Below are positions 1 through 64,000 of a DNA stretch of 64,000 nucleotides, one piece after another. A program made the translations under genes and the position numbers. Where the stretch lies: positions 794,501 through 858,500 of the forward strand of contig CAJNDT010006135.1 of NCBI GenBank assembly GCA_905221615.1. The letters run 5' to 3'. The notes beneath the pieces were generated by a model. The model did no database searches. It saw only the letters and a list, made by a program, of their open reading frames with translations, and was not told the DNA's origin. Source of the stretch: Symbiodinium sp. CCMP2592. Its lineage: Eukaryota; Sar; Dinophyceae; Suessiales; Symbiodiniaceae. Every line of letters begins with the position of its first letter. Position 1 is the first letter of the stretch.

Positions 1-29
1 TAAACAGACTCTCTAAACCTCGTTAAACT

Positions 30-215
30 TCAGTTTTTTTCATCAAAAGCAAGGCTCCTCCTCCAGTCTTCGAACCATCGACAGCCCCAAGGAGCTCGGC
101 CATGGTTTGCGGCGCAGCGGGCGCGGGCGTCCTCCTCGGCGTCGGCGAGCTTCCGCTGCCACTCGATTTCGCCGCAATGCGCATCTCGAATGACCTTATT
201 GTTGATGACCTTCAT
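30..215 (-). CDS. Short coding-like ORF or exon
   Basis: This 61-codon open frame is GC-rich and encodes a charged, probably helical stretch with many Glu, Asp, Arg and Ala residues around the middle, then Trp-rich and Arg-rich text. The ATG at 213-215 follows an in-frame TGA, so it could be a real start; an AG just upstream could equally be a splice acceptor. It lies downstream of the membrane-protein gene on the same strand, with a foldback element between them. No family was recognised. It may be a separate small gene or the first exon of one running off the window. Confidence 0.4.
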   Translation of the reverse strand: MKVINNKVIRDAHCGEIEWQRKLADAEEDARARCAANHGRAPWGCRWFEDWRRSLAFDEKN

Positions 216-293
216 ACCTTTTCACCCCCTTCAATCCTTAAGGGTGAGCAATGGTCTCCCCGACAGCGGCAAAGCTTTACGAACACTCTCAAA

Positions 294-409
294 CGGTCCA
301 TCTACTCAAATAGTATATACATTGGCCCCAAAGTACGTATGTTGGGTCTACTCCGGGTCTCCAATTTACGCAATATATGCATTATATGTGGGTACATGGA
401 CCCTTCGGA
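294..409. mobile_element. Foldback element, family M
   Basis: Imperfect terminal inverted repeats carry a GGTCCAT...ATGGACCC motif at the ends around an AT-rich centre. A related copy lies at 53310-53397. The right end stops about 8 bp short of the stop codon of the membrane-protein gene. Confidence 0.5.
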
Positions 410-416
410 CCAGTCA

Positions 417-1739
417 TTACTCGCCGACAGTGCTGGCCAGCCGAGTCGCCAGGCATTGCCCCATGGCCTCCGCGTCTGCAAGCTTGAACTCCAAGTCGAT
501 CTTGGCTTCGGAACTTTGCATCTCAGGGCGCATGTCGACTACGCTGATGTAGGTGGAAGCAGGGAGGTGCCCGTAGATGGCACGGCACCAGCACTCTCCC
601 GGGTCGTCGGGGTTGTCGCAGTGGACGCCCAGTCCGGAAGCCCTGTCCGTGAGGAACACGCAAGCGAGCGAAAAGGCTTCTTGGGTCTTCGCCACAGAGA
701 CGGCTTGGTCCCACTCCTCGCTGTATTTGCCGGGGAAAGAAACGATGCAGTCACTGGCATTGTCGTTTACATGTCCGGAGAAGGCGATGCGCTTGGAAGC
801 GAGGCCGAAACCCTGGAGGTTCGCGAGCTTCTGAAAGGCCGCCATGGGATCCTGCCACCGCTGGGGCCCCACCAGACCACTTAGCAGCAACACGTTTAGC
901 ACCTGAAAGCAGATGTCCAGCGTCAGAAATGTCAGGTCGTCGCAACTCTCCGCACTGTAGAAGCAGGTAAACCCGTGAACCCCCCTTACACTCATCATGG
1001 GGCCCAGAAGCTGTAGCATGGAGTTGACGTATAGGAGGCAGGCAGTATGCCTGACGTCTGCATCCTGCCACCCAGCATGCAGAGCTCTGCCAGCTGCAAA
1101 ACACAAGCCCAGAAGCTGACCCAGTATCACCAGCATGCTCGAAGCTGCAGCAAGCATGAGAGCTGCTTGACTGGCCTTGTCAGCGCACATGGTGAAAGAT
1201 GATTGGGGAGCAACAAACACAGCACACACAGTGGCAAACAAAAGTACCCAGAAGCAAGCCATTGCGCCTGTCAGTGCTTTGCAGACTCGTCCAATCTGTT
1301 GCAAGCCCAGGGCGTGAATCTTGATATTCGTCATGTGCATCTGTAGGGCATTGCACAAGCCTTCCCAAATGATGACTGTGAGCGGTAACAGACTGTTCAT
1401 GCTCAGTTGCCAGAAGATAAAGGCGATGTCGAGATGGCAGGAGGCGAGGCAATAGAGGGCCCGTCGGGTCCAAAGATGTAGTTGCGACGTGTCCGACAAT
1501 CGCAGTGGCCGATGAAACAACATAAATACCCCAAGCCCAGTAACCACAGGCCTCACGAGGCCGTCGCAAATCATTGCTATGATTGCGTCGAGTGTGTCGC
1601 CGTGTCCAGCACTGAATTCGTGTCTAAAAATGAGAAACCCAACAGTCAAGTTGGCGATGACCCGGGCAACTGTGTAGAGGGCGACGGCGAGTTTTTCACG
1701 CCGGAACTTCGGCACGGCTCCTGGCTCACAAGTGGACAT
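417..1739 (-). CDS. Polytopic membrane protein, unknown family
   Basis: An uninterrupted frame of about 440 codons is the longest in the window. I place the start at the ATG at 1737-1739; the frame stays open upstream only through a TA/TG microsatellite that encodes Tyr/Ile/Met repeats and is unlikely to be translated. At least six to eight hydrophobic segments are visible: near residues 15-40, 55-85, 95-140, 165-190, 205-235 and 245-310. A soluble C-terminal region of about 120 residues is rich in Asp, Glu, Cys and Ser. This suggests an integral membrane protein with a cytosolic tail, but no transporter or channel signature was recognised. It ends in TAA just before a foldback element. It has no visible introns, unlike the heavily split helicase gene further right, so it may be a retroposed copy. 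Confidence 0.75.
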   Translation of the reverse strand: MSTCEPGAVPKFRREKLAVALYTVARVIANLTVGFLIFRHEFSAGHGDTLDAIIAMICDGLVRPVVTGLGVFMLFHRPLRLSDTSQLHLWTRRALYCLASCHLDIAFIFWQLSMNSLLPLTVIIWEGLCNALQMHMTNIKIHALGLQQIGRVCKALTGAMACFWVLLFATVCAVFVAPQSSFTMCADKASQAALMLAAASSMLVILGQLLGLCFAAGRALHAGWQDADVRHTACLLYVNSMLQLLGPMMSVRGVHGFTCFYSAESCDDLTFLTLDICFQVLNVLLLSGLVGPQRWQDPMAAFQKLANLQGFGLASKRIAFSGHVNDNASDCIVSFPGKYSEEWDQAVSVAKTQEAFSLACVFLTDRASGLGVHCDNPDDPGECWCRAIYGHLPASTYISVVDMRPEMQSSEAKIDLEFKLADAEAMGQCLATRLASTVGE

Positions 1740-1895
1740 AGACATACATACATACATCCATACATCCATACATACATACATACACATATGTATATGTATG
1801 TGTCTTTGTATATGTCTGTATATATATATATATATATATATATAAGGTTCGCATACATGATACATATATATATATATATATATATATGTACGTAT
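1740..1895. repeat. TA/CATA microsatellite
   Basis: Two (TA)n blocks and CATACATA runs lie directly upstream of the membrane-protein start. They are low-complexity sequence that can form hairpins. Confidence 0.9.
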
Positions 1896-1989
1896 ACTTA
1901 TTCGTTAGTGGTTGTGAATACGATATATGTCTATACGACAAGGGGGATTTTTTGCCTCCTAAACTGTCCTAAACTGTAGAGTCCAGACA

Positions 1990-2678
1990 TTAAGCCACAC
2001 AGCAAATAACATCGCACGTACTTCTGCACGTATACTTATGCTTGTGCCGGCGTGTACCCTAAGCCCATCAAACTTTAAAGTGCCTATAAAGGGACCTCTT
2101 TGAGGCTTCAGTTTCTATTTTAAAGGTACATGGAGACTGTGGGAAACATGTATGATCACACTGACTCGCGTGCTGGCACTTGGAATTCCAATTGCAAAAT
2201 TCTCCTTTGGGAGCTTTGGGTTTAGAGTTTAGCGGGGTTAGCGTTTAGGGTGGGTTAGGGTTTGGGGCTTTAGGGGTTTAGCGGGTTAGGGTTTAGAATA
2301 ACTACTTGCATGTGTACAGTATAGCCCCCGAACAGAGCTCCGACCTGGTTGTCCAGCATCCTACGCGAACTAAAGGTTAAGTATTGGGAGTGGGTAGGGA
2401 TCATGGTACCCCGAGAAGGCTAACTGTTGCTAACTCTACTGCTAAGAACCCTCAGCCCTAACCTTAAACTTTAAGCCCCAGGAATTCATAATAATGAGCT
2501 CTAAAAGGTAGGTTGCACATACAGGGTCCCGGTGAACGCTTAACCCTCAGGATATATTCAACTTGGACCCTACTCTACTACTCAGACACATCTCCCAACC
2601 CTAAACCCCAAACGGCCCCAAACCCTAAACCTTAGATCCTAAATCCCACCCTGAACCCTTAACCTGTCCTAGGATAGG
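1990..2678. repeat. Degenerate telomere-like tract
   Basis: The stretch contains no convincing gene. It holds TTTAGGG-like motifs on both strands, most clearly at 2217-2296 and again as CCCTAAA around 2590-2660. Confidence 0.7.
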
Positions 2679-2778
2679 GGAGTTTCCGAAAATAGGGTAC
2701 CTTATTTCGGGGTCCTTATAGTAAGGATCCTATAAAGTAGGGCACTGTATTAGGGTCCCCTATTTCCGGAAACTCCCA
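2679..2778. mobile_element. Foldback element, family G
   Basis: The ends form a near-perfect inverted repeat (GAGTTTCCG...CGGAAACTC) with a palindromic centre. Related copies are at 3339, 40463, 46005, 58901 and 61304. Confidence 0.85.
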
Positions 2779-2877
2779 TAGTCAACTTGGAGCAGAGAGG
2801 CTCCAGAAACGAACCTGAAGCCCAAAGCAAGGAGAACCCCCGAGCCGAAACCGCAACCCGAATGGTATAGGTACCTT

Positions 2878-2984
2878 ACCCAAAGGGTCCAATGTACTGT
2901 TATGGGGGATACTTCCTAAGTCATAATAGTAATTCCTAATATGGAAACCCTACATTCTACTATATCGGTACATAGGACCCTTTG
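2878..2984. mobile_element. Foldback element, family K
   Basis: Terminal inverted repeats CCAAAGGGTCC/GGACCCTTTG surround a conserved core. Other copies are at 23677, 42696, 47392 and 52819. Confidence 0.85.
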
Positions 2985-3071
2985 TTAAGAATCAGAATAG
3001 GGTTCCCTTTAAAGGGGTCCTTTAACAAGGGGTCTATAAGGGATCAGGGATCTATAGTAGGGTTCTATAGT

Positions 3072-3178
3072 ATAGGGGCCTTAATAACTGGAATAGGGTT
3101 TTGGGGTATATGATACTATAATTCTAACAAGGAGCCCCCCAAATAGTATAGGTAATTCTTCAGGCCTCTATATTGAGG
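3072..3178. mobile_element. Foldback element, family N
   Basis: Ends read AGGGGCCTTAATAA and TTCAGGCCTCTATATT around a GGGGTATAT/TATACT core. Other copies are at 11713, 22243, 25225, 51589, 55307 and 56508. Confidence 0.8.
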
Positions 3179-3338
3179 CTTAGGGATTAGGGTTGGGGTT
3201 ACCTTTCTGGGGTCCTTTTAAAGGATCTGTAGGGTTTAGGGTTTGGGGTCTAGGTCTCAGATTAATTAGGGTTCATGGCAAAGGCAACATCCACGAGAAA
3301 GCCAAAGACCCGTTTAACAACTTTAAGGTGCACTTCAA

Positions 3339-3448
3339 ACGGGAATTTCCGATAATAGGGGGCCCTGATGGAGTATCCGAAATAGTAGGACCTTATTATA
3401 AGGACCACAATTTAAGGTAATTACTCCTAATTTTCGGAAACTCCCACA
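3339..3448. mobile_element. Foldback element, family G
   Basis: This is a diverged copy of the family at 2679, with GGGAATTTCCG and TTTTCGGAAACTCCC ends. Confidence 0.75.
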
Positions 3449-3667
3449 TGTGATTTGAACAGACCGGGGCTGTCAGGGATTTCTGATTTTTCCGACCTAC
3501 ACGAACTTGCAAATCGAGGCCTAGAGACCAAGATCCCTAAAACTTAAAACCTCAACCCCAAATCATCTTAGGCCCGAAAAACCCTAGACCCGTAAACCCT
3601 AAAGATCCCTGACAGGAACCCTCACAAAGGTAGCCCAAAGCCTAAACCCTGAAACCCAGACACCCCC

Positions 3668-3804
3668 TACTTGGAGGGTCGGGGGACTTAGTAACTGGTT
3701 ATTTGAAGGACTAACCGTGACTAACCCCAATTAGGGTCCCTTTTTAGGGTACTTATCAGTCTACTTACTACCTACTTACTAAGTCCCCCGACCCTCCAAG
3801 TAGG
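3668..3804. mobile_element. Foldback element, family B
   Basis: Long terminal inverted repeats (TACTTGGAGGGTCGGGGGAC and its complement) are followed by AGTAAGTAGG-type subterminal repeats. The family has more than a dozen copies here. Confidence 0.9.
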
Positions 3805-3829
3805 AACCAAACAGCCCTAAGGGCTAGAA

Positions 3830-3899
3830 TCTCTATTGTAGCATCCTAACCATAAAACTGGATAACCAAAAAAAGGAGCTACAATGGAGACTACAGGTA
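3830..3899. mobile_element. Partial foldback element, family F
   Basis: A shortened copy with TCTATTGTAG and CTACAATGGAGAC ends. Fuller copies lie at 30003 and 48860. Confidence 0.6.
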
Positions 3900-3904
3900 A
3901 ACCC

Positions 3905-4369
3905 TGAAACCCAGCCACCCCCTGGAAAATCTAAAGCTTCCCCAACCACCGCCCTGACCTCGGCCCTGAGAAAGCCAGGGTTTAGAGTTTGTTGTTCGGA
4001 GACTTAGGAGTTTGTTTTCTAAGCGCAGAGACTTGGGAGTTGAGGCTTTAGGGTTTATAGTAAGGATCGGTTTAAGTTTGTTGGCTTTTGGCTTCGATTT
4101 CAGAAGAAGACCTCAAACTTCACTGGGCTCAAACGTGCGTGAAGCCAGAACCATAGTCCTCTCTGCAATGCGACGAACGTTTCTGCAAGGATGCTTTTCC
4201 TGTGCGCCAAGGACTGCCCGGTTTAGGTCTACAGGGTTTAGTGATCCGTACGTTTGTGTACCGTGTCGTATGATTCGTGCGCTGGTACGGGTTGACATTC
4301 CTTGATCAAGGCTGTTTCGGTATTTAGTCCCAGGGGATGCTGCAGAATAATTATATAATTATATAGTTT
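3905..4369. other. No convincing gene
   Basis: The left part is CCCTAAA-type degenerate sequence. From about 4090 to 4310 there is a less repetitive stretch with a short plus-strand open frame that resembles chance. Nothing was recognised. Confidence 0.4.
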
Positions 4370-4468
4370 AGAAGGGGCCCCCAACCTGTAATAGTGGTAT
4401 AATAGGAATATAATCGGGCCCTAATATAATCCTTATAGTCACTATTACCGGGTGGGGGCAGCTTCTAA
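4370..4468. mobile_element. Foldback element, family P
   Basis: GGGGCCCCCAACCTGTAATAG and a GGGTGGGGGC end flank TATAATAGGAATATAAT. Two more copies with longer C/G tracts are at 47850 and 48207. Confidence 0.7.
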
Positions 4469-4469
4469 T

Positions 4470-5349
4470 ATATAGTTCCTTAGCCCTCATCATCCCTTTC
4501 CCTTAAACCGCAAAGCCAAAACCGGCGCCCTCAGTGCTAGTTGTTCAAGCTTCTGTTCTCGTCTGAGCCACTAAAGTACAGCGTTTCGAGGATACCTCAG
4601 TACGAAGACTGAGAAAAACGACCCCAAAGCGAAACAACACATCCGTGGATCCCTATCCCACGCGTGAGCAAAGCAGCAGAACCCCTGTACGAAACCCCAA
4701 ACCCTAAGTAGTTAGGGTCTAGGGGTCAGGCTCGGCAATCCATAATTGAGCATTCCAGGCACTCTAACCCTCTTTTTATGTACTTTTCATTTGAATATAG
4801 CTCCCCACCATCGCTTGATAATAACGGCATCCGGTTTATTTTTCCGGATAATTAACAAAGGGGCCTAAATAGTTACCAATACTATTTTATTTTTATTTTT
4901 TTTTTGGGGGGGGTTCCTTCTGATAGTTTCTGATAGTTGTGGTATGATGTGGGCCCCAAAGCCGTATTCTAAATATTAAGGCCCCTATACTACACTAACC
5001 TACTATACCTTTTTAACCCTGTATGAGAACGCTTTAAGGGAACCCCATTCTATATACTCATTACGGCCCCTGTATTGTTGACCCCAAATTCACATGTCAG
5101 AAGGGTACTCCCGGGGGGCCTTGTGATTGAAGCTCCTTAGAGCCCTAGAACCCTGCTGAGGTACCTGGGCTTGCCGAAAGCCCTTAACCCGTAACCTTAA
5201 GCCCAATAGCCCAGAAGCTCTAGACCTTAAGCCCTAAAGCTTTACACCCTAAGCCCTAAAACTCTGAACCCTAGTCCCTACCTTAACCCCAAATAACCTA
5301 CCTTTCACGGACTTATATGAGGAAATCATAATAGGGCTAATAGGGAACC
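4470..5349. other. Gene-free, degenerate repeats
   Basis: The stretch contains T- and G-runs near 4888-4912, a diverged family N-like palindrome at about 4979-5078 and CCCTAAA-like text. No gene was recognised. Confidence 0.4.
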
Positions 5350-5475
5350 CTAAAAAGGTAGGTTCTTTGGGGTCCAGGCAAGCACTACAACCAAGGCCTC
5401 TCCGATCTTTGCCGCGGCCATGCTCTCCGCGGTGGAATATTCCATCTTGAAGGTATAAGGTTTGCGGTCGTGAAG
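5350..5475 (-). CDS. Candidate 3'-terminal exon
   Basis: A GC-rich open stretch of 41 codons has an even, protein-like composition (YTFKMEYSTAESMAAAKIG in the middle). An acceptor-like GATGTCAG precedes it and a TAG stop lies inside TTTTTAGGG. No family was recognised. The only support is codon composition and the splice-site-like boundary. Confidence 0.35.
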   Translation of the reverse strand, partial: LHDRKPYTFKMEYSTAESMAAAKIGEALVVVLAWTPKNLPF

Positions 5476-5579
5476 CTGACATCCTGTCTGATAAGGTCTT
5501 AATCAAGTGGGAACGTTTTAGCATTGTTGGTACGGGTATTGTAGCTTTACAAACGAACAGAACCCAATACATCTCGTAT

Positions 5580-6507
5580 AGGAATGTCCTTGAGCCCTTC
5601 TCAGGGTTTCAACTCTTAAAGTGTCCTGAATATCAATGTAAACGAAGATAGGGTTTGTGTGGGTTTGTGTAGTTGGAGTGCTGGTATGAAGTGGGTAAAT
5701 ATTATAAAAGAGGTCGACAAATGAAATTCAAGTGGTGCCCCCTTAAAGTCCAGAGAAAGATCATGATATCATGCACACACACAGCCAATTGTAACCATTA
5801 AGGCCGCAGCAAGCCTCTTTCAAGCCCCTGTAATCACCTCTGGACGCGTCAATGGAGCACGTTGGACAAAACCTCTAACTAGATCGTCAAGTCCCCTCTC
5901 CCTGAACCCTAAACCCTAAAACCCTAAACTTGGTTTCCACCCTTCTCGGAGGGTCGGGGGACCTAGCAAGTAGGTATAAGGGCCATAATAAGGGTTTTGG
6001 GTTTTGGTGTAGGGTTCAGGTATGGGGTTTCGGGCTGAAGGTCAGGAGTGGCACGTACCTCAAAGAGGGCGAGATTGGGGGGTTAACTTATAATTAACCC
6101 TGACTAGCTACGAAAGTCCCCTAACCCCGCGAGAAGGATTTGGCTTCCGAGACCTCAGAACCTTGCAAGACCCCACAGGCCGCGCAGTTCCGGCAGGTTC
6201 GGGTTTTGTTGGTGTGGAGGCGTCCTTGCGATTATTTAGGAACTTTGTCGAGTTTCTTGAAGCTTCAGTGAAAGGTTAAACCTTTCCCCTGCGATTCCGA
6301 TCCCTCAACCCCTAAGCCCTCAGCCCTGTACAACCTGAAAGATCTCTGCATCGCCTTCATGATCATGTCTTCTGAAACCCTGCTTTACAGGCGATCCAAC
6401 CTTACAACAATTCCCAACAAACTCCCTGTAGAATACTGTCAACACCTTTTCTGCAAGAGTGCATCCTTAGCCCTGCAACCTTTCTTTCAACTGCCAAGCC
6501 ATGTAGT
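5580..6507. other. Gene-poor stretch with a diverged family B element
   Basis: A degenerate family B element with an internal insertion spans about 5942-6135. The rest is mostly CCCTAAA-type sequence. A short minus-strand open stretch at 5820-5903 is not distinguishable from chance. Confidence 0.4.
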
Positions 6508-6610
6508 ACGGTTGATGATATAAATCCTGCATCACCTTAAGGACCCTAAACTATGGGAATAATGGTACATTGCCTATTACGGGTAATGCAGGATTTATAT
6601 CATCAACCGT
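6508..6610. mobile_element. Foldback element, family D
   Basis: About 30-bp near-perfect terminal inverted repeats (ACGGTTGATGATATAAATCC...) surround a short core. This is the best-preserved member of the family that appears to act as introns at 17101-17199. Confidence 0.9.
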
Positions 6611-6656
6611 ATTGCAACCCGAAGCCTGAATCTCTGTAAGATGCCCTAAAGGGAAC

Positions 6657-6745
6657 TCCAGAAAGTTGGAATATGGTTTAAGGGTAGTATACCCTATAAT
6701 TTACCATAGAAGGGTTAGGATAATCATATTCCAACTTTCTGGCTT
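6657..6745. mobile_element. Foldback element, family C
   Basis: Ends CCAGAAAGTTGGAATATG and CATATTCCAACTTTCTGG are exact inverted repeats. Other copies are at 25119, 36699 and 38793, with a partial copy at 24813. Confidence 0.85.
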
Positions 6746-6929
6746 TTACCTTAAAGGCTTCTTTGTCTTGGAGACCTAAGAAAAAGGACCTGGTTCTTGA
6801 GCCTCAAGCATCAACACGTAATGCGCCCCTAAGTAATCTTCTACTACCCTTTTGGCACCCTTCAGGGAACTTGCCAAAGAGCTGTACCCGAAGCCCTCAA
6901 CCCTACCCTAAGGCTCCTGGACCCTCGTT

Positions 6930-7003
6930 GTGAGATCCCAAACCTCAGCTCCCAAAGCCCAAACCCTCCCCCAGAAAGCCCATGACACCTTTGGGAGCCT
7001 TAG
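6930..7003 (+). mobile_element. Intron-shaped dispersed repeat, family Y
   Basis: This 74-bp copy begins GTGAGATCCCAAACC and ends CCTTAG. It is not palindromic. Copies at 21389-21465 (plus) and 33265-33338 (minus) start at exactly the same GTGAG and diverge outside it. The GT...AG termini make it look like a mobile intron (introner). Confidence 0.6.
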
Positions 7004-7020
7004 GGTAGCCCCTAAACCCC

Positions 7021-7240
7021 TAAAACATATATATATATATATATATATACATACCATAAACCCTATATAGGCCCTAAACCCTTATAGATCCCTTTAAAGG
7101 AACCTTAGCCCTGAATCCTAGAAACTCCCAAAGTCTTCCAGGGGACTGCTTCGGGTCTGCGCAAAGCCAACTCGACTTCTGCGTCCGACATAGCTGCGAA
7201 AAAATAGGGTTTAGGGTTTAGGGTTTAGGGTTTAGGGATC
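7021..7240. repeat. AT microsatellite and telomere-like block
   Basis: A (AT)n run lies at 7026-7049 and about four clean TTTAGGG units lie at 7204-7237. Confidence 0.9.
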
Positions 7241-7529
7241 CCGAAAATCCTCTCCCTGAGTCTGTATAGGATTGATAGATTGATGAAGCCCTAAGACCAT
7301 GCTGCGTAAGTCTTTTCAGCTATCTTTGTTCTCAAAACCCTTTCCCCAAGGCTCAATGGACTAATTTGACTAGGGTTTAGGGCTCGAGGGTGTGGGCTTT
7401 TGGCCCCAAAGAGCATACGTTCCGGAAAGGGTTCAATAGGAGTTCTATATGCACTTGATGATTTCGGCATTGAGAGTTGCAGTTTCTGTGTAGCTGGAAA
7501 AGTCGGGTTCGGGCTTAGTTGCAGTGTTT

Positions 7530-7679
7530 CTATAGGGTTGCAGGGGTTTGGCTTTGTGGTGCCAGGTTTGGTAGTACTGCTGTTGCTTTGTTGTTGCTGC
7601 TGTTGTTGTTGTTGTCAATATAGAATCTTCCGGCAAGCTCCTCAACCATGTTCTTGACGAGCCGAGAACGAGCTGTCAT
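7530..7679 (-). CDS. Candidate exon with Asn/Ser repeat
   Basis: A 49-codon frame starts at an ATG (7677-7679). It reads through a CAA/AAC-type trinucleotide tract giving an Asn/Ser-rich run in the middle and stops at TAG. The N-terminal half has a plausible helical composition. Another frame of the same strand stays open too and would read the tract as Thr/Gln. The frame choice is therefore uncertain. Confidence 0.3.
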   Translation of the reverse strand: MTARSRLVKNMVEELAGRFYIDNNNNSSNNKATAVLPNLAPQSQTPATL

Positions 7680-7846
7680 CCCCAAACACCACTCGTCAAA
7701 ACTTCACCAAGGCTGTAGGGATTGGTGATGAAGGTTCAAAAGCCCTTAAGCCATAAAGCGAATTAATTAGTAAGGATCGTGCCCATGGTATGGTGCTCTC
7801 TGAACACTTGAAGACTCTACACACTAATTAACATGCAATCCCCCAA

Positions 7847-8466
7847 ATGAATAACCCCGCGCAGCTCAGTGAGTTATCTTCAATACTGCTGGCAGTCGTG
7901 GATTCATACACAATACTCGTGTCGCATTGCAAGGTGAGTGGTCCCGCAGACACAGACCCAGTGTTGGGCGGTGCTGGGTGTCGTCTAGGTTTCGCCCTGG
8001 CAACAGTGGAGCGTGTAGGCAATGGTAAGAAGTACTTAGTAGCAAACGTAGCAGCATAAGGAGGTAGAAATAAGCACAACTACCTGCACATAGTTGTACT
8101 GTCAGTAGGCAGTAGGAGTTGGAGGAGGAAGGACAGGAGGAGGCAAAATGGAAACCGCAGTGATGAGACACAAGCCTTGAACGTGATGTACCGTTTCGGC
8201 TAAACCCCATAACTCGTTTCCCAGGACCAATGATATTTTGGGTACTGCGCCCACCCTGTAACTGTCTACAAGGTCCATTTTTCTATTTCTAGCTGTGTTA
8301 CAAACATTATCCGACTATTACGAAGTGGGTGCAGTACCTAAACGAAACTGCATTGAGCTTCCTGTTGACCAGACTTGTCGCTTCGAGATTGCCGAGTTTG
8401 GTATTAGCAGATTCGGGGGATGCCGCAGATCGTTTCAGAAGTCTCAGCCCTAACCCTAAACCCTAA
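7847..8466 (+). CDS. Candidate two-exon small gene
   Basis: Exon 1 (7847-7933) starts at an ATG and ends at AAG|GTGAGT, a consensus donor. Exon 2 (8293-8466) follows TTTTTCTATTTCTAG, a strong pyrimidine-rich acceptor. The phases match (0/0), giving about 86 residues. The last codons (SPNPKP and stop) are written in CCCTAAA-type repeats. Exon 1 also stays open beyond the donor to 8059. No family was recognised. Support is from splice sites and phase only. Confidence 0.35.
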
Positions 8467-8917
8467 AGGACCCTAGAACGCTGAGGCCCTTAATCTCAGA
8501 ACCCGGCCTGAACCCTGAACAACCTGTATCCTTGCCCTACAACCCTGAAACTCACCAACAAAACCAAAAAATGCCAAATCCCGAAAGCCCTAAACTCCTG
8601 TAGAAGCCATACTGGCACCTTGTAATAAACCGTAAACTGGGTAGCATGATGAGGGAGACCCCTTAAAGGGTACCCCTTCCGAACCCTACTTCTGGCTCTC
8701 TTAAAAGGGACCTTTTTGAGAGGGTCTATATCCCCGAGGGTCCCACTAATCCTGACTCCATAAACCCTTCATACCCCATAAACCCTATCACCCTGTATGG
8801 CCCCTCCGAAGTCTATAAAGCATAGTTTAGACCCAAAACAGCCCTGATAATTGTTTACAACCTTCTCAGCCCGATTTTACACAATATAAACACCCACCAA
8901 CCTGATAAACCCCATTA

Positions 8918-9027
8918 CCCAGAAGTTCCATGTATAGTGCCATTATGAAATCAGGCCCCAAATGACCATTCTTATTATGGTTTTTGGGACCTAGTTCCAT
9001 AATGGTACTATATATGGAGCCTCTAGG
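8918..9027. mobile_element. Foldback element, family E
   Basis: Inverted ends (AGTTCCATGTATAGTGCCAT and ATGGTACTATATATGGAGCC) surround CCATTCTTATTATGGT. Other copies are at 11832, 49199 and 58293. Confidence 0.8.
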
Positions 9028-9078
9028 TATAAACCCTGTCAAGGCGCCCTTGAAAGGAACTCCGGTCGAGGCCGGGAC

Positions 9079-11303
9079 GCTGCTGAAACTTCTCAGACAC
9101 TTCCCCGACCTGGGTTCTGCACCCCTGCGACTCAGTCTGCCTGGATCTTACTAGGGATTATTTAATTAGGGCTACTACTGCTGATGGACAAAATCCTGCA
9201 TTACCCATTGTAAAGAGTATACCGTAGTTCCCATAGTTTAGAGTCCTTAGGGTCATGCAGGATTTTGTCCATCAGCAGTATTATAGGGATCCACTCCCCC
9301 ATGGTTTGTTTCAGATGCTCGGTTTCTCTCTAAGGTCAGATTGAAGGGTTGAGGCGTTGATACTCGAGCTTGACGCGTTTGGGAGTCGAGAGCCTGATGC
9401 CTTCGGGTTTGCAGCTTTACCCTGAAGCTCAAAATAGCCTAGATGCCTTGTACGGTATCCTTAATATATGGGCCCTTAGACCCTTACATAACCCTAAACC
9501 CCCTACGGCCCTACGGGAACCTCATATTACAGCTTGGCAAATGGGTCAGACCCAGATGAGACACTCCCAGTCTGCAGAGTCAACGCTTGACCTGTTATTG
9601 TCCACTTATCAATTGCTTCAGCGGGTTATACTTCACGGTTGTTGCCAAGCTTCCTAGGTAATTTGTAGGCAACTGCACCCAATCTATCAGCGACGTTCCT
9701 GTCGAAGTCGTCACCTTGGCGTCGCGTGCACCTGATCAGTTACAGTCCCGTCACGAGTTCTGCCTGTAGCCTTCCTGAAAACGCAGTTGACGTAGTCAGC
9801 CAATCGTGTGCCTTTGGGTAAGCCGCAGGTCCAAGCCAGCGATCACCGTCCATGTCCACCACACTAGCGTTGGAATTGGGAGCACGGACCCCTCGAGTGG
9901 CAAATCGCACGTCTTGTTTCACTTCTTCAGACAGGTGCAACTGAGTCTGAAGCGATCCTATGGCATGATCTACTTGATCAATCAACTTCGGAGAGTACCA
10001 GAGGTCGAATTCAGCAGGGTCTAATCCTAGTGAGCAATAGCCTTCTTCGATGTAGTTCCAGGATCCTACGGCTGATGATATAGATCCTGCATTACCTTAA
10101 TGACTCTAGACTCTGGGACTTACAGTATACTCCATATTTATGGGCAATGCAGGATTTATACCCTCCTGTAGCCAGAAATCTTGAGCTATAACCCTAAACC
10201 GTAGCTATCAAGCCATGGCTGCGTTGTAAGGTAAAGTACCGACTGTACATCTGCCTTCATACCCAAAGCGTCTTAAGTACCTTCTGAATACATTGCAGGG
10301 TTTCTATACTCGGAATTACTTTCATGTTTTCCTTTAAACCCTAAGTTCTGTACAGACCCCCATCGACCCTAAAGCCTTTTATAACCCTTCTAGAACCCCT
10401 AAAGGTATCCTGATCGAACCCTACCCAGAGATCCCAACATCCCTTAATTCAGGAATATGCCCTAAACCATAATATTAAGGCCACTATAAGTCAAGGTATA
10501 TTCCCTAATGAAGGGATATTGCAGTACCCTTAAACCCCAAACCCTATAGATCCCTGATAGATCCCTTAAAGGATCCCTTAAAGAAACCCTAGGTATATTC
10601 CTCAACTAAGGGGTGTTGGGATCTCTGACTGAAACTGCAGTAATCATGCAGATGGGTGGTTCTCAAAATTATGATCCCCTTTTTGGGTCCCTAGTTCAGT
10701 ACGGCTCCTATTATTTAGGGTAGCCAAGAAGGGAGCTTAATTTCGACAACCACCCAGATCTGATAATGCAGTACCCTGGGGATCAAAATAGCCCAAAAGC
10801 CTTATATAGCATGGTGTTTGGGCCCAAAAGCCTGAATATATGAGTCCTTAGATCCCTAAACTCTATAGATCCCTTTAAAAGGACCCCTTATAGACCCCTT
10901 TAAAGGAACCCTATATATGAGTCCTTAGATCCCTAGGGGTAATCACCCAGATCTGATTGAAGGCCGGGCCAAAGCTTTCATGGGTGCCATGTAGACGACC
11001 TGACTGTTGGTCGGTTTAGGGTTTCGGGCTGTTGGGGTTTAGAGGGTTTAGGTTCTGGCAGGATTGTATAAACCCCAAACGGTTAAAGGTTACCTACTCA
11101 GCTACTATAAGGTTAAGAGGGTTTAGGGTTTAGGGTTATAAACCCCAAAAGGTTATAGGTTACCGGGTACAAGAAACAAGCAAAAAAAGAAGCCATGCTC
11201 GAGGATACGGTTGCCAAGCAATTCAGTCACGGGTCTGGCTTCTAACCTCAACCTGCAGCCTCAAGGTTCAACTATGCACCATAGACTTTATGTACACATG
11301 CAG

Positions 11304-11341
<38 letters not shown>

Positions 11342-14300
11342 GTGTTTGTTTTTGTGTCGTGTACAGTTGTACACAAGCACGTAGGTGCATCTAACGACTC
11401 TCCCATGTAGACTGTTGCTGCCTGTTACAACCAAGAAAGCCAAAGGCTCCAAACGCAAGCCGTGAGACAGCCAAGTAGAATTTCAGATGGACTCAGACAC
11501 TGAAACTGCTTGCATCTGGCTGTGGTTTAGGATGGCTGACGGGGTAGAGTCTGGTAGAGTGCTACAGATGCCAAACTGGGGAAGGAATACGGACACTGAG
11601 CCACTAAGCCCAATTTCGTACCCCTCAAACCCTTACCCTGAACCCTAAACCCTGCATAAAACACTTGCGGCTCAAGGCTTGGGGATTCAAGTGCAGCATC
11701 CGGCTGAAAACATAATACAGGGGCCCTAAACAAATTAGAAAAGGGTTTGGGGGTACATTATGCTGAAGTCATATTCATTAAGGAACCCAACAATAGTATG
11801 GGAAATTACTTAAGCCCCCATATTACTTGAGCCTAGAGGCTCCATATATAGTACCATTATGGAGCCATAGGTCCCAAAAACCATAATATGAATGGTCTTT
11901 TGGGGCCTGATTCCATAATGGCACTATATATGGAGCCTCTGGGCAGTAGTCCACACCCTAGCCGACCAGCAATATACGACGCAGGCGTCACAAGACGCGC
12001 GCATCTACTGGCCCCTCGCTCCCCCTAAACACGAAGCCCTTGCAAAGTACTTCCACCCTTTCAGAGATCCCAATACCCCCTGAATTAAGGAATAGACCTT
12101 AAATCATAATATTGGGGCCCCTATAATTTCAGCTATTCCTAATTAAGGGATATTGGGATCCCTTAAACTCTAACCCCTATAGATCCCTTATAGGAGCCCT
12201 TAAGGATGCTATTAAAGGAACCCTAGCTATTCCTTAATTGAGGGATATTGGGATCTTTGAGCTTTCAGGAAGCGCAACTTGCCTTGAAGTCGCGGCCGAT
12301 GCCACCTTGAGGCAACGTAAAAGCTGGATAGAGGTGGGCGGCTGGCACACAAACCCCTGGTGCTTAGTAGGGCTAATAGGGGAATGGGTTATGGGGACTA
12401 CTATTGGGGATTAGACAGGGAATGGTTTCAGTTTCAGAGCTTGATTATATGATTATCTAGGTTCCTGAGTAGCCCCTTTTGTATAAGGGTACCCTTTTTC
12501 CTACTATTCGGCCTCAATAAGGGAACCCAAAAAGAAAAAGGACAAAAGGGTACTACTGAGGAACTTGGTAATGAAGGTTTCGTATCCAAGGCTCATGATT
12601 TTCTGAACTGGTACCGGCAGGCTGCGAGACGCGGGGCTGTTCGAAATAGATCCATGCAGGGTCCTCTTCTGCAGTAGATACCGCAACGCCAAGAGTTTTA
12701 AAGGAGCCGCAAGCACTACACTGCAAGTCCTAAGCCTTATAACGCTCCGTGGTAGTAGCCCGAAAGAAGAAACGAGAAGCGAGTAAGGACTTTCTATGGC
12801 ATGGCGTTGATGTGGCGTTGCCACTGCTTTCACACAGGTTGACATCTTCGACAACAAGTCTTCAGATCTGAAGTGATTCAAGCAAAGGAACCAAAAGTGT
12901 CCCCTACATCATACAATGCGTAGCACAAAGTATACATGCACAGCACCAGAAATCAGCACAATCGTCGTCTTGTTCCTGCTACGTTTGCTAACATCGCGAG
13001 CCGCATGTGAGTCTCGAAGGCACACTCTGAACTTTAGATTTCAAGAAGCAGACTCTTGCAGTGAGACCCCAGCCAAGATAGTTACTATACCAGAACTGTA
13101 CTATAACTATACGATAACAAAACTATAACTAGAACCACACGAGTTATACTGTACTATACAATACCATACCAAAGCTACTTATGCCCTGGACCTGCTTCTG
13201 CTGGAATTCGCGATCTGGACGGTAAACTCCAGATCTCAAGCCTTGAACACCCCTAAATTGAGGAACAGACCGTAAAATGGAGCCGGATCCAGAATCTGAC
13301 TTAACATATTTCCTGAATTCAAGGATTTTGGAAGGTCTGGATAACACCGCGCAGCAAAGTTCCATTTGGATCTTCCTACAACACTCTACCCTGTCCAGAG
13401 TTTGGACACCAAGAAACCCTCAACCCTAATATGGTTTGGGTACCTAACTGCATAATGGTATGTGGAGCCTTCTGCTCTAAACCCTACAGAACCCTTAACG
13501 GAACCCTTAAATATGGACCCTCTGGTAGAAGCGATCAACCCCCTTCCCCCGCCCCCTCCGCTTCGCCTGCAGCGTCCATGTGCTGGCCGATGAGGCGCAA
13601 GATGGTGAGCACGGCGATGTTGGTCTTGCCGGCGCCTCGGGGCTTCGGACCCAGGAATCAGATACGTGGCTTTAGGATAGTAGTTGTGTGGGTTAGGATG
13701 TTGGAGAGTATATGATTATTAGGTACTTGGACCCTTGGGGTTAGGGTTTAGGGTTTAGGGCTTCGGAGTTAAGGACTACCTAAACCCTGAATAACCTACC
13801 ATTTTTAGAGTTCCTGATAGTTATGATTTCCTTACATAAGGCCTCAAATAGGTGGGTCATTTGGGGTTAAGGAAGGTTTACGGCTTAGGTTGAAGGCTTA
13901 GGGCTTCGGTTTGGGGCTTAGGGTTTAGAGTTTAGGACAACGCTCATCGAGTGAATGAACGTCCCAACAATTTTGACAACACCCCGTGGAAGCCTCTAAG
14001 CCCTCAACGCGAGGAACTCAAGTGACCCCTAAACCCCCACTTCTTCACATCCTCAAGCCGGAATAGGGTCTAGGAGTCTAGGGTTTAGGGTTGCCATACC
14101 TTGCTATTGAATTTTGCACCCCCGAGTGCCAGCCCCTGATGAATTATGTGCGGTAGCTTTTCTCAGCACTAAAAATCCGCAGAATAACGCCCATGCAAAA
14201 CACAAACTCACCAGTGTTCCTGAGAAGCTCGAAAGCACACGCACACACACACACACACAAAAACCAAAATACAAGCCCGAACCTACATGAGTATGAACTC

Positions 14301-15544
14301 TGAAAATCGAACCCTGCTCGAAAAATGTAAGAGCCCTTTAAGGACCCTCAAGGCAACCCTGCAAGAAGCATTCAGGGTTCCTAGAAGGGCTCGTGTAACA
14401 GCTCCCTTGAAGGATGCGGCTCTGATAAAGGTTCCTTTCAAGAAACCTGACCTTGTATGACTGTGAACTATGACCTCTGGAAAACAAAACCTGGCTCTAA
14501 AACCTATCAGAACCTTCGGAAGCCCGCAAGAACAATTAAAGGTAACCTGAACTAAACCCCAAAACCTAAACCCCTAAACCCAAGCCCTTAAAGGAACTCT
14601 AAACGGAACCTCTGTAAGCAGAAGTCTCTCCGCTGGGTTCCCAAGGCCTGTGGGGGCACAGATCAGCAAGTTCTGCCTCAAGAATCTCTTTCAGATTCTT
14701 TTGTCGTACCCTTAAAGGGGACCCTTTCTAGAACCCTATAGTTCCTTTAGTGGCTTTGGGTTTAGGGTTCCTTTAGAGGCTCTTTCAAGGGCTCAGGGTT
14801 TTTGGGGTTCATTACAAGGCTCTTTTTAAGGGCTTCGGGGTTCAGGTTCCTTTGAGGGCTCCTTTAGGGCTTTGAGTTTCAGGTTCCTTTGAAAGGCTCC
14901 TTTCAGGGCTTTGGGTTTCAGGTTACTTTAAGGGCTGGTTTCAGGGCTTTGGGTTTCAGGTTACTTTGAGGGCTCCTTTGGGGGTGAAGGTTCGGGGTCC
15001 AGGGTTCAAGCTTTAGGATTCACGGTTTACGCCTGTGGGGCTGTAGAGGTTTTAGGGTTATCTGGAATCGCACGTACTTGGTGTTGCTTAGCTGTAAGTT
15101 CATGGATTGAACACGGTGCTGCAGGAGGTGGATGTGCAAAAAAGACTTGCAGGACCAGAGGACCCACCGCCGAGCTTTAAGTATCTATAGGCCGTTCTCA
15201 CCCTACTTCTCCGCTGACCTGCGGGCAATGAGACGGCTTCGGGTGTAGTGTGTTGGGCATGTGGCTTGAGGCTTAGATTGTGACCCTTTAGTTCAAAGGT
15301 AATGACCCTGAAAGACTCAGGGCTTTGGACCCCCAGGTACTTGAAGGCTCATGGGACTTAGTAAGTAAGGTTATAAGTAGGTTATAATTAGGATAGCCCC
15401 AGTTAGGGGACCTATAACCCCAATTATAACCTACTTACCAAGTCCCATGATCCTCTAAGTAAGCCCTAAACTGAGTCCGTCACGAGCGGCCAAAGGCTGC
15501 ATTGAACACAATCGACTGGATCGTGTTCAGCCTCGGCAGTTCGG
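9079..15544 (-). CDS. Ski2-like DExH helicase (Brr2/ASCC3 family), fragment in microexons
   Basis: Six exons read downwards on the minus strand. E1 15484-15544 encodes the LN-x-IQS-x-VF segment before motif I. E2 14648-14676 encodes NLLICAPT. E3 13540-13635 completes the Walker A motif as APTGAGKTN followed by IAVLTILRLIGQH. E4 12283-12305 encodes GIGRDFK. E5 10970-10999 encodes VVYMAPMKAL (motif Ia). E6 9079-9109 encodes VGEVSEKFQQ. Every junction keeps phase: split codons rebuild S, G, G and the rest are phase 0. All five internal acceptors are AG|G. Donors are GT, GC, GT, GC (GCAAGT) and GC. Order and spacing match the first helicase cassette of Brr2 and ASCC3, which act in U5 snRNP remodelling and RNA/DNA unwinding respectively. 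I cannot tell which. Motif II and later exons were not found, so the gene is partial, continues outside what I can read, or is dead. E6 is the least certain exon. A possible upstream exon is 16669-16737. Confidence 0.7.
9176..9280. mobile_element. Foldback element, family D
   Basis: Near-perfect inverted ends TACTGCTGATGGACAAAATC and complement. It lies upstream (gene sense) of helicase exon E6, inside the predicted intron 5. Confidence 0.85.
9362..9575 (+). repeat. Dispersed repeat, unoccupied copy of the 47.8-kb repeat
   Basis: The segment from GCGTTTGGGAGTCG through AATGGGTCAGACCCAGATGA is similar to 47788-48082 but lacks the family P element present there. It therefore acts as a related empty site. 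Confidence 0.65.
9740..10066 (-). CDS. Unidentified 109-codon open exon next to a family D element
   Basis: The frame is open from the D-element edge (…CCGTAG|GATCC) to a TAA at 9740-9742. The product has an ordinary soluble-protein composition: aromatic-rich at first (WNYIEEGYC), then acidic and helical. The AG at the element edge could be the splice acceptor. It lies inside predicted intron 5 of the helicase, so either it belongs to a nested gene, the helicase model is wrong here, or it is a relic. No family was recognised. Confidence 0.4.
   Translation of the reverse strand, partial: GSWNYIEEGYCSLGLDPAEFDLWYSPKLIDQVDHAIGSLQTQLHLSEEVKQDVRFATRGVRAPNSNASVVDMDGDRWLGPAAYPKAHDWLTTSTAFSGRLQAELVTGL
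10067..10170. mobile_element. Foldback element, family D
   Basis: Its left edge coincides with the start of the open exon at 10066. The right inverted repeat is mutated from GATGATATAA to GAGGGTATAA (minus sense), which creates a GT. Confidence 0.75.
10428..10630. mobile_element. Family J foldback with an extra arm
   Basis: Inverted arms (AGATCCCAACATCCCTTAATT and GTATATTCCCTAATGAAGGG) are followed by a CCCTTTAAAGG-type spacer and a third arm ending GTTGGGATCTCTG. The copy at 12062-12261 has the same three-arm layout. Confidence 0.7.
10651..10759. mobile_element. Foldback element, family H
   Basis: Ends GATGGGTGGTTCTCAAAATT and TTTCGACAACCACCCAGATC. Copies are at 24634, 30557 and 55588. Confidence 0.85.
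10772..10855. mobile_element. Foldback element, family I
   Basis: GGGGATCAAAATAGCCCAAAA at one end and TGAGTCCTTAGATCCC at the other. The related copy at 37693 is in opposite orientation; others are at 32480 and 49478. Confidence 0.65.
11067..11165. repeat. Telomere-like block between copies of a family W arm
   Basis: TATAAACCCCAAACGGTTAA…GGTTACC (11067-11092) recurs as TATAAACCCCAAAAGGTTAT…GGTTACC (11137-11164). A short AGGGTTTAGGGTTTAGGG run lies between them. The arm is related to the family W element at 16839. Confidence 0.65.
11300..11340. repeat. AT microsatellite
   Basis: A (AT)n tract of about 30 bp within the helicase intron. Confidence 0.9.
11713..11943. mobile_element. Adjacent family N (11713-11826) and family E (11832-11943) elements
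   Basis: The N copy is diverged but keeps AGGGTTTGGGGGTACATTAT and a right end of AAGCCCCCATATTA. The E copy directly after it is well preserved, with GAGGCTCCATATATAGTACC and its complement at the ends. Confidence 0.75.
12062..12261. mobile_element. Family J foldback with an extra arm
   Basis: Two inverted arms (AGATCCCAATACCCCCTGAAT / CTAATTAAGGGATATTGGGA), a CCCTTATAGGAGCCCTTAAGG spacer, then a second right arm (CTTAATTGAGGGATATTGGG). The layout matches the 10428 copy. It ends about 20 bp from helicase exon E4. Confidence 0.75.
12366..12565. mobile_element. Family U fragment and family V foldback
   Basis: 12366-12430 (AGTAGGGCTAATAGGGGAATG) resembles 49870-49937. 12458-12565 is a hairpin with GGTTCCTGAGTAGCCCCTTTT against AAAAGGGTACTACTGAGGAAC. 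Both are upstream (gene sense) of helicase exon E4, inside intron 3. Confidence 0.55.
12570..13230. other. Helicase intron 3, non-repetitive part
   Basis: Open frames occur on both strands (minus 12568-12881; plus 12916-13128 with a hydrophobic segment). Neither has splice or homology support, and both lie inside the predicted helicase intron. I treat them as chance. Confidence 0.35.
13232..13343. mobile_element. Diverged foldback element, family A
   Basis: The right end GGATTTTGGAAGGTCTGG is intact. The left arm is decayed. Confidence 0.6.
13641..13738. mobile_element. Foldback element, family X, at a helicase splice acceptor
   Basis: TTCGGACCCAG and GGTACTTGGACCC ends with a core shared with 49070-49172 and 53098-53177. 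On the minus strand the element ends 5 nt before the AG acceptor of exon E3, so it forms the 3' end of that intron. Confidence 0.65.
13739..14230. repeat. Telomere-like tracts inside helicase intron 2
   Basis: TTTAGGG-like runs lie at 13735-13765 and 13865-13935. Short open stretches on both strands (13936-14025 plus; 14104-14168 minus) have splice-like edges but lie inside the predicted intron. Confidence 0.6.
14229..14262. repeat. CA microsatellite
   Basis: A (CA)n run of about 30 bp. Confidence 0.9.
14740..15000. repeat. Tandem repeat, about 38-bp unit, in helicase intron 1
   Basis: Repeats of GGGCTTTGGGTTTCAGGTT(A/C)CTTT… start near 14841, 14878, 14917 and 14955, with spacings of 37-39 bp. 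The unit contains a TTTAGGG-like core. Confidence 0.8.
15338..15461. mobile_element. Foldback element, family B (TCATGGGAC subtype)
   Basis: TACTTGAAGGCTCATGGGAC and its near-complement flank AAGTAGGTTATAA arms. It is more similar to the next two copies (16086, 16275) than to other B elements. It starts 22 bp from the donor of helicase exon E1. Confidence 0.85.
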
Positions 15545-15638
15545 CTTGGCAGGGTTCATGTAGGAACCTTGGGCCTCCATTCGGGTTCCTTATATGAACC
15601 CCACTAGTGTTGGGGTTATAGGCCCAGGGTTCCTTAAT

Positions 15639-15746
15639 CAGACCTTCCCAAAATCCCTTGATTAAGAAATATACCCTGAATCTTAATAGGATCCCCAATA
15701 AGATTTAAGGTATATTCCTTAATTAAGGGATTTTGGAAGGTCTGGG
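15639..15746. mobile_element. Foldback element, family A
   Basis: CAGACCTTCCCAAAATCCCTT and AAGGGATTTTGGAAGGTCTG ends with an AGGATCC core. Confidence 0.85.
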
Positions 15747-15786
15747 TTAGGGGAGTTCAGACCTGTGAACCTTCCTTAAGGACGAA

Positions 15787-15936
15787 CTGAACCCTACAAG
15801 GGTTTAAGGTTCACATATCACATAAGGCTTCATAGTATAAGGGTATAGCACTTAAGGGTCACTGAACCCTAAGCGGGTTTAAGCTTCATATATCATCTAA
15901 GGCTTCATCGTATAGGGGTATAGCTTTTAAGGGTCA
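15787..15936. repeat. Two-copy tandem repeat, 75-bp unit
   Basis: CTGAACCCTA…GGGTTTAAG…TTCATAGTATAAGGG…AAGGGTCA is repeated twice with about 85 percent similarity by eye. Confidence 0.8.
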
Positions 15937-16085
15937 TTTGGTGCTTAAGGTTAGACCCCATTTAGGGTTTAGATTAGAGCTTAGGGTTTAGGGGTGTGGG
16001 GAACCACAAAGCATCAGAAGAAGACGAAGAAGTGTATCCAGTTGAGCGCTTGTTGGGTGTAGGGTGAGACTTTTGGTGTTCGGGA

Positions 16086-16209
16086 TACTTGAAGGCTCAT
16101 GGGACTTAGTAAGTAAGGTTATAAGTAGGTTACAATTAGGATAACTCCACTTAGGGGACTTAAAACCCCAGTTAAAACCTACTTACTAAGTCCCATGATC
16201 CTCTAAGTA
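16086..16209. mobile_element. Foldback element, family B (TCATGGGAC subtype)
   Basis: Nearly the same sequence as the copy at 15338, which suggests recent local spread. Confidence 0.85.
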
Positions 16210-16274
16210 GGATTTAGGCGACTCGGTGAGTGCACCGCAGTACTTTTTCCATTGTTACAGCTTTGCCACTAGAC

Positions 16275-16399
16275 TACTTGAAGGATCATGGGACTTAGTT
16301 ACTAGGGTTATAAATAAGGTAACCATACTTACAAGGACTCATAACCCCAATTAGGGTACTCATAACCCTACTTACTAGGTCCCCTGATCCTCCATGTAG
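16275..16399. mobile_element. Foldback element, family B (TCATGGGAC subtype)
   Basis: Third copy of the subtype within 1.1 kb, more diverged in the arms. Confidence 0.8.
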
Positions 16400-16668
16400 A
16401 GCCTCAGCCAGCAATGTGGGATTCACATTCCTGCTGTTGTCGGTTGCTATGTCGTCTTGTATTGGCAACCAATCTCGGCATGAATATCCCTCCGGGTATG
16501 ACGAGACTACCCGGGCACAGAAACACTAACGGCCAGAGCTATAGCTGCTGTAATAATATACACCTGGGTCGAATAGTCTATCTGGAACTTGACGAAAGTA
16601 AACCCAACAACAGAAGTTAACTGAATCATAAACCCTAAACCTACACCCTAAACCCTAAACAAAATTAC

Positions 16669-16737
16669 GGTGTCGAATTTCGCATCCACAGGGCTGTCGG
16701 GCTTGATGTATTGGGGCATGACCAGGGCTTCTTGTGC
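16669..16737 (-). CDS. Candidate internal exon, possibly upstream helicase exon
   Basis: Exactly 23 codons (phase 0 in and out) lie between an acceptor TTGCAG|G and a donor ACC|GTAATT. The encoded segment contains LVMPQYIKPDSPVDAKFDT and looks like ordinary protein. It lies upstream of helicase exon E1 on the same strand. A Val-Pro…Lys-Pro pattern precedes the helicase core in Brr2 and ASCC3, so this may be an earlier exon of that gene, but the match is weak. Confidence 0.45.
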
Positions 16738-16741
16738 CTGC

Positions 16742-16821
16742 AAGTCTAACTACCGAAGGGGGTTTAATTAGGGTTTAGGGTTTAGGGTTTAGGGTTTAAG
16801 GAAGTCTAACTACCGAAGGGG
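16742..16821. repeat. Telomere-like block between 20-bp direct repeats
   Basis: AAGTCTAACTACCGAAGGGG occurs exactly at 16742-16761 and again at 16802-16821. The 40 bp between are TTTAGGG repeats. The first copy overlaps the splice acceptor region of the exon at 16737. Confidence 0.9.
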
Positions 16822-16838
16822 TTCCTGAGCCTGGTCCA

Positions 16839-16946
16839 AGTTCCTACTTGTCGGGTAAAGGTTAACCTTTTTGGGTGTAGAGGGATTCTTTTGGGACTAT
16901 ACTACCCCAAAAAGGATAAAGGCTACCTACTCGACTACTAGGAGTT
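16839..16946. mobile_element. Foldback element, family W
   Basis: AGTTCCTACTTGTCGGGTAAA and TACCTACTCGACTACTAGGAG form imperfect inverted ends. A related arm is at 11067. A CCCTAAA block follows directly. Confidence 0.7.
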
Positions 16947-17045
16947 GCCCCCTAAACCCTAAACCCTAATCCCTGAACCCTAAACCCTTACAGTTTTCGG
17001 TTTAGTTGTTCAGGCTTGATCCTTAGAGGTGAGGGTGCAGTGAAA

Positions 17046-17276
17046 TCTAGGGTTGAACCAAACATGGAAGAATCCTGAACAAAACAAGGCTTGGAGTTGC
17101 CTACGGTTTATGATATACATCCTGCATTATAAGGGCCCTAACTTTATGGCGTATTCCTTACTATGGGTAATGCAGGGTCTGTACCATCAGCCGTAGTACC
17201 TCGAACACACGGAACTTTCCCAGGCTCGCGACTTCTCGGTGCCTTTGAACGCGATTTGCGCCCACTGTGGCAATTC
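17046..17276 (-). CDS. Two exons separated by a family D intron
   Basis: Exon a (17200-17276) follows CTTCACAG|G and encodes GANRVQRHREVASLGKFR among its 25 full codons. It ends GAG|GTACTACGG exactly at a family D element. Exon b starts after the element's other end (…CCGTAG|G) and reaches a TAG near 17046. Phase is consistent (0), but exon b may instead be replaced by the exon at 16669-16737, which also begins in phase 0. No family was recognised. Confidence 0.45.
17101..17199 (-). mobile_element. Family D foldback acting as a whole intron
   Basis: On the minus strand the 99-bp segment begins GTACTACGGCTGATGG and ends AAACCGTAG. The D element (17102-17195) fills it almost completely, so the inverted repeats supply both splice ends. 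Confidence 0.6.
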
Positions 17277-17544
17277 CTGTGAAGCATGGTGGGGATAGTA
17301 AGGGTTTAGGTTTGAAAAAGGTTTGGGGTTTTCGGTGTGTATCGGTGTTTAGACGGCAATATTGAGGCTCTTTCTGTGTTGTATTGGATCTCTCTCTGGA
17401 CCCCTCACTTGTTCGGCTTTCGGGTGTTCCGTTGTTGTTGCTTTGGGTTCTCTTGCCTACACTATAAAAAACCTCACAGTTGAGCCCCAAACCCTCGCCA
17501 ATCCGAACCCCAATGCCTCAGGGGTGATTTTCCAGGGAGGTTAA

Positions 17545-18834
17545 CAAGCGCTTCACTAAAGCGACATACGTTAAGTAACCTAGGTCAAGCGTGTTACTAT
17601 GCTCAAGGAATCTCAAGGGCTGGGTACCCGAAACCCTGAAACCTAGACCCTACACCCTAAATCCTAGCTTAAAATGATGTATACGGAGGGCAGTCAGCAA
17701 GCATATTACTCGGGGGCAATTAGAAGGCTGCCGAGCTTCAAACAAGTGAAGCTCAACCTGAACGGCTTAGGGGTTAAGCTTAAGGTTCAAGATGACCCCT
17801 AAGAGTGCAGGTTCTCATATAAAGCACATGTATACATGTAGGCCTCAAAGGGCTCCTATAGCTACATATCTAGATAGTAGGGACGTGGACCCTGAGGGAA
17901 ACATAAGGAATCCGACACTCTAAGCCCTAAACCGTGGAAGCCTAAACATGTAGGTTTGCTCCACAGTCTACAGCTTTCCCTACAGAAACCAAAATCCATA
18001 GTAAAGCACTCCCATGTGCTTTGCCTATGTGGGACCGAGAAGGAAAGATATTGAAACCCTAACTGAGCCTCATGGGAATTATGGTATATTATATTCCTTG
18101 TTATGGGCAATAAAGGATTTACGCCATCAACCGTTTGAAAGGGGCTACAAGGGTTCCTTGAAAAAAGCCTCTGTATGGATACTGTAAGAGTTTAGGAACT
18201 TAGTATGACGTAGTAATTTAGGGTCCCTCAAACCCGTTAACCTAAAACCTGCTGTAGCGCGTTACTACTGCCTTGCAAAGCATGTGTGAAGCTTGTTTTT
18301 ATAAGGCCCAGCGCTTTCAGCACCCTTCAAGTCAGTACTGTACTACATTGCAAGCACTCAACATGACTTCAAACACCTGTGAACGTCGCTAAACTATGCT
18401 GGCAGCAGCAAAAGTAAAAAAGGCTTGCGCCGCACCGTCCTGATCCCCAAGCCCCAAACCCTAAACCCGACACCTAAGACATAGACCCCACGCCCTCAAC
18501 TTAACCCTAAAGTGTGACGCCAAAACCCGAAACGGTCCTTGATCTGCACGTAGTTCACTTTAGCAACCTCCGGGTCGAAGGGTGGTGCCTGAAGCGATTA
18601 TGGTTTAGGGTTCAGCATAGTAGGGTGTAAGGGTTTTGGGTTTTGGGCCAGCAGTTTAGGGTTTGTTGGTTTGTTGTAAGCTGCTGGGACGTCTTGAGCA
18701 AAGGGTTTCTGGCAGGATCTGAACTGTTCCACTTAGACTTGCGCTGCTTAAAGGTTGTGGCTTAAAACGTTTTAGGACACAAGGCTTTGTAACGTTTAAG
18801 GAATTTGACTTGGGGTCTTGGCACTGGCATTATA
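17545..18834. other. Gene-poor stretch
   Basis: CCCTAAA-type degenerate text with one half of a family D element at 18067-18134 (TATTCCTTGTTATGGGCAAT … GCCATCAACCG). No gene was recognised. Confidence 0.5.
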
Positions 18835-19026
18835 GTGTGTGTATATATATACACACAAGTTTGTATGTATATATGTATATATATGTAAGTTTGTATGTAT
18901 GTATATATATATATGCATGTATACACATATGTGCACATGCACACAGACATATAATTACACATGTAAGCATACACATACACATGACATATGTGTATGTATA
19001 TATGTACGTATGCATACATGTCATAA
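18835..19026. repeat. TA/CA/TG microsatellite cluster
   Basis: Alternating purine-pyrimidine runs (GTGTATATATAT, CACATACACATGACATATGTG) keep all six frames open, which creates spurious ORFs. Confidence 0.9.
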
Positions 19027-19856
19027 CATAGATGTCAAAATGAGTCACGGAAACCACCGGACATCCACAAGACCTTAGTCTAGATCTTAGGGCTGCCGAC
19101 GGCAGTTTATCCCAAAAAGCGTTAAGTATTGCGATGACTTTGGAACCTACAAGTTCAGAGATCCAATAACCTGCGGTTTTCAGGGAATAGCCTCATGACC
19201 GTCAGCGTAGACGGTGGTGGTGTTATTTGCGGAAAATCATCCTCTTTCTCCAACCTAAACCCTAAACCCCTAAACCCTAAACCCTAGTCAAACCTGGAAC
19301 ACCAGAGACGAGAGCTGGGTATCAGGCCGCTGGCACATCCACACGCTCGTAGCCTGGCAACAGAAGCACAGAAGGCCCAATACCACTGAATTTAACAAAG
19401 TTACTTTGGAGTGTACGGTAAGTAGAAACGGTAAGCTACGGGCTTCTTGAACTTAGGGGTCTTATTATGGGGATGCTTGTATAGAGTCTGCTGCAGGTTG
19501 TGTCTGTACAGGGTCTGCTACGTTTTTCGGAAACCGTCAAGGGTGGCCAGGAGCGGGAGTAACCCCAAGCACCTGTAATGTCCCTCCACTCTGCCTTAAC
19601 ACGCACCGAACACGGGATCCAAATATGGTGCCCTGAATAACAGGATCCGTACTCTAAGGACCCCAAAATAGGGTAAACCCTAAACCCTTTATAGAACCCC
19701 CTATAGTTCCCTTATAGATCCCTTCAAAGGAACCCCTTGGGTCCCCGTATTTTCGGAAACTCCCATGTGGCGTCTGGCAAAATTCGGAACACAAGGCTGT
19801 AAACTCATGAAGTCCTCAAGGCTCCTGGAACCTCATTCTATAGGGACCTTAATACC
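19027..19856. other. Gene-poor stretch
   Basis: It contains a CCCTAAA run at 19255-19290 and the right end of a family G element at 19740-19770 (TTTTCGGAAACTCCCATG). No gene was recognised. Confidence 0.45.
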
Positions 19857-19974
19857 CAGACCCCCCGGGAGGATCTAGAAAGTAGATCTCCTAATTGGGG
19901 CCCTATATTACTAAGGGTACTTTATAGGAACCCCCATTAAGGGATCAACTTGTTGGATCCTCCCGGGGGTCTGG
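19857..19974. mobile_element. Foldback element, family O
   Basis: CCCAGACCCCCCGGGAGGATC against GATCCTCCCGGGGGTCTGGG, an almost perfect inverted repeat. A diverged relative is at 61092-61180. Confidence 0.85.
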
Positions 19975-21388
19975 GTACCTACAACAAGGTTCCCTTAAAG
20001 GGTTCCTTTTAAAGGGGTCTATTTGGGGTCTACAAGGGTTACTGTAGTTGGGTTCTATGATATGGGGGCCTTAATAATTAGAATAGGAAGACTCTCGTGT
20101 CTGGGCTGTAGGGGTTACCGACTAGTTAGGTTACTAGGTCGGCATTACTTCACAAACATCCGAGACCGCTTGCATGGCGTTATGAAGCTGTACAAGCCGC
20201 TGCCAACCGTTCCAGCAGAGTGTAGGGCTCAACCAGTCAGAAAGCTTTCAGGCTTTCGGATTTAGAGGGGCATGGGTTCACCACCCTACAGGCTAAGGCT
20301 TAAAAAGGCAGCTTAGGGTTTGCAAGGCCCAGGGTTACAGGGTTTAGGGTTTTGCTTGCCAAATCACCCTGAAGCCTACAACCTAAACAAGACACCCGTT
20401 TCCCCCCACCTTTGAAGTGCTTCCTCTCGGTGCCCTCGGGGAGAACGAGCTTGAGACCTCGCTGCGGTTCAGGCCGGGATTTCGGGTTTGAAGAGTTCAG
20501 TTTAAGGTTTAGGATTTAGGGTTTAGGGTTTAATTGAAGAGTTTAGTTTACCGGGTCTGCCAGGAATTCCCATGGAAATCCGTAGGGTCCTTGTCAGTTA
20601 GAATCGGGCTTTGGAGCCCACTATACTACACTTATAGTAACGAACCCACAAAAAAATGTAGGCAAGTTTATTTAAGGCACCAGAAATAGTTGGTCTTAGG
20701 GTAACAAAACGCACGAAGCTGTCGGGTTTGTACACATCCACACTCTCCTGACATTCCTGCATCCTGAACCCTGAAAACCCTTGGCGCCCATAAACCTTCA
20801 AACGCAAACCCTAAACCCCAAAACCTTAAACACCCTAAACCCTGAACCCCAAATGACCCCAAAGCCCTAAACCCTTAAACCCCTAAGCCCCAAAAATGCC
20901 AAAAAAAACACCCTAAAACCCCCTAGCCCTGTACACCCTCAACCCCACCATCCCAAACGAATCCAAAAGCCCGACATCCCTGAAACCTAAACCCATCAAT
21001 CCTAAGCACCAAATGCAGCGGCATTTACACTAAAAGCAAGGTTACGGGTTTGATTAAACTATAATAATATCCTTTTACAGGGACGTGTGGATGGCAGGAT
21101 ATTACTGCAGACGGCACGGCTCATCTCAACCCTCGGGCCTCTCACAGGGTGCATGTGCCTTAGATTTGCGTTTGAAGCTTTAGGGTTTCGGGTTCTGCAG
21201 CTCTGAACCATTTTCTGAGGGTCAGGCCCATCCCAGCCAAGTTGGATTGATGGATGTTCTTGCTCTTGTTCTCACCTGGGCTGCACGTGATAGGGTTTGG
21301 GGGCTTCCCGGGGTTAAGGATACTCAGTAGACTTGCTAGGTCAAACGAACCTCCAAGCAGGAATGAGGGTATACCGTAAGTCTCGTCA
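19975..21388. other. Gene-poor, CCCTAAA-rich stretch
   Basis: Includes a truncated family N end at 20057-20092, telomere-like runs at 20505-20535 and a CCCTAAA-rich tract at 20800-21000. Short frames are not supported. Confidence 0.5.
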
Positions 21389-21465
21389 GTGAGATCCCAA
21401 GCCGCCTTGGCCCGCAAAGCCCAAACCCTCCCGCAGAAAGCCCAGGACCTTTTGGGGAGCCTTAG
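21389..21465 (+). mobile_element. Intron-shaped dispersed repeat, family Y
   Basis: Starts GTGAGATCCCAAGCC and ends GCCTTAG, with the same boundaries as the copies at 6930 and 33338. Confidence 0.55.
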
Positions 21466-22242
21466 GGTGGGGCCTCTTTAGGGCTTAGGTCTTTGGAAAT
21501 GTAGGTTCTGTCAACATGGGGACCTCACGAACTGAATGACCTAGGGCATTTGGGTTTTTTTTGAGATGGCCCCCCCTGGCGCCCCGAGTTTGGGCGCGGC
21601 TCCGGGTTACAGACCTGGAGGATTGGGGGCTTGCTTAGGAGCTTTAGAGATTAGGGTTTAGGGTACTTTGAGGTCAGGTGCCGTGTCTCTGGGCAGTCTT
21701 TCAGGGGTCGTGGGGGCCATATAGAGCACACTCTGCCTGCAACGCTTACTACACAATATCTTGGCAGCCAGAACGATTGGCAATCCTGTGGTGTGATGAT
21801 TTGCCATCGAAACCCTACAACAAGCTCTATTGACCCCTTCACCCTAGTTTCCAAACAATACAAGCCCTCTAAACAGTATAACCCTCATAAGCACTACAAA
21901 CACTCTCAGCCCAAAACCATTAAACTTTAAATCCTGAACCCCTAATAGCCTAAACCCCATCATGGACCCTACAAGCTGTAAACCCCTCGGCCCTATAAAC
22001 CCTATAAGACTTGTAAACCCTAAACCCTACACCCTACTCAGAAAAACACACTATAAAGTCTATGAACTATATAAACCGTATGAACCGTATAAACACCACA
22101 AGCACTATAAGCCCTAAACCTACTCGAAAACTCTCCTAACTATTTATGCAGTGCAGAAGGCTCGAGGATTTTGCGGCCACCAGAGGCTTCTTGATCTCCA
22201 GCTCCTCGGTCCGAGGGACTTTCAAGGCCGAGTTCAATTGTG
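21466..22242. other. Gene-poor stretch
   Basis: CCCTAAA, TATAAACC and similar degenerate units fill 21840-22130. No gene was recognised. Confidence 0.5.
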
Positions 22243-22563
22243 TAATGTAGGGGCCTCAATAATTAGAACAGGGGTTTGCGGGCCCATTATACTAAATGAT
22301 AAGGAATCCCAAAACAGTATAGGTAGTTATTAAGGCTCCGGAGCTTTGGGAGGTTTTGTGCGAGTTTTGACGGAGTTTTGCAAGGAAGCTGATCGGAGAC
22401 AAGGTTTGGGTTCCTCTAAGGGGTTTAGGGTTCTACAAAGGATCTATTTGTTGCGGCCGAAACAATTTACAGTACATTATTATTCTTACGGGCTCCTTGT
22501 GATAATTATTATAGTACGATATACCCCAAAACCCTATTCTCATTATTCAGGCCCCTACATCAC
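22243..22563. mobile_element. Family N element (22243-22345) and half copy (22500-22563)
   Basis: The first has TAGGGGCCTCAATAATTAGA and AGTTATTAAGGC ends. The second is the reverse-oriented end only (ATACCCCAAAACCCTATTCT…GGCCCCTA). Confidence 0.75.
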
Positions 22564-22652
22564 TGCAAGGCTGGCGGGAAGGGTCGCTATCTTCGACCCT
22601 TTCAGGGCAGTCCTGCTGGGTTCTTGTTGAGGGGTTTTAGTTTAAGTAACCA

Positions 22653-22686
22653 TGGTTTAGGGTTTAGGGTTTAGGGTTTAGGGTAT
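22653..22686 (+). repeat. Telomere-like array
   Basis: Four or more clean TTTAGGG units. Confidence 0.9.
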
Positions 22687-22689
22687 GGA

Positions 22690-23676
22690 TCCATAGTAAA
22701 TAACATGGTTTCTCTAGTATGGTAGCTTGAATCAAGCCCCTTAACAGGAACCCACACTAGGGCGGCTGCATCGATTTCCTCCGGATCCGCACTCAAGGAT
22801 GCCAGTAACCTGGCACGTCTTGGCAATTCACGCTCTTTCTGTTTATGCCTTTGGCTTTAGGGCTTGGGGTGTAAGGCGATACAGGGCGTGTTCAAGATGT
22901 GGCCGGGTTGACGTTCACGGTGGAAACTGGCCTTAAACAGGGTCCTCGTAAGCCCAATACCTTTTCGGGACAAAAAGGTCAAGCTGCCTATAAATAAGGC
23001 CGCACGCAAGCCATGTACTTAAACCTTTCCTCATCAGCTGAAATGCAAAAAAAAGCATTTCCAATCCGAAGCGGTTATAACCTCCGAGACTAGTGCTCTA
23101 ACAACTCAGCTGGCAATACTACACCCAACAAGAGTCGAACCCTAGTAGAGTCTTGCAAGTTCAGCTTGAGCCACAAACCCTGAACCCAAGAACCGAAACT
23201 TCTCTTGTCCATTTGAGGGAGGGATCCGGAGACCCTTCGGGATCATACTACCGAAGTCTTTCTATCGCATCTCCCCCCCCCCCCCCCCCACCCCGCCACC
23301 AGGGCAAACCCAAAAAACCAACTCAAGGCCTCAAAGCCTTTAAAGCCCACAGCCCTGCACCCTCAACCCCAAACCGCACTCCCCTAAACCCTGTAAAAAT
23401 TACCAGAACCTACTTTTTGTAGGATCGACTTATGAGCCCTGATACAGAAGATACACTAAACCCTATTGTGATTGTTTAGATCCCTATAGTCGCCTCTTGG
23501 CTGCTTAGGAGAAGCGATCTCCCTTGGAACAGGCTCGGTTGTAGGTTGGCTAAAGTTTAGGATTCCTTAAGGGCTCTGCCAGAATTCCTTTACTGGTTCC
23601 TTAAGGGACACGCGTGGTGCAGGTGACAGCTGCAGAATCTAATGGCGCTGAGGCGAGACTGTGAGGCCACAGATCT
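22690..23676. other. Mostly unassigned; tRNA-like relic and poly-C tract
   Basis: It holds a C run at 23274-23291 and the tRNA-like segment listed separately. Open frames around the poly-C are not convincing. Confidence 0.4.
23050..23141 (-). other. tRNA-like relic (A-box-like segment)
   Basis: On the minus strand, CCAGCTGAGTTGTTAGAGCA resembles a tRNA D-arm/A box. It is followed by a partly pairable anticodon arm (loop CTCGGAG). The T-arm is degenerate, and a GGGTTCGACTC B-box-like motif lies upstream instead of downstream. It is a tRNA pseudogene, a SINE remnant or chance. Confidence 0.2.
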
Positions 23677-23783
23677 TCCCAAAGGGTCCTATGTACCGAT
23701 ATAGTAGAATGTAGGGTTTCCATATTAGGAACTACAATTATGACTTAGGGAAGTACCCCCCCCTAACAGTACATAGGCCTTTA
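23677..23783. mobile_element. Foldback element, family K
   Basis: CCCAAAGGGTCCTATGTACC left end; the right end is damaged (TACATAGGCCTTTA). It abuts the coding candidate at 23786. Confidence 0.75.
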
Positions 23784-23785
23784 TG

Positions 23786-24206
23786 GGGTTCAAGCTTAGC
23801 GCAAGATTGCTCTGAAGTGTGATGCCCTCGTTGCAGTCGTCTCTCAAGGTGCCCATGGAAGCTGAAGATTCGAGTCTGATGACGAAGACCTTGCGCAGAC
23901 GATGCAAGACTGCTCTGGTGGGGATCATTTTGAAAATATAAATAATATAAAATATTATAAAAATAAGAATAATAAAAGATACCTTCCCCAGGCTTGTGGG
24001 TGGGTGTGCTGACGTCCGTCACAGCACGGCTTCTGGACGAAGAGGGACCTTGATGGTTCTGAGTCTGGGCTTGGCTGAAGCGTTTCCTTGCCAAGCGAGT
24101 GGACCATTCGTACGGCGGCCGTGGAAGGAGTTCTCCGTCTTCTTGGATTGCCTAGGGCTTGAAAGGACTTCGAACGGTCACAAGCCGGCGGCGGAGCCAT
24201 GGGCAT
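23786..24206 (-). CDS. Candidate two-exon gene with a short AT-rich intron
   Basis: Exon 1 (24206-23983) starts at ATGCCCATGG and gives 74 Pro/Ser/Arg-rich residues. Exon 2 (23914 downwards) gives about 42 residues including RLRKVFVIRLESSASM. The intron 23915-23982 is 68 bp, AT-rich and GT…CAG, and the split codon rebuilds Arg in phase. The plus strand also offers an acceptor (CCTTCCCCAG) with open frames on both sides, but those phases do not match the obvious donor. Strand is therefore not certain. No family was recognised. Confidence 0.35.
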
Positions 24207-24431
24207 TGGACGGAACTCCCAAGCCCAAAACCCCCAAACCCTAAGCCCTAAATCGACCGTTTGGGAAAAGCAATATTATATTCTTAATCTGCATATTCAA
24301 ATACAAAGGAACCACAGGAACAACAAATAGATAAAGACAAAGAAATTAGAACCACGTGTCGGCAGGACTGTAAGGCGGCGGAGTGAGCATTCCTGAGCTC
24401 CGGAGACTCACCAAAAAAACCCTAAACCGGA

Positions 24432-24492
24432 AGGCTTTAGGGTTTAGTTAGGGTTAGAGTTTAGGGTTTAGAGTTTTAGGGTTTAGGAGTTT
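24432..24492 (+). repeat. Telomere-like array
   Basis: Degenerate TTTAGGG units. Confidence 0.8.
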
Positions 24493-24633
24493 GCTCTGAC
24501 CCCTATAGTGCCTTTAAAGGGTAGCCTATTCTAGAACCCTATAATACCCTTAGGGCTATAGGGCTTAAAGGGTTTCCTGAACTGCAGAGTCTCCAATCAA
24601 CCCCCAAAAGTATGTACAACAAAATCCTTTTAT

Positions 24634-24743
24634 AGATGGGTGGTTGTCAAAATTAGGGTCCCTTGTTGGGTACCCTAAATATTTGGTGCCGTATTAGATT
24701 ACGGACCCAAAAAAAGGACCCTAATTTTGACAACCACTGAGAT
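24634..24743. mobile_element. Foldback element, family H
   Basis: AGATGGGTGGTTGTCAAAAT and TAATTTTGACAACCAC ends. Confidence 0.85.
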
Positions 24744-24812
24744 GTTGTGCGAATGGTTTGCTTACTCTTGGCGGATTAGGTAAACTCCAAGCCCTCGCCT
24801 TTGAAATTGAAT

Positions 24813-25318
24813 CCCAGAAAGTTTTAACATGGACTTAGGATGGTTGATGCTGCGATCCCCTATGCTTTGCCTTAGAGAACCTCAAAACCCTAAAGCCCTA
24901 AACCCTAAGCCCCCAATCCCTAAACCCTATATTCCCCAAACCCCAAGCCTATCTCCTCACCTTCGACACTGAACCCCACACCTACACTTCCAGACTTGAA
25001 TACCAAATATCGGGGTTTTGGGGTTTAGGGGTTGCGGGTTTAGAGTCGTAGCAGGTAAGGATTCAGGGTTTAGGGTTTAGGGTTTAAAGGGTTTAGGGGT
25101 AAGAATATAATATATAGTAGAAGCCCGAAAGTTGGAACATGGGTTTAGGAGGATTAGTGCCAGGATCCCTTATACTTGACCTTAAGGGCATGGGGATAAT
25201 GATGTTCCAACTTTCTGGCTTCCCCTTTAGGGCCTTAATAATCAAAACAGGGTTTTGGTGTATGTTATACTACAACTTTAATAAGAAGTTATTTAGCCTC
25301 CTACAGTATTGGAGTATG
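24813..25318. mobile_element. Family C partial, telomere-like block, family C, then family N
   Basis: A half C element lies at 24813-24885. CCCTAAA/TTTAGGG runs follow at 24880-25100. A well-preserved C element is at 25119-25226 (GAAAGTTGGAACATG…CATTATCC…GTTCCAACTTTC). An N element joins directly at 25225-25318. Confidence 0.75.
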
Positions 25319-25490
25319 TAATGTGGGATTGCAAAGGGATACTTGTCTTAATTCAAAACTTCCTGCGAAACAGGGTCACTCTCAACAGTCTGGTGCGCAT
25401 GCCGCAGTGAAACACAACATCCTCATCATTGCCCTAATCGTTTCTATCCTAAACCCTACAGCTCAAAAACGTAACCACCTTCTACTAGAG

Positions 25491-25621
25491 GGTCCACATA
25501 TACTCTACTAGACGGTCAATATATACTACAAGTACCAGTATGGAACTGGGTCGTAAACGACCATCCTCATGATGGTTTCAGGCACCTAATTTAATTCCAC
25601 AAAAGTAGTATATGTGGACCC
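25491..25621. mobile_element. Foldback element related to family E
   Basis: GGGTCCACATATACTCTACTA and TAGTATATGTGGACCC form the ends. The CATCCTCATGATGG core resembles family E. Confidence 0.65.
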
Positions 25622-25640
25622 ACTCGGCATGGTATCGAGA

Positions 25641-25744
25641 ACGGTTGATGATATGAATCCTGCATAACCCATAATAAGGAAGAATATACCATGATTCCCA
25701 TAGTCTAGGGCCAATAAAGTAATGCAGGATGTATATCATCAGCC
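25641..25744. mobile_element. Foldback element, family D
   Basis: ACGGTTGATGATATGAATCC and a GATGTATATCATCAGCCG end. Confidence 0.85.
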
Positions 25745-25749
25745 GGAAT

Positions 25750-26929
25750 CAACTGCAAAAGACATCCTGGAGATCTTTTCGCATACGACTTTGTCGCAGA
25801 TGCCACAATGTAGAGCTTTGGGACAACGCTTACAGCTCATGAAAGACATTCCTAAACCCTCACAGAACCGACTGAATCGCAAGAGCCTCCATATCGAATT
25901 TTCTGAAAGCAATACAACCTTCATTGCAACCAGATGCAGATCAGTCGGGATTAAAAGCCGCATAGACTTGCATTAACATTAAGCCTTACTTGCAAAAACC
26001 CTTTAAACGTAAAAACCCCGGAACTCCTAAACCCTAACCCCTAAACCCTAAACCCACAAAGCAGGCACAGGCGTTCCAGAAGCTGAGAAGTAGACTCAGA
26101 GCTGGGTTTGTTTTCGCGGATGGCAGCCTGCAAAAGAGGGTCTGAAGTCTATTGGTTCCTTAAGGGGATCTATAGGGTTCCTTATAAGGATCCATAGGGT
26201 TTAGGGTTTTGGTGTTTAGGTTTAGGGGTTTAGGGTTTAGGATTTAGGAGTTTAGCTTGGGTTTAGAGTTTAAGGTATTCGGTTCTTCTTTCAACCAAGG
26301 GCTTCCAGTCAGGTTACCTCAGCCCCCGAAAAAAAAACTTTAAGGACGTATATTTAGACATCCTTGTCGGAGGGTTTGGAGTCTTGACAGCTTGGGCACG
26401 GTTTAGGGTTTGGGCCTAGGGTGTTTAGGGTGTGGAGCTCAGAGTTTAAAGTGCGTAGGGTTTAGGGCTTCGTGCCTGGACCAGCTAGCTAGTACAAGTG
26501 TAAGCTGAAGACGGTATAATACTCAGAAGCTCGTACGGCGACGTGCTGTCGGACACTGATACTTTTGAAGACAATCATTATGGCTACTATGTGTGTGCGG
26601 GTGTGTGCGCGTGCGCGTGTGTGTGTGTGTGTGTGTGTGTCAACTCTTTCCGCCTTTCTGGCGGAGGACGGGGTACGAAGCCCAGCTGATGCTTCGTCCG
26701 CCTAAACCCTAAACCATGTAAACCTTGAACCCTAAGCCCTGAATCCAAACCCCCAAACCCAAACCCAAACCCTAAACCGCCTTCTTGTTCATCTTCCCTA
26801 AACCCTCCAAACCCTATAAACCCCATAATCCCTATAACCTACACACCCTATAAACCCCACAAGCCCTAAAACCCCTACAATAAACCCTACAACCCTAACC
26901 CCTACAACCTACACTCTACACTCTAAACC
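25750..26929. other. Gene-poor stretch with telomere-like and GT repeats
   Basis: CCCTAAA runs lie at 26028-26056, TTTAGGG runs at 26190-26270 and 26400-26470, and a (GT)n at 26590-26640. An open stretch at 25750-25976 on both strands is unsupported. Confidence 0.5.
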
Positions 26930-27475
26930 CTAATGAGCCTTCTTGTTCATCTTGGCGTTCTGCCCCAAACCCAAAACCCTATAAACTCTAAACCCTATAA
27001 GCCCTAAACCCTCATCTGTGTTCTTGTTCATCTTGGCGCTCTTCTTCTAAACCCTAAACCAATGAACCAACCCTAGACGCCCTAAACCCTAATCAGCCTT
27101 CTTGTTCATCTTGGCGTTCTTCTTCCTTGAGCTCCAAATATTACACCCCAAACTCTAAGCTCTAAACCCTACACCCTCTACGCCCTAAACCCTAATCGGC
27201 CTTCTTGTTCATCTTGGCGTTCTTCTCTCTAAACCCTAAACCAATGAACCAACCCTAGACGCCCTAAACCCTAATCAGCCTTCTACGAAACCCTAAACCC
27301 TGAACCCCATGCAAACACTAAACCCTAAACCCTATAGTCCCTTATATAACCCTAATCGGCCTTCTTGTTCATCTTGGCGTTCTTCTTCTCGCTCTCGGAC
27401 ATGACCGAGATGCGAGGACCTGAGCCGGACGTCTCCACCAAGGGCTCACGGGAGCCGCAAGAATGAGGGTTCAGG
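26930..27475. repeat. Array alternating a coding-tail fragment with CCCTAAA repeats
   Basis: The motif CTTCTTGTTCATCTTGGCG recurs at about 26939, 27018, 27096, 27197 and 27361, with a shorter copy near 26772. Each is separated by CCCTAAA text. On the minus strand the motif reads NAKMNKKAD then TAG. Only the rightmost copy continues into longer coding sequence. Confidence 0.8.
27352..27475 (-). CDS. Coding-like exon, source of the repeated tail
   Basis: About 40 codons ending in SVMSESEKKNAKMNKKAD and a TAG that runs into GGGTTA. The upstream part is Ser/Gly/Pro-rich. An AAG|GCCGAT could be a GC donor instead of a stop. The lysine-rich end is repeated in the neighbouring array. No family was recognised. 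Confidence 0.4.
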
Positions 27476-27792
27476 GTGTAGGGTTTAGGGTTTGGGGTTT
27501 AGGGTGTAGGGTTTAGTTTAGGGTTACAGGGTTTAGGGAATGATTAGCATCAAGTTGTGTGGGGGACATAATAGTATAGCGATATGGGGACAGAGCGGGG
27601 TGTAGGGGTTTAGGGTAGTTTAGGGGTGTCTTTAAAGGGTTCCTATTAAGGGATCTGTAGGGCTTAGGGCTTCTGGCTTTTTTTGTAGAGGGGTTGAGTG
27701 GTGCTGGGTGTGGCAGCTAGGTGTCGTTCGAGTATCTTGGAAGCCAGCACGCTCTGCATTCTCTGCCTATCTCTCCCTAGGAGTGAGGCAAA

Positions 27793-27922
27793 GCCCGGAC
27801 CTTCCAATACCCCTTCCCTTAATTGAGAAGGAACATATGTACACTCATTCATTTGATGGATCACATTTTCATTGGGGGTATATTCCTTATTTGACATTGA
27901 GGGATGCTATTGGAAGGTCTGG
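27793..27922. mobile_element. Foldback element, family A (diverged)
   Basis: CCCGGACCTTCCAATACCCCT and GGGATGCTATTGGAAGGTCTG ends. Confidence 0.75.
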
Positions 27923-28029
27923 GAGCCTTAAAGCTGGTTTATGCCCTAGGCCCTAGGCTCTTTGATGACAACATGTGCTACGCAGGGACACAGACCGGGT
28001 TTTAAGGAAGTCTCTGAGCCGTTAAGACA

Positions 28030-28141
28030 CCTAGACCAAAGAGTAACCCAGGCATAAAAAGGATGCCCTTTTTGGTTTAAAGGGGCTTAAAAGGGAACCT
28101 GAACCCTAAAAAAGGGAATAAGGGCCTACTCTGGGTCCTAG
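28030..28141. mobile_element. Foldback element, family Q
   Basis: CTAGACCAAAGAGTAACCCAG and TACTCTGGGTCCTAG ends. A close copy is at 34384 and a shorter one at 47700. Confidence 0.8.
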
Positions 28142-28457
28142 ACACGGTCCCTCAGGGTTTCAGGCCTAAACCCGAAGCCCTCGACACATTGACAAATCTA
28201 AACAGTCAACCGACACACTTGAACCAAGGTTCAGGGTGCAGCCGGTGTGTGAATCCGATGAGTAGGTATGTACATATGTCTAGCAGCTGGACCACACTAT
28301 CTCAAACCCACTATGATCCGAAAGCCTTTCACGTCTGCAACCCAACAACCCAAACACTCAAAACCCAGAGGACGTGTGGTCCAGCAGGAAAGCGCTACAA
28401 AGTAGATGCAGTACCTGTGTCTGGGCGGTATTGGGGAGTCATGATAATGTAGGGCTT

Positions 28458-28573
28458 ACTTGGAGGCCCTGTTGACTTAGTAAGTCTACTTAGTATCCCC
28501 CAGAAACCCTATTATAATCCCCATAACCCACCTTACTAACCCTACTTACTAAGTCAAAAGGGCCTCCAAGTAA
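28458..28573. mobile_element. Foldback element, family B
   Basis: TACTTGGAGGCCCTGTTGAC and GTCAAAAGGGCCTCCAAGTA ends. Confidence 0.85.
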
Positions 28574-28632
28574 GCCTTTGGGATATCAGGGCTCTGGGGC
28601 CTCAGGGGCTTTAGCTCAAATCCCTGCATGAC

Positions 28633-28742
28633 CCCAGACCTTCCAAGACCCCCTTCATTAAAGAATATACCTTAAATTATAGTAGGATCCTTAATATGAT
28701 TTAAGGTATATTCCTTAATTAAGGGATTTTGGAAGGTCTGGG
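28633..28742. mobile_element. Foldback element, family A
   Basis: CCCAGACCTTCCAAGACCCCC and AGGGATTTTGGAAGGTCTGG ends. Confidence 0.9.
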
Positions 28743-28935
28743 ACTATACCCTGCGAGGCTAGAGCCTGCTACGTCAGACGGAATTGACAGTACCGTTCAG
28801 TAGTGCCTGCACTCAAAACCCGACTCAACCCTAAACCCCAAAATTTACTAATCCCTAAACCCCAAAAAACCCTAATCCCCTAACCCCTAATCCCTAAACC
28901 CTCGGTAAGCCATGTCAGGCACATTTTTTATAAGC

Positions 28936-29165
28936 TCAAGCGATCCTCTTGCACGCCGCTGTAAGCAAAGGCGTCCTTGAATTGGAAGCCAATCCGTCCA
29001 TCACGTACAAGAACTCCTCGTTGGGGCGGGATGGATCTGGCGGGTAAAGATCTTCAGGGAGAAAGTGGCATGAAACAGCTACTCAGAATCGAAAACGCTC
29101 ATGTTTGCCTTTAAGCGGTCCTTGGGGTGAAAGCAGATTCGTGCAAGGTCGTTTGCAGTAAATTA
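28936..29165 (-). pseudogene. Coding-like segment with a frame break
   Basis: Reading downwards, one frame gives ICFHPKDRLKANMSVFDSE and then TAG near 29084. A second frame continues at once with FLPEDLYPPDPSRPNEEF and later VMDGLASNSRTPLLTAACKR before TGA at 28936-28938. The two halves look like one protein split by a 1-nt indel, so this is either a decayed gene or a sequence error. No family was recognised. Confidence 0.45.
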
Positions 29166-29951
29166 GTAAAATTAGAATCAAGTTGTTTCCCAAACAAACC
29201 CGTAGTCAACCTAACACCAGTCTCGGAGCAATAGCATATCACTTTTTGGTTGCCTGCACATTTGGAGCAGGGTTTTGGAGCTGTTAGAATATGTCAGAAT
29301 AATCATAATTCATCAAACCCAAACAGTACTACTAGTGGCTCAAGCCCGTATAGGCTCTGTAGATGTTAGGAGAATCGATCGCGAATCGCGAACCCCGAAC
29401 CCTAAGCCCCAAACTCTATACCCCAAACCTCTCCTCAATGCAAGAAACGAGCAGAACATGGCCGGGTCCTCTCCATCCATCTTCAGTCTCCAAGTTTCTC
29501 GCCTGCTTCGGCTGAGGGTTTGTGGTGGGGTTTAGGTTTTAGGGGTTCCAGGCCGTAGGGTTAGGGCGATTAGGGGTGGGGTTCCGGGGTTTAGGGGCTT
29601 TTAAAAAGACTCATCGCATAGCTTAAAACAGTGGCCTGTTTTGAACAGGGGCGTTAAAACAGAGACTCGGGAGCCGACCTGGTTTTCTACTCTCTGGGGT
29701 TAGGGTTTGAGGGGTTTAGAAGGCTTAGGAGCTTGCAGTTTAGAGTCTGGGGTGGGGGGGGGTGAGAGAGCTTACTTACCGGGCAAACCTGTGGCCCCAA
29801 ACCCTACAAAATAGCAGGTTATGATTCTTAATTCTTAACTACAATGAAAACACTTGAAAAAGAATCCTCAACCCTAAACCCTAAATCCTAGCTAAAACCC
29901 TAAAATACCCGGACTGCAAGACCTGAGTTTCAAGACATGTGGCTCCCCAGA
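29166..29951. other. Gene-poor stretch
   Basis: TTTAGGG-like runs around 29520-29600 and 29700-29740 and a G run at 29753-29762. No gene was recognised. Confidence 0.45.
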
Positions 29952-30145
29952 GCTTCCAAAAGTCTCCAAGGAATCCGGGATCCTACTATAATTTAAGATA
30001 TACCTATAGCCTCCATTGTAGTTCCCTGGTTTGGTTAACGACATGTATATTACACGATCCTAACCATAAGATTGGTTAACCAAACAATGAACTACAATGG
30101 AGACTATAGGTTTAACTTAAGTAAGGGATAGTGGGAGGTCGGGCT
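29952..30145. mobile_element. Family F element nested inside an A-like element
   Basis: An intact F hairpin (30003-30110, CCTCCATTGTAGTTCC…GAACTACAATGGAGAC) splits an A-like arm pair (TTCCAAAAGTCTCC… left; AAGTAAGGGATAGTGGGAGGT right). Confidence 0.6.
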
Positions 30146-30220
30146 GCCAAGACATAATTTCGGAATCTCGAAGGTTGGAATGTTGTATCGTAGCAGGTTC
30201 TCAGTACCTTGACATGTGTA

Positions 30221-30325
30221 TGTGCATATATACATATATATATATATATATATACATGTACACACACTTAAACATGTATGTGTGAATGTGTATATATATA
30301 TACATATACTTATACTTATACACTT
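30221..30325. repeat. TA microsatellite cluster
   Basis: (TA)n runs with CATGTA steps. Confidence 0.9.
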
Positions 30326-30556
30326 TTCAATCCTGGCTACATATGTATACAGCCTGATAATGGTGAATAACTATCGAGACCCCTATAACACAGATTATAT
30401 AGCGTCAGGTCCATCGGATCACGCTTACAGCAACTCTCACAGAAACCCTTTCGGATTCTTGAGGCCCCCATACTACGAAATCCCTCTAGAGACGCATATA
30501 TCATCCTTACCGAGATTGAAACAGTTCGTAAAGCCTCTTGTAGCAAATCATAGTAT

Positions 30557-30665
30557 AGATGGGTGGTTGTCAAAACTAGGGTCCCTTTTTGGGTCCCTAT
30601 TATAATACGGCACCTTAAAGTTAGGGTACCCAAAAAGGGACAATAATCTTGACAACATTCCAGAT
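30557..30665. mobile_element. Foldback element, family H
   Basis: AGATGGGTGGTTGTCAAAAC and AATCTTGACAACATTCCAGA ends. Confidence 0.85.
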
Positions 30666-30815
30666 CTCTTATAGAAGCTTTTCAGGACCCCTTTAAGGAA
30701 CCCTTCCAGAAACCCTACGTGAGGCCCCTTTCAGCAATTCACAGAGGCCCCTGCTGCATCGTCAAAGAGAACCATCCTCTTGGGCGGCACGCCCGTAAGC
30801 TCGGCCTCAGATGGC

Positions 30816-30910
30816 TTACCCTAAGACTCCAAGTATACAAACAGTACCTACTTTGGATTCCAAAGTCTAGAAATACTACCTACTTTGGGCTATTTGGAGT
30901 CTTAGGGTTC
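30816..30910. mobile_element. Foldback element, family R
   Basis: TACCCTAAGACTCCAAGTAT and ATTTGGAGTCTTAGGGT ends. Relatives are at 41092-41168 and 61964-62065. Confidence 0.7.
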
Positions 30911-31301
30911 GTAGGGGTTAAGGGTTTAGGAGATAGGGTGTAGGGTTTGCAATGCCCATGTGTCACTGTACACGAGGCTTTGACTGACTGAAGGGGTATA
31001 GGGTTTAGGTTTGGGTGGTTAAGGGCTTGGGCTTAGGGCTTAAAGGGGCTTATATGGAGGTTTTGGGTGGGGTTATCGGGTTTCCATAAGGCTGCAACAA
31101 GGCTTCACGAGGCAATATGTATGTAAGGGCTTAGTAGGGTGTCTTCGTACATTCGCTGGCCTAGAACGGTGAAGCTATCTTCTCTCAGGGATTCCCATGA
31201 AAGGAATGGGGCATAAGCATATAGGGCCTTGCCGATTTTACTGCAAGAGACAACCCTGCCTTAGAGCCTTGTAGGGCGTGGGGATTCTGTTTGCAGCACT
31301 T

Positions 31302-31402
31302 TCGGTTGATGATATAAATCCTGCATGACCCATAATATAGAATATACCATAATTCCCAAGCATTCCTTATTACGGGTAATGCAGGAGTTATATCATCAAC
31401 CG
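31302..31402. mobile_element. Foldback element, family D
   Basis: CGGTTGATGATATAAATCCT and GGAGTTATATCATCAACCG ends. Confidence 0.9.
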
Positions 31403-31409
31403 TTTCCTG

Positions 31410-32676
31410 TAGCAAAACATTGCCCTACAAAGTACCGGGCTCCGACCCCGCAACCGGATCACGAATCCACGAATCCATATGTTCTCCATTTATCCTAAGC
31501 CCGAAACCGAGTTGTCTGTCTAAGCTTGCGTGTATCCTGTTGTGCCAGCGGGATTAGCCCAGAAGGAAAAACTGTCGAACTGCGCACTGTCCCACGTTTT
31601 ATCAAGGCATGTGGTCATGGGAGAGCCGCAATACTGTGTGTGTTTAACCCTGCATGAGGCTCGAGGACCCATATAGGGATAAGGGGTTAGGTTTCGGGTT
31701 TATAGGGTTACCCTAAATCAGATATAAGGCTTTTAGGCCCAAAGACCATACTATGCAAGGCTTTTGCGCTATTTTGAGCTTCAGGGTAAGTGCAGGCTCC
31801 ACATAGCTCCTTTAGTGCTGTTCAAGCGGTGCCCCACTTTCTATCGCTCGTAGCTAACAGACACGAACCACACCCCAGGTTATTCATCAAATCTGCAGCT
31901 TAGCCTGTCTAGGGCAGCATCAACCTTCCCGCCTTTCTGGCAGATGCGGCATGTACTTGCTGGAGACAAAAACTGAGCTGCCATTGCTCAGCGTTTCGGC
32001 TGATGCCTCCGGCCGAGGCCACTGCACAATCTAGCACCTGATGCAATGGCAGCAGTACTATATTACGGTACTGTATTAGACTACTATATTAGGGTACTAT
32101 ATTTAAGTACTTTATATTAAGGTGCTATGTTAGAACCATATGCGCCTGGCAGCGATCATCATGACCTTGAGTGAACTCGCGGGGCCCAGCATCCCAGACT
32201 GCGTCATTCTGCAAACCACAGCGCCATGTTTCTTAGTGAAGGGCTCGAACAATCAGCATTGCCATCCTCTTACAGTCCCTATGTAACGATACATTACTAT
32301 GTGATCAACACCTTATTCAGGGTCGGCCATTGCAATTGGGTAGTTGTCTACATTACGGTACGTTTTCCGATTTTTAGGTCCCCAATACGTGCAGCACGCA
32401 CCCGCACACAAAGAACCCTAGAAAGGGACCCTAACTTAGGCAAGTATCCTTACTGTAGTACCCTTCTGGAAACCCTTACCCTACGGATCAAAATAGCCCA
32501 AAAGCCTTGTATAGAATGGTCTTTGGGCCTATAAGAGCTTAGATCCTTAGGGTTGTCGATCGCCTAACTAATCAACCCTGCGAGGGACCCCTGGCTTAGA
32601 CAAATTCTCATATCCGAGGCCCCAGGCAATTTCCCTAAACCTAAACAGAGAAACCTAAACAACCGTTCAGCCCCAT
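31410..32676. other. Gene-poor stretch with a minisatellite and family I element
   Basis: 32053-32132 is about six units of GTACTATATTAGG-type 13-mers. A family I element lies at 32480-32552, with a partial relative at 31728-31790. No gene was recognised. Confidence 0.6.
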
Positions 32677-32775
32677 CATACAGTTGATAACATAAACGCC
32701 GCACCTTAAGGACCCTAAACTATGGGAAATATGGTTACTCAATTTTGTGGATAAAGCAGGGGTTATGTCATCAAC
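32677..32775 (-). mobile_element. Family D element starting at a splice donor
   Basis: The inverted end GTTGATGACATAACCCCTGC begins exactly at the GAT GTG|GTTGATG junction of the exon at 32776. The far acceptor was not pinned down. Confidence 0.6.
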
Positions 32776-33338
32776 CACATCCTCCGGGGCCCAGGCAATG
32801 CGGCGCATGTGCCAGGTCTTGCCTGACAGAAACCCCAGAGAGGCCCCCCGACCCCAGGACATCCAAACTCCCTAAGGGTTCGTTAAAGGGCTCCTTAAAG
32901 GGATCTATCAAGGCTCTATAAGGGAATTCGAGATGTAGACCTTAAGTCACAACGGGATCCCTAATATGGCTTAAAGCATATCCGAATTAAGGAATAGACT
33001 TGAATAGACCTTAGATTCTAATAGGGTAGCATCTCTGCAGCACCCTTCTTCGAGACTGCGTGCGCATGAGCCAAGCAATTCCGCTCTGAGACGCGGAGTT
33101 TGCCCACGAAGTTTTCCAAAGTCATATTGCGATGGCATACTCTGCGCGAAAGCGCAGCAGGGCCCGCGAAGTCTGCCCACAGCTGCAGCCCCATCCAACC
33201 TTCAGGCATGCCATCGACGGCCTCCTTGAGAATCTGCCAGAAAAGCAGTGGTCTAAACTATACCCTAAGGCTCCCAAAGGGGTCATGGGCTTTCTGGGGC
33301 AGGGTTTGGGCTTTGGGGGCTGAGGTTTGGGATCTCAC
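32776..33338 (-). CDS. Unidentified gene piece with repeat-derived introns
   Basis: Exon A (33044-33252, 209 nt) encodes FWQILKEAVDGMPEGWMGLQ near its start and NMTLENFVGKLRVSERN later. It ends AAG AAG G|GTGCTG. Exon B (32776-32822, 47 nt) follows TCTGTCAG|G. The split codon rebuilds Gly and gives KTWHMRRIAWAPEDV. Exon B ends at a family D element. Upstream, 33253-33338 (GTGAG…TTTAG) is a family Y copy; the phase allows a 22-nt exon before it (NPKKL). All phases fit. The product is soluble, Trp-rich and unknown to me. Ends are incomplete. Confidence 0.55.
33265..33338 (-). mobile_element. Family Y repeat at a predicted intron
   Basis: This minus-strand copy begins GTGAGATCCC. The predicted intron runs 14 nt beyond its end to TTTAG|A at 33253. 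Confidence 0.6.
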
Positions 33339-33424
33339 AGGAGCTTTTTTGGGTTCCCTATTTACGGGATGGTGCGGAGTCTGGGCCCTAAACCCTACCG
33401 TGTAGGCACTGAAGACACCTTACT

Positions 33425-33522
33425 ACCCCAATAAGCCGCGGAAATAAAAGGCTAAACTTTCCGATTCCTATTAGACTACAAGAACCCAAAAAGTTTGAAG
33501 GTTGGGTCTTGGGGATCTCAGA
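33425..33522 (+). repeat. Dispersed repeat, family S
   Basis: Non-palindromic unit with CCAATAAGCCGCGGAAATAA at the start and AAAAAGTTTGAAGGTTGGGT towards the end. Copies are at 43492-43588 and 60903-61050. Confidence 0.75.
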
Positions 33523-33529
33523 CACACTC

Positions 33530-34124
33530 CGTGTCTTAAGGCCTTAAGGTGATACCTGAAGCCTGTTCAATCGTTGCTCCCAAACGAACTGAACCAGCGA
33601 CTTGTTCCATGATTGCAACATGTTCCCGAGGAATTTGGACCTTAGAGCGGTCAACATTAACCCTAAGCCCTAAACACTAAATCCTAAATCCCGGAACCCT
33701 AGCCCACTACACCATTAAACACTAAACCCACTAGACCTGGAGGATTATGTCCACTATCCCATGCAGTGCCCCAGAAACGTGTAGAAGGACAAAAACTTTA
33801 CAGCCTCGCAATTCAGGAAAACATCTTGCTTGATTTAGGCGATATACGGATTTCCAGTATGGCTTAAAAAGCTTGAAAATTAAGCCTGGCCTCATTATCG
33901 GACATGGAAGTTGTCTTGATCATCACAACTTGTCACCCAAGGCTAACCCGAAGCCCTGGACCTAAACTCCTGGGTAGGTCGAATATTCGTAAGGTTGGAC
34001 GTAGGGTCGCTGTGCCAGCCTTGAGTCACAGCAGCCCCAAACCCATAGAGTGTAGCCCTCGTGGAGCAAGATGACAAAGAATCTTAAACCCTACACGCCC
34101 AGCACCTTATAACCCTTAACCCAA
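33530..34124. other. No convincing gene
   Basis: Degenerate CCCTAAA text around 33660-33720 and 33945-34115. Nothing was recognised. Confidence 0.4.
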
Positions 34125-34224
34125 AGGCTCCATGTACCCAGATGGTAGGTACTTAGGCCTTAAAGTACCCATATAGGGACCGCTTTAAGGCCTGAGCACC
34201 TACTACATGGGCACATGGAGCCTT
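34125..34224. mobile_element. Foldback element, family L
   Basis: CCAAAGGCTCCATGTACCC and GGGCACATGGAGCCTTAGG ends. An AG a few bases beyond the right end precedes the exon candidate at 34233. Confidence 0.75.
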
Positions 34225-34232
34225 AGGGTAAG

Positions 34233-34338
34233 ACACAATGCTTCCGCAGAACAGAAGTCCGCCTCGCCTGGCAGCATCGGCTCATCCTCATGCTCGGGCA
34301 AGGACGGGTCGAAACCGACCATGGCCTCCGAGGTGTAG
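34233..34338 (+). CDS. Candidate terminal exon, Ser/Lys-rich tail
   Basis: The frame gives NASAEQKSASPGSIGSSSCS and continues GKDGSKPTMASEV to a TAG at 34336-34338 that merges into TAGGGGTTTGGG. It directly follows a family L element ending GTAAG. The composition resembles a low-complexity C-terminal tail. No family was recognised. Confidence 0.35.
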
Positions 34339-34383
34339 GGGTTTGGGTACCTTCACCATAGAAGCCCAGGCTTGTTCCTTTTC

Positions 34384-34482
34384 TAGACCCAAGAGTAACC
34401 TAGGAATAAAAAGGGTGCCATTTTTGGTTTAAAGGGGCTTATAAGGGAGCCTGAACCCTTCAAAAAGGGAATAAGGGCCTAG
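34384..34482. mobile_element. Foldback element, family Q
   Basis: CTAGACCCAAGAGTAACCTAG left end; the right end stops at AATAAGGGCCTAG, shorter than the 28030 copy. Confidence 0.8.
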
Positions 34483-34499
34483 TTTTTGATGACTTCAGA

Positions 34500-35573
34500 G
34501 TACTTGGCCTTAGTCACTAAGTTGGGTCTTTGCGGCCCAGGATAACGGCTTGGGCTGCTTGGGCTTAACATCTCCTGCTTCGTGGGGCGGGGGCTTTAAG
34601 GATCACTTGCAAGTTCTCTGGTACTATGCGGGCCTAAGGAAGAGAACGAGGTAGTCTTTCCATCTGGCTTCGTATATTCATATTCAAGGGTCCAAGTACG
34701 TAATACTCATAAAACCTGGGCCCAAGGATTCACACGGCCGAACCACCCCCACTTTGAAGCCGCAAAAACTGAATCCTGAGCCGCCCTAAACCTAGTTAAG
34801 AAAGGGACTCCTGTGGCCCACTGCTCGGTATAAACCCACAACGAAGCATACAATGTGTTACGTGCGAGCATAGAAAGTTCAAGTGCGCAAACAGTGAGGT
34901 TTAGGCACAAAGAACTATGCGTTGAATTGCGTTGGTACCTAAACCTAACTACGTCCCTCAGGACGAGATGAGACGGGAAGGGTTTTCCTCAGGTTCCCAT
35001 CTGGATTCATAGTAGCGACATGAAGATCATTTGGTCCTTGTAAGGCCCTAGGAGGAAGGTACGAAACCCGTAAGCCCGAAAACACTAAACTCTAAACTAG
35101 ACCCCGAACCTAGAGCCTGTTTGCATTTGCCGACTTAAGCATCATGGGCCGCAACACGCCCTTTCCAATTTGCAACCCACATGGGTCCCCTCAACAGCGG
35201 TCCCTTATCAACCCTGTGAAGAAAAGTAAACCCAGAAACGGCCCAATGCCTCGAACTTGGGAAGCGCCTGTGGGCACCAATGCCCTATCAGCGCCGTGGC
35301 CTTCGTGGCAGGAGTTTAGGGCCTTGAGTTCAGGGTTTAGGGTTTTGAGGTTTTTCGTTTGGGGGTTTATGCAGCTTCGGGTATCGAATTTGCTGGGGCT
35401 TCGCATTTAGAGAGCTTGCTGCCCTACACTTAACCTTCTCCTCTACCTTACTTGGACAGCTTCAGGAAGTTTGTCTGTCGTTCACGCTTTACGTTTCGGG
35501 CTTGCCGAAACCTATATAGCCCTCACTATGCCCGAGTTTTGAAGCATTGAGCAAACAAGAAATCATATACCCT
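34500..35573. other. No convincing gene
   Basis: A less repetitive stretch with short frames on both strands (35144-35330 plus and minus), none with splice or family support. Confidence 0.35.
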
Positions 35574-35883
35574 ACATATATATATATATATGTATATCTA
35601 TATATAGGCAGTTGCCATGAACTTTGAATGATGTGGAAACTCTTCGTATGAATTACGGTAAAGTCTTTCCTTCAGAAACCTTCTTCTGTGGTTACTTGGC
35701 GGGTCGGAGGACTTAGTCTCCCAGGGGGGTGGAAGACCCAGACCTCGTACTTGGAGGGTCGCGGGACTTGGTAAGTAGGTAGTAAGTAGACTTATAAGTA
35801 TCCAAAAAGGGACCCTAATTGGGGCTATGGTACTTATATGTCCTTAAAAAAACCAGTTACTAAGTCCCCCGACCCTCCAAGTA
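35574..35883. mobile_element. TA microsatellite and family B element
   Basis: (TA)n at 35574-35608, a stray B end at 35692-35715, and a complete B element at 35749-35883 with CTTGGAGGGTCGCGGGACTT and complement. Confidence 0.85.
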
Positions 35884-36698
35884 GGTTTACTCCTCGGGGT
35901 GGCTTGCTTGTAACAGCGGCCTGATGACTCAAAAACAAGAAGGGCTTAGTGGTAGTACATGCTGGTACTATACCAAAAATATAAGAAGGAACCCTCAAGA
36001 CAGGTATGAACAACAATTACTCAATTTCAGGCTTCTGGATGAACATAGGGCCTGACTCGGCAGACTATGCAATGTTTCGGTCACCCGCCGTAGGCATAAT
36101 GTTCAAGGTAGGCACTTAAGATCAAAAGGAACCTAAATCAGGCAACGAAAACCCCTCACCCTGAACCTGCCACCTTGAACCCTACAGCTGCAACTCTGCT
36201 GATCTTATGACCTCATAAAACCCCTATTTTTTCATGCTTAGCCGAGGCCCAAAAGCCCAGGTAAACCTCCAAACTCTAAAACCCGACCCCTGCGAACCCT
36301 TTTGAACTCAAGAGCCCCCACCCCCAGAACCCAAAATCCCAACCCCCAAAACCACAAAACCCTAACCCCAGACTACGAGGCCGAGTGCCCGGCAAGATCC
36401 GGGCCGAGAATGTGAGTCCTGCACGCCGAGCAAATCATGAAATCATGTGCATGGCAGGGGTTTAGGGGTTCGGGCCCTCCATCCATCAGAAGGACCCTTC
36501 GGGGGGTAGGGGGAGGGGGGTAGGGGGGTAGTGGGGCTTAATACCTATACTCAGGACTTAACAGGGCCTGTTTACGGAAGTTTCGTCCCCTGCCCTAAGG
36601 GTCCCTAGGAATCCACCCTGTACAAGGTCCCAAAGAAGGGGCACTCAGGGTCTATGGAGCAGTGCTTACGAGGTACGAGGGTTTAGGGTTTATGAGGT
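35884..36698. other. Gene-poor stretch
   Basis: CCCTAAA-like and G-rich text (GGGGGTAGGGGGAGGGGGG near 36500). No gene was recognised. Confidence 0.45.
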
Positions 36699-36793
36699 AG
36701 AAGCCAGAAAGTTGGAATATGATTATCCTAAGCCCTTTATGGTAAATTATAGGGGATCCTACCATTGAACCAGATTAGAACTTTCTGGAGTTC
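36699..36793. mobile_element. Foldback element, family C
   Basis: AGAAGCCAGAAAGTTGGAATA and TTAGAACTTTCTGGA ends. Confidence 0.8.
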
Positions 36794-37083
36794 CCTGTAT
36801 GAGGGTTTAGGCTTGAGGTCATGAGCTGAGATCACCTTGTGTGGATTGCAGGAAAACAAACCCTGAGCATTAAATGCTACAACCCCAAAGCCCGAATCAC
36901 AAAACCCCCCAGCCCTGAAACCCTTAACCCGAAACCCTAAATCCAGGTAGAGCAGGAATCGCCGTTGAGGGCAAAGCCTTGCATAGTATGATCTTTGGGC
37001 TCAAAAGCCTTAAACCATGCGCTCCTTACGCCCCAAACTCTTAAAGTTTGACTCCTTCGAGCCGAAGATGTTTAGAGTCCTTG

Positions 37084-37210
37084 GGGCCGTGTATAGCTAC
37101 CCTAAGGGTTCGAAGGACCGGATACTGAGGTACTCCGTCTACGGACAATAGTCATGTAAGTTAGTTTATACTGGGGGGAAGGTACGATTATTCGGCACGT
37201 GGACCTTAGG
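37084..37210. mobile_element. Foldback element, family X (diverged)
   Basis: GGTTCGAAGGACCGGATACTG left end and GGCACGTGGACC right end, sharing a core with 49070. Confidence 0.55.
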
Positions 37211-37307
37211 GTTCTTTCTGGTGACAGGGTGTGGGGTTCCAAGAAGTATTCAGAGTAATGAACTGGGGACCTAGACCCTGATTAAGGGTACTTGGACCCT
37301 GGGTTGC

Positions 37308-37570
37308 ACGACCCTAAACCCCTAAACCCTAAAACCCTAAACCCTAAAAACCCTAAAACCCTAAACCCCTAAACCCTAAAAACCCTAAAAACCCTAAAAC
37401 CCTAAACCCCTATACCCTAGACCCCTAAACCCTAAACTAGCCCTAAACCCTAAACCCCTAACCCCCTAAACCCTCAACTAGCTCTAAACCCCTAAACCTC
37501 TATAAACCGCAAACCCCTAAACCCTAAACTAGCCCGCCCTAAACCCCTAAACCCCATACCTTAAACTGCT
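37308..37570 (-). repeat. Long telomere-like array
   Basis: More than 25 CCCTAAA units with frequent CCCTAAAA and CCCCTAAA length variants. Confidence 0.95.
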
Positions 37571-37692
37571 AAAACAGTATAGAACTTTCACCGCTTGAGA
37601 AACCCAAGGACCCGGCTCTCGGCTCTGTCCAGGAAGGTCGTATTCTACCGGGTCGCCTGGGGACGCGTGCGTTATGATTGTTGCACTAAATA

Positions 37693-37975
37693 TCCCTAGG
37701 GATCTAAGGACTCATATATTAAGGTTTTTGGGCCCAAAGACCATACTATATAAGGCTTTTGGGCTATTTTGATCCCCAGGGTATTTTGGGCCCGAAGAGC
37801 ATACTATGTAAGGCTTTTGCGCTATTTTGATCCCTACATTATATTATAGTCAGATATGTTTCGTTATGTATGATATTGTAGGGTTCCTAGTTTAGGTACT
37901 TGGGATGTTGACAGCAGTTTGTAGGTTATGGGAGGGTATATGGTTGTCGGGTACTTGAACCGTTAGAGTAACATA
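37693..37975. mobile_element. Family I element plus partial copy, then an X-like segment
   Basis: 37693-37783 is a complete I element. 37783-37836 is a directly abutting partial duplicate. 37885-37975 shares GTATATGGTTGTCGGGTACTT with family X. Confidence 0.65.
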
Positions 37976-38209
37976 GGGCCCTTACTCACATTCCTTTTGG
38001 AGGGCTGCATCGGGACTTGAGCTCATTGGAGACCCTTCTTTGAAGACGAAAGGAACCCTAGAATCTAGAACGGTAGGTGCATATTCCCATCCTATGGACT
38101 CTCCCAAATAGTAACCTACATAACTACGATCCTGACTATATAAGTGGCACAGCATATAGCTGCCAGGGAACTATTGAAGGCCAGAGAGTCGAAACTGCGG
38201 ACTCAAAGC

Positions 38210-38702
38210 ATAAACCTAAGCCCTGAACCCCTGAAGAGTAAAACCCCTAAACCCTAAAGCCCTAAACCCTAAACCCTGAACCCCTAAACCCCTTAACCAT
38301 ACTGTGCTCTCCGGAAAGCAGACGCCAAAAGGCAATAGAGAGCCCTGTTGTAGATCCCTTATAACATAGAACCCTTTTAAGGGTCCTTCTCCAGGAGCCC
38401 AAAACCCCAAACCCTAAAACCCTAAGCCCGAAACCCTGAATACTGAACCCTAAAACCCAAAACCCTAAATCCCTAAACCTGCAAAGCTTAAACCTTAAAC
38501 CCTGCATCCTAAACTCTAAAACCCTAAAGCCCTGAACCCTAAAACCCAAACCCCCAAAGCCCTGAACCCTAAAGCCCGAAAACCTAAAACCCTAAAACCC
38601 TAACTTCTAAAACCCAAAACCTCTAAACCCTAAAACTCTTGACCCTAAAACCGAAAACCAGCACCCTTAAACCCAAACCTCTAAACCTCTAAACCCTAAA
38701 CC
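38210..38702 (-). repeat. Telomere-like array
   Basis: CCCTAAA variants, interrupted at 38295-38400 by other sequence. Confidence 0.9.
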
Positions 38703-38792
38703 AGTTGGTAAAAGGAACTGTTGGTGGCGACCGCCAGGCGGATATCCTGAGCTTGGAACTGAAAACTGGGAAGATCTGGAAAAAAGAACCGC

Positions 38793-38909
38793 TATAGTAG
38801 ACGCCAGACAGTTGGAACATGGGTTTGGGAGGATTCATGCTGGGATTCCCTATACTTTACTTTAAGGGCATCAGGAGAATGATGTGCCAAATTTCTGGCT
38901 TCTACTATA
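38793..38909. mobile_element. Foldback element, family C (full-length ends)
   Basis: TATAGTAGACGCCAGACAGTT and ATTTCTGGCTTCTACTATA show that the family terminus extends to TATAGTAGA. Confidence 0.85.
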
Positions 38910-38973
38910 TTTCAGGGACCCAGGCTACTTTAACGGACCCCCCCCCTTTAAGGGATCTACTTTCAGCCTAGTT

Positions 38974-39568
38974 AAGTTTAAAGCCTAGCTGAACCCTCTA
39001 TCCTCCCCGATGGTTCTGGGAAGATGACAGAATGGGTCCCAAAAACCCAGACCTTCCAAAATCCCTTAATTAAGGAATATACCTTAAATTATAATAGGAT
39101 CCCCAATATGATTTAAGGTATATTCCTTAATTAAGGGATTTTGGAAGGTCTGGGAAGTTTAAAGCCTAGCTGAACCCTCTATCCTCCCCGATGGTTCTGG
39201 GAAGATGACAGAATGGGTCCCAAAAACCCAGACCTTCCAAAATCCCTTAATTAAGGAATATACCTTAAATTATAATAGGATCCCCAATATGATTTAAGGT
39301 ATATTCCTTAATTAAGGGATTTTGGAAGGTCTGGGAAGTTTAAAGCCTAGCTGAACCCTCTATCCTCCCCGATGGTTCTGGGAAGATGACAGAATGGGTC
39401 CCAAAAACCCAGACCTTCCAAAATCCCTTAATTAAGGAATATACCTTAAATTATAATAGGATCCCCAATATGATTTAAGGTATATTCCTTAATTAAGGGA
39501 TTTTGGAAGGTCTGGGAAGTTTAAAGCCTAGCTGAACCCTCTATCCTCCCCGATGGTTCTGGGAAGAT
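38974..39568. repeat. Tandem triplication of 181 bp containing a family A element
   Basis: Units start at 38974, 39155 and 39336, with a partial fourth at 39517-39568. Each unit has a 72-bp unique part (AAGTTTAAAGCCTAGCTGAA…) plus a 109-bp A element (39046, 39227, 39408). The copies look identical by eye, so the amplification is recent or an assembly artefact. Confidence 0.95.
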
Positions 39569-39633
39569 GAAAGGGCTCTTAAAGGGCTCCTTAAAGACCT
39601 TATGGGTATCTACAGGGTTTAGGGTTTAAGGTC

Positions 39634-39830
39634 TACTTGGAGGTGCAGGGGACTTAGTAAGTAGGTTATAAGTAGAGTTGTAAGTATCCTAAGTGGAGTT
39701 ACCCCAGTTACCACCCTGCTTACAAACCTACTTACTAAGTCGTCTGCCCCTCTGAGTAATGACCCTAGAAAAAACGAAGTATGGTATATTCCTTAGTGTG
39801 GGTCATGCAGGATTTATAACATCACCCGTA
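39634..39830. mobile_element. Family B element and half family D element
   Basis: B at 39634-39759 (TACTTGGAGGTGCAGGGGAC). The right half of a D element lies at 39778-39830 (CATGCAGGATTTATAACATC). Confidence 0.8.
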
Positions 39831-40462
39831 TGGCACCGTCGATCCAGGACTTGCACCTCGAAACCCTGAAAGCTCGACAGGGCCTGGAACAGAAGGGCCT
39901 TGATAATTAGAATGCGGTTTTGTGATAAAGAATCGGCTTGTATGGGGCTTTTAAGGTTGTGATATCAAGGCCTGCATAGTTAGGACAGGATGTAAGTGTA
40001 CATTTTGATGCAAAGCTATCGATTTCCTGAAGAAAGTGAATGCAACTGCTAAACAATACGTAGTGTCGGCCAGGACGGGCGCGTAGATGGCTAAAGTGCT
40101 CATACAATTGGGTGTTTATCACCATCCACACCGAAGGACTGTGGTAACGGTGTCGGGAGTTTCAGTTTCAAGTTCTGGGGTTAAGCTTGGATTGCCTTTG
40201 TAATTGTGGCTATATTCGGGGGCCCTGTTGCATGGATAGCCTGGGAGCATAGGTCCGAAACACCGAAACCCTTTTCTCCGAAAGCGCCGACCCCCTTTCA
40301 CAGAATCTGCATCCGGGCCCCCATAGGCCCTAAACCCTAAACCCTAAACCCCTAAACCCTATACCTGCAACCCCTACGGCTAAAACCTGCAGTGGATTCT
40401 TGCTTCTGCCGAAGGCACTGGCTCGGCAGCCAAGAGTTGCAAAGCCTGATGCATGGCATGAA
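39831..40462. other. No convincing gene
   Basis: A telomere-like run at 40328-40375. Other sequence is unassigned. Confidence 0.4.
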
Positions 40463-40570
40463 TATGGGAGTTCCCAAAAATTAGGGGTACCTTACTTTGG
40501 GGTCCTGAAAATAGGGATCCAACAATTTGGGGTACTATATTAGGGTCCCCTATTTTCGGAAACTCCAATA
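40463..40570. mobile_element. Foldback element, family G
   Basis: TATGGGAGTTCCCAAAAATTA and TATTTTCGGAAACTCCAATA ends. Confidence 0.85.
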
Positions 40571-41394
40571 TATGGCTTTTCAACCGATTGCTATAGTGAT
40601 CTACGCAGCTTTGCAGCAGGTTTGCGAAGGCTTGTAGGTCCACAAGGAGCTCAAGGTACGTCTCATTTTCGGAACGTACCCTTCTTGTTGTACCCCCACC
40701 CCAAGATCCACACAGTATGGCACTGTGTATCAACAGCCATTCAGACTATTCAAGATCGACCGAAAAACCCGAGTAGCAAGGGACGTCTTCGGTTTTCTGG
40801 CTAGACAGAGCTCCAGACATCTGGCACAGCCGCATTGAAACGTATGGATCTTTCATAAGAACATCTGGCTTCAGAACCCTCCAAAACCCCTCCAAAACCG
40901 TGACCCTATGCAGCACCCGTCCTCGACGAAATCAGGGCTTGCACCGGCGATGTATTCGGCAGCGGCCTCCTTCCCACGGCTTCTTTCCAAGAGTCTAAGG
41001 TTTGGGCATTTAAAGCTTTATGGCAAGCGGGCTTCAATTTCAGCGAAAGAAACGACAAAGATTCCACCGGCTTACGTCCCACATGTCTAGCCCATTCTAG
41101 CCCGAAGCAGGTACTATTTGTAGACTCTACCCCCAAGTAGGTAATGTTTGTATACTGAGAGTCCTAGCCAATGAAAGAAGAACCCCCAAACATCTAACAT
41201 GATGTGCATCCGAGAAGTAACCAAGGACACAACGCCATAGACCATGGATCAAAACAGAAGGCTAAAGACACGAACCCTTAACATCGCCAGCACACCGAAA
41301 CGAGGCAAAGAACAGAACGAGCCCCGCTATGGACCAATAAAGATGTCTGGCGATACGCATGAAAATATTGAAACACCTGACGAACACCTATAAA
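40571..41394. other. No convincing gene; one family R relative
   Basis: 41092-41168 resembles family R (CTAGCCCGAAGCAGGTACTA…TACTGAGAGTCC). Short frames on both strands are unsupported. Confidence 0.4.
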
Positions 41395-41655
41395 TGTAGA
41401 AATATGTATCCATTCATATATGCATATACATATGCATCCGTATAACTACACAATATACTACCTATGTTCAATAATACGAAGTTTATGAGCATATGCATAT
41501 AGATACACACAAACATACAACCTGCATACATATATATATATATATACACACACATGTAGGTGCATACATATGTATGCATTTATGTGTGCATGTGAATTTG
41601 TATGTGTGTATGCATGCATGAATGCATGCATGCTTGTATGTATTCATGTATATAG
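41395..41655. repeat. TA/CATG/TGCA microsatellite cluster
   Basis: Long alternating ATAC, ATGC and TATA runs. Confidence 0.9.
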
Positions 41656-42519
41656 TAGAACACAGCTTAAGGCCTAAATCCAAGTCGTAAACGCCATAAC
41701 ACCTGCTGCTAGTCGAGAAAACTCATGTTTCCTCTTCAAGACTCTCCTTTGGGATGCCGCCCCCGCAGTGTCCGGATCCCATAGTGCAGTCCTCTTTCGT
41801 GCATTGCGGGTTTAGGGCTTCGGGTTAGCGCTTTTTTTTGGAATTTAGGGTTTAGGGTACAGGGTTTAGGGTTTGGAGTTGCTTTCAGGATATCTGTCGT
41901 GTAAAGGTTCCTACAGATGTTAAGGCCCGGCACTCGTCGCTTGTACTTGGTTCATTCGTGAGTCATGAACGATGCCTGTTTGGACATGTGATTGCTTTGT
42001 TCGTATGTTTGTTTGTTTCTTTATTTGTTTGCTTGTTCGTGTGCTTGCTTTCATTGTCCTGTTTTGCGTGCGTGCAGTGTTGTGGGTTTGTTTGTGTATT
42101 TGCAGTGTTAATCGTTCTGTCCTGGTTTGCATAATTTCGGGTTTCTTGACTGAGGGCTTTCCTGGCTTCAGGCATTTTGGGGTCCAGCATTCTGTCGCTG
42201 CTGGTTTCTGTGCAGCTGGGCCCTAAACCCTTATTTGCAAGCTCTATAGGGTTTGGGCTACTGATGTCAGCTTAACATTCGCTCAAATCCTCACCCGCAG
42301 AACCCGGGTAATCCTGAATCCCAAACACTTAGAAGCTTGCAGCCCTCCATTAAGGATCCAAGAACCTCATAATCAAAAACTCTCTCTCCAAGGCTACTAA
42401 TAACGTGTATAACTCATGTCCGAAGCTGTCATAGGTGTCTATTTAGCAGGTCCTCTGGACCCAAAAACCCCTTCTTTAGAACCCTGAGAAGAACCCTAAG
42501 TAGTACTAGAGCTAATATA

Positions 42520-42642
42520 CCCTGACCTTCCAAAATCCCTTACAGTAATTACGGAATATACATACCGTTAGGTTATAGTAGAATCCCTAATATTATGATC
42601 CACGGTAAATTCCTTAATTTAGGGGATCTCGGAAGGTCCTGG
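42520..42642. mobile_element. Foldback element, family A (diverged)
   Basis: CCTGACCTTCCAAAATCCCTT and GGGGATCTCGGAAGGTCCTGG ends. Confidence 0.75.
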
Positions 42643-42695
42643 TATAAGTCCTTTCGACCCTAACGGCTGTGCAGACCCAGATCTCCGACAGCCCT

Positions 42696-42869
42696 CTCCC
42701 AAAGGGTCCTAAGCACCGATATGGTAGAATGTTGGGTTTAGGGTTTAGGGTTTGGGGTTTAGGGTTCAGGGTTTGGGGTTTAGGGTTGAGGGTTTAGGGT
42801 TTCATACTATACTAGGAATTATACATTATGATTTGGGGAAGTATCTCCCATACCAGTACCTGGGACCCT
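42696..42869. mobile_element. Family K element split by a telomere-like array
   Basis: The K sequence is intact on both sides. Where other copies read TGTAGGGTTTCC, this copy reads TGTTGGGTTTAGGG… and carries about 80 bp of TTTAGGG variants (42724-42808) before resuming. Confidence 0.85.
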
Positions 42870-42954
42870 CCGGGCGTGAAAACCCTCTGCCTTTCCGCAA
42901 ACCCTGGACGATTGGATCCAAGGGCTAGGGCTTGGGGTCAGGGCTGCTTTAAAA

Positions 42955-43341
42955 GTGTTTCAGAAGTGCTGCATCGTTTGTTGTCTTTGTTTAGACCCTG
43001 ATACAACAGCCAAAAAAGCACAAGAAGTTAAGGATCCAAGGTCCGAGCTAAGTTTCAGATGCCTGTTAAACCTCTCTGAACGAAACATGACCTCATCACA
43101 ACCAAAATCTGAGTCTCTAGATGCAGGTGTCCATGTCAAAGACCACGACGTCAACCTGCCAGCGGCAGCTACCAGTATAAACGGGAACGTGATGGCTTTC
43201 TTGGAGGGGTCTAGATTCAGTCTTGATACTACAGTTCTATCGCAGAGCCCTCTGGCTGCGCCAACCCCTATAAACCTTACGTCTGAAGCCGTAGGCTCGC
43301 GGTACACGAGCGGTTCGGTTTTGCACAGTAACAACTGATTG
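42955..43341 (+). CDS. Candidate small protein, 127 codons
   Basis: The frame starts with an early Cys-rich segment (CCIVCCLCLD), then becomes Ser/Thr/Asn-rich. The ATG-like start is really TTT-CAG context, so the start is uncertain; the stop is TGA. The opposite strand is also open over nearly the same span, which weakens the call. No family was recognised. Confidence 0.3.
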
Positions 43342-43491
43342 CAGGTGTCAGTGTGTAGTGTTTCCGGCTTAGGGTTACGATTGCAGTACTGAAGGATTGT
43401 GTCTGCGGGAGCACATGATCATTCGAGTCAGTTTCTTGGAGTTTCTGGCAATCTTCCATACTCCGACATCGGTGCAAAACCGACACTTACT

Positions 43492-43588
43492 TCCCCAATA
43501 AACCAGGGAAATAAATGATTAAACTTTCAGATTACGACTAAACCACAAGAAACCAAAAAGTGCAAAGGTTGGGTATTGGAAAACTAAG
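43492..43588 (+). repeat. Dispersed repeat, family S
   Basis: CCAATAAACCAGGGAAATAA… as at 33425. Confidence 0.75.
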
Positions 43589-43753
43589 AAAACCAACAGC
43601 AGGAGCTGGAATACCTGGTCTTCGATGTTCACTCAATTCTCTGGCCCTGGCTGGGCTCCCCTTTCTTAAGGAATAGACCTAGGGTTCCTTTAAAGGGGTC
43701 CGCGAGGGTTCCTTAGGGGGATCTGTAGCGGATCTTTCGGGCTTAGGGTTTAA

Positions 43754-44078
43754 AGGGTCCAAATACTCCTGTATTAGGGAATATATCCTTAAATTATGGG
43801 GGCCTTAATCTTTTGGTTGAAGGTATATTCCTTAATCAAGGGGTATTGGGATCTCTGGGTTAGAGGGGGAGGGTGGTTTAGGCCTTAGAACTGCTAAACA
43901 AAATCGGGACCGGAAACAAGTCCTAAAGATGCGGTAACTGAAGACAACCCTGTCTTGGAGGGTCAAAGGACTTAGTAAGTAGCCATTTTATAGAGTTATA
44001 AGTACCATCTTCCCAATTCGAACCTAGGGAACTTATAACTCTACTTCTAACCTAATTGCTAAGACAGCCTAAGACGGA
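43754..44078. mobile_element. Family J element and family B element
   Basis: J at 43754-43859 (…AAGGGGTATTGGGATCTCTG). B at 43954-44078 (CTTGGAGGGTCAAAGGACTT), diverged on the right. Confidence 0.75.
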
Positions 44079-44447
44079 GTGCATCTCGCTGTGATACTGA
44101 TCTCAACCGGACCCTAAATGCCAGAAGCCTAACATCCCTAAGGTGTACTGATCAGGGGCTTAGCAGGGTTTTAGCGTTTAGGCTTTGGGCAGGAAAAACT
44201 AATTAACCCTAGGCTTCCAGGGACCTTATTATTGGGTCCTTAAGGGGTCTAGGGCCCCAACTATATGGTCCTTGGAGGCCGTGGGAAACTGAACCCATGA
44301 TGCCGACCCTCTGCCTTGGTCGGTTCAGGTTTGAACCTTTACCACAACCCTCCCAACATACGCAAAGCCCCCAAAGACCTTAACCCCTAAGCCCCCCTAA
44401 ACGCTAAACCCCTAAACCTCTATACACCCTAAACACCCTGAAAAACC

Positions 44448-44738
44448 CTAAAACTGTTCGGCTACACAACACGGGTTGCCTGCATGCGTTGCGCAACATG
44501 CATGCCCCAAGCAATTGCAACGTCCAGTGGATTCAAATTCCTGAAATGCAAACCATGGGTCGTGATTGACAGCGGTGGCCAGGCTGCGGCTCTCGCTGAC
44601 CGTGGCCCCGGGAGCGAAGAACCTCGTGTACGAGGCCTTCTCGCCGCAGCACACGTGCCAGTTCAGAACGGCCCCGTCGCCGACCAGCTGGTGGACGCGA
44701 CCAACCGTGCCCGGAATTGCGATGGCCGCTGAAGACAA
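44448..44738 (-). CDS. Coding-like GC-rich segment
   Basis: A 96-codon frame with AIPGTVGRVHQLVGDGAVLN and SYTRFFAPGATVSESRSL, ending in a Cys-rich tail before TAG. It stays open upstream of 44738. All frames are fairly open because of high GC, so the frame choice rests on composition. No family was recognised. Confidence 0.35.
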   Translation of the reverse strand: MSSAAIAIPGTVGRVHQLVGDGAVLNWHVCCGEKASYTRFFAPGATVSESRSLATAVNHDPWFAFQEFESTGRCNCLGHACCATHAGNPCCVAEQF

Positions 44739-44789
44739 ACCAGAGCAATGCGGAGGCCTGACACGGATGTGACTCTATATCCTCCACGT

Positions 44790-46004
44790 GTCATGCTGTA
44801 AAGGCACACAAGTCTTTGCCTCAGGCATTTTCGTGCAGGAGATACCGGCGGCGCGATTTTCGTTATGTCTGGTCAAAACTTTGTCTTCCGAAACCACTTG
44901 CGAGCTCTTGCAAGCTTGACATCTTGGATTTCTGAATATTCTTGAAGACAATAGGATTTCTATTCACGAACCTATGTAGCCCTCGCGTGTAAACAGTGTA
45001 AACATGCAGTTGAAACTTGGACTGACAAGGGCCAATGCTTCTTCGTTGCCAACCTTTTTAGCCGCAAAGCTGTGGAGAAGTGGCCCGATGAGCAACGCGA
45101 TTCATTCAAAGGCCTGCGAGTGTCCTCTTGAACACGATGGCTAAACACATCCTAGTGTTGTGCCTGGCTTTGTTGCTGACTTCCATACTTCTGCAGTGGC
45201 TCCTGAGGGGAAGAATTCCTGCCTCGGGGCTGCACTTGCTTCTTAGGGCACATGGTTGTTTTTCTTTCTGGTGCGTCCAGTCCAAAGCAGTGGCTTCGAA
45301 AGAAGCGTCTGATATTAACATGTAAATCTCAAAACCCTGAGCCCTGTAAACCCGATAAGCGGGCTGCGGGCCTATCTAATGTTGACACGGCCTGTCCTGC
45401 TATCAGGATGCTACCATTTCTCTTCACATTTTCTTTTCTTCAGCCTTCCTAGTATAGCCCTTCGATCAAAGCCTAACGCCACTTCTGTCGTGCTTCGCGG
45501 GGTCACAAAGTAACACGTGATTTTGCCGAGTAGAGCCCCGGTCGTTAAGATCCATAGACTCGGCCCTGCGGACGCACGACGTGGACGGCATGTCTTTCCT
45601 CGAACGCCGCTGCACAAGCCGGGAGGCAAAATGACAGGACGCCTTCGAGCCGTGCGTCTACTTTCAGCTTTGGTCAGGTGACGCCTGTTTTCGTTACGAG
45701 GAAAACAGATAAGCGATGCACTGCAGTGCAGTTTTCCGCTGCTGACGTACGCACACGCCCGCACGTTCGAGTCGGGAATCCTCCGGCTCTTCAATAGACC
45801 CTAAACCCCAAAACCCCAAACCCTAAACCCCAACAGACCCTAAACCCTAACCACCCAAACCGTGAGGACCCTGGCCTCATGCATGCGCAGCCAGGCCAGA
45901 AAACGCCGTCCGTCCCGGGATGGCTGGAGGGAAGCGCTCGGATTGCGTTTGGGTTCCCTTTCAGGGTCCAAAAACGGTTCCCGCCCGGTTATTTACAGGT
46001 TCAA
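44790..46004. other. Less repetitive stretch, no supported gene
   Basis: A plus-strand frame at 45128-45325 begins with a hydrophobic Leu-rich segment (signal-like). A minus frame covers 45411-45794. Neither has splice or family support. CCCTAAA repeats occupy 45797-45855. Confidence 0.3.
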
Positions 46005-46119
46005 TATGGGAATTTCCGAAAATTAGGGGTACCTTATTTGGGGCTCCTTATAATATCAAGGATCCTCCTATTTAGGGTACTATATTAATATTAGGGTCCC
46101 CCATTTTCGGAAACTCCCA
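46005..46119. mobile_element. Foldback element, family G
   Basis: ATATGGGAATTTCCGAAAAT and ATTTTCGGAAACTCCCAAAT ends, with two small internal insertions (ATATC, ATTAAT). Confidence 0.85.
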
Positions 46120-46269
46120 AATGGGTTCCTACAAGGGTTGTACAATAAGAGTTTGTATAGCGGGCTTGGGGGTTTAAGATTCTTGGGGGAACCCTAATCC
46201 CTACTAAACCCCCATAGGCTAAAGCCCCTTTTGGCCTCCTATGATTAGGGTTTACAGGGTTTAAAGGAT

Positions 46270-46406
46270 TCTTGGAGGGTCGGGGGACTTAGTAACTGGT
46301 TATTTTAAGGACTTATAAGTACCATAACCCCAATTAGGGTCCCTTTTAGGGTACTTATAAGTCTACTTACTACCTACTTACTAAGTCCCTCGACCCTCCA
46401 AGTTGG
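46270..46406. mobile_element. Foldback element, family B
   Basis: CTTGGAGGGTCGGGGGACTT and its complement; closely similar to the copy at 3668. Confidence 0.9.
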
Positions 46407-46409
46407 TGT

Positions 46410-47171
46410 ATCGGGGCTACGGTTCCAGAGTTAGGGTTCCATTTGGGAGTGTCAGATCACGAAAAATGGTATGGAAGCCGATTTAGTAGAATCATATAAA
46501 GAACCAGAAATCCGCAAACAAGCGGGGCTCGTATTAATGTTTCAAAACCTATATAATGGCAATCAACAACTGTCGAAGGCAGGTCTGCTCGTACTCGGGG
46601 CCGACTCGCCGTGATCATGGACCCTGGGTTGCGGCTACATGCGGTCGGTCGGCATTGAGGCAAAGAGTCAGAGAAGGTTGTGCTGCTTATATGCGTGGCT
46701 CCTTTTCTCAACCTCCTGTAAAGACCCAAAACCCGAACTGTAAACACGAACACACAAAGAATTATGTAAACCCAACACACCAAACAAACCAGCCCCTAAA
46801 CCCAAAATAAAGCAAGAGAAAACAAAGAATACTAAAATCCCAAAGCCTGCAGCCCTAAACCAAGGAAACGCCCAAAAGGCCTCCACAATCTCGCGTGACG
46901 CCTCCTAGCAAAGAGCGTGCTGCAGATTCTGGTTTTCTGTTGTTTAGGGTTTAGGGTTTAGGATTTAGGGTTTAGGGTTTAAGGTTTAGGGCTCTGGGTC
47001 AATGAATAAGTCAAGGTTCCGCAGGGGTCTCTTGTGTGGGAATTGTCGGGGTTCTGGTTTCGGGCTCGGGTTATCGGACAGGGGCATAGACTGCGGTGCA
47101 ATGTAGTTAAAGCTGTGATGGCATCGTTAGATTCATCTTGGATTGTAGGCAGTGGTTAAGGCATGTTGAGG
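46410..47171. other. No supported gene; telomere-like block
   Basis: TTTAGGG repeats at 46941-46992. A less repetitive stretch at 46540-46740 has unsupported frames on both strands. Confidence 0.4.
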
Positions 47172-47314
47172 CTATTGGTATTGCCCTCCGTGTTTTCGGG
47201 CTTTAGCAGGATGGGCGGAAACTGATTCTTGCTCTACGTAGTGGCGCACCTGCGCCGGCAGGCCCCCCATGCCAAGTAGCCGAGAAACACCTGAGCACGA
47301 TGGTGTGACTGCGT
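47172..47314 (-). CDS. Candidate terminal exon
   Basis: After an acceptor-like ACGCAG|T the frame reads about 44 codons (GMGGLPAQVRHYVEQESVSA in the middle) to a TAG at 47172-47174. Composition is protein-like and GC-rich. No family was recognised. Confidence 0.35.
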
Positions 47315-47391
47315 TAGGGTTGCTTGGGTCAGGGGTTCAGGGCTTGTGAGGTTCAGGTTCAGATCTAAAGCCTATATCGAGCAGCTGAGGT

Positions 47392-47576
47392 CCCCAAATG
47401 GTCCTAGGTACTGCTATGGGGGATACTTCCCCAAATCTAGTAATTCCTAAAGTAGAGACCCCACTTTCTACCATGTTGGTACTTTGGACCCTTTGAGGTC
47501 AGATTTAGTCTCCCAAATTGTAAGATCCTTATGATAAGGACCCCAAAATAAGGTACCCCTAATTTTCGGAAACTCA
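47392..47576. mobile_element. Family K element and half family G element
   Basis: K at 47392-47503. G right half at 47512-47576 (AAGGTACCCCTAATTTTCGG). Confidence 0.8.
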
Positions 47577-47699
47577 AAACCCTTCTAGAGCCCTTTAGAG
47601 GAACCCTTATAGTACCCTTATAGATCCCTTTAAAGGAACCCTAGGGTATCGAGCAGTTGGGGTCAGATTGTGGGGTTAAGGTGTTGATATCTCTGGGAT

Positions 47700-48372
47700 G
47701 CCCAGTAACCTAGGAATAAAAAGGGCTCCCTTTTTGGCATTGGGTGACTTTATAAGGAGCCTAGGACTACAAAAAGGGATAAGGGTGCTGCTGCGTTTGG
47801 GAGTCGGGAGCGGGTTTGCAGCTTTACCCTGAGGCTCAAACTAGCCCAAATGCCCCCCCCCCCCCACACCCTGTAATAGTGGTGTAATAGGAATACAATA
47901 GGACCCTAATATAATCCTTATAGTCACTATGCAGGGTAAGGGGGGGGGGCCTTCTAAGGTATCCCTTGATATATGAGCCCTTAGACCCTTCTATACATAA
48001 TTTACATAACCCTAGACCCTTTACAGGAACCTTCTATTACAATTTACAAATGGGTCAGACCCAGATGATATATACAGTCCCAGTCTGCCCACAGCCACAG
48101 CTAACCTCCGACTCCGGGGTTGCTATGCTTGACCCTATGTATCCAGTTCACCCCAGCCCACTGCCAGATGGCATGGACCATTGCTGCCCTCGGATTGCAA
48201 CCGCACCCCTCCCCCCCCCACCCTGTAATAGTGGTGTAACAGGAATATAGCAGGACCCGAACATAATCCCTATAGTCACATCGCAGGGCAGGGGGGGGCC
48301 TTCTAAGGTATCCCTTGATTTATGAGCCCTAATTGGACCCTAATATAATCCTTATAGTCACTATTGCAGGAT
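47700..48372. mobile_element. Family Q element and family P cluster with C/G tracts
   Basis: A short Q copy lies at 47700-47790. P elements at 47850-47963 and 48207-48308 have terminal runs of 8-14 C and 8-10 G that can pair. A P fragment is at 48329-48372. The host repeat between them matches 9362-9575. Confidence 0.75.
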
Positions 48373-48859
48373 GGTTCAGCTTAGGCTTGAGGTTCCTTGA
48401 GGAGCTTTGGGCTTCTCTTCAGGGTGTAGGGGTCGAAGCACCCTGCTTTCTCGCCTATTCTACGGTGAGAAACCCATGAACAAGAACAAAGTAAGGCAAC
48501 CGACAAGCAAGGAACAAGCAAAACATGGAGGTTAAGATTTAAGATTAATGGTTTAAGCTTAATTATATAAGGGTTTAAGGTTTAAATACGACATGAAACC
48601 TAAACGGGTTTAACTAATGATAACATACCGTCACGGGGATCAATTTAATAGAATCTTAAGAGTCAGACCTTCGTCTGCTTTTTGGCTTACCCTCAGGGTT
48701 CAGGGTTGAAGGTTTAGCTGTTTAGGATGTAGGGTTTCTCCTTGGGAGGGTCCGGAGGGTCCTAAGTCCTAGCTATGGGGGTCCCAGGAATATGAAGACC
48801 CTTAGGGATGCAGGGGTTCTTTCTTCGGAATCACCATGACGATTTGGGAAAGTCCCCGC
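48373..48859. other. No convincing gene
   Basis: AT-rich tract at 48530-48600 and TTTAGGG-like text. Nothing was recognised. Confidence 0.4.
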
Positions 48860-48955
48860 TACCTACAGTCTCCATTGTAGTTCCTTTTTGGGGGTTAACC
48901 AATTCTATGGTTAGGATGCAGACCATAAACGGAACTACAATGGAGACTATAGGTA
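48860..48955. mobile_element. Foldback element, family F
   Basis: TACCTACAGTCTCCATTGTA and its complement. Confidence 0.85.
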
Positions 48956-49069
48956 GAACCGACCCGTAGGGCAGGTCTAGCGGCCGGTGGTGCAGCCGCA
49001 GTCGAACATCCTGGCAGCTCTGAAGGCTTGCTGCGAGCTTGCGGCCTTGGGCCCTCAACCCCCAAACCC

Positions 49070-49311
49070 TAAGGGTCCGAAGGACCCAGTAATTAGGTAC
49101 TCGGCTTTAGGATTGTGTAAATTGGGATTTTGGGGAGAGTACGATTATTGGGTACTTGGGCCGTTGGAGAAACGCAAACCCGAAGGCTCTTAGGACTTTC
49201 CCAGAAACTCCATGTAAAGTACCATTATGGAATTAGGCACCAAAAGACCATTCTTGTCATGGTTTGGGGGATCCAGTTCCATAGTGGTACAGATGTATTG
49301 AACTTCTAGGT
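49070..49311. mobile_element. Family X and family E elements
   Basis: X at 49070-49172 (GGGTCCGAAGGACCC… GGTACTTGGGCC). E at 49199-49311, with a mutated right end. Confidence 0.75.
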
Positions 49312-49477
49312 TTTGGACTATTCTGCGCCTTCGGAAAAGGCTCCCAGGTACCAGTTCAGACTCTTTGAGTAGTTGAGCTTGCAAGACTAGCTGTTTCAGT
49401 GATCCCTGTCCAAGCTGATCAGACTGAGTTTAGCCTCTAAACGAATTAGAAGATGAAATACCCGGCTACTCCATAAC

Positions 49478-49937
49478 CCTAGGGATCAAAATAACCCAAA
49501 AGCCTTACATAGTATCGTCTTTGGGCCCAAAAGCCTTAACATACGAGTCCTTAGATCCCTAGGGTGAAATCCAGATATCTTTGGGCCTCCGAGATGTCAG
49601 CTCCAATCTAGATCTCTGATGGATAATTACTTGCAGGGTCGGAAGACTTAGTAAGCAGGCAATAAGTAGAGTTATAAGTGCCCTAAGTGGGGTCTTAATC
49701 GGGGTTCTGGTACTTGTACTTCTATATTATATCTAAAACCGTAACTACTTTACCACTGGTTCCCCGGAATGCTTCCTTCTAATGGCTTACTCAGCTCTTT
49801 GTCTGGCGCAGAAATTACAGTGAAAGGGCTGCTCATCCGGCTCCGGCCCACACGTCTCTTCAGTCTGTTGGAGAGATTTATTGGGGATAATATAGGGGCT
49901 ACTATAGAGATCCATTCCCCCATTCCCTACTAAGCTC
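49478..49937. mobile_element. Families I, B and U
   Basis: I at 49478-49563. A diverged B at 49627-49770. A U relative at 49870-49937 ending CCCATTCCCTACTAA. Confidence 0.65.
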
Positions 49938-49939
49938 CA

Positions 49940-50907
49940 GGGAGTCTTCCTTCACGTTGTGTTTCGGCTCCTGCTGCCGCTGCTAGGCTTTCACAACTTG
50001 CACTTCTATCTCTGCCGGCTGGACCTGGGTTGTACCCGTGGGCTCCATAGTAGATCCTTTTTGGGATTGCCTTATAGGATCCTCTATATAGGCCACAAAA
50101 AGGAACTCTCTACAAATACCCAAACTCTGTACTGGAGCCCGAACCACGAGACCATGTTTCTCCTAAAGCCTGCAACCCCTAAACCGCACAAAACCCACAA
50201 CATGAAAGCTCTTCTACACCCTAAACCCTAAACCCCTAAACCCCTAGTCGGTCCTTCGGAGGACGGTGACCCAAGGCTGGGTTCCAGCCGCTTCGGCGCA
50301 GGATTCGGATTCGAGGATCTTCGGGGGATTAGGGGGTTTGGGCCTGGGTTTTGGGTAAACCTGGGGATCCCAAAACTTACCGCTTTAAGGGTTTTGACCC
50401 TCTAACAAAGGGGTCATAACCTACTGTTTTGAAGGGTTTGGAGTCATAGGAAGGTTTAAGGTGCAAACGGCCATGTACAACTTAGCCTAACGAGCTGGGA
50501 TCGTGCAGACTACAATCAAGGTCCAGGAGGGGATGTTGGCTCGGGAATTATGACGCCAGGTCCGCCGGAAGCTAATCATAGCTTTTCTTCACTTCGGGTT
50601 TCCTAAACCCTAAAAAAAATACATGCGACAATACTAGGCATCCTTATATGGTATATTTGCGGCTAAATTAGTCCTTAAGGATCAGGGTTACTGTAAGGGT
50701 CCCTTTAAGGGCTCCTTGATAAACAGAAATTGAAATATTAGCATTCCTTTAGGCTCCTTTAGGGGCTCCTTTAAGTCTTTAAGCGGTGTATAGGGGCCCT
50801 TACATGTAGGGTTCTGGGTTTCAGTGCTGGGCTCAATTCGGGTTTCGGAATCTAGCGTCTGACACTTTCAGGAATCTGGGTCGACACATGACACTGGCAT
50901 GTGAACA
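49940..50907. other. No supported gene
   Basis: It includes a CCCTAAA block at 50218-50250 and a GC-rich open stretch at 50247-50335 (plus) without further support. Repeated TTTAAGGG units lie at 50690-50800. Confidence 0.35.
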
Positions 50908-51093
50908 GCTGCTGAGCCGGAAGGATGCAAAGCGCTCCTCACCGAGAAAACTGAACTCTTTGTGTGGAGTCCGTGGATTTCAGGATTTCATGACACAAAT
51001 TCAGAGAAGACAAATGCATCCCCGGTAGACTCATCAAGGTCAGGCGGATCCAGTAAGGGCAAGAGTGTCGCGAAGCAAATCTCCAGAGACTAG
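50908..51093 (+). CDS. Candidate 3'-terminal exon
   Basis: After GTGAACAG| the frame reads 61 codons (ALLTEKTELFVWSPWISGF, then a Ser/Lys-rich tail) to TAG at 51091-51093. A second plus frame is also open over part of it. The Ser/Gly/Lys-rich end looks like a natural C-terminus. No family was recognised. Confidence 0.35.
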   Translation, partial: AAEPEGCKALLTEKTELFVWSPWISGFHDTNSEKTNASPVDSSRSGGSSKGKSVAKQISRD

Positions 51094-51099
51094 GGCATG

Positions 51100-51588
51100 C
51101 AAGCGCCCGACAATGGGGATGATAGGTTCGGGGTTTAATATCTAGGGGTTTTAGGCGCTTAGGCTGTGAGGGCTGAGGGCGCTTGGATGTTTGGGTCCGT
51201 ATTCTCGGAAACCTCCGCACAAGAGAATAAAGACCTGTTAAACCCTCCTGGGACCTTGACAAAACCGCAGAAACATCAAGCAAACTAAACTATCTTTTTA
51301 ATCCGATAAACCATACCTGGTCCTAGTTCTTTTTGTAGGGTCCCTGTAAGCCCGATGTTAGGGTTCATAGTAAGAACCTGCAAAAAAGGTAGGGTTTGGT
51401 AGGCTAAGGTACATAGAGAACCCTAAACCCTTAACCGGCCTACCCAAAACCCCTGTCTGAGACTTATGCCGAAGCTCGCTCCACGCTGCTGCGGCTTCCT
51501 GCCGGAACAGAAAGTTTAATAGAGTAACTACATTAGAATAGGGTTCCTTTAAAGAGTTCCTTAAAGGGGTATGATAGAATTCTAGAAT
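51100..51588. other. No convincing gene
   Basis: Degenerate TTTAGGG-like sequence and short unsupported frames. Confidence 0.4.
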
Positions 51589-51694
51589 TTCAGTGCCTTA
51601 ATAATCAGAATAGGGTTTTGGGGCCCATTATACTATAACTAAAATAAGGAACCCCCCACAATGGCATTGGTAATTATTTAGTGCTCTACAGTAG
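51589..51694. mobile_element. Foldback element, family N
   Basis: GTGCCTTAATAATCAGAATAG left end and AATTATTTAGTGCTC right end. Confidence 0.8.
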
Positions 51695-51825
51695 GGTTTA
51701 GGGAAACCCAGCCACCGGGGCGGAATAGCTCGGTAGGCTTAGTGTCCATGAGGGCTTAGGATTTCCCATCTGAGCTGTAGAGGCTAAGGGCTAGATTCGG
51801 CCAGTTCGGGGTGTTTCTCTACTAT

Positions 51826-52098
51826 ACGTACATACATACATACATACATATATATATATATATACACATCAGGGACCATATAACCCTTAAAAGTAGGGGC
51901 CCTTTCCCTTAAGGTGTCCTGTGGTATATTGCTTAAACCCTTTTAGGGCTCATATCGTCTTTGAGGTATGCCGGGAGGGTCAAGGGACTTGGTAAGCACT
52001 TATCTTAAAGAGTGTTAAAACCATAACCCCGAGAAGGATCCCACTTACGGGACTTTTAACCCTACTTAATACCTACTTACTAAGTCTTCCACCCCAGG
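51826..52098. mobile_element. Microsatellite and family B element
   Basis: CATACATA(TA)n at 51826-51865. A B element at 51974-52098 (GGGAGGGTCAAGGGACTTGG). Confidence 0.75.
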
Positions 52099-52099
52099 A

Positions 52100-52818
52100 T
52101 CTTTTTGGCGTAAGAAACCCTGAACCAAAAGAACGCATAACCGAACCCTGAAAGGTAAAAAGCCTGAAAGGCAACCTATATAGGCACTATAAGGATCTGC
52201 TTACGAAACCTTAAACCCCAAACCTTGTGACTTACAGTAACCCATAACGGAACCCTTAAAGACAACAACCCTGAAAAGGCACTTAGGTACTTTGGACCCA
52301 AGTCTTCTTGCTATGTCCCGGACCCTCCAAGCAGGAACCACCTATATCCCTTTTTGAACCCTTAGAGACCCCTTGAAAGGGAACCTAATTATGGAAGACC
52401 TGGTTTCCCCTTATAAGGGCTCTTATAGAATCCTTGTAGAACCCTTATAGATCCCTTGAAATGGAACCTAATTATAGAACCCCTGGGATTCTTTTTCAAA
52501 GATAGACCCTCCGGCGAAGGGGCACAGGGCCGAACCGGTAGGTTTCAGGCTCATGCTTGCGTTGCTTCTTGGAGGCTCGGGGGACTTAGAAAGTAGGGTA
52601 CCTTTAAGGAATCCTTTAAGTAAGGGTTTAGGGGTTTAGGAGGACTGCGGACATGAAACCACGGATTCTCAGTAGCTGAGATGTTCTCAGCCATATAATG
52701 AGTAATGAGAAATAGTAAGTAGCTAGTAAGTAGATTTATGAGGGCCCCAAGTGGGGTCCTAATTTGTGATTATAGTACACAACGCATCTACTTACTAAGT
52801 CTAGTTGGGCTCGAAGCT
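52100..52818. other. Fragmented repeats, no gene
   Basis: A stray B end at 52301-52333, a B element split by about 110 bp (52569-52805), and AACCCTTATAGATCCC-type repeats at 52340-52490. Confidence 0.5.
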
Positions 52819-53397
52819 TGAAGGCCCCAGGAACCGTTCTGGGCGATACTTTCCCCAAACCTACTGGTGATTGTCTAAGATGGAAACCCTACACTCCGCT
52901 ACATAGCTACTTAGGACCCTCTGAGGTCATTGTGATGTAGAAGGACCTCCGTTTTCATAGGTAGCACTAACAAGTGCCTAGTCAGCAGCAAGCAAATGCT
53001 ACTCCTGTCTGACGTGCAGAAGCTCTGTATGTAAGAATCTTGAAAGACTAAGGTCTTCCTCAACCTAAGACTCTAAGACATTCCCCAATCGGGTCCAAAG
53101 CATGGTACTCGGGTTTAGGATAGTAGTTATATAGGTTGGGAGTGAGGAGAGTATATGATTATCAGGTACTTGGACCCTTGGGGATTCAGCAAGAATCCGA
53201 AGCAGTTTCCTTTGCGTACTATATAAAGTAAAGCCGAGAGACGCCGCAGCGGATTGTCCCTGACAAGCGCAACTGTATGGGCTGCCATGCCCTACATGTA
53301 CCCATGTAGCAAATACTTTGGGTCCAATGTACCTATATCGGGAGTACTTTAAGGCCAATGTATATATATATATACTATATGAGTACATGGACCCTTA
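52819..53397. mobile_element. Families K, X and M
   Basis: K at 52819-52926, X at 53098-53177 and M at 53310-53397 with a (TA)n in its loop. Confidence 0.7.
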
Positions 53398-53643
53398 GCG
53401 ATGCTTCTCAATTGCTTGATACAGCCTTTCTGGGCGCAGTGGCAGCGCAACATAAGGCCTGTGGGGCTGTGCTGAGCCGAAGTGTTGACTGAGGTGTCGA
53501 TTGGTATATAGGCGATTACGGCTGAAAGGGCATATATCTTACAGGTTATGATGCCATAGAACTGCCTGTTGGTGTTCAGCGCAAGCCTCGAACCCCGAAC
53601 CAGCGCAAAGGAATTCCTCGTGCCTTGGGTCAAGTAAACGGCA

Positions 53644-53829
53644 ATGCTCGCAAGTCTAGTTTTTGGTATCGATGGTACACCGAAGATACGGGGTGGGGTG
53701 TACGACTTGCAGTTCTGGGTTGAGGGTGAGGCGGTTCGGATGGTCGCAGGCAGGAGCGGAGAGACCGCAACAGAGGAGCTAGTGCCGAGACGACTTCAGG
53801 CGAACACGAACATCAGTTGCGATGCCTGA
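53644..53829 (+). CDS. Candidate short ORF, 61 codons
   Basis: ATG-started frame with GIDGTPKIRGGVYDLQFWVE followed by a Glu/Arg-rich stretch and TGA. GC content is above its surroundings. No family or splice support was seen. Confidence 0.3.
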   Translation: MLASLVFGIDGTPKIRGGVYDLQFWVEGEAVRMVAGRSGETATEELVPRRLQANTNISCDA

Positions 53830-53839
53830 AAATGACATG

Positions 53840-54422
53840 CAACAGGAGTGGTAATAGTAATAGCATTGGCACAGCCCGTAGAACACATTTGGCATAGTTA
53901 CCTCGAGCCCATAACGTTGTCACCTGTATGCAAAGTTTAAGACGCTGTTGCTGTCAACCGAGCAAAGAGCACTTCACGAAAAACCGTACACCTAAACTGC
54001 CTAAACTCCTCGACCCTCCAAACCCCCGAAGACCACACCCCAATTCCAAAACTCGAAACACCTATCACCGCCGGCCTGCTTCGTAATGATGTCGGAGGCT
54101 TGCCTCTTCAGCTCGAGCCAGTCCTGCACTTGTTTGGTTGGAGGACTTAGGGTAGTAGAGATCCTTAAAGGGATCCTTTAAAGGGCTAAAAGGATCCTCA
54201 AAGGGATCTTTACGGGAGGGTCGGAAGACTTGAGCTACCTTTAAGGTTCCTGTGAGGATTCCTTTAAGGGATCTATACAGGTTTACAGGTCCAGGAATAC
54301 TTGGAGACTCTGAGGTAGAGTTTTTATTGCCCTAAAAGGAAGCCCCCTCAAGGAACCCTTTATAGAGACCCTTAGCTGAACCCCTTAAAGGAAGCCCTTT
54401 AAAAGAAACCCCCCAAACTGAG
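53840..54422. other. No convincing gene
   Basis: Unassigned sequence, then GGGATCTTTAAAGGG-type repeats at 54160-54420. Confidence 0.4.
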
Positions 54423-54689
54423 CCCTCTAACAAACCCTAAACCCTCAACTCCAAAACCCTAAACCTCAAACCCTAAACCCCAAACCCTAAACCCCAAACC
54501 CCAAACGCTAAACCCCAAACCCGAAACCCTAAACCCGGAACCCTAAACCCGAAACCCTAAACCCCAAACCCTAAACCCCAAACCCCAAACCCCAAACCCT
54601 AAACCCCAAACCCTAACCCCCAAATCCGAAACCCCAAATCCGAAACCCTAAACCCAAACCCCAAACCCTAAACCCGAAACCTTAAAGGA
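54423..54689 (-). repeat. Long telomere-like array
   Basis: CCCTAAACCCCAAA and CCCGAAA variants of the CCCTAAA unit over about 265 bp. Confidence 0.95.
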
Positions 54690-54812
54690 ACTCCACCGGG
54701 AGCCTCGAGGATGCTCTGGCGCCGGTCGATCAAATGCCCGACAAACTCGAAGGCCTTGCCAGGACCCAAACACTCGCAGTGAAGGTTCTCCGCTTTCAAG
54801 GGAGCTTTACGC
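54690..54812 (-). CDS. Coding-like exon between repeats
   Basis: The frame reads NLHCECLGPGKAFEFVGHLI and DRRQSILEAPGGVP. An AAGCGGAG precedes it and the telomere-like array follows. High GC and even composition support coding. No family was recognised. Confidence 0.4.
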
Positions 54813-55001
54813 CGAGACCTTCCAAAATCCTTTAATTAAGGAATATACCTTAAATTATAGTAGGATCCCTAATCTGATTTAAGGTATATATTCCTTAATT
54901 CCCTTATAGAGCCCTTATAGATCCCTAATCTGATTTAAGGTATATTCCTTAAGTAAGGGGTTTTGGAAGGTCTGGGTTCTCCGCTTTAAAGGGAGCTTAA
55001 C
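54784..55001. mobile_element. Family A element with internal duplication, between direct repeats
   Basis: The A element (54815-54976) carries an extra arm (ATCTGATTTAAGGTATAT twice). GGTTCTCCGCTTT(C/A)AAGGGAGCTT occurs on both sides (54784-54808 and 54975-54999). Confidence 0.75.
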
Positions 55002-55262
55002 GGGTTCCTTTAGCTTTTCCAGGGTTTCCTTAACGGTTCCGAATTAAAGGGATCTTTACCGGTTTCCTTTAGACTTTCTAGGGTTTCTTTGAGGGTTCCA
55101 CTTTGAAGGGATCTTTTAGGGTTCCCTTAGACTTCCTAGGGTTTCCTTAAAAGGGTTCCGCTTTAAAGGAGTCTTTGAGGGTTCCCTTTAAGGGCTGCTT
55201 TCAAACGGGCTGTCGAAAAGGCTTCCTTTTATGGCTCCGCTTTAGGGGCTTCCTTAAGGGTA
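54975..55262. repeat. Tandem repeat, about 57-60-bp unit
   Basis: GGGTTCC…CTTTAGACTTTC…AGGGTTTC…GAAGGGATCTTT repeats four to five times with drift. Confidence 0.75.
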
Positions 55263-55306
55263 TAGGTTTAGGGTTCCGCTTTAACTAGGAGTTGGCCATG
55301 ACCCTG

Positions 55307-55697
55307 TAATGTAGGGGCCTTAGTTGTTGGAATAGGGTTTGGGGGTATATTGAACTAGACTTATAATAAGGAGCCCCAAAAGAGTATTGGTAATCAGTTA
55401 AGCCCCTATAGTAGGTAGAGTTTAAAAGCAAGCTTCTTCGTTTTCAGGGGTGTAGGCTACAGGTAGAAACCTTCAGTGAAGGCCTTCAACACAAACCTCC
55501 CACTGTAGTCTGGGGGGAAATATTTGCCGTGCGAAATAAACAACGGCGGATCTCACTACATGCTTCTACTATTACCTACAAGCCCTATGTGAGTGGTGTT
55601 TGTCAAAATTATGGTCCCTTTTTGGGTCCGTATTATAATACATCACCTAATATTTAGGGTACCCGAAAAGGACAATAGTTTTGACAATCATCCATGT
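55307..55697. mobile_element. Family N (55307-55415) and family H (55588-55697) elements
   Basis: N: TGTAGGGGCCTTAGTTGTTG … AAGCCCCTATAGTA. H: GTGGTGTTTGTCAAAATTAT … AGTTTTGACAATCATCC. Confidence 0.8.
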
Positions 55698-55699
55698 GG

Positions 55700-56507
55700 G
55701 AGCCTCAGTACCGTTGATTGCTACAACTTATGGCCCGCTGGCCCCAGCTTTGCATTCCCAAGAAAGAGGGCGCTTAAACCCTCCTCCACCCTCGCAGCCC
55801 CCCTTGGAGGAGACAGCAAGGGCCCTAAGCCCTGAATCCTAAACTCCAACCATACCTCCCAAAGGCCTCAGGTCTCAATGATGCCAACTAAAACTCCCAG
55901 TCGAATAAAGGACCCCCGAAAGGAGCCCCTGAAGAAACCCCAACTTCTCGTAACTTAATCTAAGCTAAACCATAAACCAAAAACCCTAGCTAAACCAAAG
56001 CGGCTAATAAGAACCCAGATGCTGGGCCTTGAAGTATCCAGGGAGATTAAAAGCATAGACTTTTATAAATCATAATGGCCCCCATTAAGCAACAGGTCCC
56101 CAAACAAGTATTCAAGTATGGTACTCCAACCCAAACCCCAAAGCCCTAAACCGTTCCTTCAGGGAGTTGCTTTTCCTAGGCTGGCCCGTTAGATCCTCTG
56201 AAAAATATTCGTAAATAGGGTCCAATTAAGCCCAAAACCCTAAATCCTAAACCCCAATAAGGGGAAATATAAAATGTCCCAAAGGCCTACCTAGTTTCGA
56301 AGACAGAAAGTCGGCACCTCGAAGCCGAGAAGATCGATGAGAGCACCCTGATCGGCATCCTCTCCAGAGAGGTTTGTGATGGAGGGTCTAGGGTTTCAGG
56401 GTTTAGGATTCTATAGGGCTTATAGGGATTTTAGGGTTTAAAGGGTCTTTAGGGCTATGCATCTTTTCCAGAGAGGTTTGTGATGGGAGGGTCGCGGGGT
56501 TCCATAC
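55700..56507. other. No convincing gene
   Basis: CCCTAAA-like text and unsupported short frames. GAGAGGTTTGTGATGGAGGG is repeated at 56370 and 56470. Confidence 0.4.
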
Positions 56508-56712
56508 AGGGGCCTTAATGGTTAGAATAAGGTTTCGGGGCCCATTACACGATAGTTAGTTATAGTAAGAAGGATGACCCTAAACCCTAAACCCTAAACC
56601 CCTAAACCCCTAAACCCTAAACCCTAAACCCGAAACCCTAGACCCTAAACCCTAAACCCTAAACCCCTAAACCCTAAACCCATAGGTAGTTATTGAGGCC
56701 CCTATATTAGGG
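56508..56712. mobile_element. Family N element split by a telomere-like array
   Basis: Left (AGGGGCCTTAATGGTTAGAA…) and right (ATAGGTAGTTATTGAGGCCC) parts of N flank about 105 bp of CCCTAAA repeats (56577-56685). Confidence 0.85.
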
Positions 56713-57064
56713 GTCTAAGGCTTCATGGTTTATAGGGTTTAGCGTTTAGGGTCTTAGGGAGCAAGGTAAAGGGTTCCTTTGACAGAGATCTCTAAGGGGT
56801 CCTTTAAAGGGATCCATAAGGGGTCCTTTAAGGGGATCTATAGGGTTTAGGGCTCTATAAGGGTCCTACGGCCTCGGGTTGCAGGGGTTTGGGGCTCATA
56901 GGGTTTACAGGGTCTCGGGTTTATACGGTTTATAGGGTATATGAGGCTTGTAGGGTTAATAGGGTTCGGGGTTTCAGGGTTTATGTCTATAGGGTCTTGG
57001 GTTTCAGGGTTCAAGGGTTTAGGGCTTCTACGGTGTATAGGGTTTAGATAGGGTTTACGGTTTC
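56713..57064 (+). repeat. Degenerate GGGTTTATAGGG repeats
   Basis: Short TTTAGGG/TTATAGGG variants over about 350 bp. Confidence 0.8.
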
Positions 57065-57188
57065 TACTTGGAAGGTCGGGGGGCTTAGTAAGTAGGTAGT
57101 AAGTAGACTTATAAGTACCCTAATTGGGGTTATGGTACTTATAAGTCCTGAAAATAACCACTTACTAAGTCCCCCGACCCTCCAAGTA
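57065..57188. mobile_element. Foldback element, family B
   Basis: TACTTGGAAGGTCGGGGGGC and its near-complement. Confidence 0.9.
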
Positions 57189-58292
57189 GGGTTGCTCGTT
57201 TGAGGTCTGGGGTCTATTTGTTCATGGTTTCGGGCTCAGGGTTTAGGGTGTGTGATTGTCCATAAAGGGAGAACAGGCTTCCTTTAAAGGTTCCTTTGAA
57301 GCCTTACAGCAGGGGCTAGTGTAAGGGCTCGTTGAGGGCTTAGTATAGGGGCCTTTGCAGTCAGAACTGCGATTCTGGTGAAAGTTCTAGTGCGAAAAAA
57401 ATTAACGAACCCTGGGGACTAGTATTCGTAATTGTTGAAGCCACGATCTGTAGGGCTTGAGAGTATAGATGGCGCGCCCTTAGAACCAAAATAAAACAAA
57501 GCTTTTTGTTTCATGGCCTCTTGGCGTCTTATTGCTAATTCAACAATCCGCAACAATTTCTGAGAGCACCCTACGTTTGGGTTGCAGGCTGTCAAGCCAA
57601 AGGCTTTTTGGGGCTGAACTGGCTTAACACCTAAAGGACGACATGAATTCCAAATGGGCTTTAAGGTTCGAGCGACATACATGGATTCCCCTAACCCCTA
57701 AACCCAAAACTCAAAACCCTAAACTCTAAACCCTAAACCACTAGAAGGGTATAGGACCCCCTACTTTTAAAGAGGGTGACAGCCACCTCAAATCCTAAAT
57801 GCGACCAAAAAACACGCCAACAGTTGTGAGTTTGGCATTTCGTCATGAAACGCCGCTACTCCGAAGGGATCCTTTAAGTGCTCTGTATGGGTTTCATCAG
57901 GGTTGAAAGGAGTTTAAGTTTCCTTCGAGAGTTTAGGACACCACAATTGGCATCTATAGTTAATAACATGGTCTCCGGATTTCAGGTAACTTAAACAAAC
58001 TCCGTAACAAGAAACCCAACAATGCATTGCATGCTCCTCTCCCTTGTCTAACCTGGCATGCACACGGAATCAGGGAACGCGCCGAGCTCAGCTTGGGGGC
58101 GATTTGAGCTAGGCTTTCGGCTTTAGGGTTTGGGGCTTTATAGGGTTTAGGGCCATCGATATAGGGACACATGGGTTTTGGGCTTGAGTAGGGCTGAAGG
58201 ACTGCTGAGCCAATGAATCATATCGGTAATTAGTTCGGCCCCTACATTGCATCTCCTGCTTCCGGTGGCATTGAGGTTGTTGTTGCTCTTAA
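57189..58292. other. No supported gene
   Basis: A 57419-57682 minus frame looks moderately protein-like (Gln/Lys/Ala-rich) but has no splice or family support. CCCTAAA text at 57695-57740. Confidence 0.35.
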
Positions 58293-58490
58293 CCCAGAGG
58301 CTCCTTCAAGGGTTCCTTTAAGGCTTTAACGGTTCTATAGGGTATGGGGCATAGGGCTCCATGTATACTAAAATTATGGAGACCATAAAAAGGATGGTCT
58401 GTGGCAACTTAATTCCATGAAGGTAGTATATACGGAGCCTTACACCCTAAACCCTATGGAACCCTGGTAGTATGTATGGAGCCTCTGGGT
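58293..58490. mobile_element. Family E element with an insertion
   Basis: E arms (GGCTCC…CTCCATGTATACTAAAATTA) with extra CCTTTAAGG repeats and a duplicated right end (TGTATGGAGCCTCTGGG). Confidence 0.6.
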
Positions 58491-58569
58491 CATTTGAAGA
58501 AGCCGCTGCACCCATTGTAGGGCCGTCATATCAAGACGGATGCAGGGTGTCAAGGTCATGTCCCCAGAT

Positions 58570-58800
58570 TGTAGGGTTTAAGGGTTAAGGGTTGAAGGTT
58601 TAAAGGTTTATTTTGTTGAGCTCCTTTTCTCCAAGCCAGCAGGTTCGAAGAGGCTGTAAAGCCAGGACAACACGGTTTAAAGGTTTAGGGTTGAGGGTCT
58701 AAGGGTTTAGGGTTTAGGGGTTAGGGTTTAAGGCTTAGGGGTTTCGGGTTTAGGGCTTTAGGGTTCAGGGTTCAGTGTTTAAGGGTTTCGGGGTCACCCA
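58570..58800 (+). repeat. Telomere-like array
   Basis: TTTAGGG variants, densest at 58675-58790. Confidence 0.9.
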
Positions 58801-58900
58801 TGTTGGAACACTCAAGCCCTTACCCTAAGGGCCCCAAGTACCTGAAACTCAAGTAACTGTTGTGCCTTTCCGATCAGGGTAGCGATTAGGGATTTAGAAC

Positions 58901-59007
58901 ATGGGGGCTTCCGAAAATTAGGGATACCTCATTTTGGGGCCCTTATAATAAGGATCCCATTATGTAGGGTACTATACCAGGGTCCCCTATTTTTGGAAAC
59001 TCCCACA
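58901..59007. mobile_element. Foldback element, family G
   Basis: GGGGGCTTCCGAAAATTAGG and TATTTTTGGAAACTCCC ends. Confidence 0.85.
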
Positions 59008-59554
59008 TAGAGGGCTTGTCTGCCAGTCAATGAAGGGAAAGGCTTCTTTGGACACTTCGGACATCGCTGCCCCTGCAGCATGACGCCAATGCTGAAGATA
59101 TCAAAACATGTAAAGGTTGGAGGACGGAACAACCCAATATAGACGCTGCACTTCAAGCCCCAAACCTGAAGCCACAAACCCAGTAACACTCTCTAAAACC
59201 CCTTCGGTTGATCATGGATTCTGCTTATCACGTATAATCTTCTGAAAGCATGTCTGCTCCATGTCTCTGTAACCTTCCAATTTTAAATACGCTCTGATTG
59301 AAAACAACACAACATTGTACAACCTAGGCCCTACCTTTGGCCCAGAAGACCCTTTTGAAAAAAACTCTTTCTGTATATATACATATATATATATAAACCA
59401 TAATGAAGAACCTTAAAAAAAGTAGGTCTTTCTGGCTACAGGTAATCCTCAAAACCCATGACGTGCCAAAGTCGCGTTTCCAGAAGCTGGCCCATCAGCT
59501 CCTCCACCTGAGGAGCTCTTGTGTAAGGACAAGGGTTTATCGGGAATAGGGTTT
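59008..59554. other. No convincing gene
   Basis: Includes a (TA)n at 59371-59396. Unassigned. Confidence 0.4.
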
Positions 59555-59633
59555 AGGGTCCAAGTAATCCTCCCTTCTGGTTTTTAGTACCTAAGCGGTC
59601 CAACAGTCCTATAACAGGGAGTACTTGGACCCT
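59555..59633. mobile_element. Short foldback element
   Basis: GGGTCCAAGTAATCC and GAGTACTTGGACCC form inverted ends, related to families X and M. Confidence 0.6.
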
Positions 59634-60159
59634 TAGGGTTAATTAGAGTTTTCCAGGGTTCTGGATACTAGGGTTTGGGGATGAGGGCTTAGCGCTTAGT
59701 CCTTAGTGTTGAAGGGTTTTTTCACGGCTTCAATGATGTACGATTAGAGCTCTCGTCAGCGTCTCGTGGTGCGATTTGCGCTGTGGGTTCGACGGGATTC
59801 CGGTTGCACCATCATTGCCAGACTAGTCTGAGGTCAGGGGTCAGTGCAGACGGCTTCGTCAAAGGGTGCGTGACCCAGGTTGAACGAGTCCCTAAGCCCA
59901 AAATGCCCTACACCCCAAACAGATGCCCACAAACCAGCAGGGTCTCTTCCAAGTCAACAAGTATCCTCAAAGCCTAAGCCTATATGGTTTTCTGCATCGA
60001 TTCCTACTAAACTATCATCCAGAGATCCCTTTAGACGGAAAGCAAAACAAAAAGGCCACACGACTACGCTGCTAAGCGAAGCCAGCTTAGGTTCCATCCT
60101 CCACCGCATGGAGCCCTGCATAGAGCCCTTGCAAATTTCTGTGGAATCCTTATAGGAAC

Positions 60160-60292
60160 CCTTGACGGCAATCGCATAAAGCTCTGTGACCAAGTGGCCG
60201 TCATTGATGTGCCGCCGCCACCGCCGGCGCTGGAGGAACTTCCTGGCAAAGGGACTTGTTTCGAAGGTGATTTGTCTGACAAATTGAGCCAC
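60160..60292 (-). CDS. Coding-like exon candidate
   Basis: From about 60292 the frame reads AQFVRQITFETSPFARKFLQ followed by an Arg-rich segment and HLVTELYAIAVKG, then enters CCTTATAGG-type sequence. A second minus frame is also open (Ser/Gly-rich). A telomere-like block lies directly upstream. No family was recognised. Confidence 0.3.
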
Positions 60293-60902
60293 GGTTTAGG
60301 GTTTAGGGTTTAGGGGATTTCATAAAAGTAGAATCAGAGTTTGTCGCAACTGACACAACGTTACTAATCATTATCAGGCTTGGATAGGTTTGGATAAGTG
60401 CCTTTTGAAGCCGGGACCCCGTCATTTAGGATCTTTGTTAGCAAAGGTTTTCAATCTTGTGCAGAGTTTCTAGGGCGGCAAAACACACAAAACCGAATCA
60501 TTTCCACAGTGTTTCGGGATTCAGGAGGCATACTATGGAATACTATAGGAAATTCTTCAGCACCCTATATCCGAAATGCTATAAACTAAACCCTAAACCC
60601 TACACCCCCAAGACCCCAAACCAAACCCTACCCCAGAACCCCAAACCAAACACTAAACCCCAAAGCCCTAAACCCTGAAGGCTGCGAATATGCTGCCATG
60701 ACTCGAAGATTGCAGGCTCACAGGCCACGGGCCGGAAACGGTATGGACAATTCCAGGAACAATCCCCAAAGTTCGTTGTCAGAGGTTTCTAATTCTAGGG
60801 TCTTACATGCGCTTGTGCGTAGTTGTGGGGCTTACTTACATTTTAGCACTTTAGGTTGGGTTGATGTGTTGGGTTTAGGGTTTAGGCTTACAGTTCTTGC
60901 TT
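60293..60902. other. Telomere-like blocks and an unsupported ORF
   Basis: TTTAGGG at 60296-60314 and CCCTAAA at 60585-60680. A plus frame at 60680-60870 has a plausible start but no support. Confidence 0.35.
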
Positions 60903-61050
60903 TCCCAATAAACCGTGGAAAAAATGTTAAACCTTCAGACTAATTACTACAAATATACATATATATATATGTTCACATCTATATACATACACATATATAT
61001 ATATATATATGAACCCAAGAAGTTTAAAGGTTTGGTACTGGAGAACTAAG
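60903..61050 (+). repeat. Dispersed repeat, family S, with inserted AT repeats
   Basis: CCAATAAACCGTGGAAAAAA and AAGAAGTTTAAAGGTTTGG match the copies at 33425 and 43492. About 60 bp of (TA)n sequence (60953-61010) sit inside this copy. Confidence 0.8.
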
Positions 61051-61091
61051 AGCTTAGCATGTTAGGCTGATGTGTTGGGTTTGATAAAAAG

Positions 61092-61410
61092 TAGATCCTT
61101 TAATGGGGGTTCCTGTAAAGTATCCGGCCCCAAATTAGGGGATCTACTTTCTACGTAGATCCTCCCCAGAATCTGGGGATGTGTTGGGTCTGATATCCTC
61201 GGGTTGCGAGGCTTAAAGTCAAAACGGGCTGTTGTGGTTGCAATGCCATGTGGGGGTTCCTTTAAAGGGATCCTTTAGGGGTTCTAATCAAGGGTTTAGG
61301 GTTTAGAGTTTCCGAAATACAAGGATACCTTCTGTTGGGCTCCTTATACTAAGGATCCTACTGTTTAGGTTGCTACATTAGAGTCCCCCATTTTCGGAAA
61401 GTTCCATTTG
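61092..61410. mobile_element. Diverged family O and family G elements
   Basis: O-like hairpin at 61092-61180 (GATCCTTTAATGGGGG…CTACGTAGATCCTCC). G at 61304-61410. Confidence 0.7.
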
Positions 61411-61429
61411 TGTATCTACCTTACACTGG

Positions 61430-61690
61430 CTAATACCCAAACAGTAGAGTTTTAGGCGCCGAAAAATTTTTGATACTGTGGAATTTCGGGCAGATTTCAA
61501 AATTGCACGCAACATTGGCTGATTCCGCCGTGACATTGCTCTCGGGCTTGGTCTTGATGCAGTCGGGCGGAATGAGGATGCTCTTGCCCAAGTGCGGGTT
61601 CAGGTGCATCAAACCCTTCACCTCAACGAGGGCACACCAGCCTCAAACTCGCGAATTTTTTGCTGCTGCCAGGCTTCTTCTCCCCTGGAT
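61430..61690 (-). pseudogene. Coding-like segment with a frame break
   Basis: The upstream part reads GEEAWQQQKIREFEAGVPSL in one frame and then meets TGA. A shifted frame continues at once as EVKGLMHLNPHLGKSILIPP, then DCIKTKPESNVTAESANVAC to a stop at 61430. The halves look like one protein broken by a small indel; alternatively G|GTGAAG is a donor. The plus strand is open at 61660-62067 and competes for part of this. No family was recognised. Confidence 0.45.
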
Positions 61691-61963
61691 TGTTGCTTGC
61701 TTTCAAACAGAAATCCACATTGAAACGAAAGCAACACAGCTGGCAAGACCTGGTGGACCCTGTGTGGGCAAGAACCGCCACCGTGCTGAGCAGTCGGGAA
61801 TGGGATGATGCCGCGGAACATCTTCGCAGAGCTCAGGAATCGTCCTTCCTGACATTCAAGCATCCGTATCAGCCGAACGTAGTGAATGGAGACACTCGCC
61901 TAGACACCCGAACCCTGGTTTGTGAGGATTTGAATTTAAATTTGGGATTTGATATTTGGAGCA

Positions 61964-62065
61964 TTACCCTGAGACTCCAAATAGCCCGAAGAATAGGTAC
62001 TATATTTCCAGACTTCAGGCCCAAAGTGGGTGCTACTCGTATACTTGGAGTCGCCAGGTTAGGGT
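61964..62065. mobile_element. Foldback element, family R
   Basis: TACCCTGAGACTCCAAATAG and GTATACTTGGAGTCG ends. Confidence 0.7.
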
Positions 62066-62255
62066 GAAATTAAAAACTTAAACCGTAAATCCTAACCCAA
62101 ACCCAGACAAAGAACCCAAAGCCCACAGCCCTTTGGAATGCCTTATAACTTTAAAGGTGTTCAGGGAGCCTCAAGTGGGGAGCCCCCAAACTCTTCGCCT
62201 AACCCCAAAACAAACCCCCTTAAACCCGCAAAACTTATAGAACCCGAAACCCGAA

Positions 62256-62402
62256 CCTTTAAAGGAACCCTAGAACCCCAAAGCCCTTTAAAGGAACCCT
62301 AGAACCCCAAAGCCCTTTAAAGGAACCCTAGAACCCCAAAGCCCTTTAAAGGAACCCTAGAACCCCAAAGCCCTTTAAAGGAACCCTAGAACCCCAAAGC
62401 CC
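62256..62402. repeat. Tandem repeat, 29-bp unit, five copies
   Basis: CCTTTAAAGGAACCCTAGAA plus CCCCAAAGC repeats at 62256, 62285, 62314, 62343 and 62372 with almost no drift. Each unit contains the palindrome CCTTTAAAGG. Confidence 0.95.
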
Positions 62403-62484
62403 CTTCAAAGAGCCCTAAACCTGGCACTCGCCTGCTTGCCCCTGTCTGGCCAAGTGCTCTTCACAGGCGCCTCGGAACCAAAGG

Positions 62485-64000
62485 AGCTCCTCGCACAAGG
62501 GAACTTGGGCTCATTTTTGTTTGGGGTTCGGGGCTTGGGGTTTCTTAGGGTGAGGTTTAGGGTTTAGGGCTTAAGCATTTTTAGCACAAGGGAACTTGGG
62601 CTCTTTTCTAAGGGGGTTTACCGAACTTAGGGATCTGTTTTTAAGGGTTTAGGGCTTCTTAGCACAAGGGAACTTGGGCTTTTTGTTTTAAGGGCTTGGG
62701 GTTTAGGGATTAGGGCTTCTTAGGGCGGTTTTTGAGGGTTAGGCTCTCTTAGCACAAGGGAACTTCTCGCTTGTTGTGAAGAGTTTGGGTGTTTATGGCT
62801 TCTTAGCATAACTTCTTACAGCACAAGGGAACTTGGGCTCTGTTGTTAGGATTTGGGGTTTAAGGCTTCTTAGCATAACTTCTTACAGCACAAGGGAACT
62901 TGGGCTCATTTTTTTTATGGTTCGGGGTTTAGGGTTTCTTAGGGTGAGGTTTAGGGTTTAGGGTTTAAGCATTTTTAGCACAAGGGAACTTGGGCTTTTT
63001 GTTAAGGGTTTGGGTGTTTAAGGCTTCTTAGCATAACTTCTTACAGCACAAGGGAACTTGGGCTCATTTTTTTAGGGTTCGGGGTTTAGGGTTTCTTAGG
63101 GTGAGGTTTAGGGTTTAGGGTTTAAGCATTTTTAGCACAAGGGAACTTGGGCTTTTTGTTAAGGGTTTGGGTGTTTATGGCTTCTTAGCATAACTTCTTA
63201 CAGCACAACTACCTGGGCTCTGTTTTTAGGGTTTGGGGTTTAAGGCTTCTTAGCATAACTTCTTACAGCACAAGGGAACTTGGGCTCATTGTTTTTAGGG
63301 TTCGGGGTTTAGGGTTTCTTAGGGTGAGGTTTAGGGTTTAGGGTTTAAGCATTTTTAGCACAAGGGAACTTGGGCTTCTTGTTAAGGGTTTGGGTGTTTA
63401 AGGCTTCTTAGCATAACTTCTTACAGCACAAGGGAACTTGGGCTCATTTTTTTTAGGGTTCGGGGTTTAGGGTTTCTTAGGGTGAGGTTTAGGGTTTAGG
63501 GTTTAAGCATTTTTAGCACAAGGGAACTTGGGCTTTTTGTTAAGGGTTTGGGTGTTTATGGCTTCTTAGCATAACTTCTTACAGCACAACTACTTGGGCT
63601 CTGTTTTAGGGTTTGGGGTTTAAGGCTTCTTAGCATAACTTCTTACAGCACAAGGGAACTTGGGCTCTTTTTTTTTAGGGTTCGGGGTTTAGGGTTTCTT
63701 AGGGTGAGGTTTAGGGTTTAAGCATTTTTAGCACAAGGGAACTTGGGCTTTTTGTTAAGGGTTTGGGTGTTTATGGCTTCTTAGCATAACTTCTTACAGC
63801 ACAACTACCTGGGCTCTGTTTTTAGGGTTTGGGGTTTAAGGCTTCTTAGCATAACTTCTTACAGCACAAGGGAACTTGGGCTCATTTTTTTAGGGTTCGG
63901 GGTTTAGGGTTTCTTAGGGTGAGGTTTAGGGTTTAGGGTTTAAGCATTTTTAGCACAAGGGAACTTGGGCTTTTTGTTAAGGGTTTGGGTGTTTATGGCT
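62485..64000. repeat. Higher-order satellite array, runs off the window
   Basis: AGCACAAGGGAACTTGGGCT recurs throughout, mixed with TTTAGGG-rich spacers. From about 62967 the array settles into larger periods: AAGCATTTTTAGC recurs at 62967, 63124, 63347, 63505, 63720 and 63942 (spacings of about 157, 223, 158, 215 and 222 bp). The longer form has an extra 65-bp module containing AGCACAACTACCTGGGCTCT. Confidence 0.95.

Follow-up and report, generated by a model that had tools for sequence, protein, structure and literature searches.

The window that we analysed, 64,000 nt of Symbiodinium genomic DNA, carries on its minus strand a series of very short exons that together encode part of a helicase. 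They almost certainly belong to the N-terminal third (residues 244–570 of about 2186) of an intact nuclear ASCC3 gene with a microexon structure. ASCC3 is the helicase of the human ASC-1 complex; its yeast counterpart is Slh1 and its plant counterpart DExH14. Using our own spliced dynamic programme, we could match the window to P0121, a JGI protein of 2186 aa on a 6,664-nt contig, through 25 exons running from 62,489 down to 9,079. Joined, these exons form an intact frame of 982 nt that corresponds to P0121 residues 244–570, with 326 of 327 residues identical. This 15 % of the protein covers 53 kb of genome, so that the 6.7-kb contig of P0121 must be spliced and is most likely a transcript.

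All exons given here were taken from the spliced alignment to P0121. The end of an open-ended intron (62490–64000, partly a tandem array) precedes the first exon of the gene in the window, 62432–62489 (58 nt, ELLWFRGACEEHLARQGQA, donor GC). The start of this exon was placed at the AG|G at 62489; the alignment itself began one codon earlier, with a mismatch. Then follow 60199–60242 (44 nt, GSSSSAGGGGGTSMT, GC), 59476–59507 (32 nt, VEELMGQLLE, GC), the smallest exon at 58037–58052 (16 nt, TLDKGE, GA), 56318–56359 (42 nt, GT), 54704–54754 (51 nt, GC), 54076–54123 (48 nt, GC), 53243–53259 (17 nt, GQSAA, GT) and 51470–51498 (29 nt, GC). A gap of 24,050 bp between consecutive P0121-matching exons represents the longest intron (27420–51469). 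Beyond it lie 27361–27419 (59 nt, GC), 26096–26127 (32 nt, GT), 24369–24392 (24 nt, GT), 22770–22809 (40 nt, GC), 22162–22204 (43 nt, GC) and 21228–21275 (48 nt, GC). The last of these holds the sole mismatch to P0121, at residue 425 (N in P0121, K here). The series continues with 20410–20457 (48 nt, GLKLVLPEGTERKHFK, GT), 19328–19353 (26 nt, GYERVDVPA, GC), 18538–18588 (51 nt, GA) and 17233–17276 (44 nt, ELPQWAQIAFKGTE, GT).

The six remaining exons (9,079–15,531) had been proposed in an earlier note as the motif I to Ia region of a Brr2/ASCC3-type helicase, and all of them were found on the minus strand, in order and in phase. They are E1 at 15484–15531 (48 nt, KLNTIQSIVFNAAFGR, donor GT, with AG|G at 15532/15531), E2 at 14648–14676 (29 nt, QNLLICAPT, GC), E3 at 13567–13635 (69 nt, GAGKTNIAVLTILRLIGQHMDAA, GC), E4 at 12283–12305 (23 nt, GIGRDFK, GC), E5 at 10970–10999 (30 nt, VVYMAPMKAL, GC) and E6 at 9079–9109 (31 nt, VGEVSEKFQQ, GT), the last exon of the gene in the window. 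The two halves of motif I are encoded in E2 and E3 and motif Ia in E5. Ten of the twelve exon boundaries, which we derived from the span and intron lengths in the note, were right. The start of E1 had to be moved from 15544 to 15531, which restores AG|G, and the end of E3 from 13540 (GT) to 13567 (GC donor). The six exons therefore measure 48, 29, 69, 23, 30 and 31 nt and do not range from 23 to 96 nt. Intron lengths of 807, 1012, 1283 and 1860 bp had been given exactly, while the supposed 1234-bp intron really has 1261 bp, and GC begins four of the five introns instead of three. Of the 25 exons in the window the note had recognised these six, and it made no mention of the repeat polarity presented below.

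The exon model was supported by further alignments. With P0131 as query all 25 exons were found, some with shifted ends, along with a spurious additional one near 63.6 kb; with P0123 we recovered 23 of 25, the 16-nt and 17-nt exons found through P0121 and P0131 being missed. The spliced score of the whole gene was 1197 half-bits, compared to 104 for the plus strand and a mean of 91 (maximum 115) for 15 dinucleotide shuffles. The comparison with shuffled sequence that had been suggested for E4–E6 gave a score of 104 with P0121 as query, while the best of 200 shuffles reached 36. With the human ASCC3 counterpart as query, the same exons scored 51, and none of 200 shuffles scored that high (maximum 37). 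A spliced alignment with the human sequence alone, as the note had proposed for ASCC3, detected 8 of the 25 exons whole or in part, but missed E4 and E6 and added spurious exons. The exon model thus rests on P0121, P0131 and P0123 as queries in place of the human protein.

A peptide search with the joined exons of the window returned 3527 matches. Among the best 120, the 13 top matches had 72–86 % identity, and the following ones at most 57 %. P0131 is from Durusdinium trenchii, P0123, P0126 and P0129 are Trinity transcript products from EukProt, and the rest of the 13 are presumably dinoflagellate proteins. The 86 % identity of P0121 in this search is lower than the near-identity over 25 exons because the query at that time lacked one exon. 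Against the PDB, the six joined exons with the E1 start of the earlier note matched human ASCC3 (8alz_B) at E = 2.6e-30, human Brr2 at 3.7e-28 and Slh1 at 2.5e-24; the Pfam DEAD domain was hit at E = 2.7e-12. The assignment to the Ski2-like/Brr2 family was correct, and within it the choice falls on ASCC3. In a tree built by a quick method from 27 of 240 helicase proteins, with P0121 representing the window and BRR2 rows picked by name or PF21188, ASCC3 and dinoflagellate rows were split from BRR2 rows with an SH-aLRT of 100. The eight dinoflagellate rows formed one clade on the ASCC3 side, in which D. trenchii and two further rows were the sister group of P0121. This placement points to a dinoflagellate of Suessiales/Symbiodiniaceae type as the source of the DNA. 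In P0121 the Sec63, DEAD and winged-helix stretches each occur twice, which gives a double helicase cassette; the window itself covers only residues 244–570. The N-terminal plug domain of Brr2, PF21188, is absent from P0121 at E 0.01, and no listed row named ASCC3 has it. Identity as Brr2 was rejected on account of the tree position and the missing plug domain. PF18149 is also absent from P0121, but it does not discriminate, since some rows named ASCC3 carry it. An NCBIfam search of P0121 gave general helicase matches only. In the sequence of motif I–Ia and the N-terminal region, the domain layout of P0121 and the tree position, the gene resembles known ASCC3 genes; it differs from them in its structure, as 327 residues are spread over 25 exons. 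Were the remainder of the gene built in this way, about 165 exons over some 200–360 kb would be expected.

The next P0121 segment after the exon at 9079–9109 (LGPLGVNV...) could not be placed within the 64-kb window, and an unrelated open frame of 495 codons lies downstream on the same strand (417–1904). Both observations could speak for the exons being remains of a pseudogene or chance matches. We consider this very improbable, since the 982-nt frame is intact and differs by one amino acid from a protein on a spliced contig, and since the alignment scores lie far above those of shuffled sequences. If the helicase gene continues past 9,079, the following intron (1–9078 in the window, at least 9,078 bp) exceeds 9 kb and houses the frame at 417–1904. 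In P. glacialis CCMP1383, 8.4 % of the genes are reported to lie within introns (PMC7245778), so the frame is no argument for a broken helicase gene. It has at least 99 relatives among 7999 scored candidates, and all members with an organism name are dinoflagellate. The best named one among the matches listed is 'GIP, partial [Symbiodinium sp. KB8]' with 84 %. In two relatives, P0322 and P0324, locus length equals coding length, so at least these two are single-exon genes. Neither this frame nor six others of the 20 open frames listed for the window had a Pfam match at E 0.01.

Acceptors are AG|G in all 24 introns, in line with what had been noted for the six exons, and the donors are GC in 15 introns, GT in 7 and GA in 2. 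As the alignment programme gives AG|G a bonus of 4 half-bits and considers no donors other than GT, GC and GA, we rechecked the junctions without this bias by listing all boundary pairs within 14 nt that give the same peptide. At each junction a single G[TCA]-AG solution keeps the peptide, in all 24 cases at AG|G, and at 17 junctions no GT-AG solution exists. The dinoflagellate-type signature of spliceosomal introns, a G(T/C/A) donor combined with an AG|G acceptor, is thus present 24 times out of 24. In Table 2 of PMC10666404, GC donors account for 43.6–58 % in five of six non-parasitic dinoflagellates (25 % in A. gibbosum) and AGG acceptors for 79.7–97.1 % in all six. Polarella glacialis has 52.7 % GC, 28.8 % GT and 18.5 % GA donors there, with 96.9 % AGG. 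A review gives 25–74 % GC/GA-AG introns for Symbiodiniaceae (PMC11453091), and published gene-prediction pipelines for dinoflagellates are described as already adapted to non-canonical donors. GC donors with AG|G being the norm in this group, the splice sites themselves are no surprise.

They carry little information. Corrected for small sample size, we obtained 3.9 bits for the 5' sites (–4 to +8) and 7.8 bits for the 3' sites (–20 to +4), a total of about 12 bits per intron. Each kb of intron contains on average 28 AGG and 9 AGG[CT] sites, too many for the exons to be selected by the motifs alone. None of the 24 donors reads GTRAGT, and RAGT follows GC in two (GCGAGT and GCAAGT). Pyrimidines make up 57.5 % of the tract before the acceptors compared to 50.4 % over the introns. 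The branch motif YTNAY is not enriched (11 of 24 introns, 10.2 expected), and CTRAY was found in 5 (2.6 expected). CTAAAC is present at –60 to –13 in 8 of 24 introns with 1.6 expected, a count reached in none of 500 random sets. No DinoSL sequence was detected within the window with up to 3 mismatches.

The exons range from 16 to 69 nt, with a mean of 39.3 and a median of 42 nt. Introns range from 565 bp to 24,050 bp (median 1261), with 23 of 24 falling between 0.57 and 2.2 kb. G+C content is 58.0 % in the coding exons versus 47 % in the introns. Published exon means for dinoflagellates are 98.7–239.9 nt, with 578.7 for Amoebophrya (PMC10666404, Table 2), or 101–158 nt, with 577.8 for Amoebophrya (PMC7245778); further reported means are 101.7–255.7 nt. 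A chlorarachniophyte genome that its authors call the most intron-rich has a mean exon length of 101 nt (PMC12730881). The contrast in size is somewhat overstated, because the published means include single-exon genes and may lack tiny exons, whereas our value describes one gene and says nothing on the genome as a whole. With 24 introns in 982 coding nt the gene has about 24 introns per kb, compared to roughly 8–9.5 per kb that we calculate from the Suessiales columns of PMC10666404, Table 2. The Suessiales (Polarella glacialis and Symbiodiniaceae) share with our gene the donor order GC > GT > GA, the AG|G acceptors and intron-nested genes, and differ from it in exon mean, which is 98.7–158 nt in the published tables versus 39 nt here (PMC10666404, PMC7245778). 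P. glacialis is also close in coding G+C (57.8 % versus 58 %) and in intron length (reported mean 1408, median here 1261). Exon fragmentation is extreme, while the splice sites are ordinary for dinoflagellates.

The introns are rich in repeats. Foldbacks had been described in the earlier note, and we counted 52 inverted pairs of at least 20 nt, at most 400 nt apart, between 9 and 25 kb, a count made without a shuffled control. Five foldback families of about 95–130 bp (15335–15463, 15645–15740, 9170–9286, 11829–11946 and 24638–24739) resemble miniature inverted-repeat elements and match 2–12 places each on the window's plus strand. A 181-bp tandem repeat inside the 24-kb intron (38974–39570, 3.3 copies, 100 % matches) has three units carrying a foldback that is also found at 10432, 12068, 15645, 28651 and 54822. 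At the intron end upstream of the first exon there is a higher-order tandem array (62749–64000) with units of about 65–70 nt nested in periods of 157, 222 and 380 bp, which includes telomere-like repeats. Rfam yielded nothing in the window at gathering thresholds, and a 96-nt tRNA-Arg(gcg) called by ARAGORN at 2795–2890 on the minus strand is probably spurious.

Telomere-like repeats in the introns had been pointed out as well, and in the 24 introns we found 1056 starts of 7-mers in the G-form (TTTAGGG) and 751 in the C-form (CCCTAAA). Read in the direction of the gene, they flank the exons with a set polarity, the C-form upstream and the G-form downstream. In the first 100 nt of the introns the G-form outnumbers the C-form by 123 to 26 7-mers, and in the last 100 nt the C-form outnumbers the G-form by 140 to 8. 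Within 100 nt, 33 exon flanks agree with this rule and 3 disagree, and 14 of the 50 have no dominant form. The resulting difference of 30 compares to a mean of –2.3 (sd 4.5, maximum 14) in 5000 sets of pseudo-exons placed at AG|G sites away from exons. Counting the 48 intron ends instead, those with a dominant form agree in 18 of 20 cases at 50 nt, 31 of 34 at 100 nt, 34 of 39 at 150 nt, 34 of 40 at 200 nt and 33 of 40 at 250 nt. When only the nearest 7-mer is considered, 36 of 48 ends agree (p = 7e-4). The test was made after the pattern had been seen, on one gene at one locus. Taken together, an ASCC3 gene of this structure and the polarity of its repeats are very probably real features of the locus.

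Over whole intron halves the polarity has the expected sign in only 18 of 24 introns (p = 0.023). At the 3' end it extends no farther than about 200 nt, and at 200–400 nt from that end G-form 7-mers are in the majority (113 versus 51). Within 150 nt of exons the 7-mers are 1.8 times denser than over the strand. There are exceptions: at 150 nt, the C-form stands at the 5' end of five introns, and neither form is present at the 5' end of three introns and at the 3' end of six. Both open-ended introns agree with the rule near the exon. The one at 1–9078 has 24 G-form and 0 C-form 7-mers in its first 1000 nt (105 and 91 over the whole stretch), and in the one at 62490–64000 all are C-form (0 G, 183 C). 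Tracts with four GGG runs are present within 150 nt of the 5' end in 12 of 24 introns, but never within 150 nt of the 3' end; for the C counterpart the numbers are 1 and 10. After masking of the repeats a weaker skew from G to C persists, with 14 of 24 ends on each side and p = 8e-4 for the difference at 100 nt. A strand bias of the whole gene was ruled out as the cause, as the sign flips across exons. We found no description of such a polarity in the titles, abstracts and part of the texts of the mostly open-access literature on dinoflagellate microexons or short exons and on telomere-like repeats and introns. The 24-kb intron (27420–51469) has alternating G- and C-form runs inside (108 runs) without the overall polarity of the other introns, and its halves are reversed, with 133 G and 143 C in the first and 285 G and 107 C in the second.

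The polarity might be a scar of intron origin or growth without any role in splicing, left by telomere-like DNA captured at breaks or by symmetric elements with terminal inverted repeats; we regard this as a fair contender, but would not bet on it. If such an element had TTTAGGG as its left arm and CCCTAAA as its right arm, the outermost repeats of any intron would face each other. An intron oriented TTTAGGG...CCCTAAA corresponds to a head-to-head telomere junction or to an inverted-repeat element, which counts for an insertion scar. So do the foldback elements, which are dense in the window, and the introners with inverted repeats that have been reported in dinoflagellates (PMC7789003, PMC9860276). 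However, compact symmetric elements should produce compact switches from G- to C-form, and inside the introns these are no more compact (median gap 132 nt, 73 switches) than those from C- to G-form (median 99 nt, 61 switches). The repeats also lie at variable distances from the intron ends. Recent insertion of an introner element in each intron appears unlikely. The AG|G...AG|G junctions do look as if insertion had taken place at proto-splice sites, related genomes are reported to abound in introners, and AG|G boundaries and abundant intron inverted repeats are likewise described for dinoflagellate introners (PMC7789003, PMC9860276). Published introner criteria call for inverted repeats of 8–20 nt near both ends and direct repeats of 3–5 nt, and in these two features our introns differ from the introners in those reports. 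Inverted repeats of at least 8 nt within 30 nt of both junctions occur in 1 of 24 introns, with 1.7 expected from mismatched pairs. No contiguous direct repeat exceeds the mismatched expectation, and AG|G matches are no more frequent within introns than between introns; the single positions –5 and –6 match slightly above expectation (0.42 and 0.33 versus 0.27 and 0.24). Furthermore, no match spans a whole intron among the best 70 of 2176 hit lines of an all-against-all comparison (E 1e-5, self-hits included). Old, decayed introners are a possible origin of the introns.

The G-form at the 5' end and the C-form at the 3' end are complementary, and their pairing in the RNA could fold the intron and join its ends, as proposed for Amoebophrya introners. 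The pairing is indeed stronger than with the 5' end flipped (p = 1.5e-4 at 100 nt), but flipping the 3' end makes no significant difference (–45.9 versus –45.0 kcal/mol, p = 0.90 at 100 nt), and pairs made of ends from different introns do as well (p = 0.13, 0.56 and 0.87 at 30, 60 and 100 nt in a permutation test). Pairing across exons, which would hide the exon, is equally strong (–44.2). We therefore find end pairing improbable as the reason for the polarity.

To judge from the relative P0121, the introns are probably excised by the spliceosome, even though the motifs are by themselves too weak to mark the exons. Part of the missing information may be supplied by the contrast in G+C between exons and introns and by the polarised repeats. 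G-runs (UUUAGGG) next to the 5' sites could form G-quadruplexes or be bound by hnRNPs that recognize G-runs, and C-rich tracts bearing CUAAAC would stand next to the 3' sites. UAGGG is an hnRNP A1-type motif. With splice-site motifs as weak as 3.9 and 7.8 bits, the repeats may help to define exons, and we tentatively put them forward as a candidate splicing signal that adds exon-defining information; the explanation by insertion history is about as likely. Introns with non-GT donors do not have G-runs significantly more often (12 of 17) than those with GT (3 of 7, Fisher p = 0.36). Tracts able to form G-quadruplexes are known near 5' splice sites in mammals, and the G-runs here are likewise concentrated just inside the 5' end of the intron; they differ from the mammalian tracts in being telomere-like and in having a mirror C-form at the 3' end (PMC5778605).

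The locus sharpens the question of how dinoflagellates, whose donors show so little consensus, select their splice sites. It has exons of 16–69 nt, introns with a median of 1.26 kb and about 12 bits of motif per intron, and it offers a testable candidate signal in repeats whose orientation flips at most exons. On a wider and more speculative scale, which we rate as rather doubtful, the lineage may have recruited telomere-type repeats throughout its genome as a two-sided code for exon definition, CCCUAAA before and UUUAGGG after the exon, with RNA-binding proteins or G-quadruplexes as candidate readers. If so, a spliceosome could find exons of 16–69 nt between kilobase-long introns in spite of 5' sites almost devoid of consensus, and a gene could contain well over 100 microexons. 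Should the polarity prove general, gene prediction in dinoflagellates, which easily loses exons of this size, could be improved with its help, and telomere-like repeats would gain a role in splicing.
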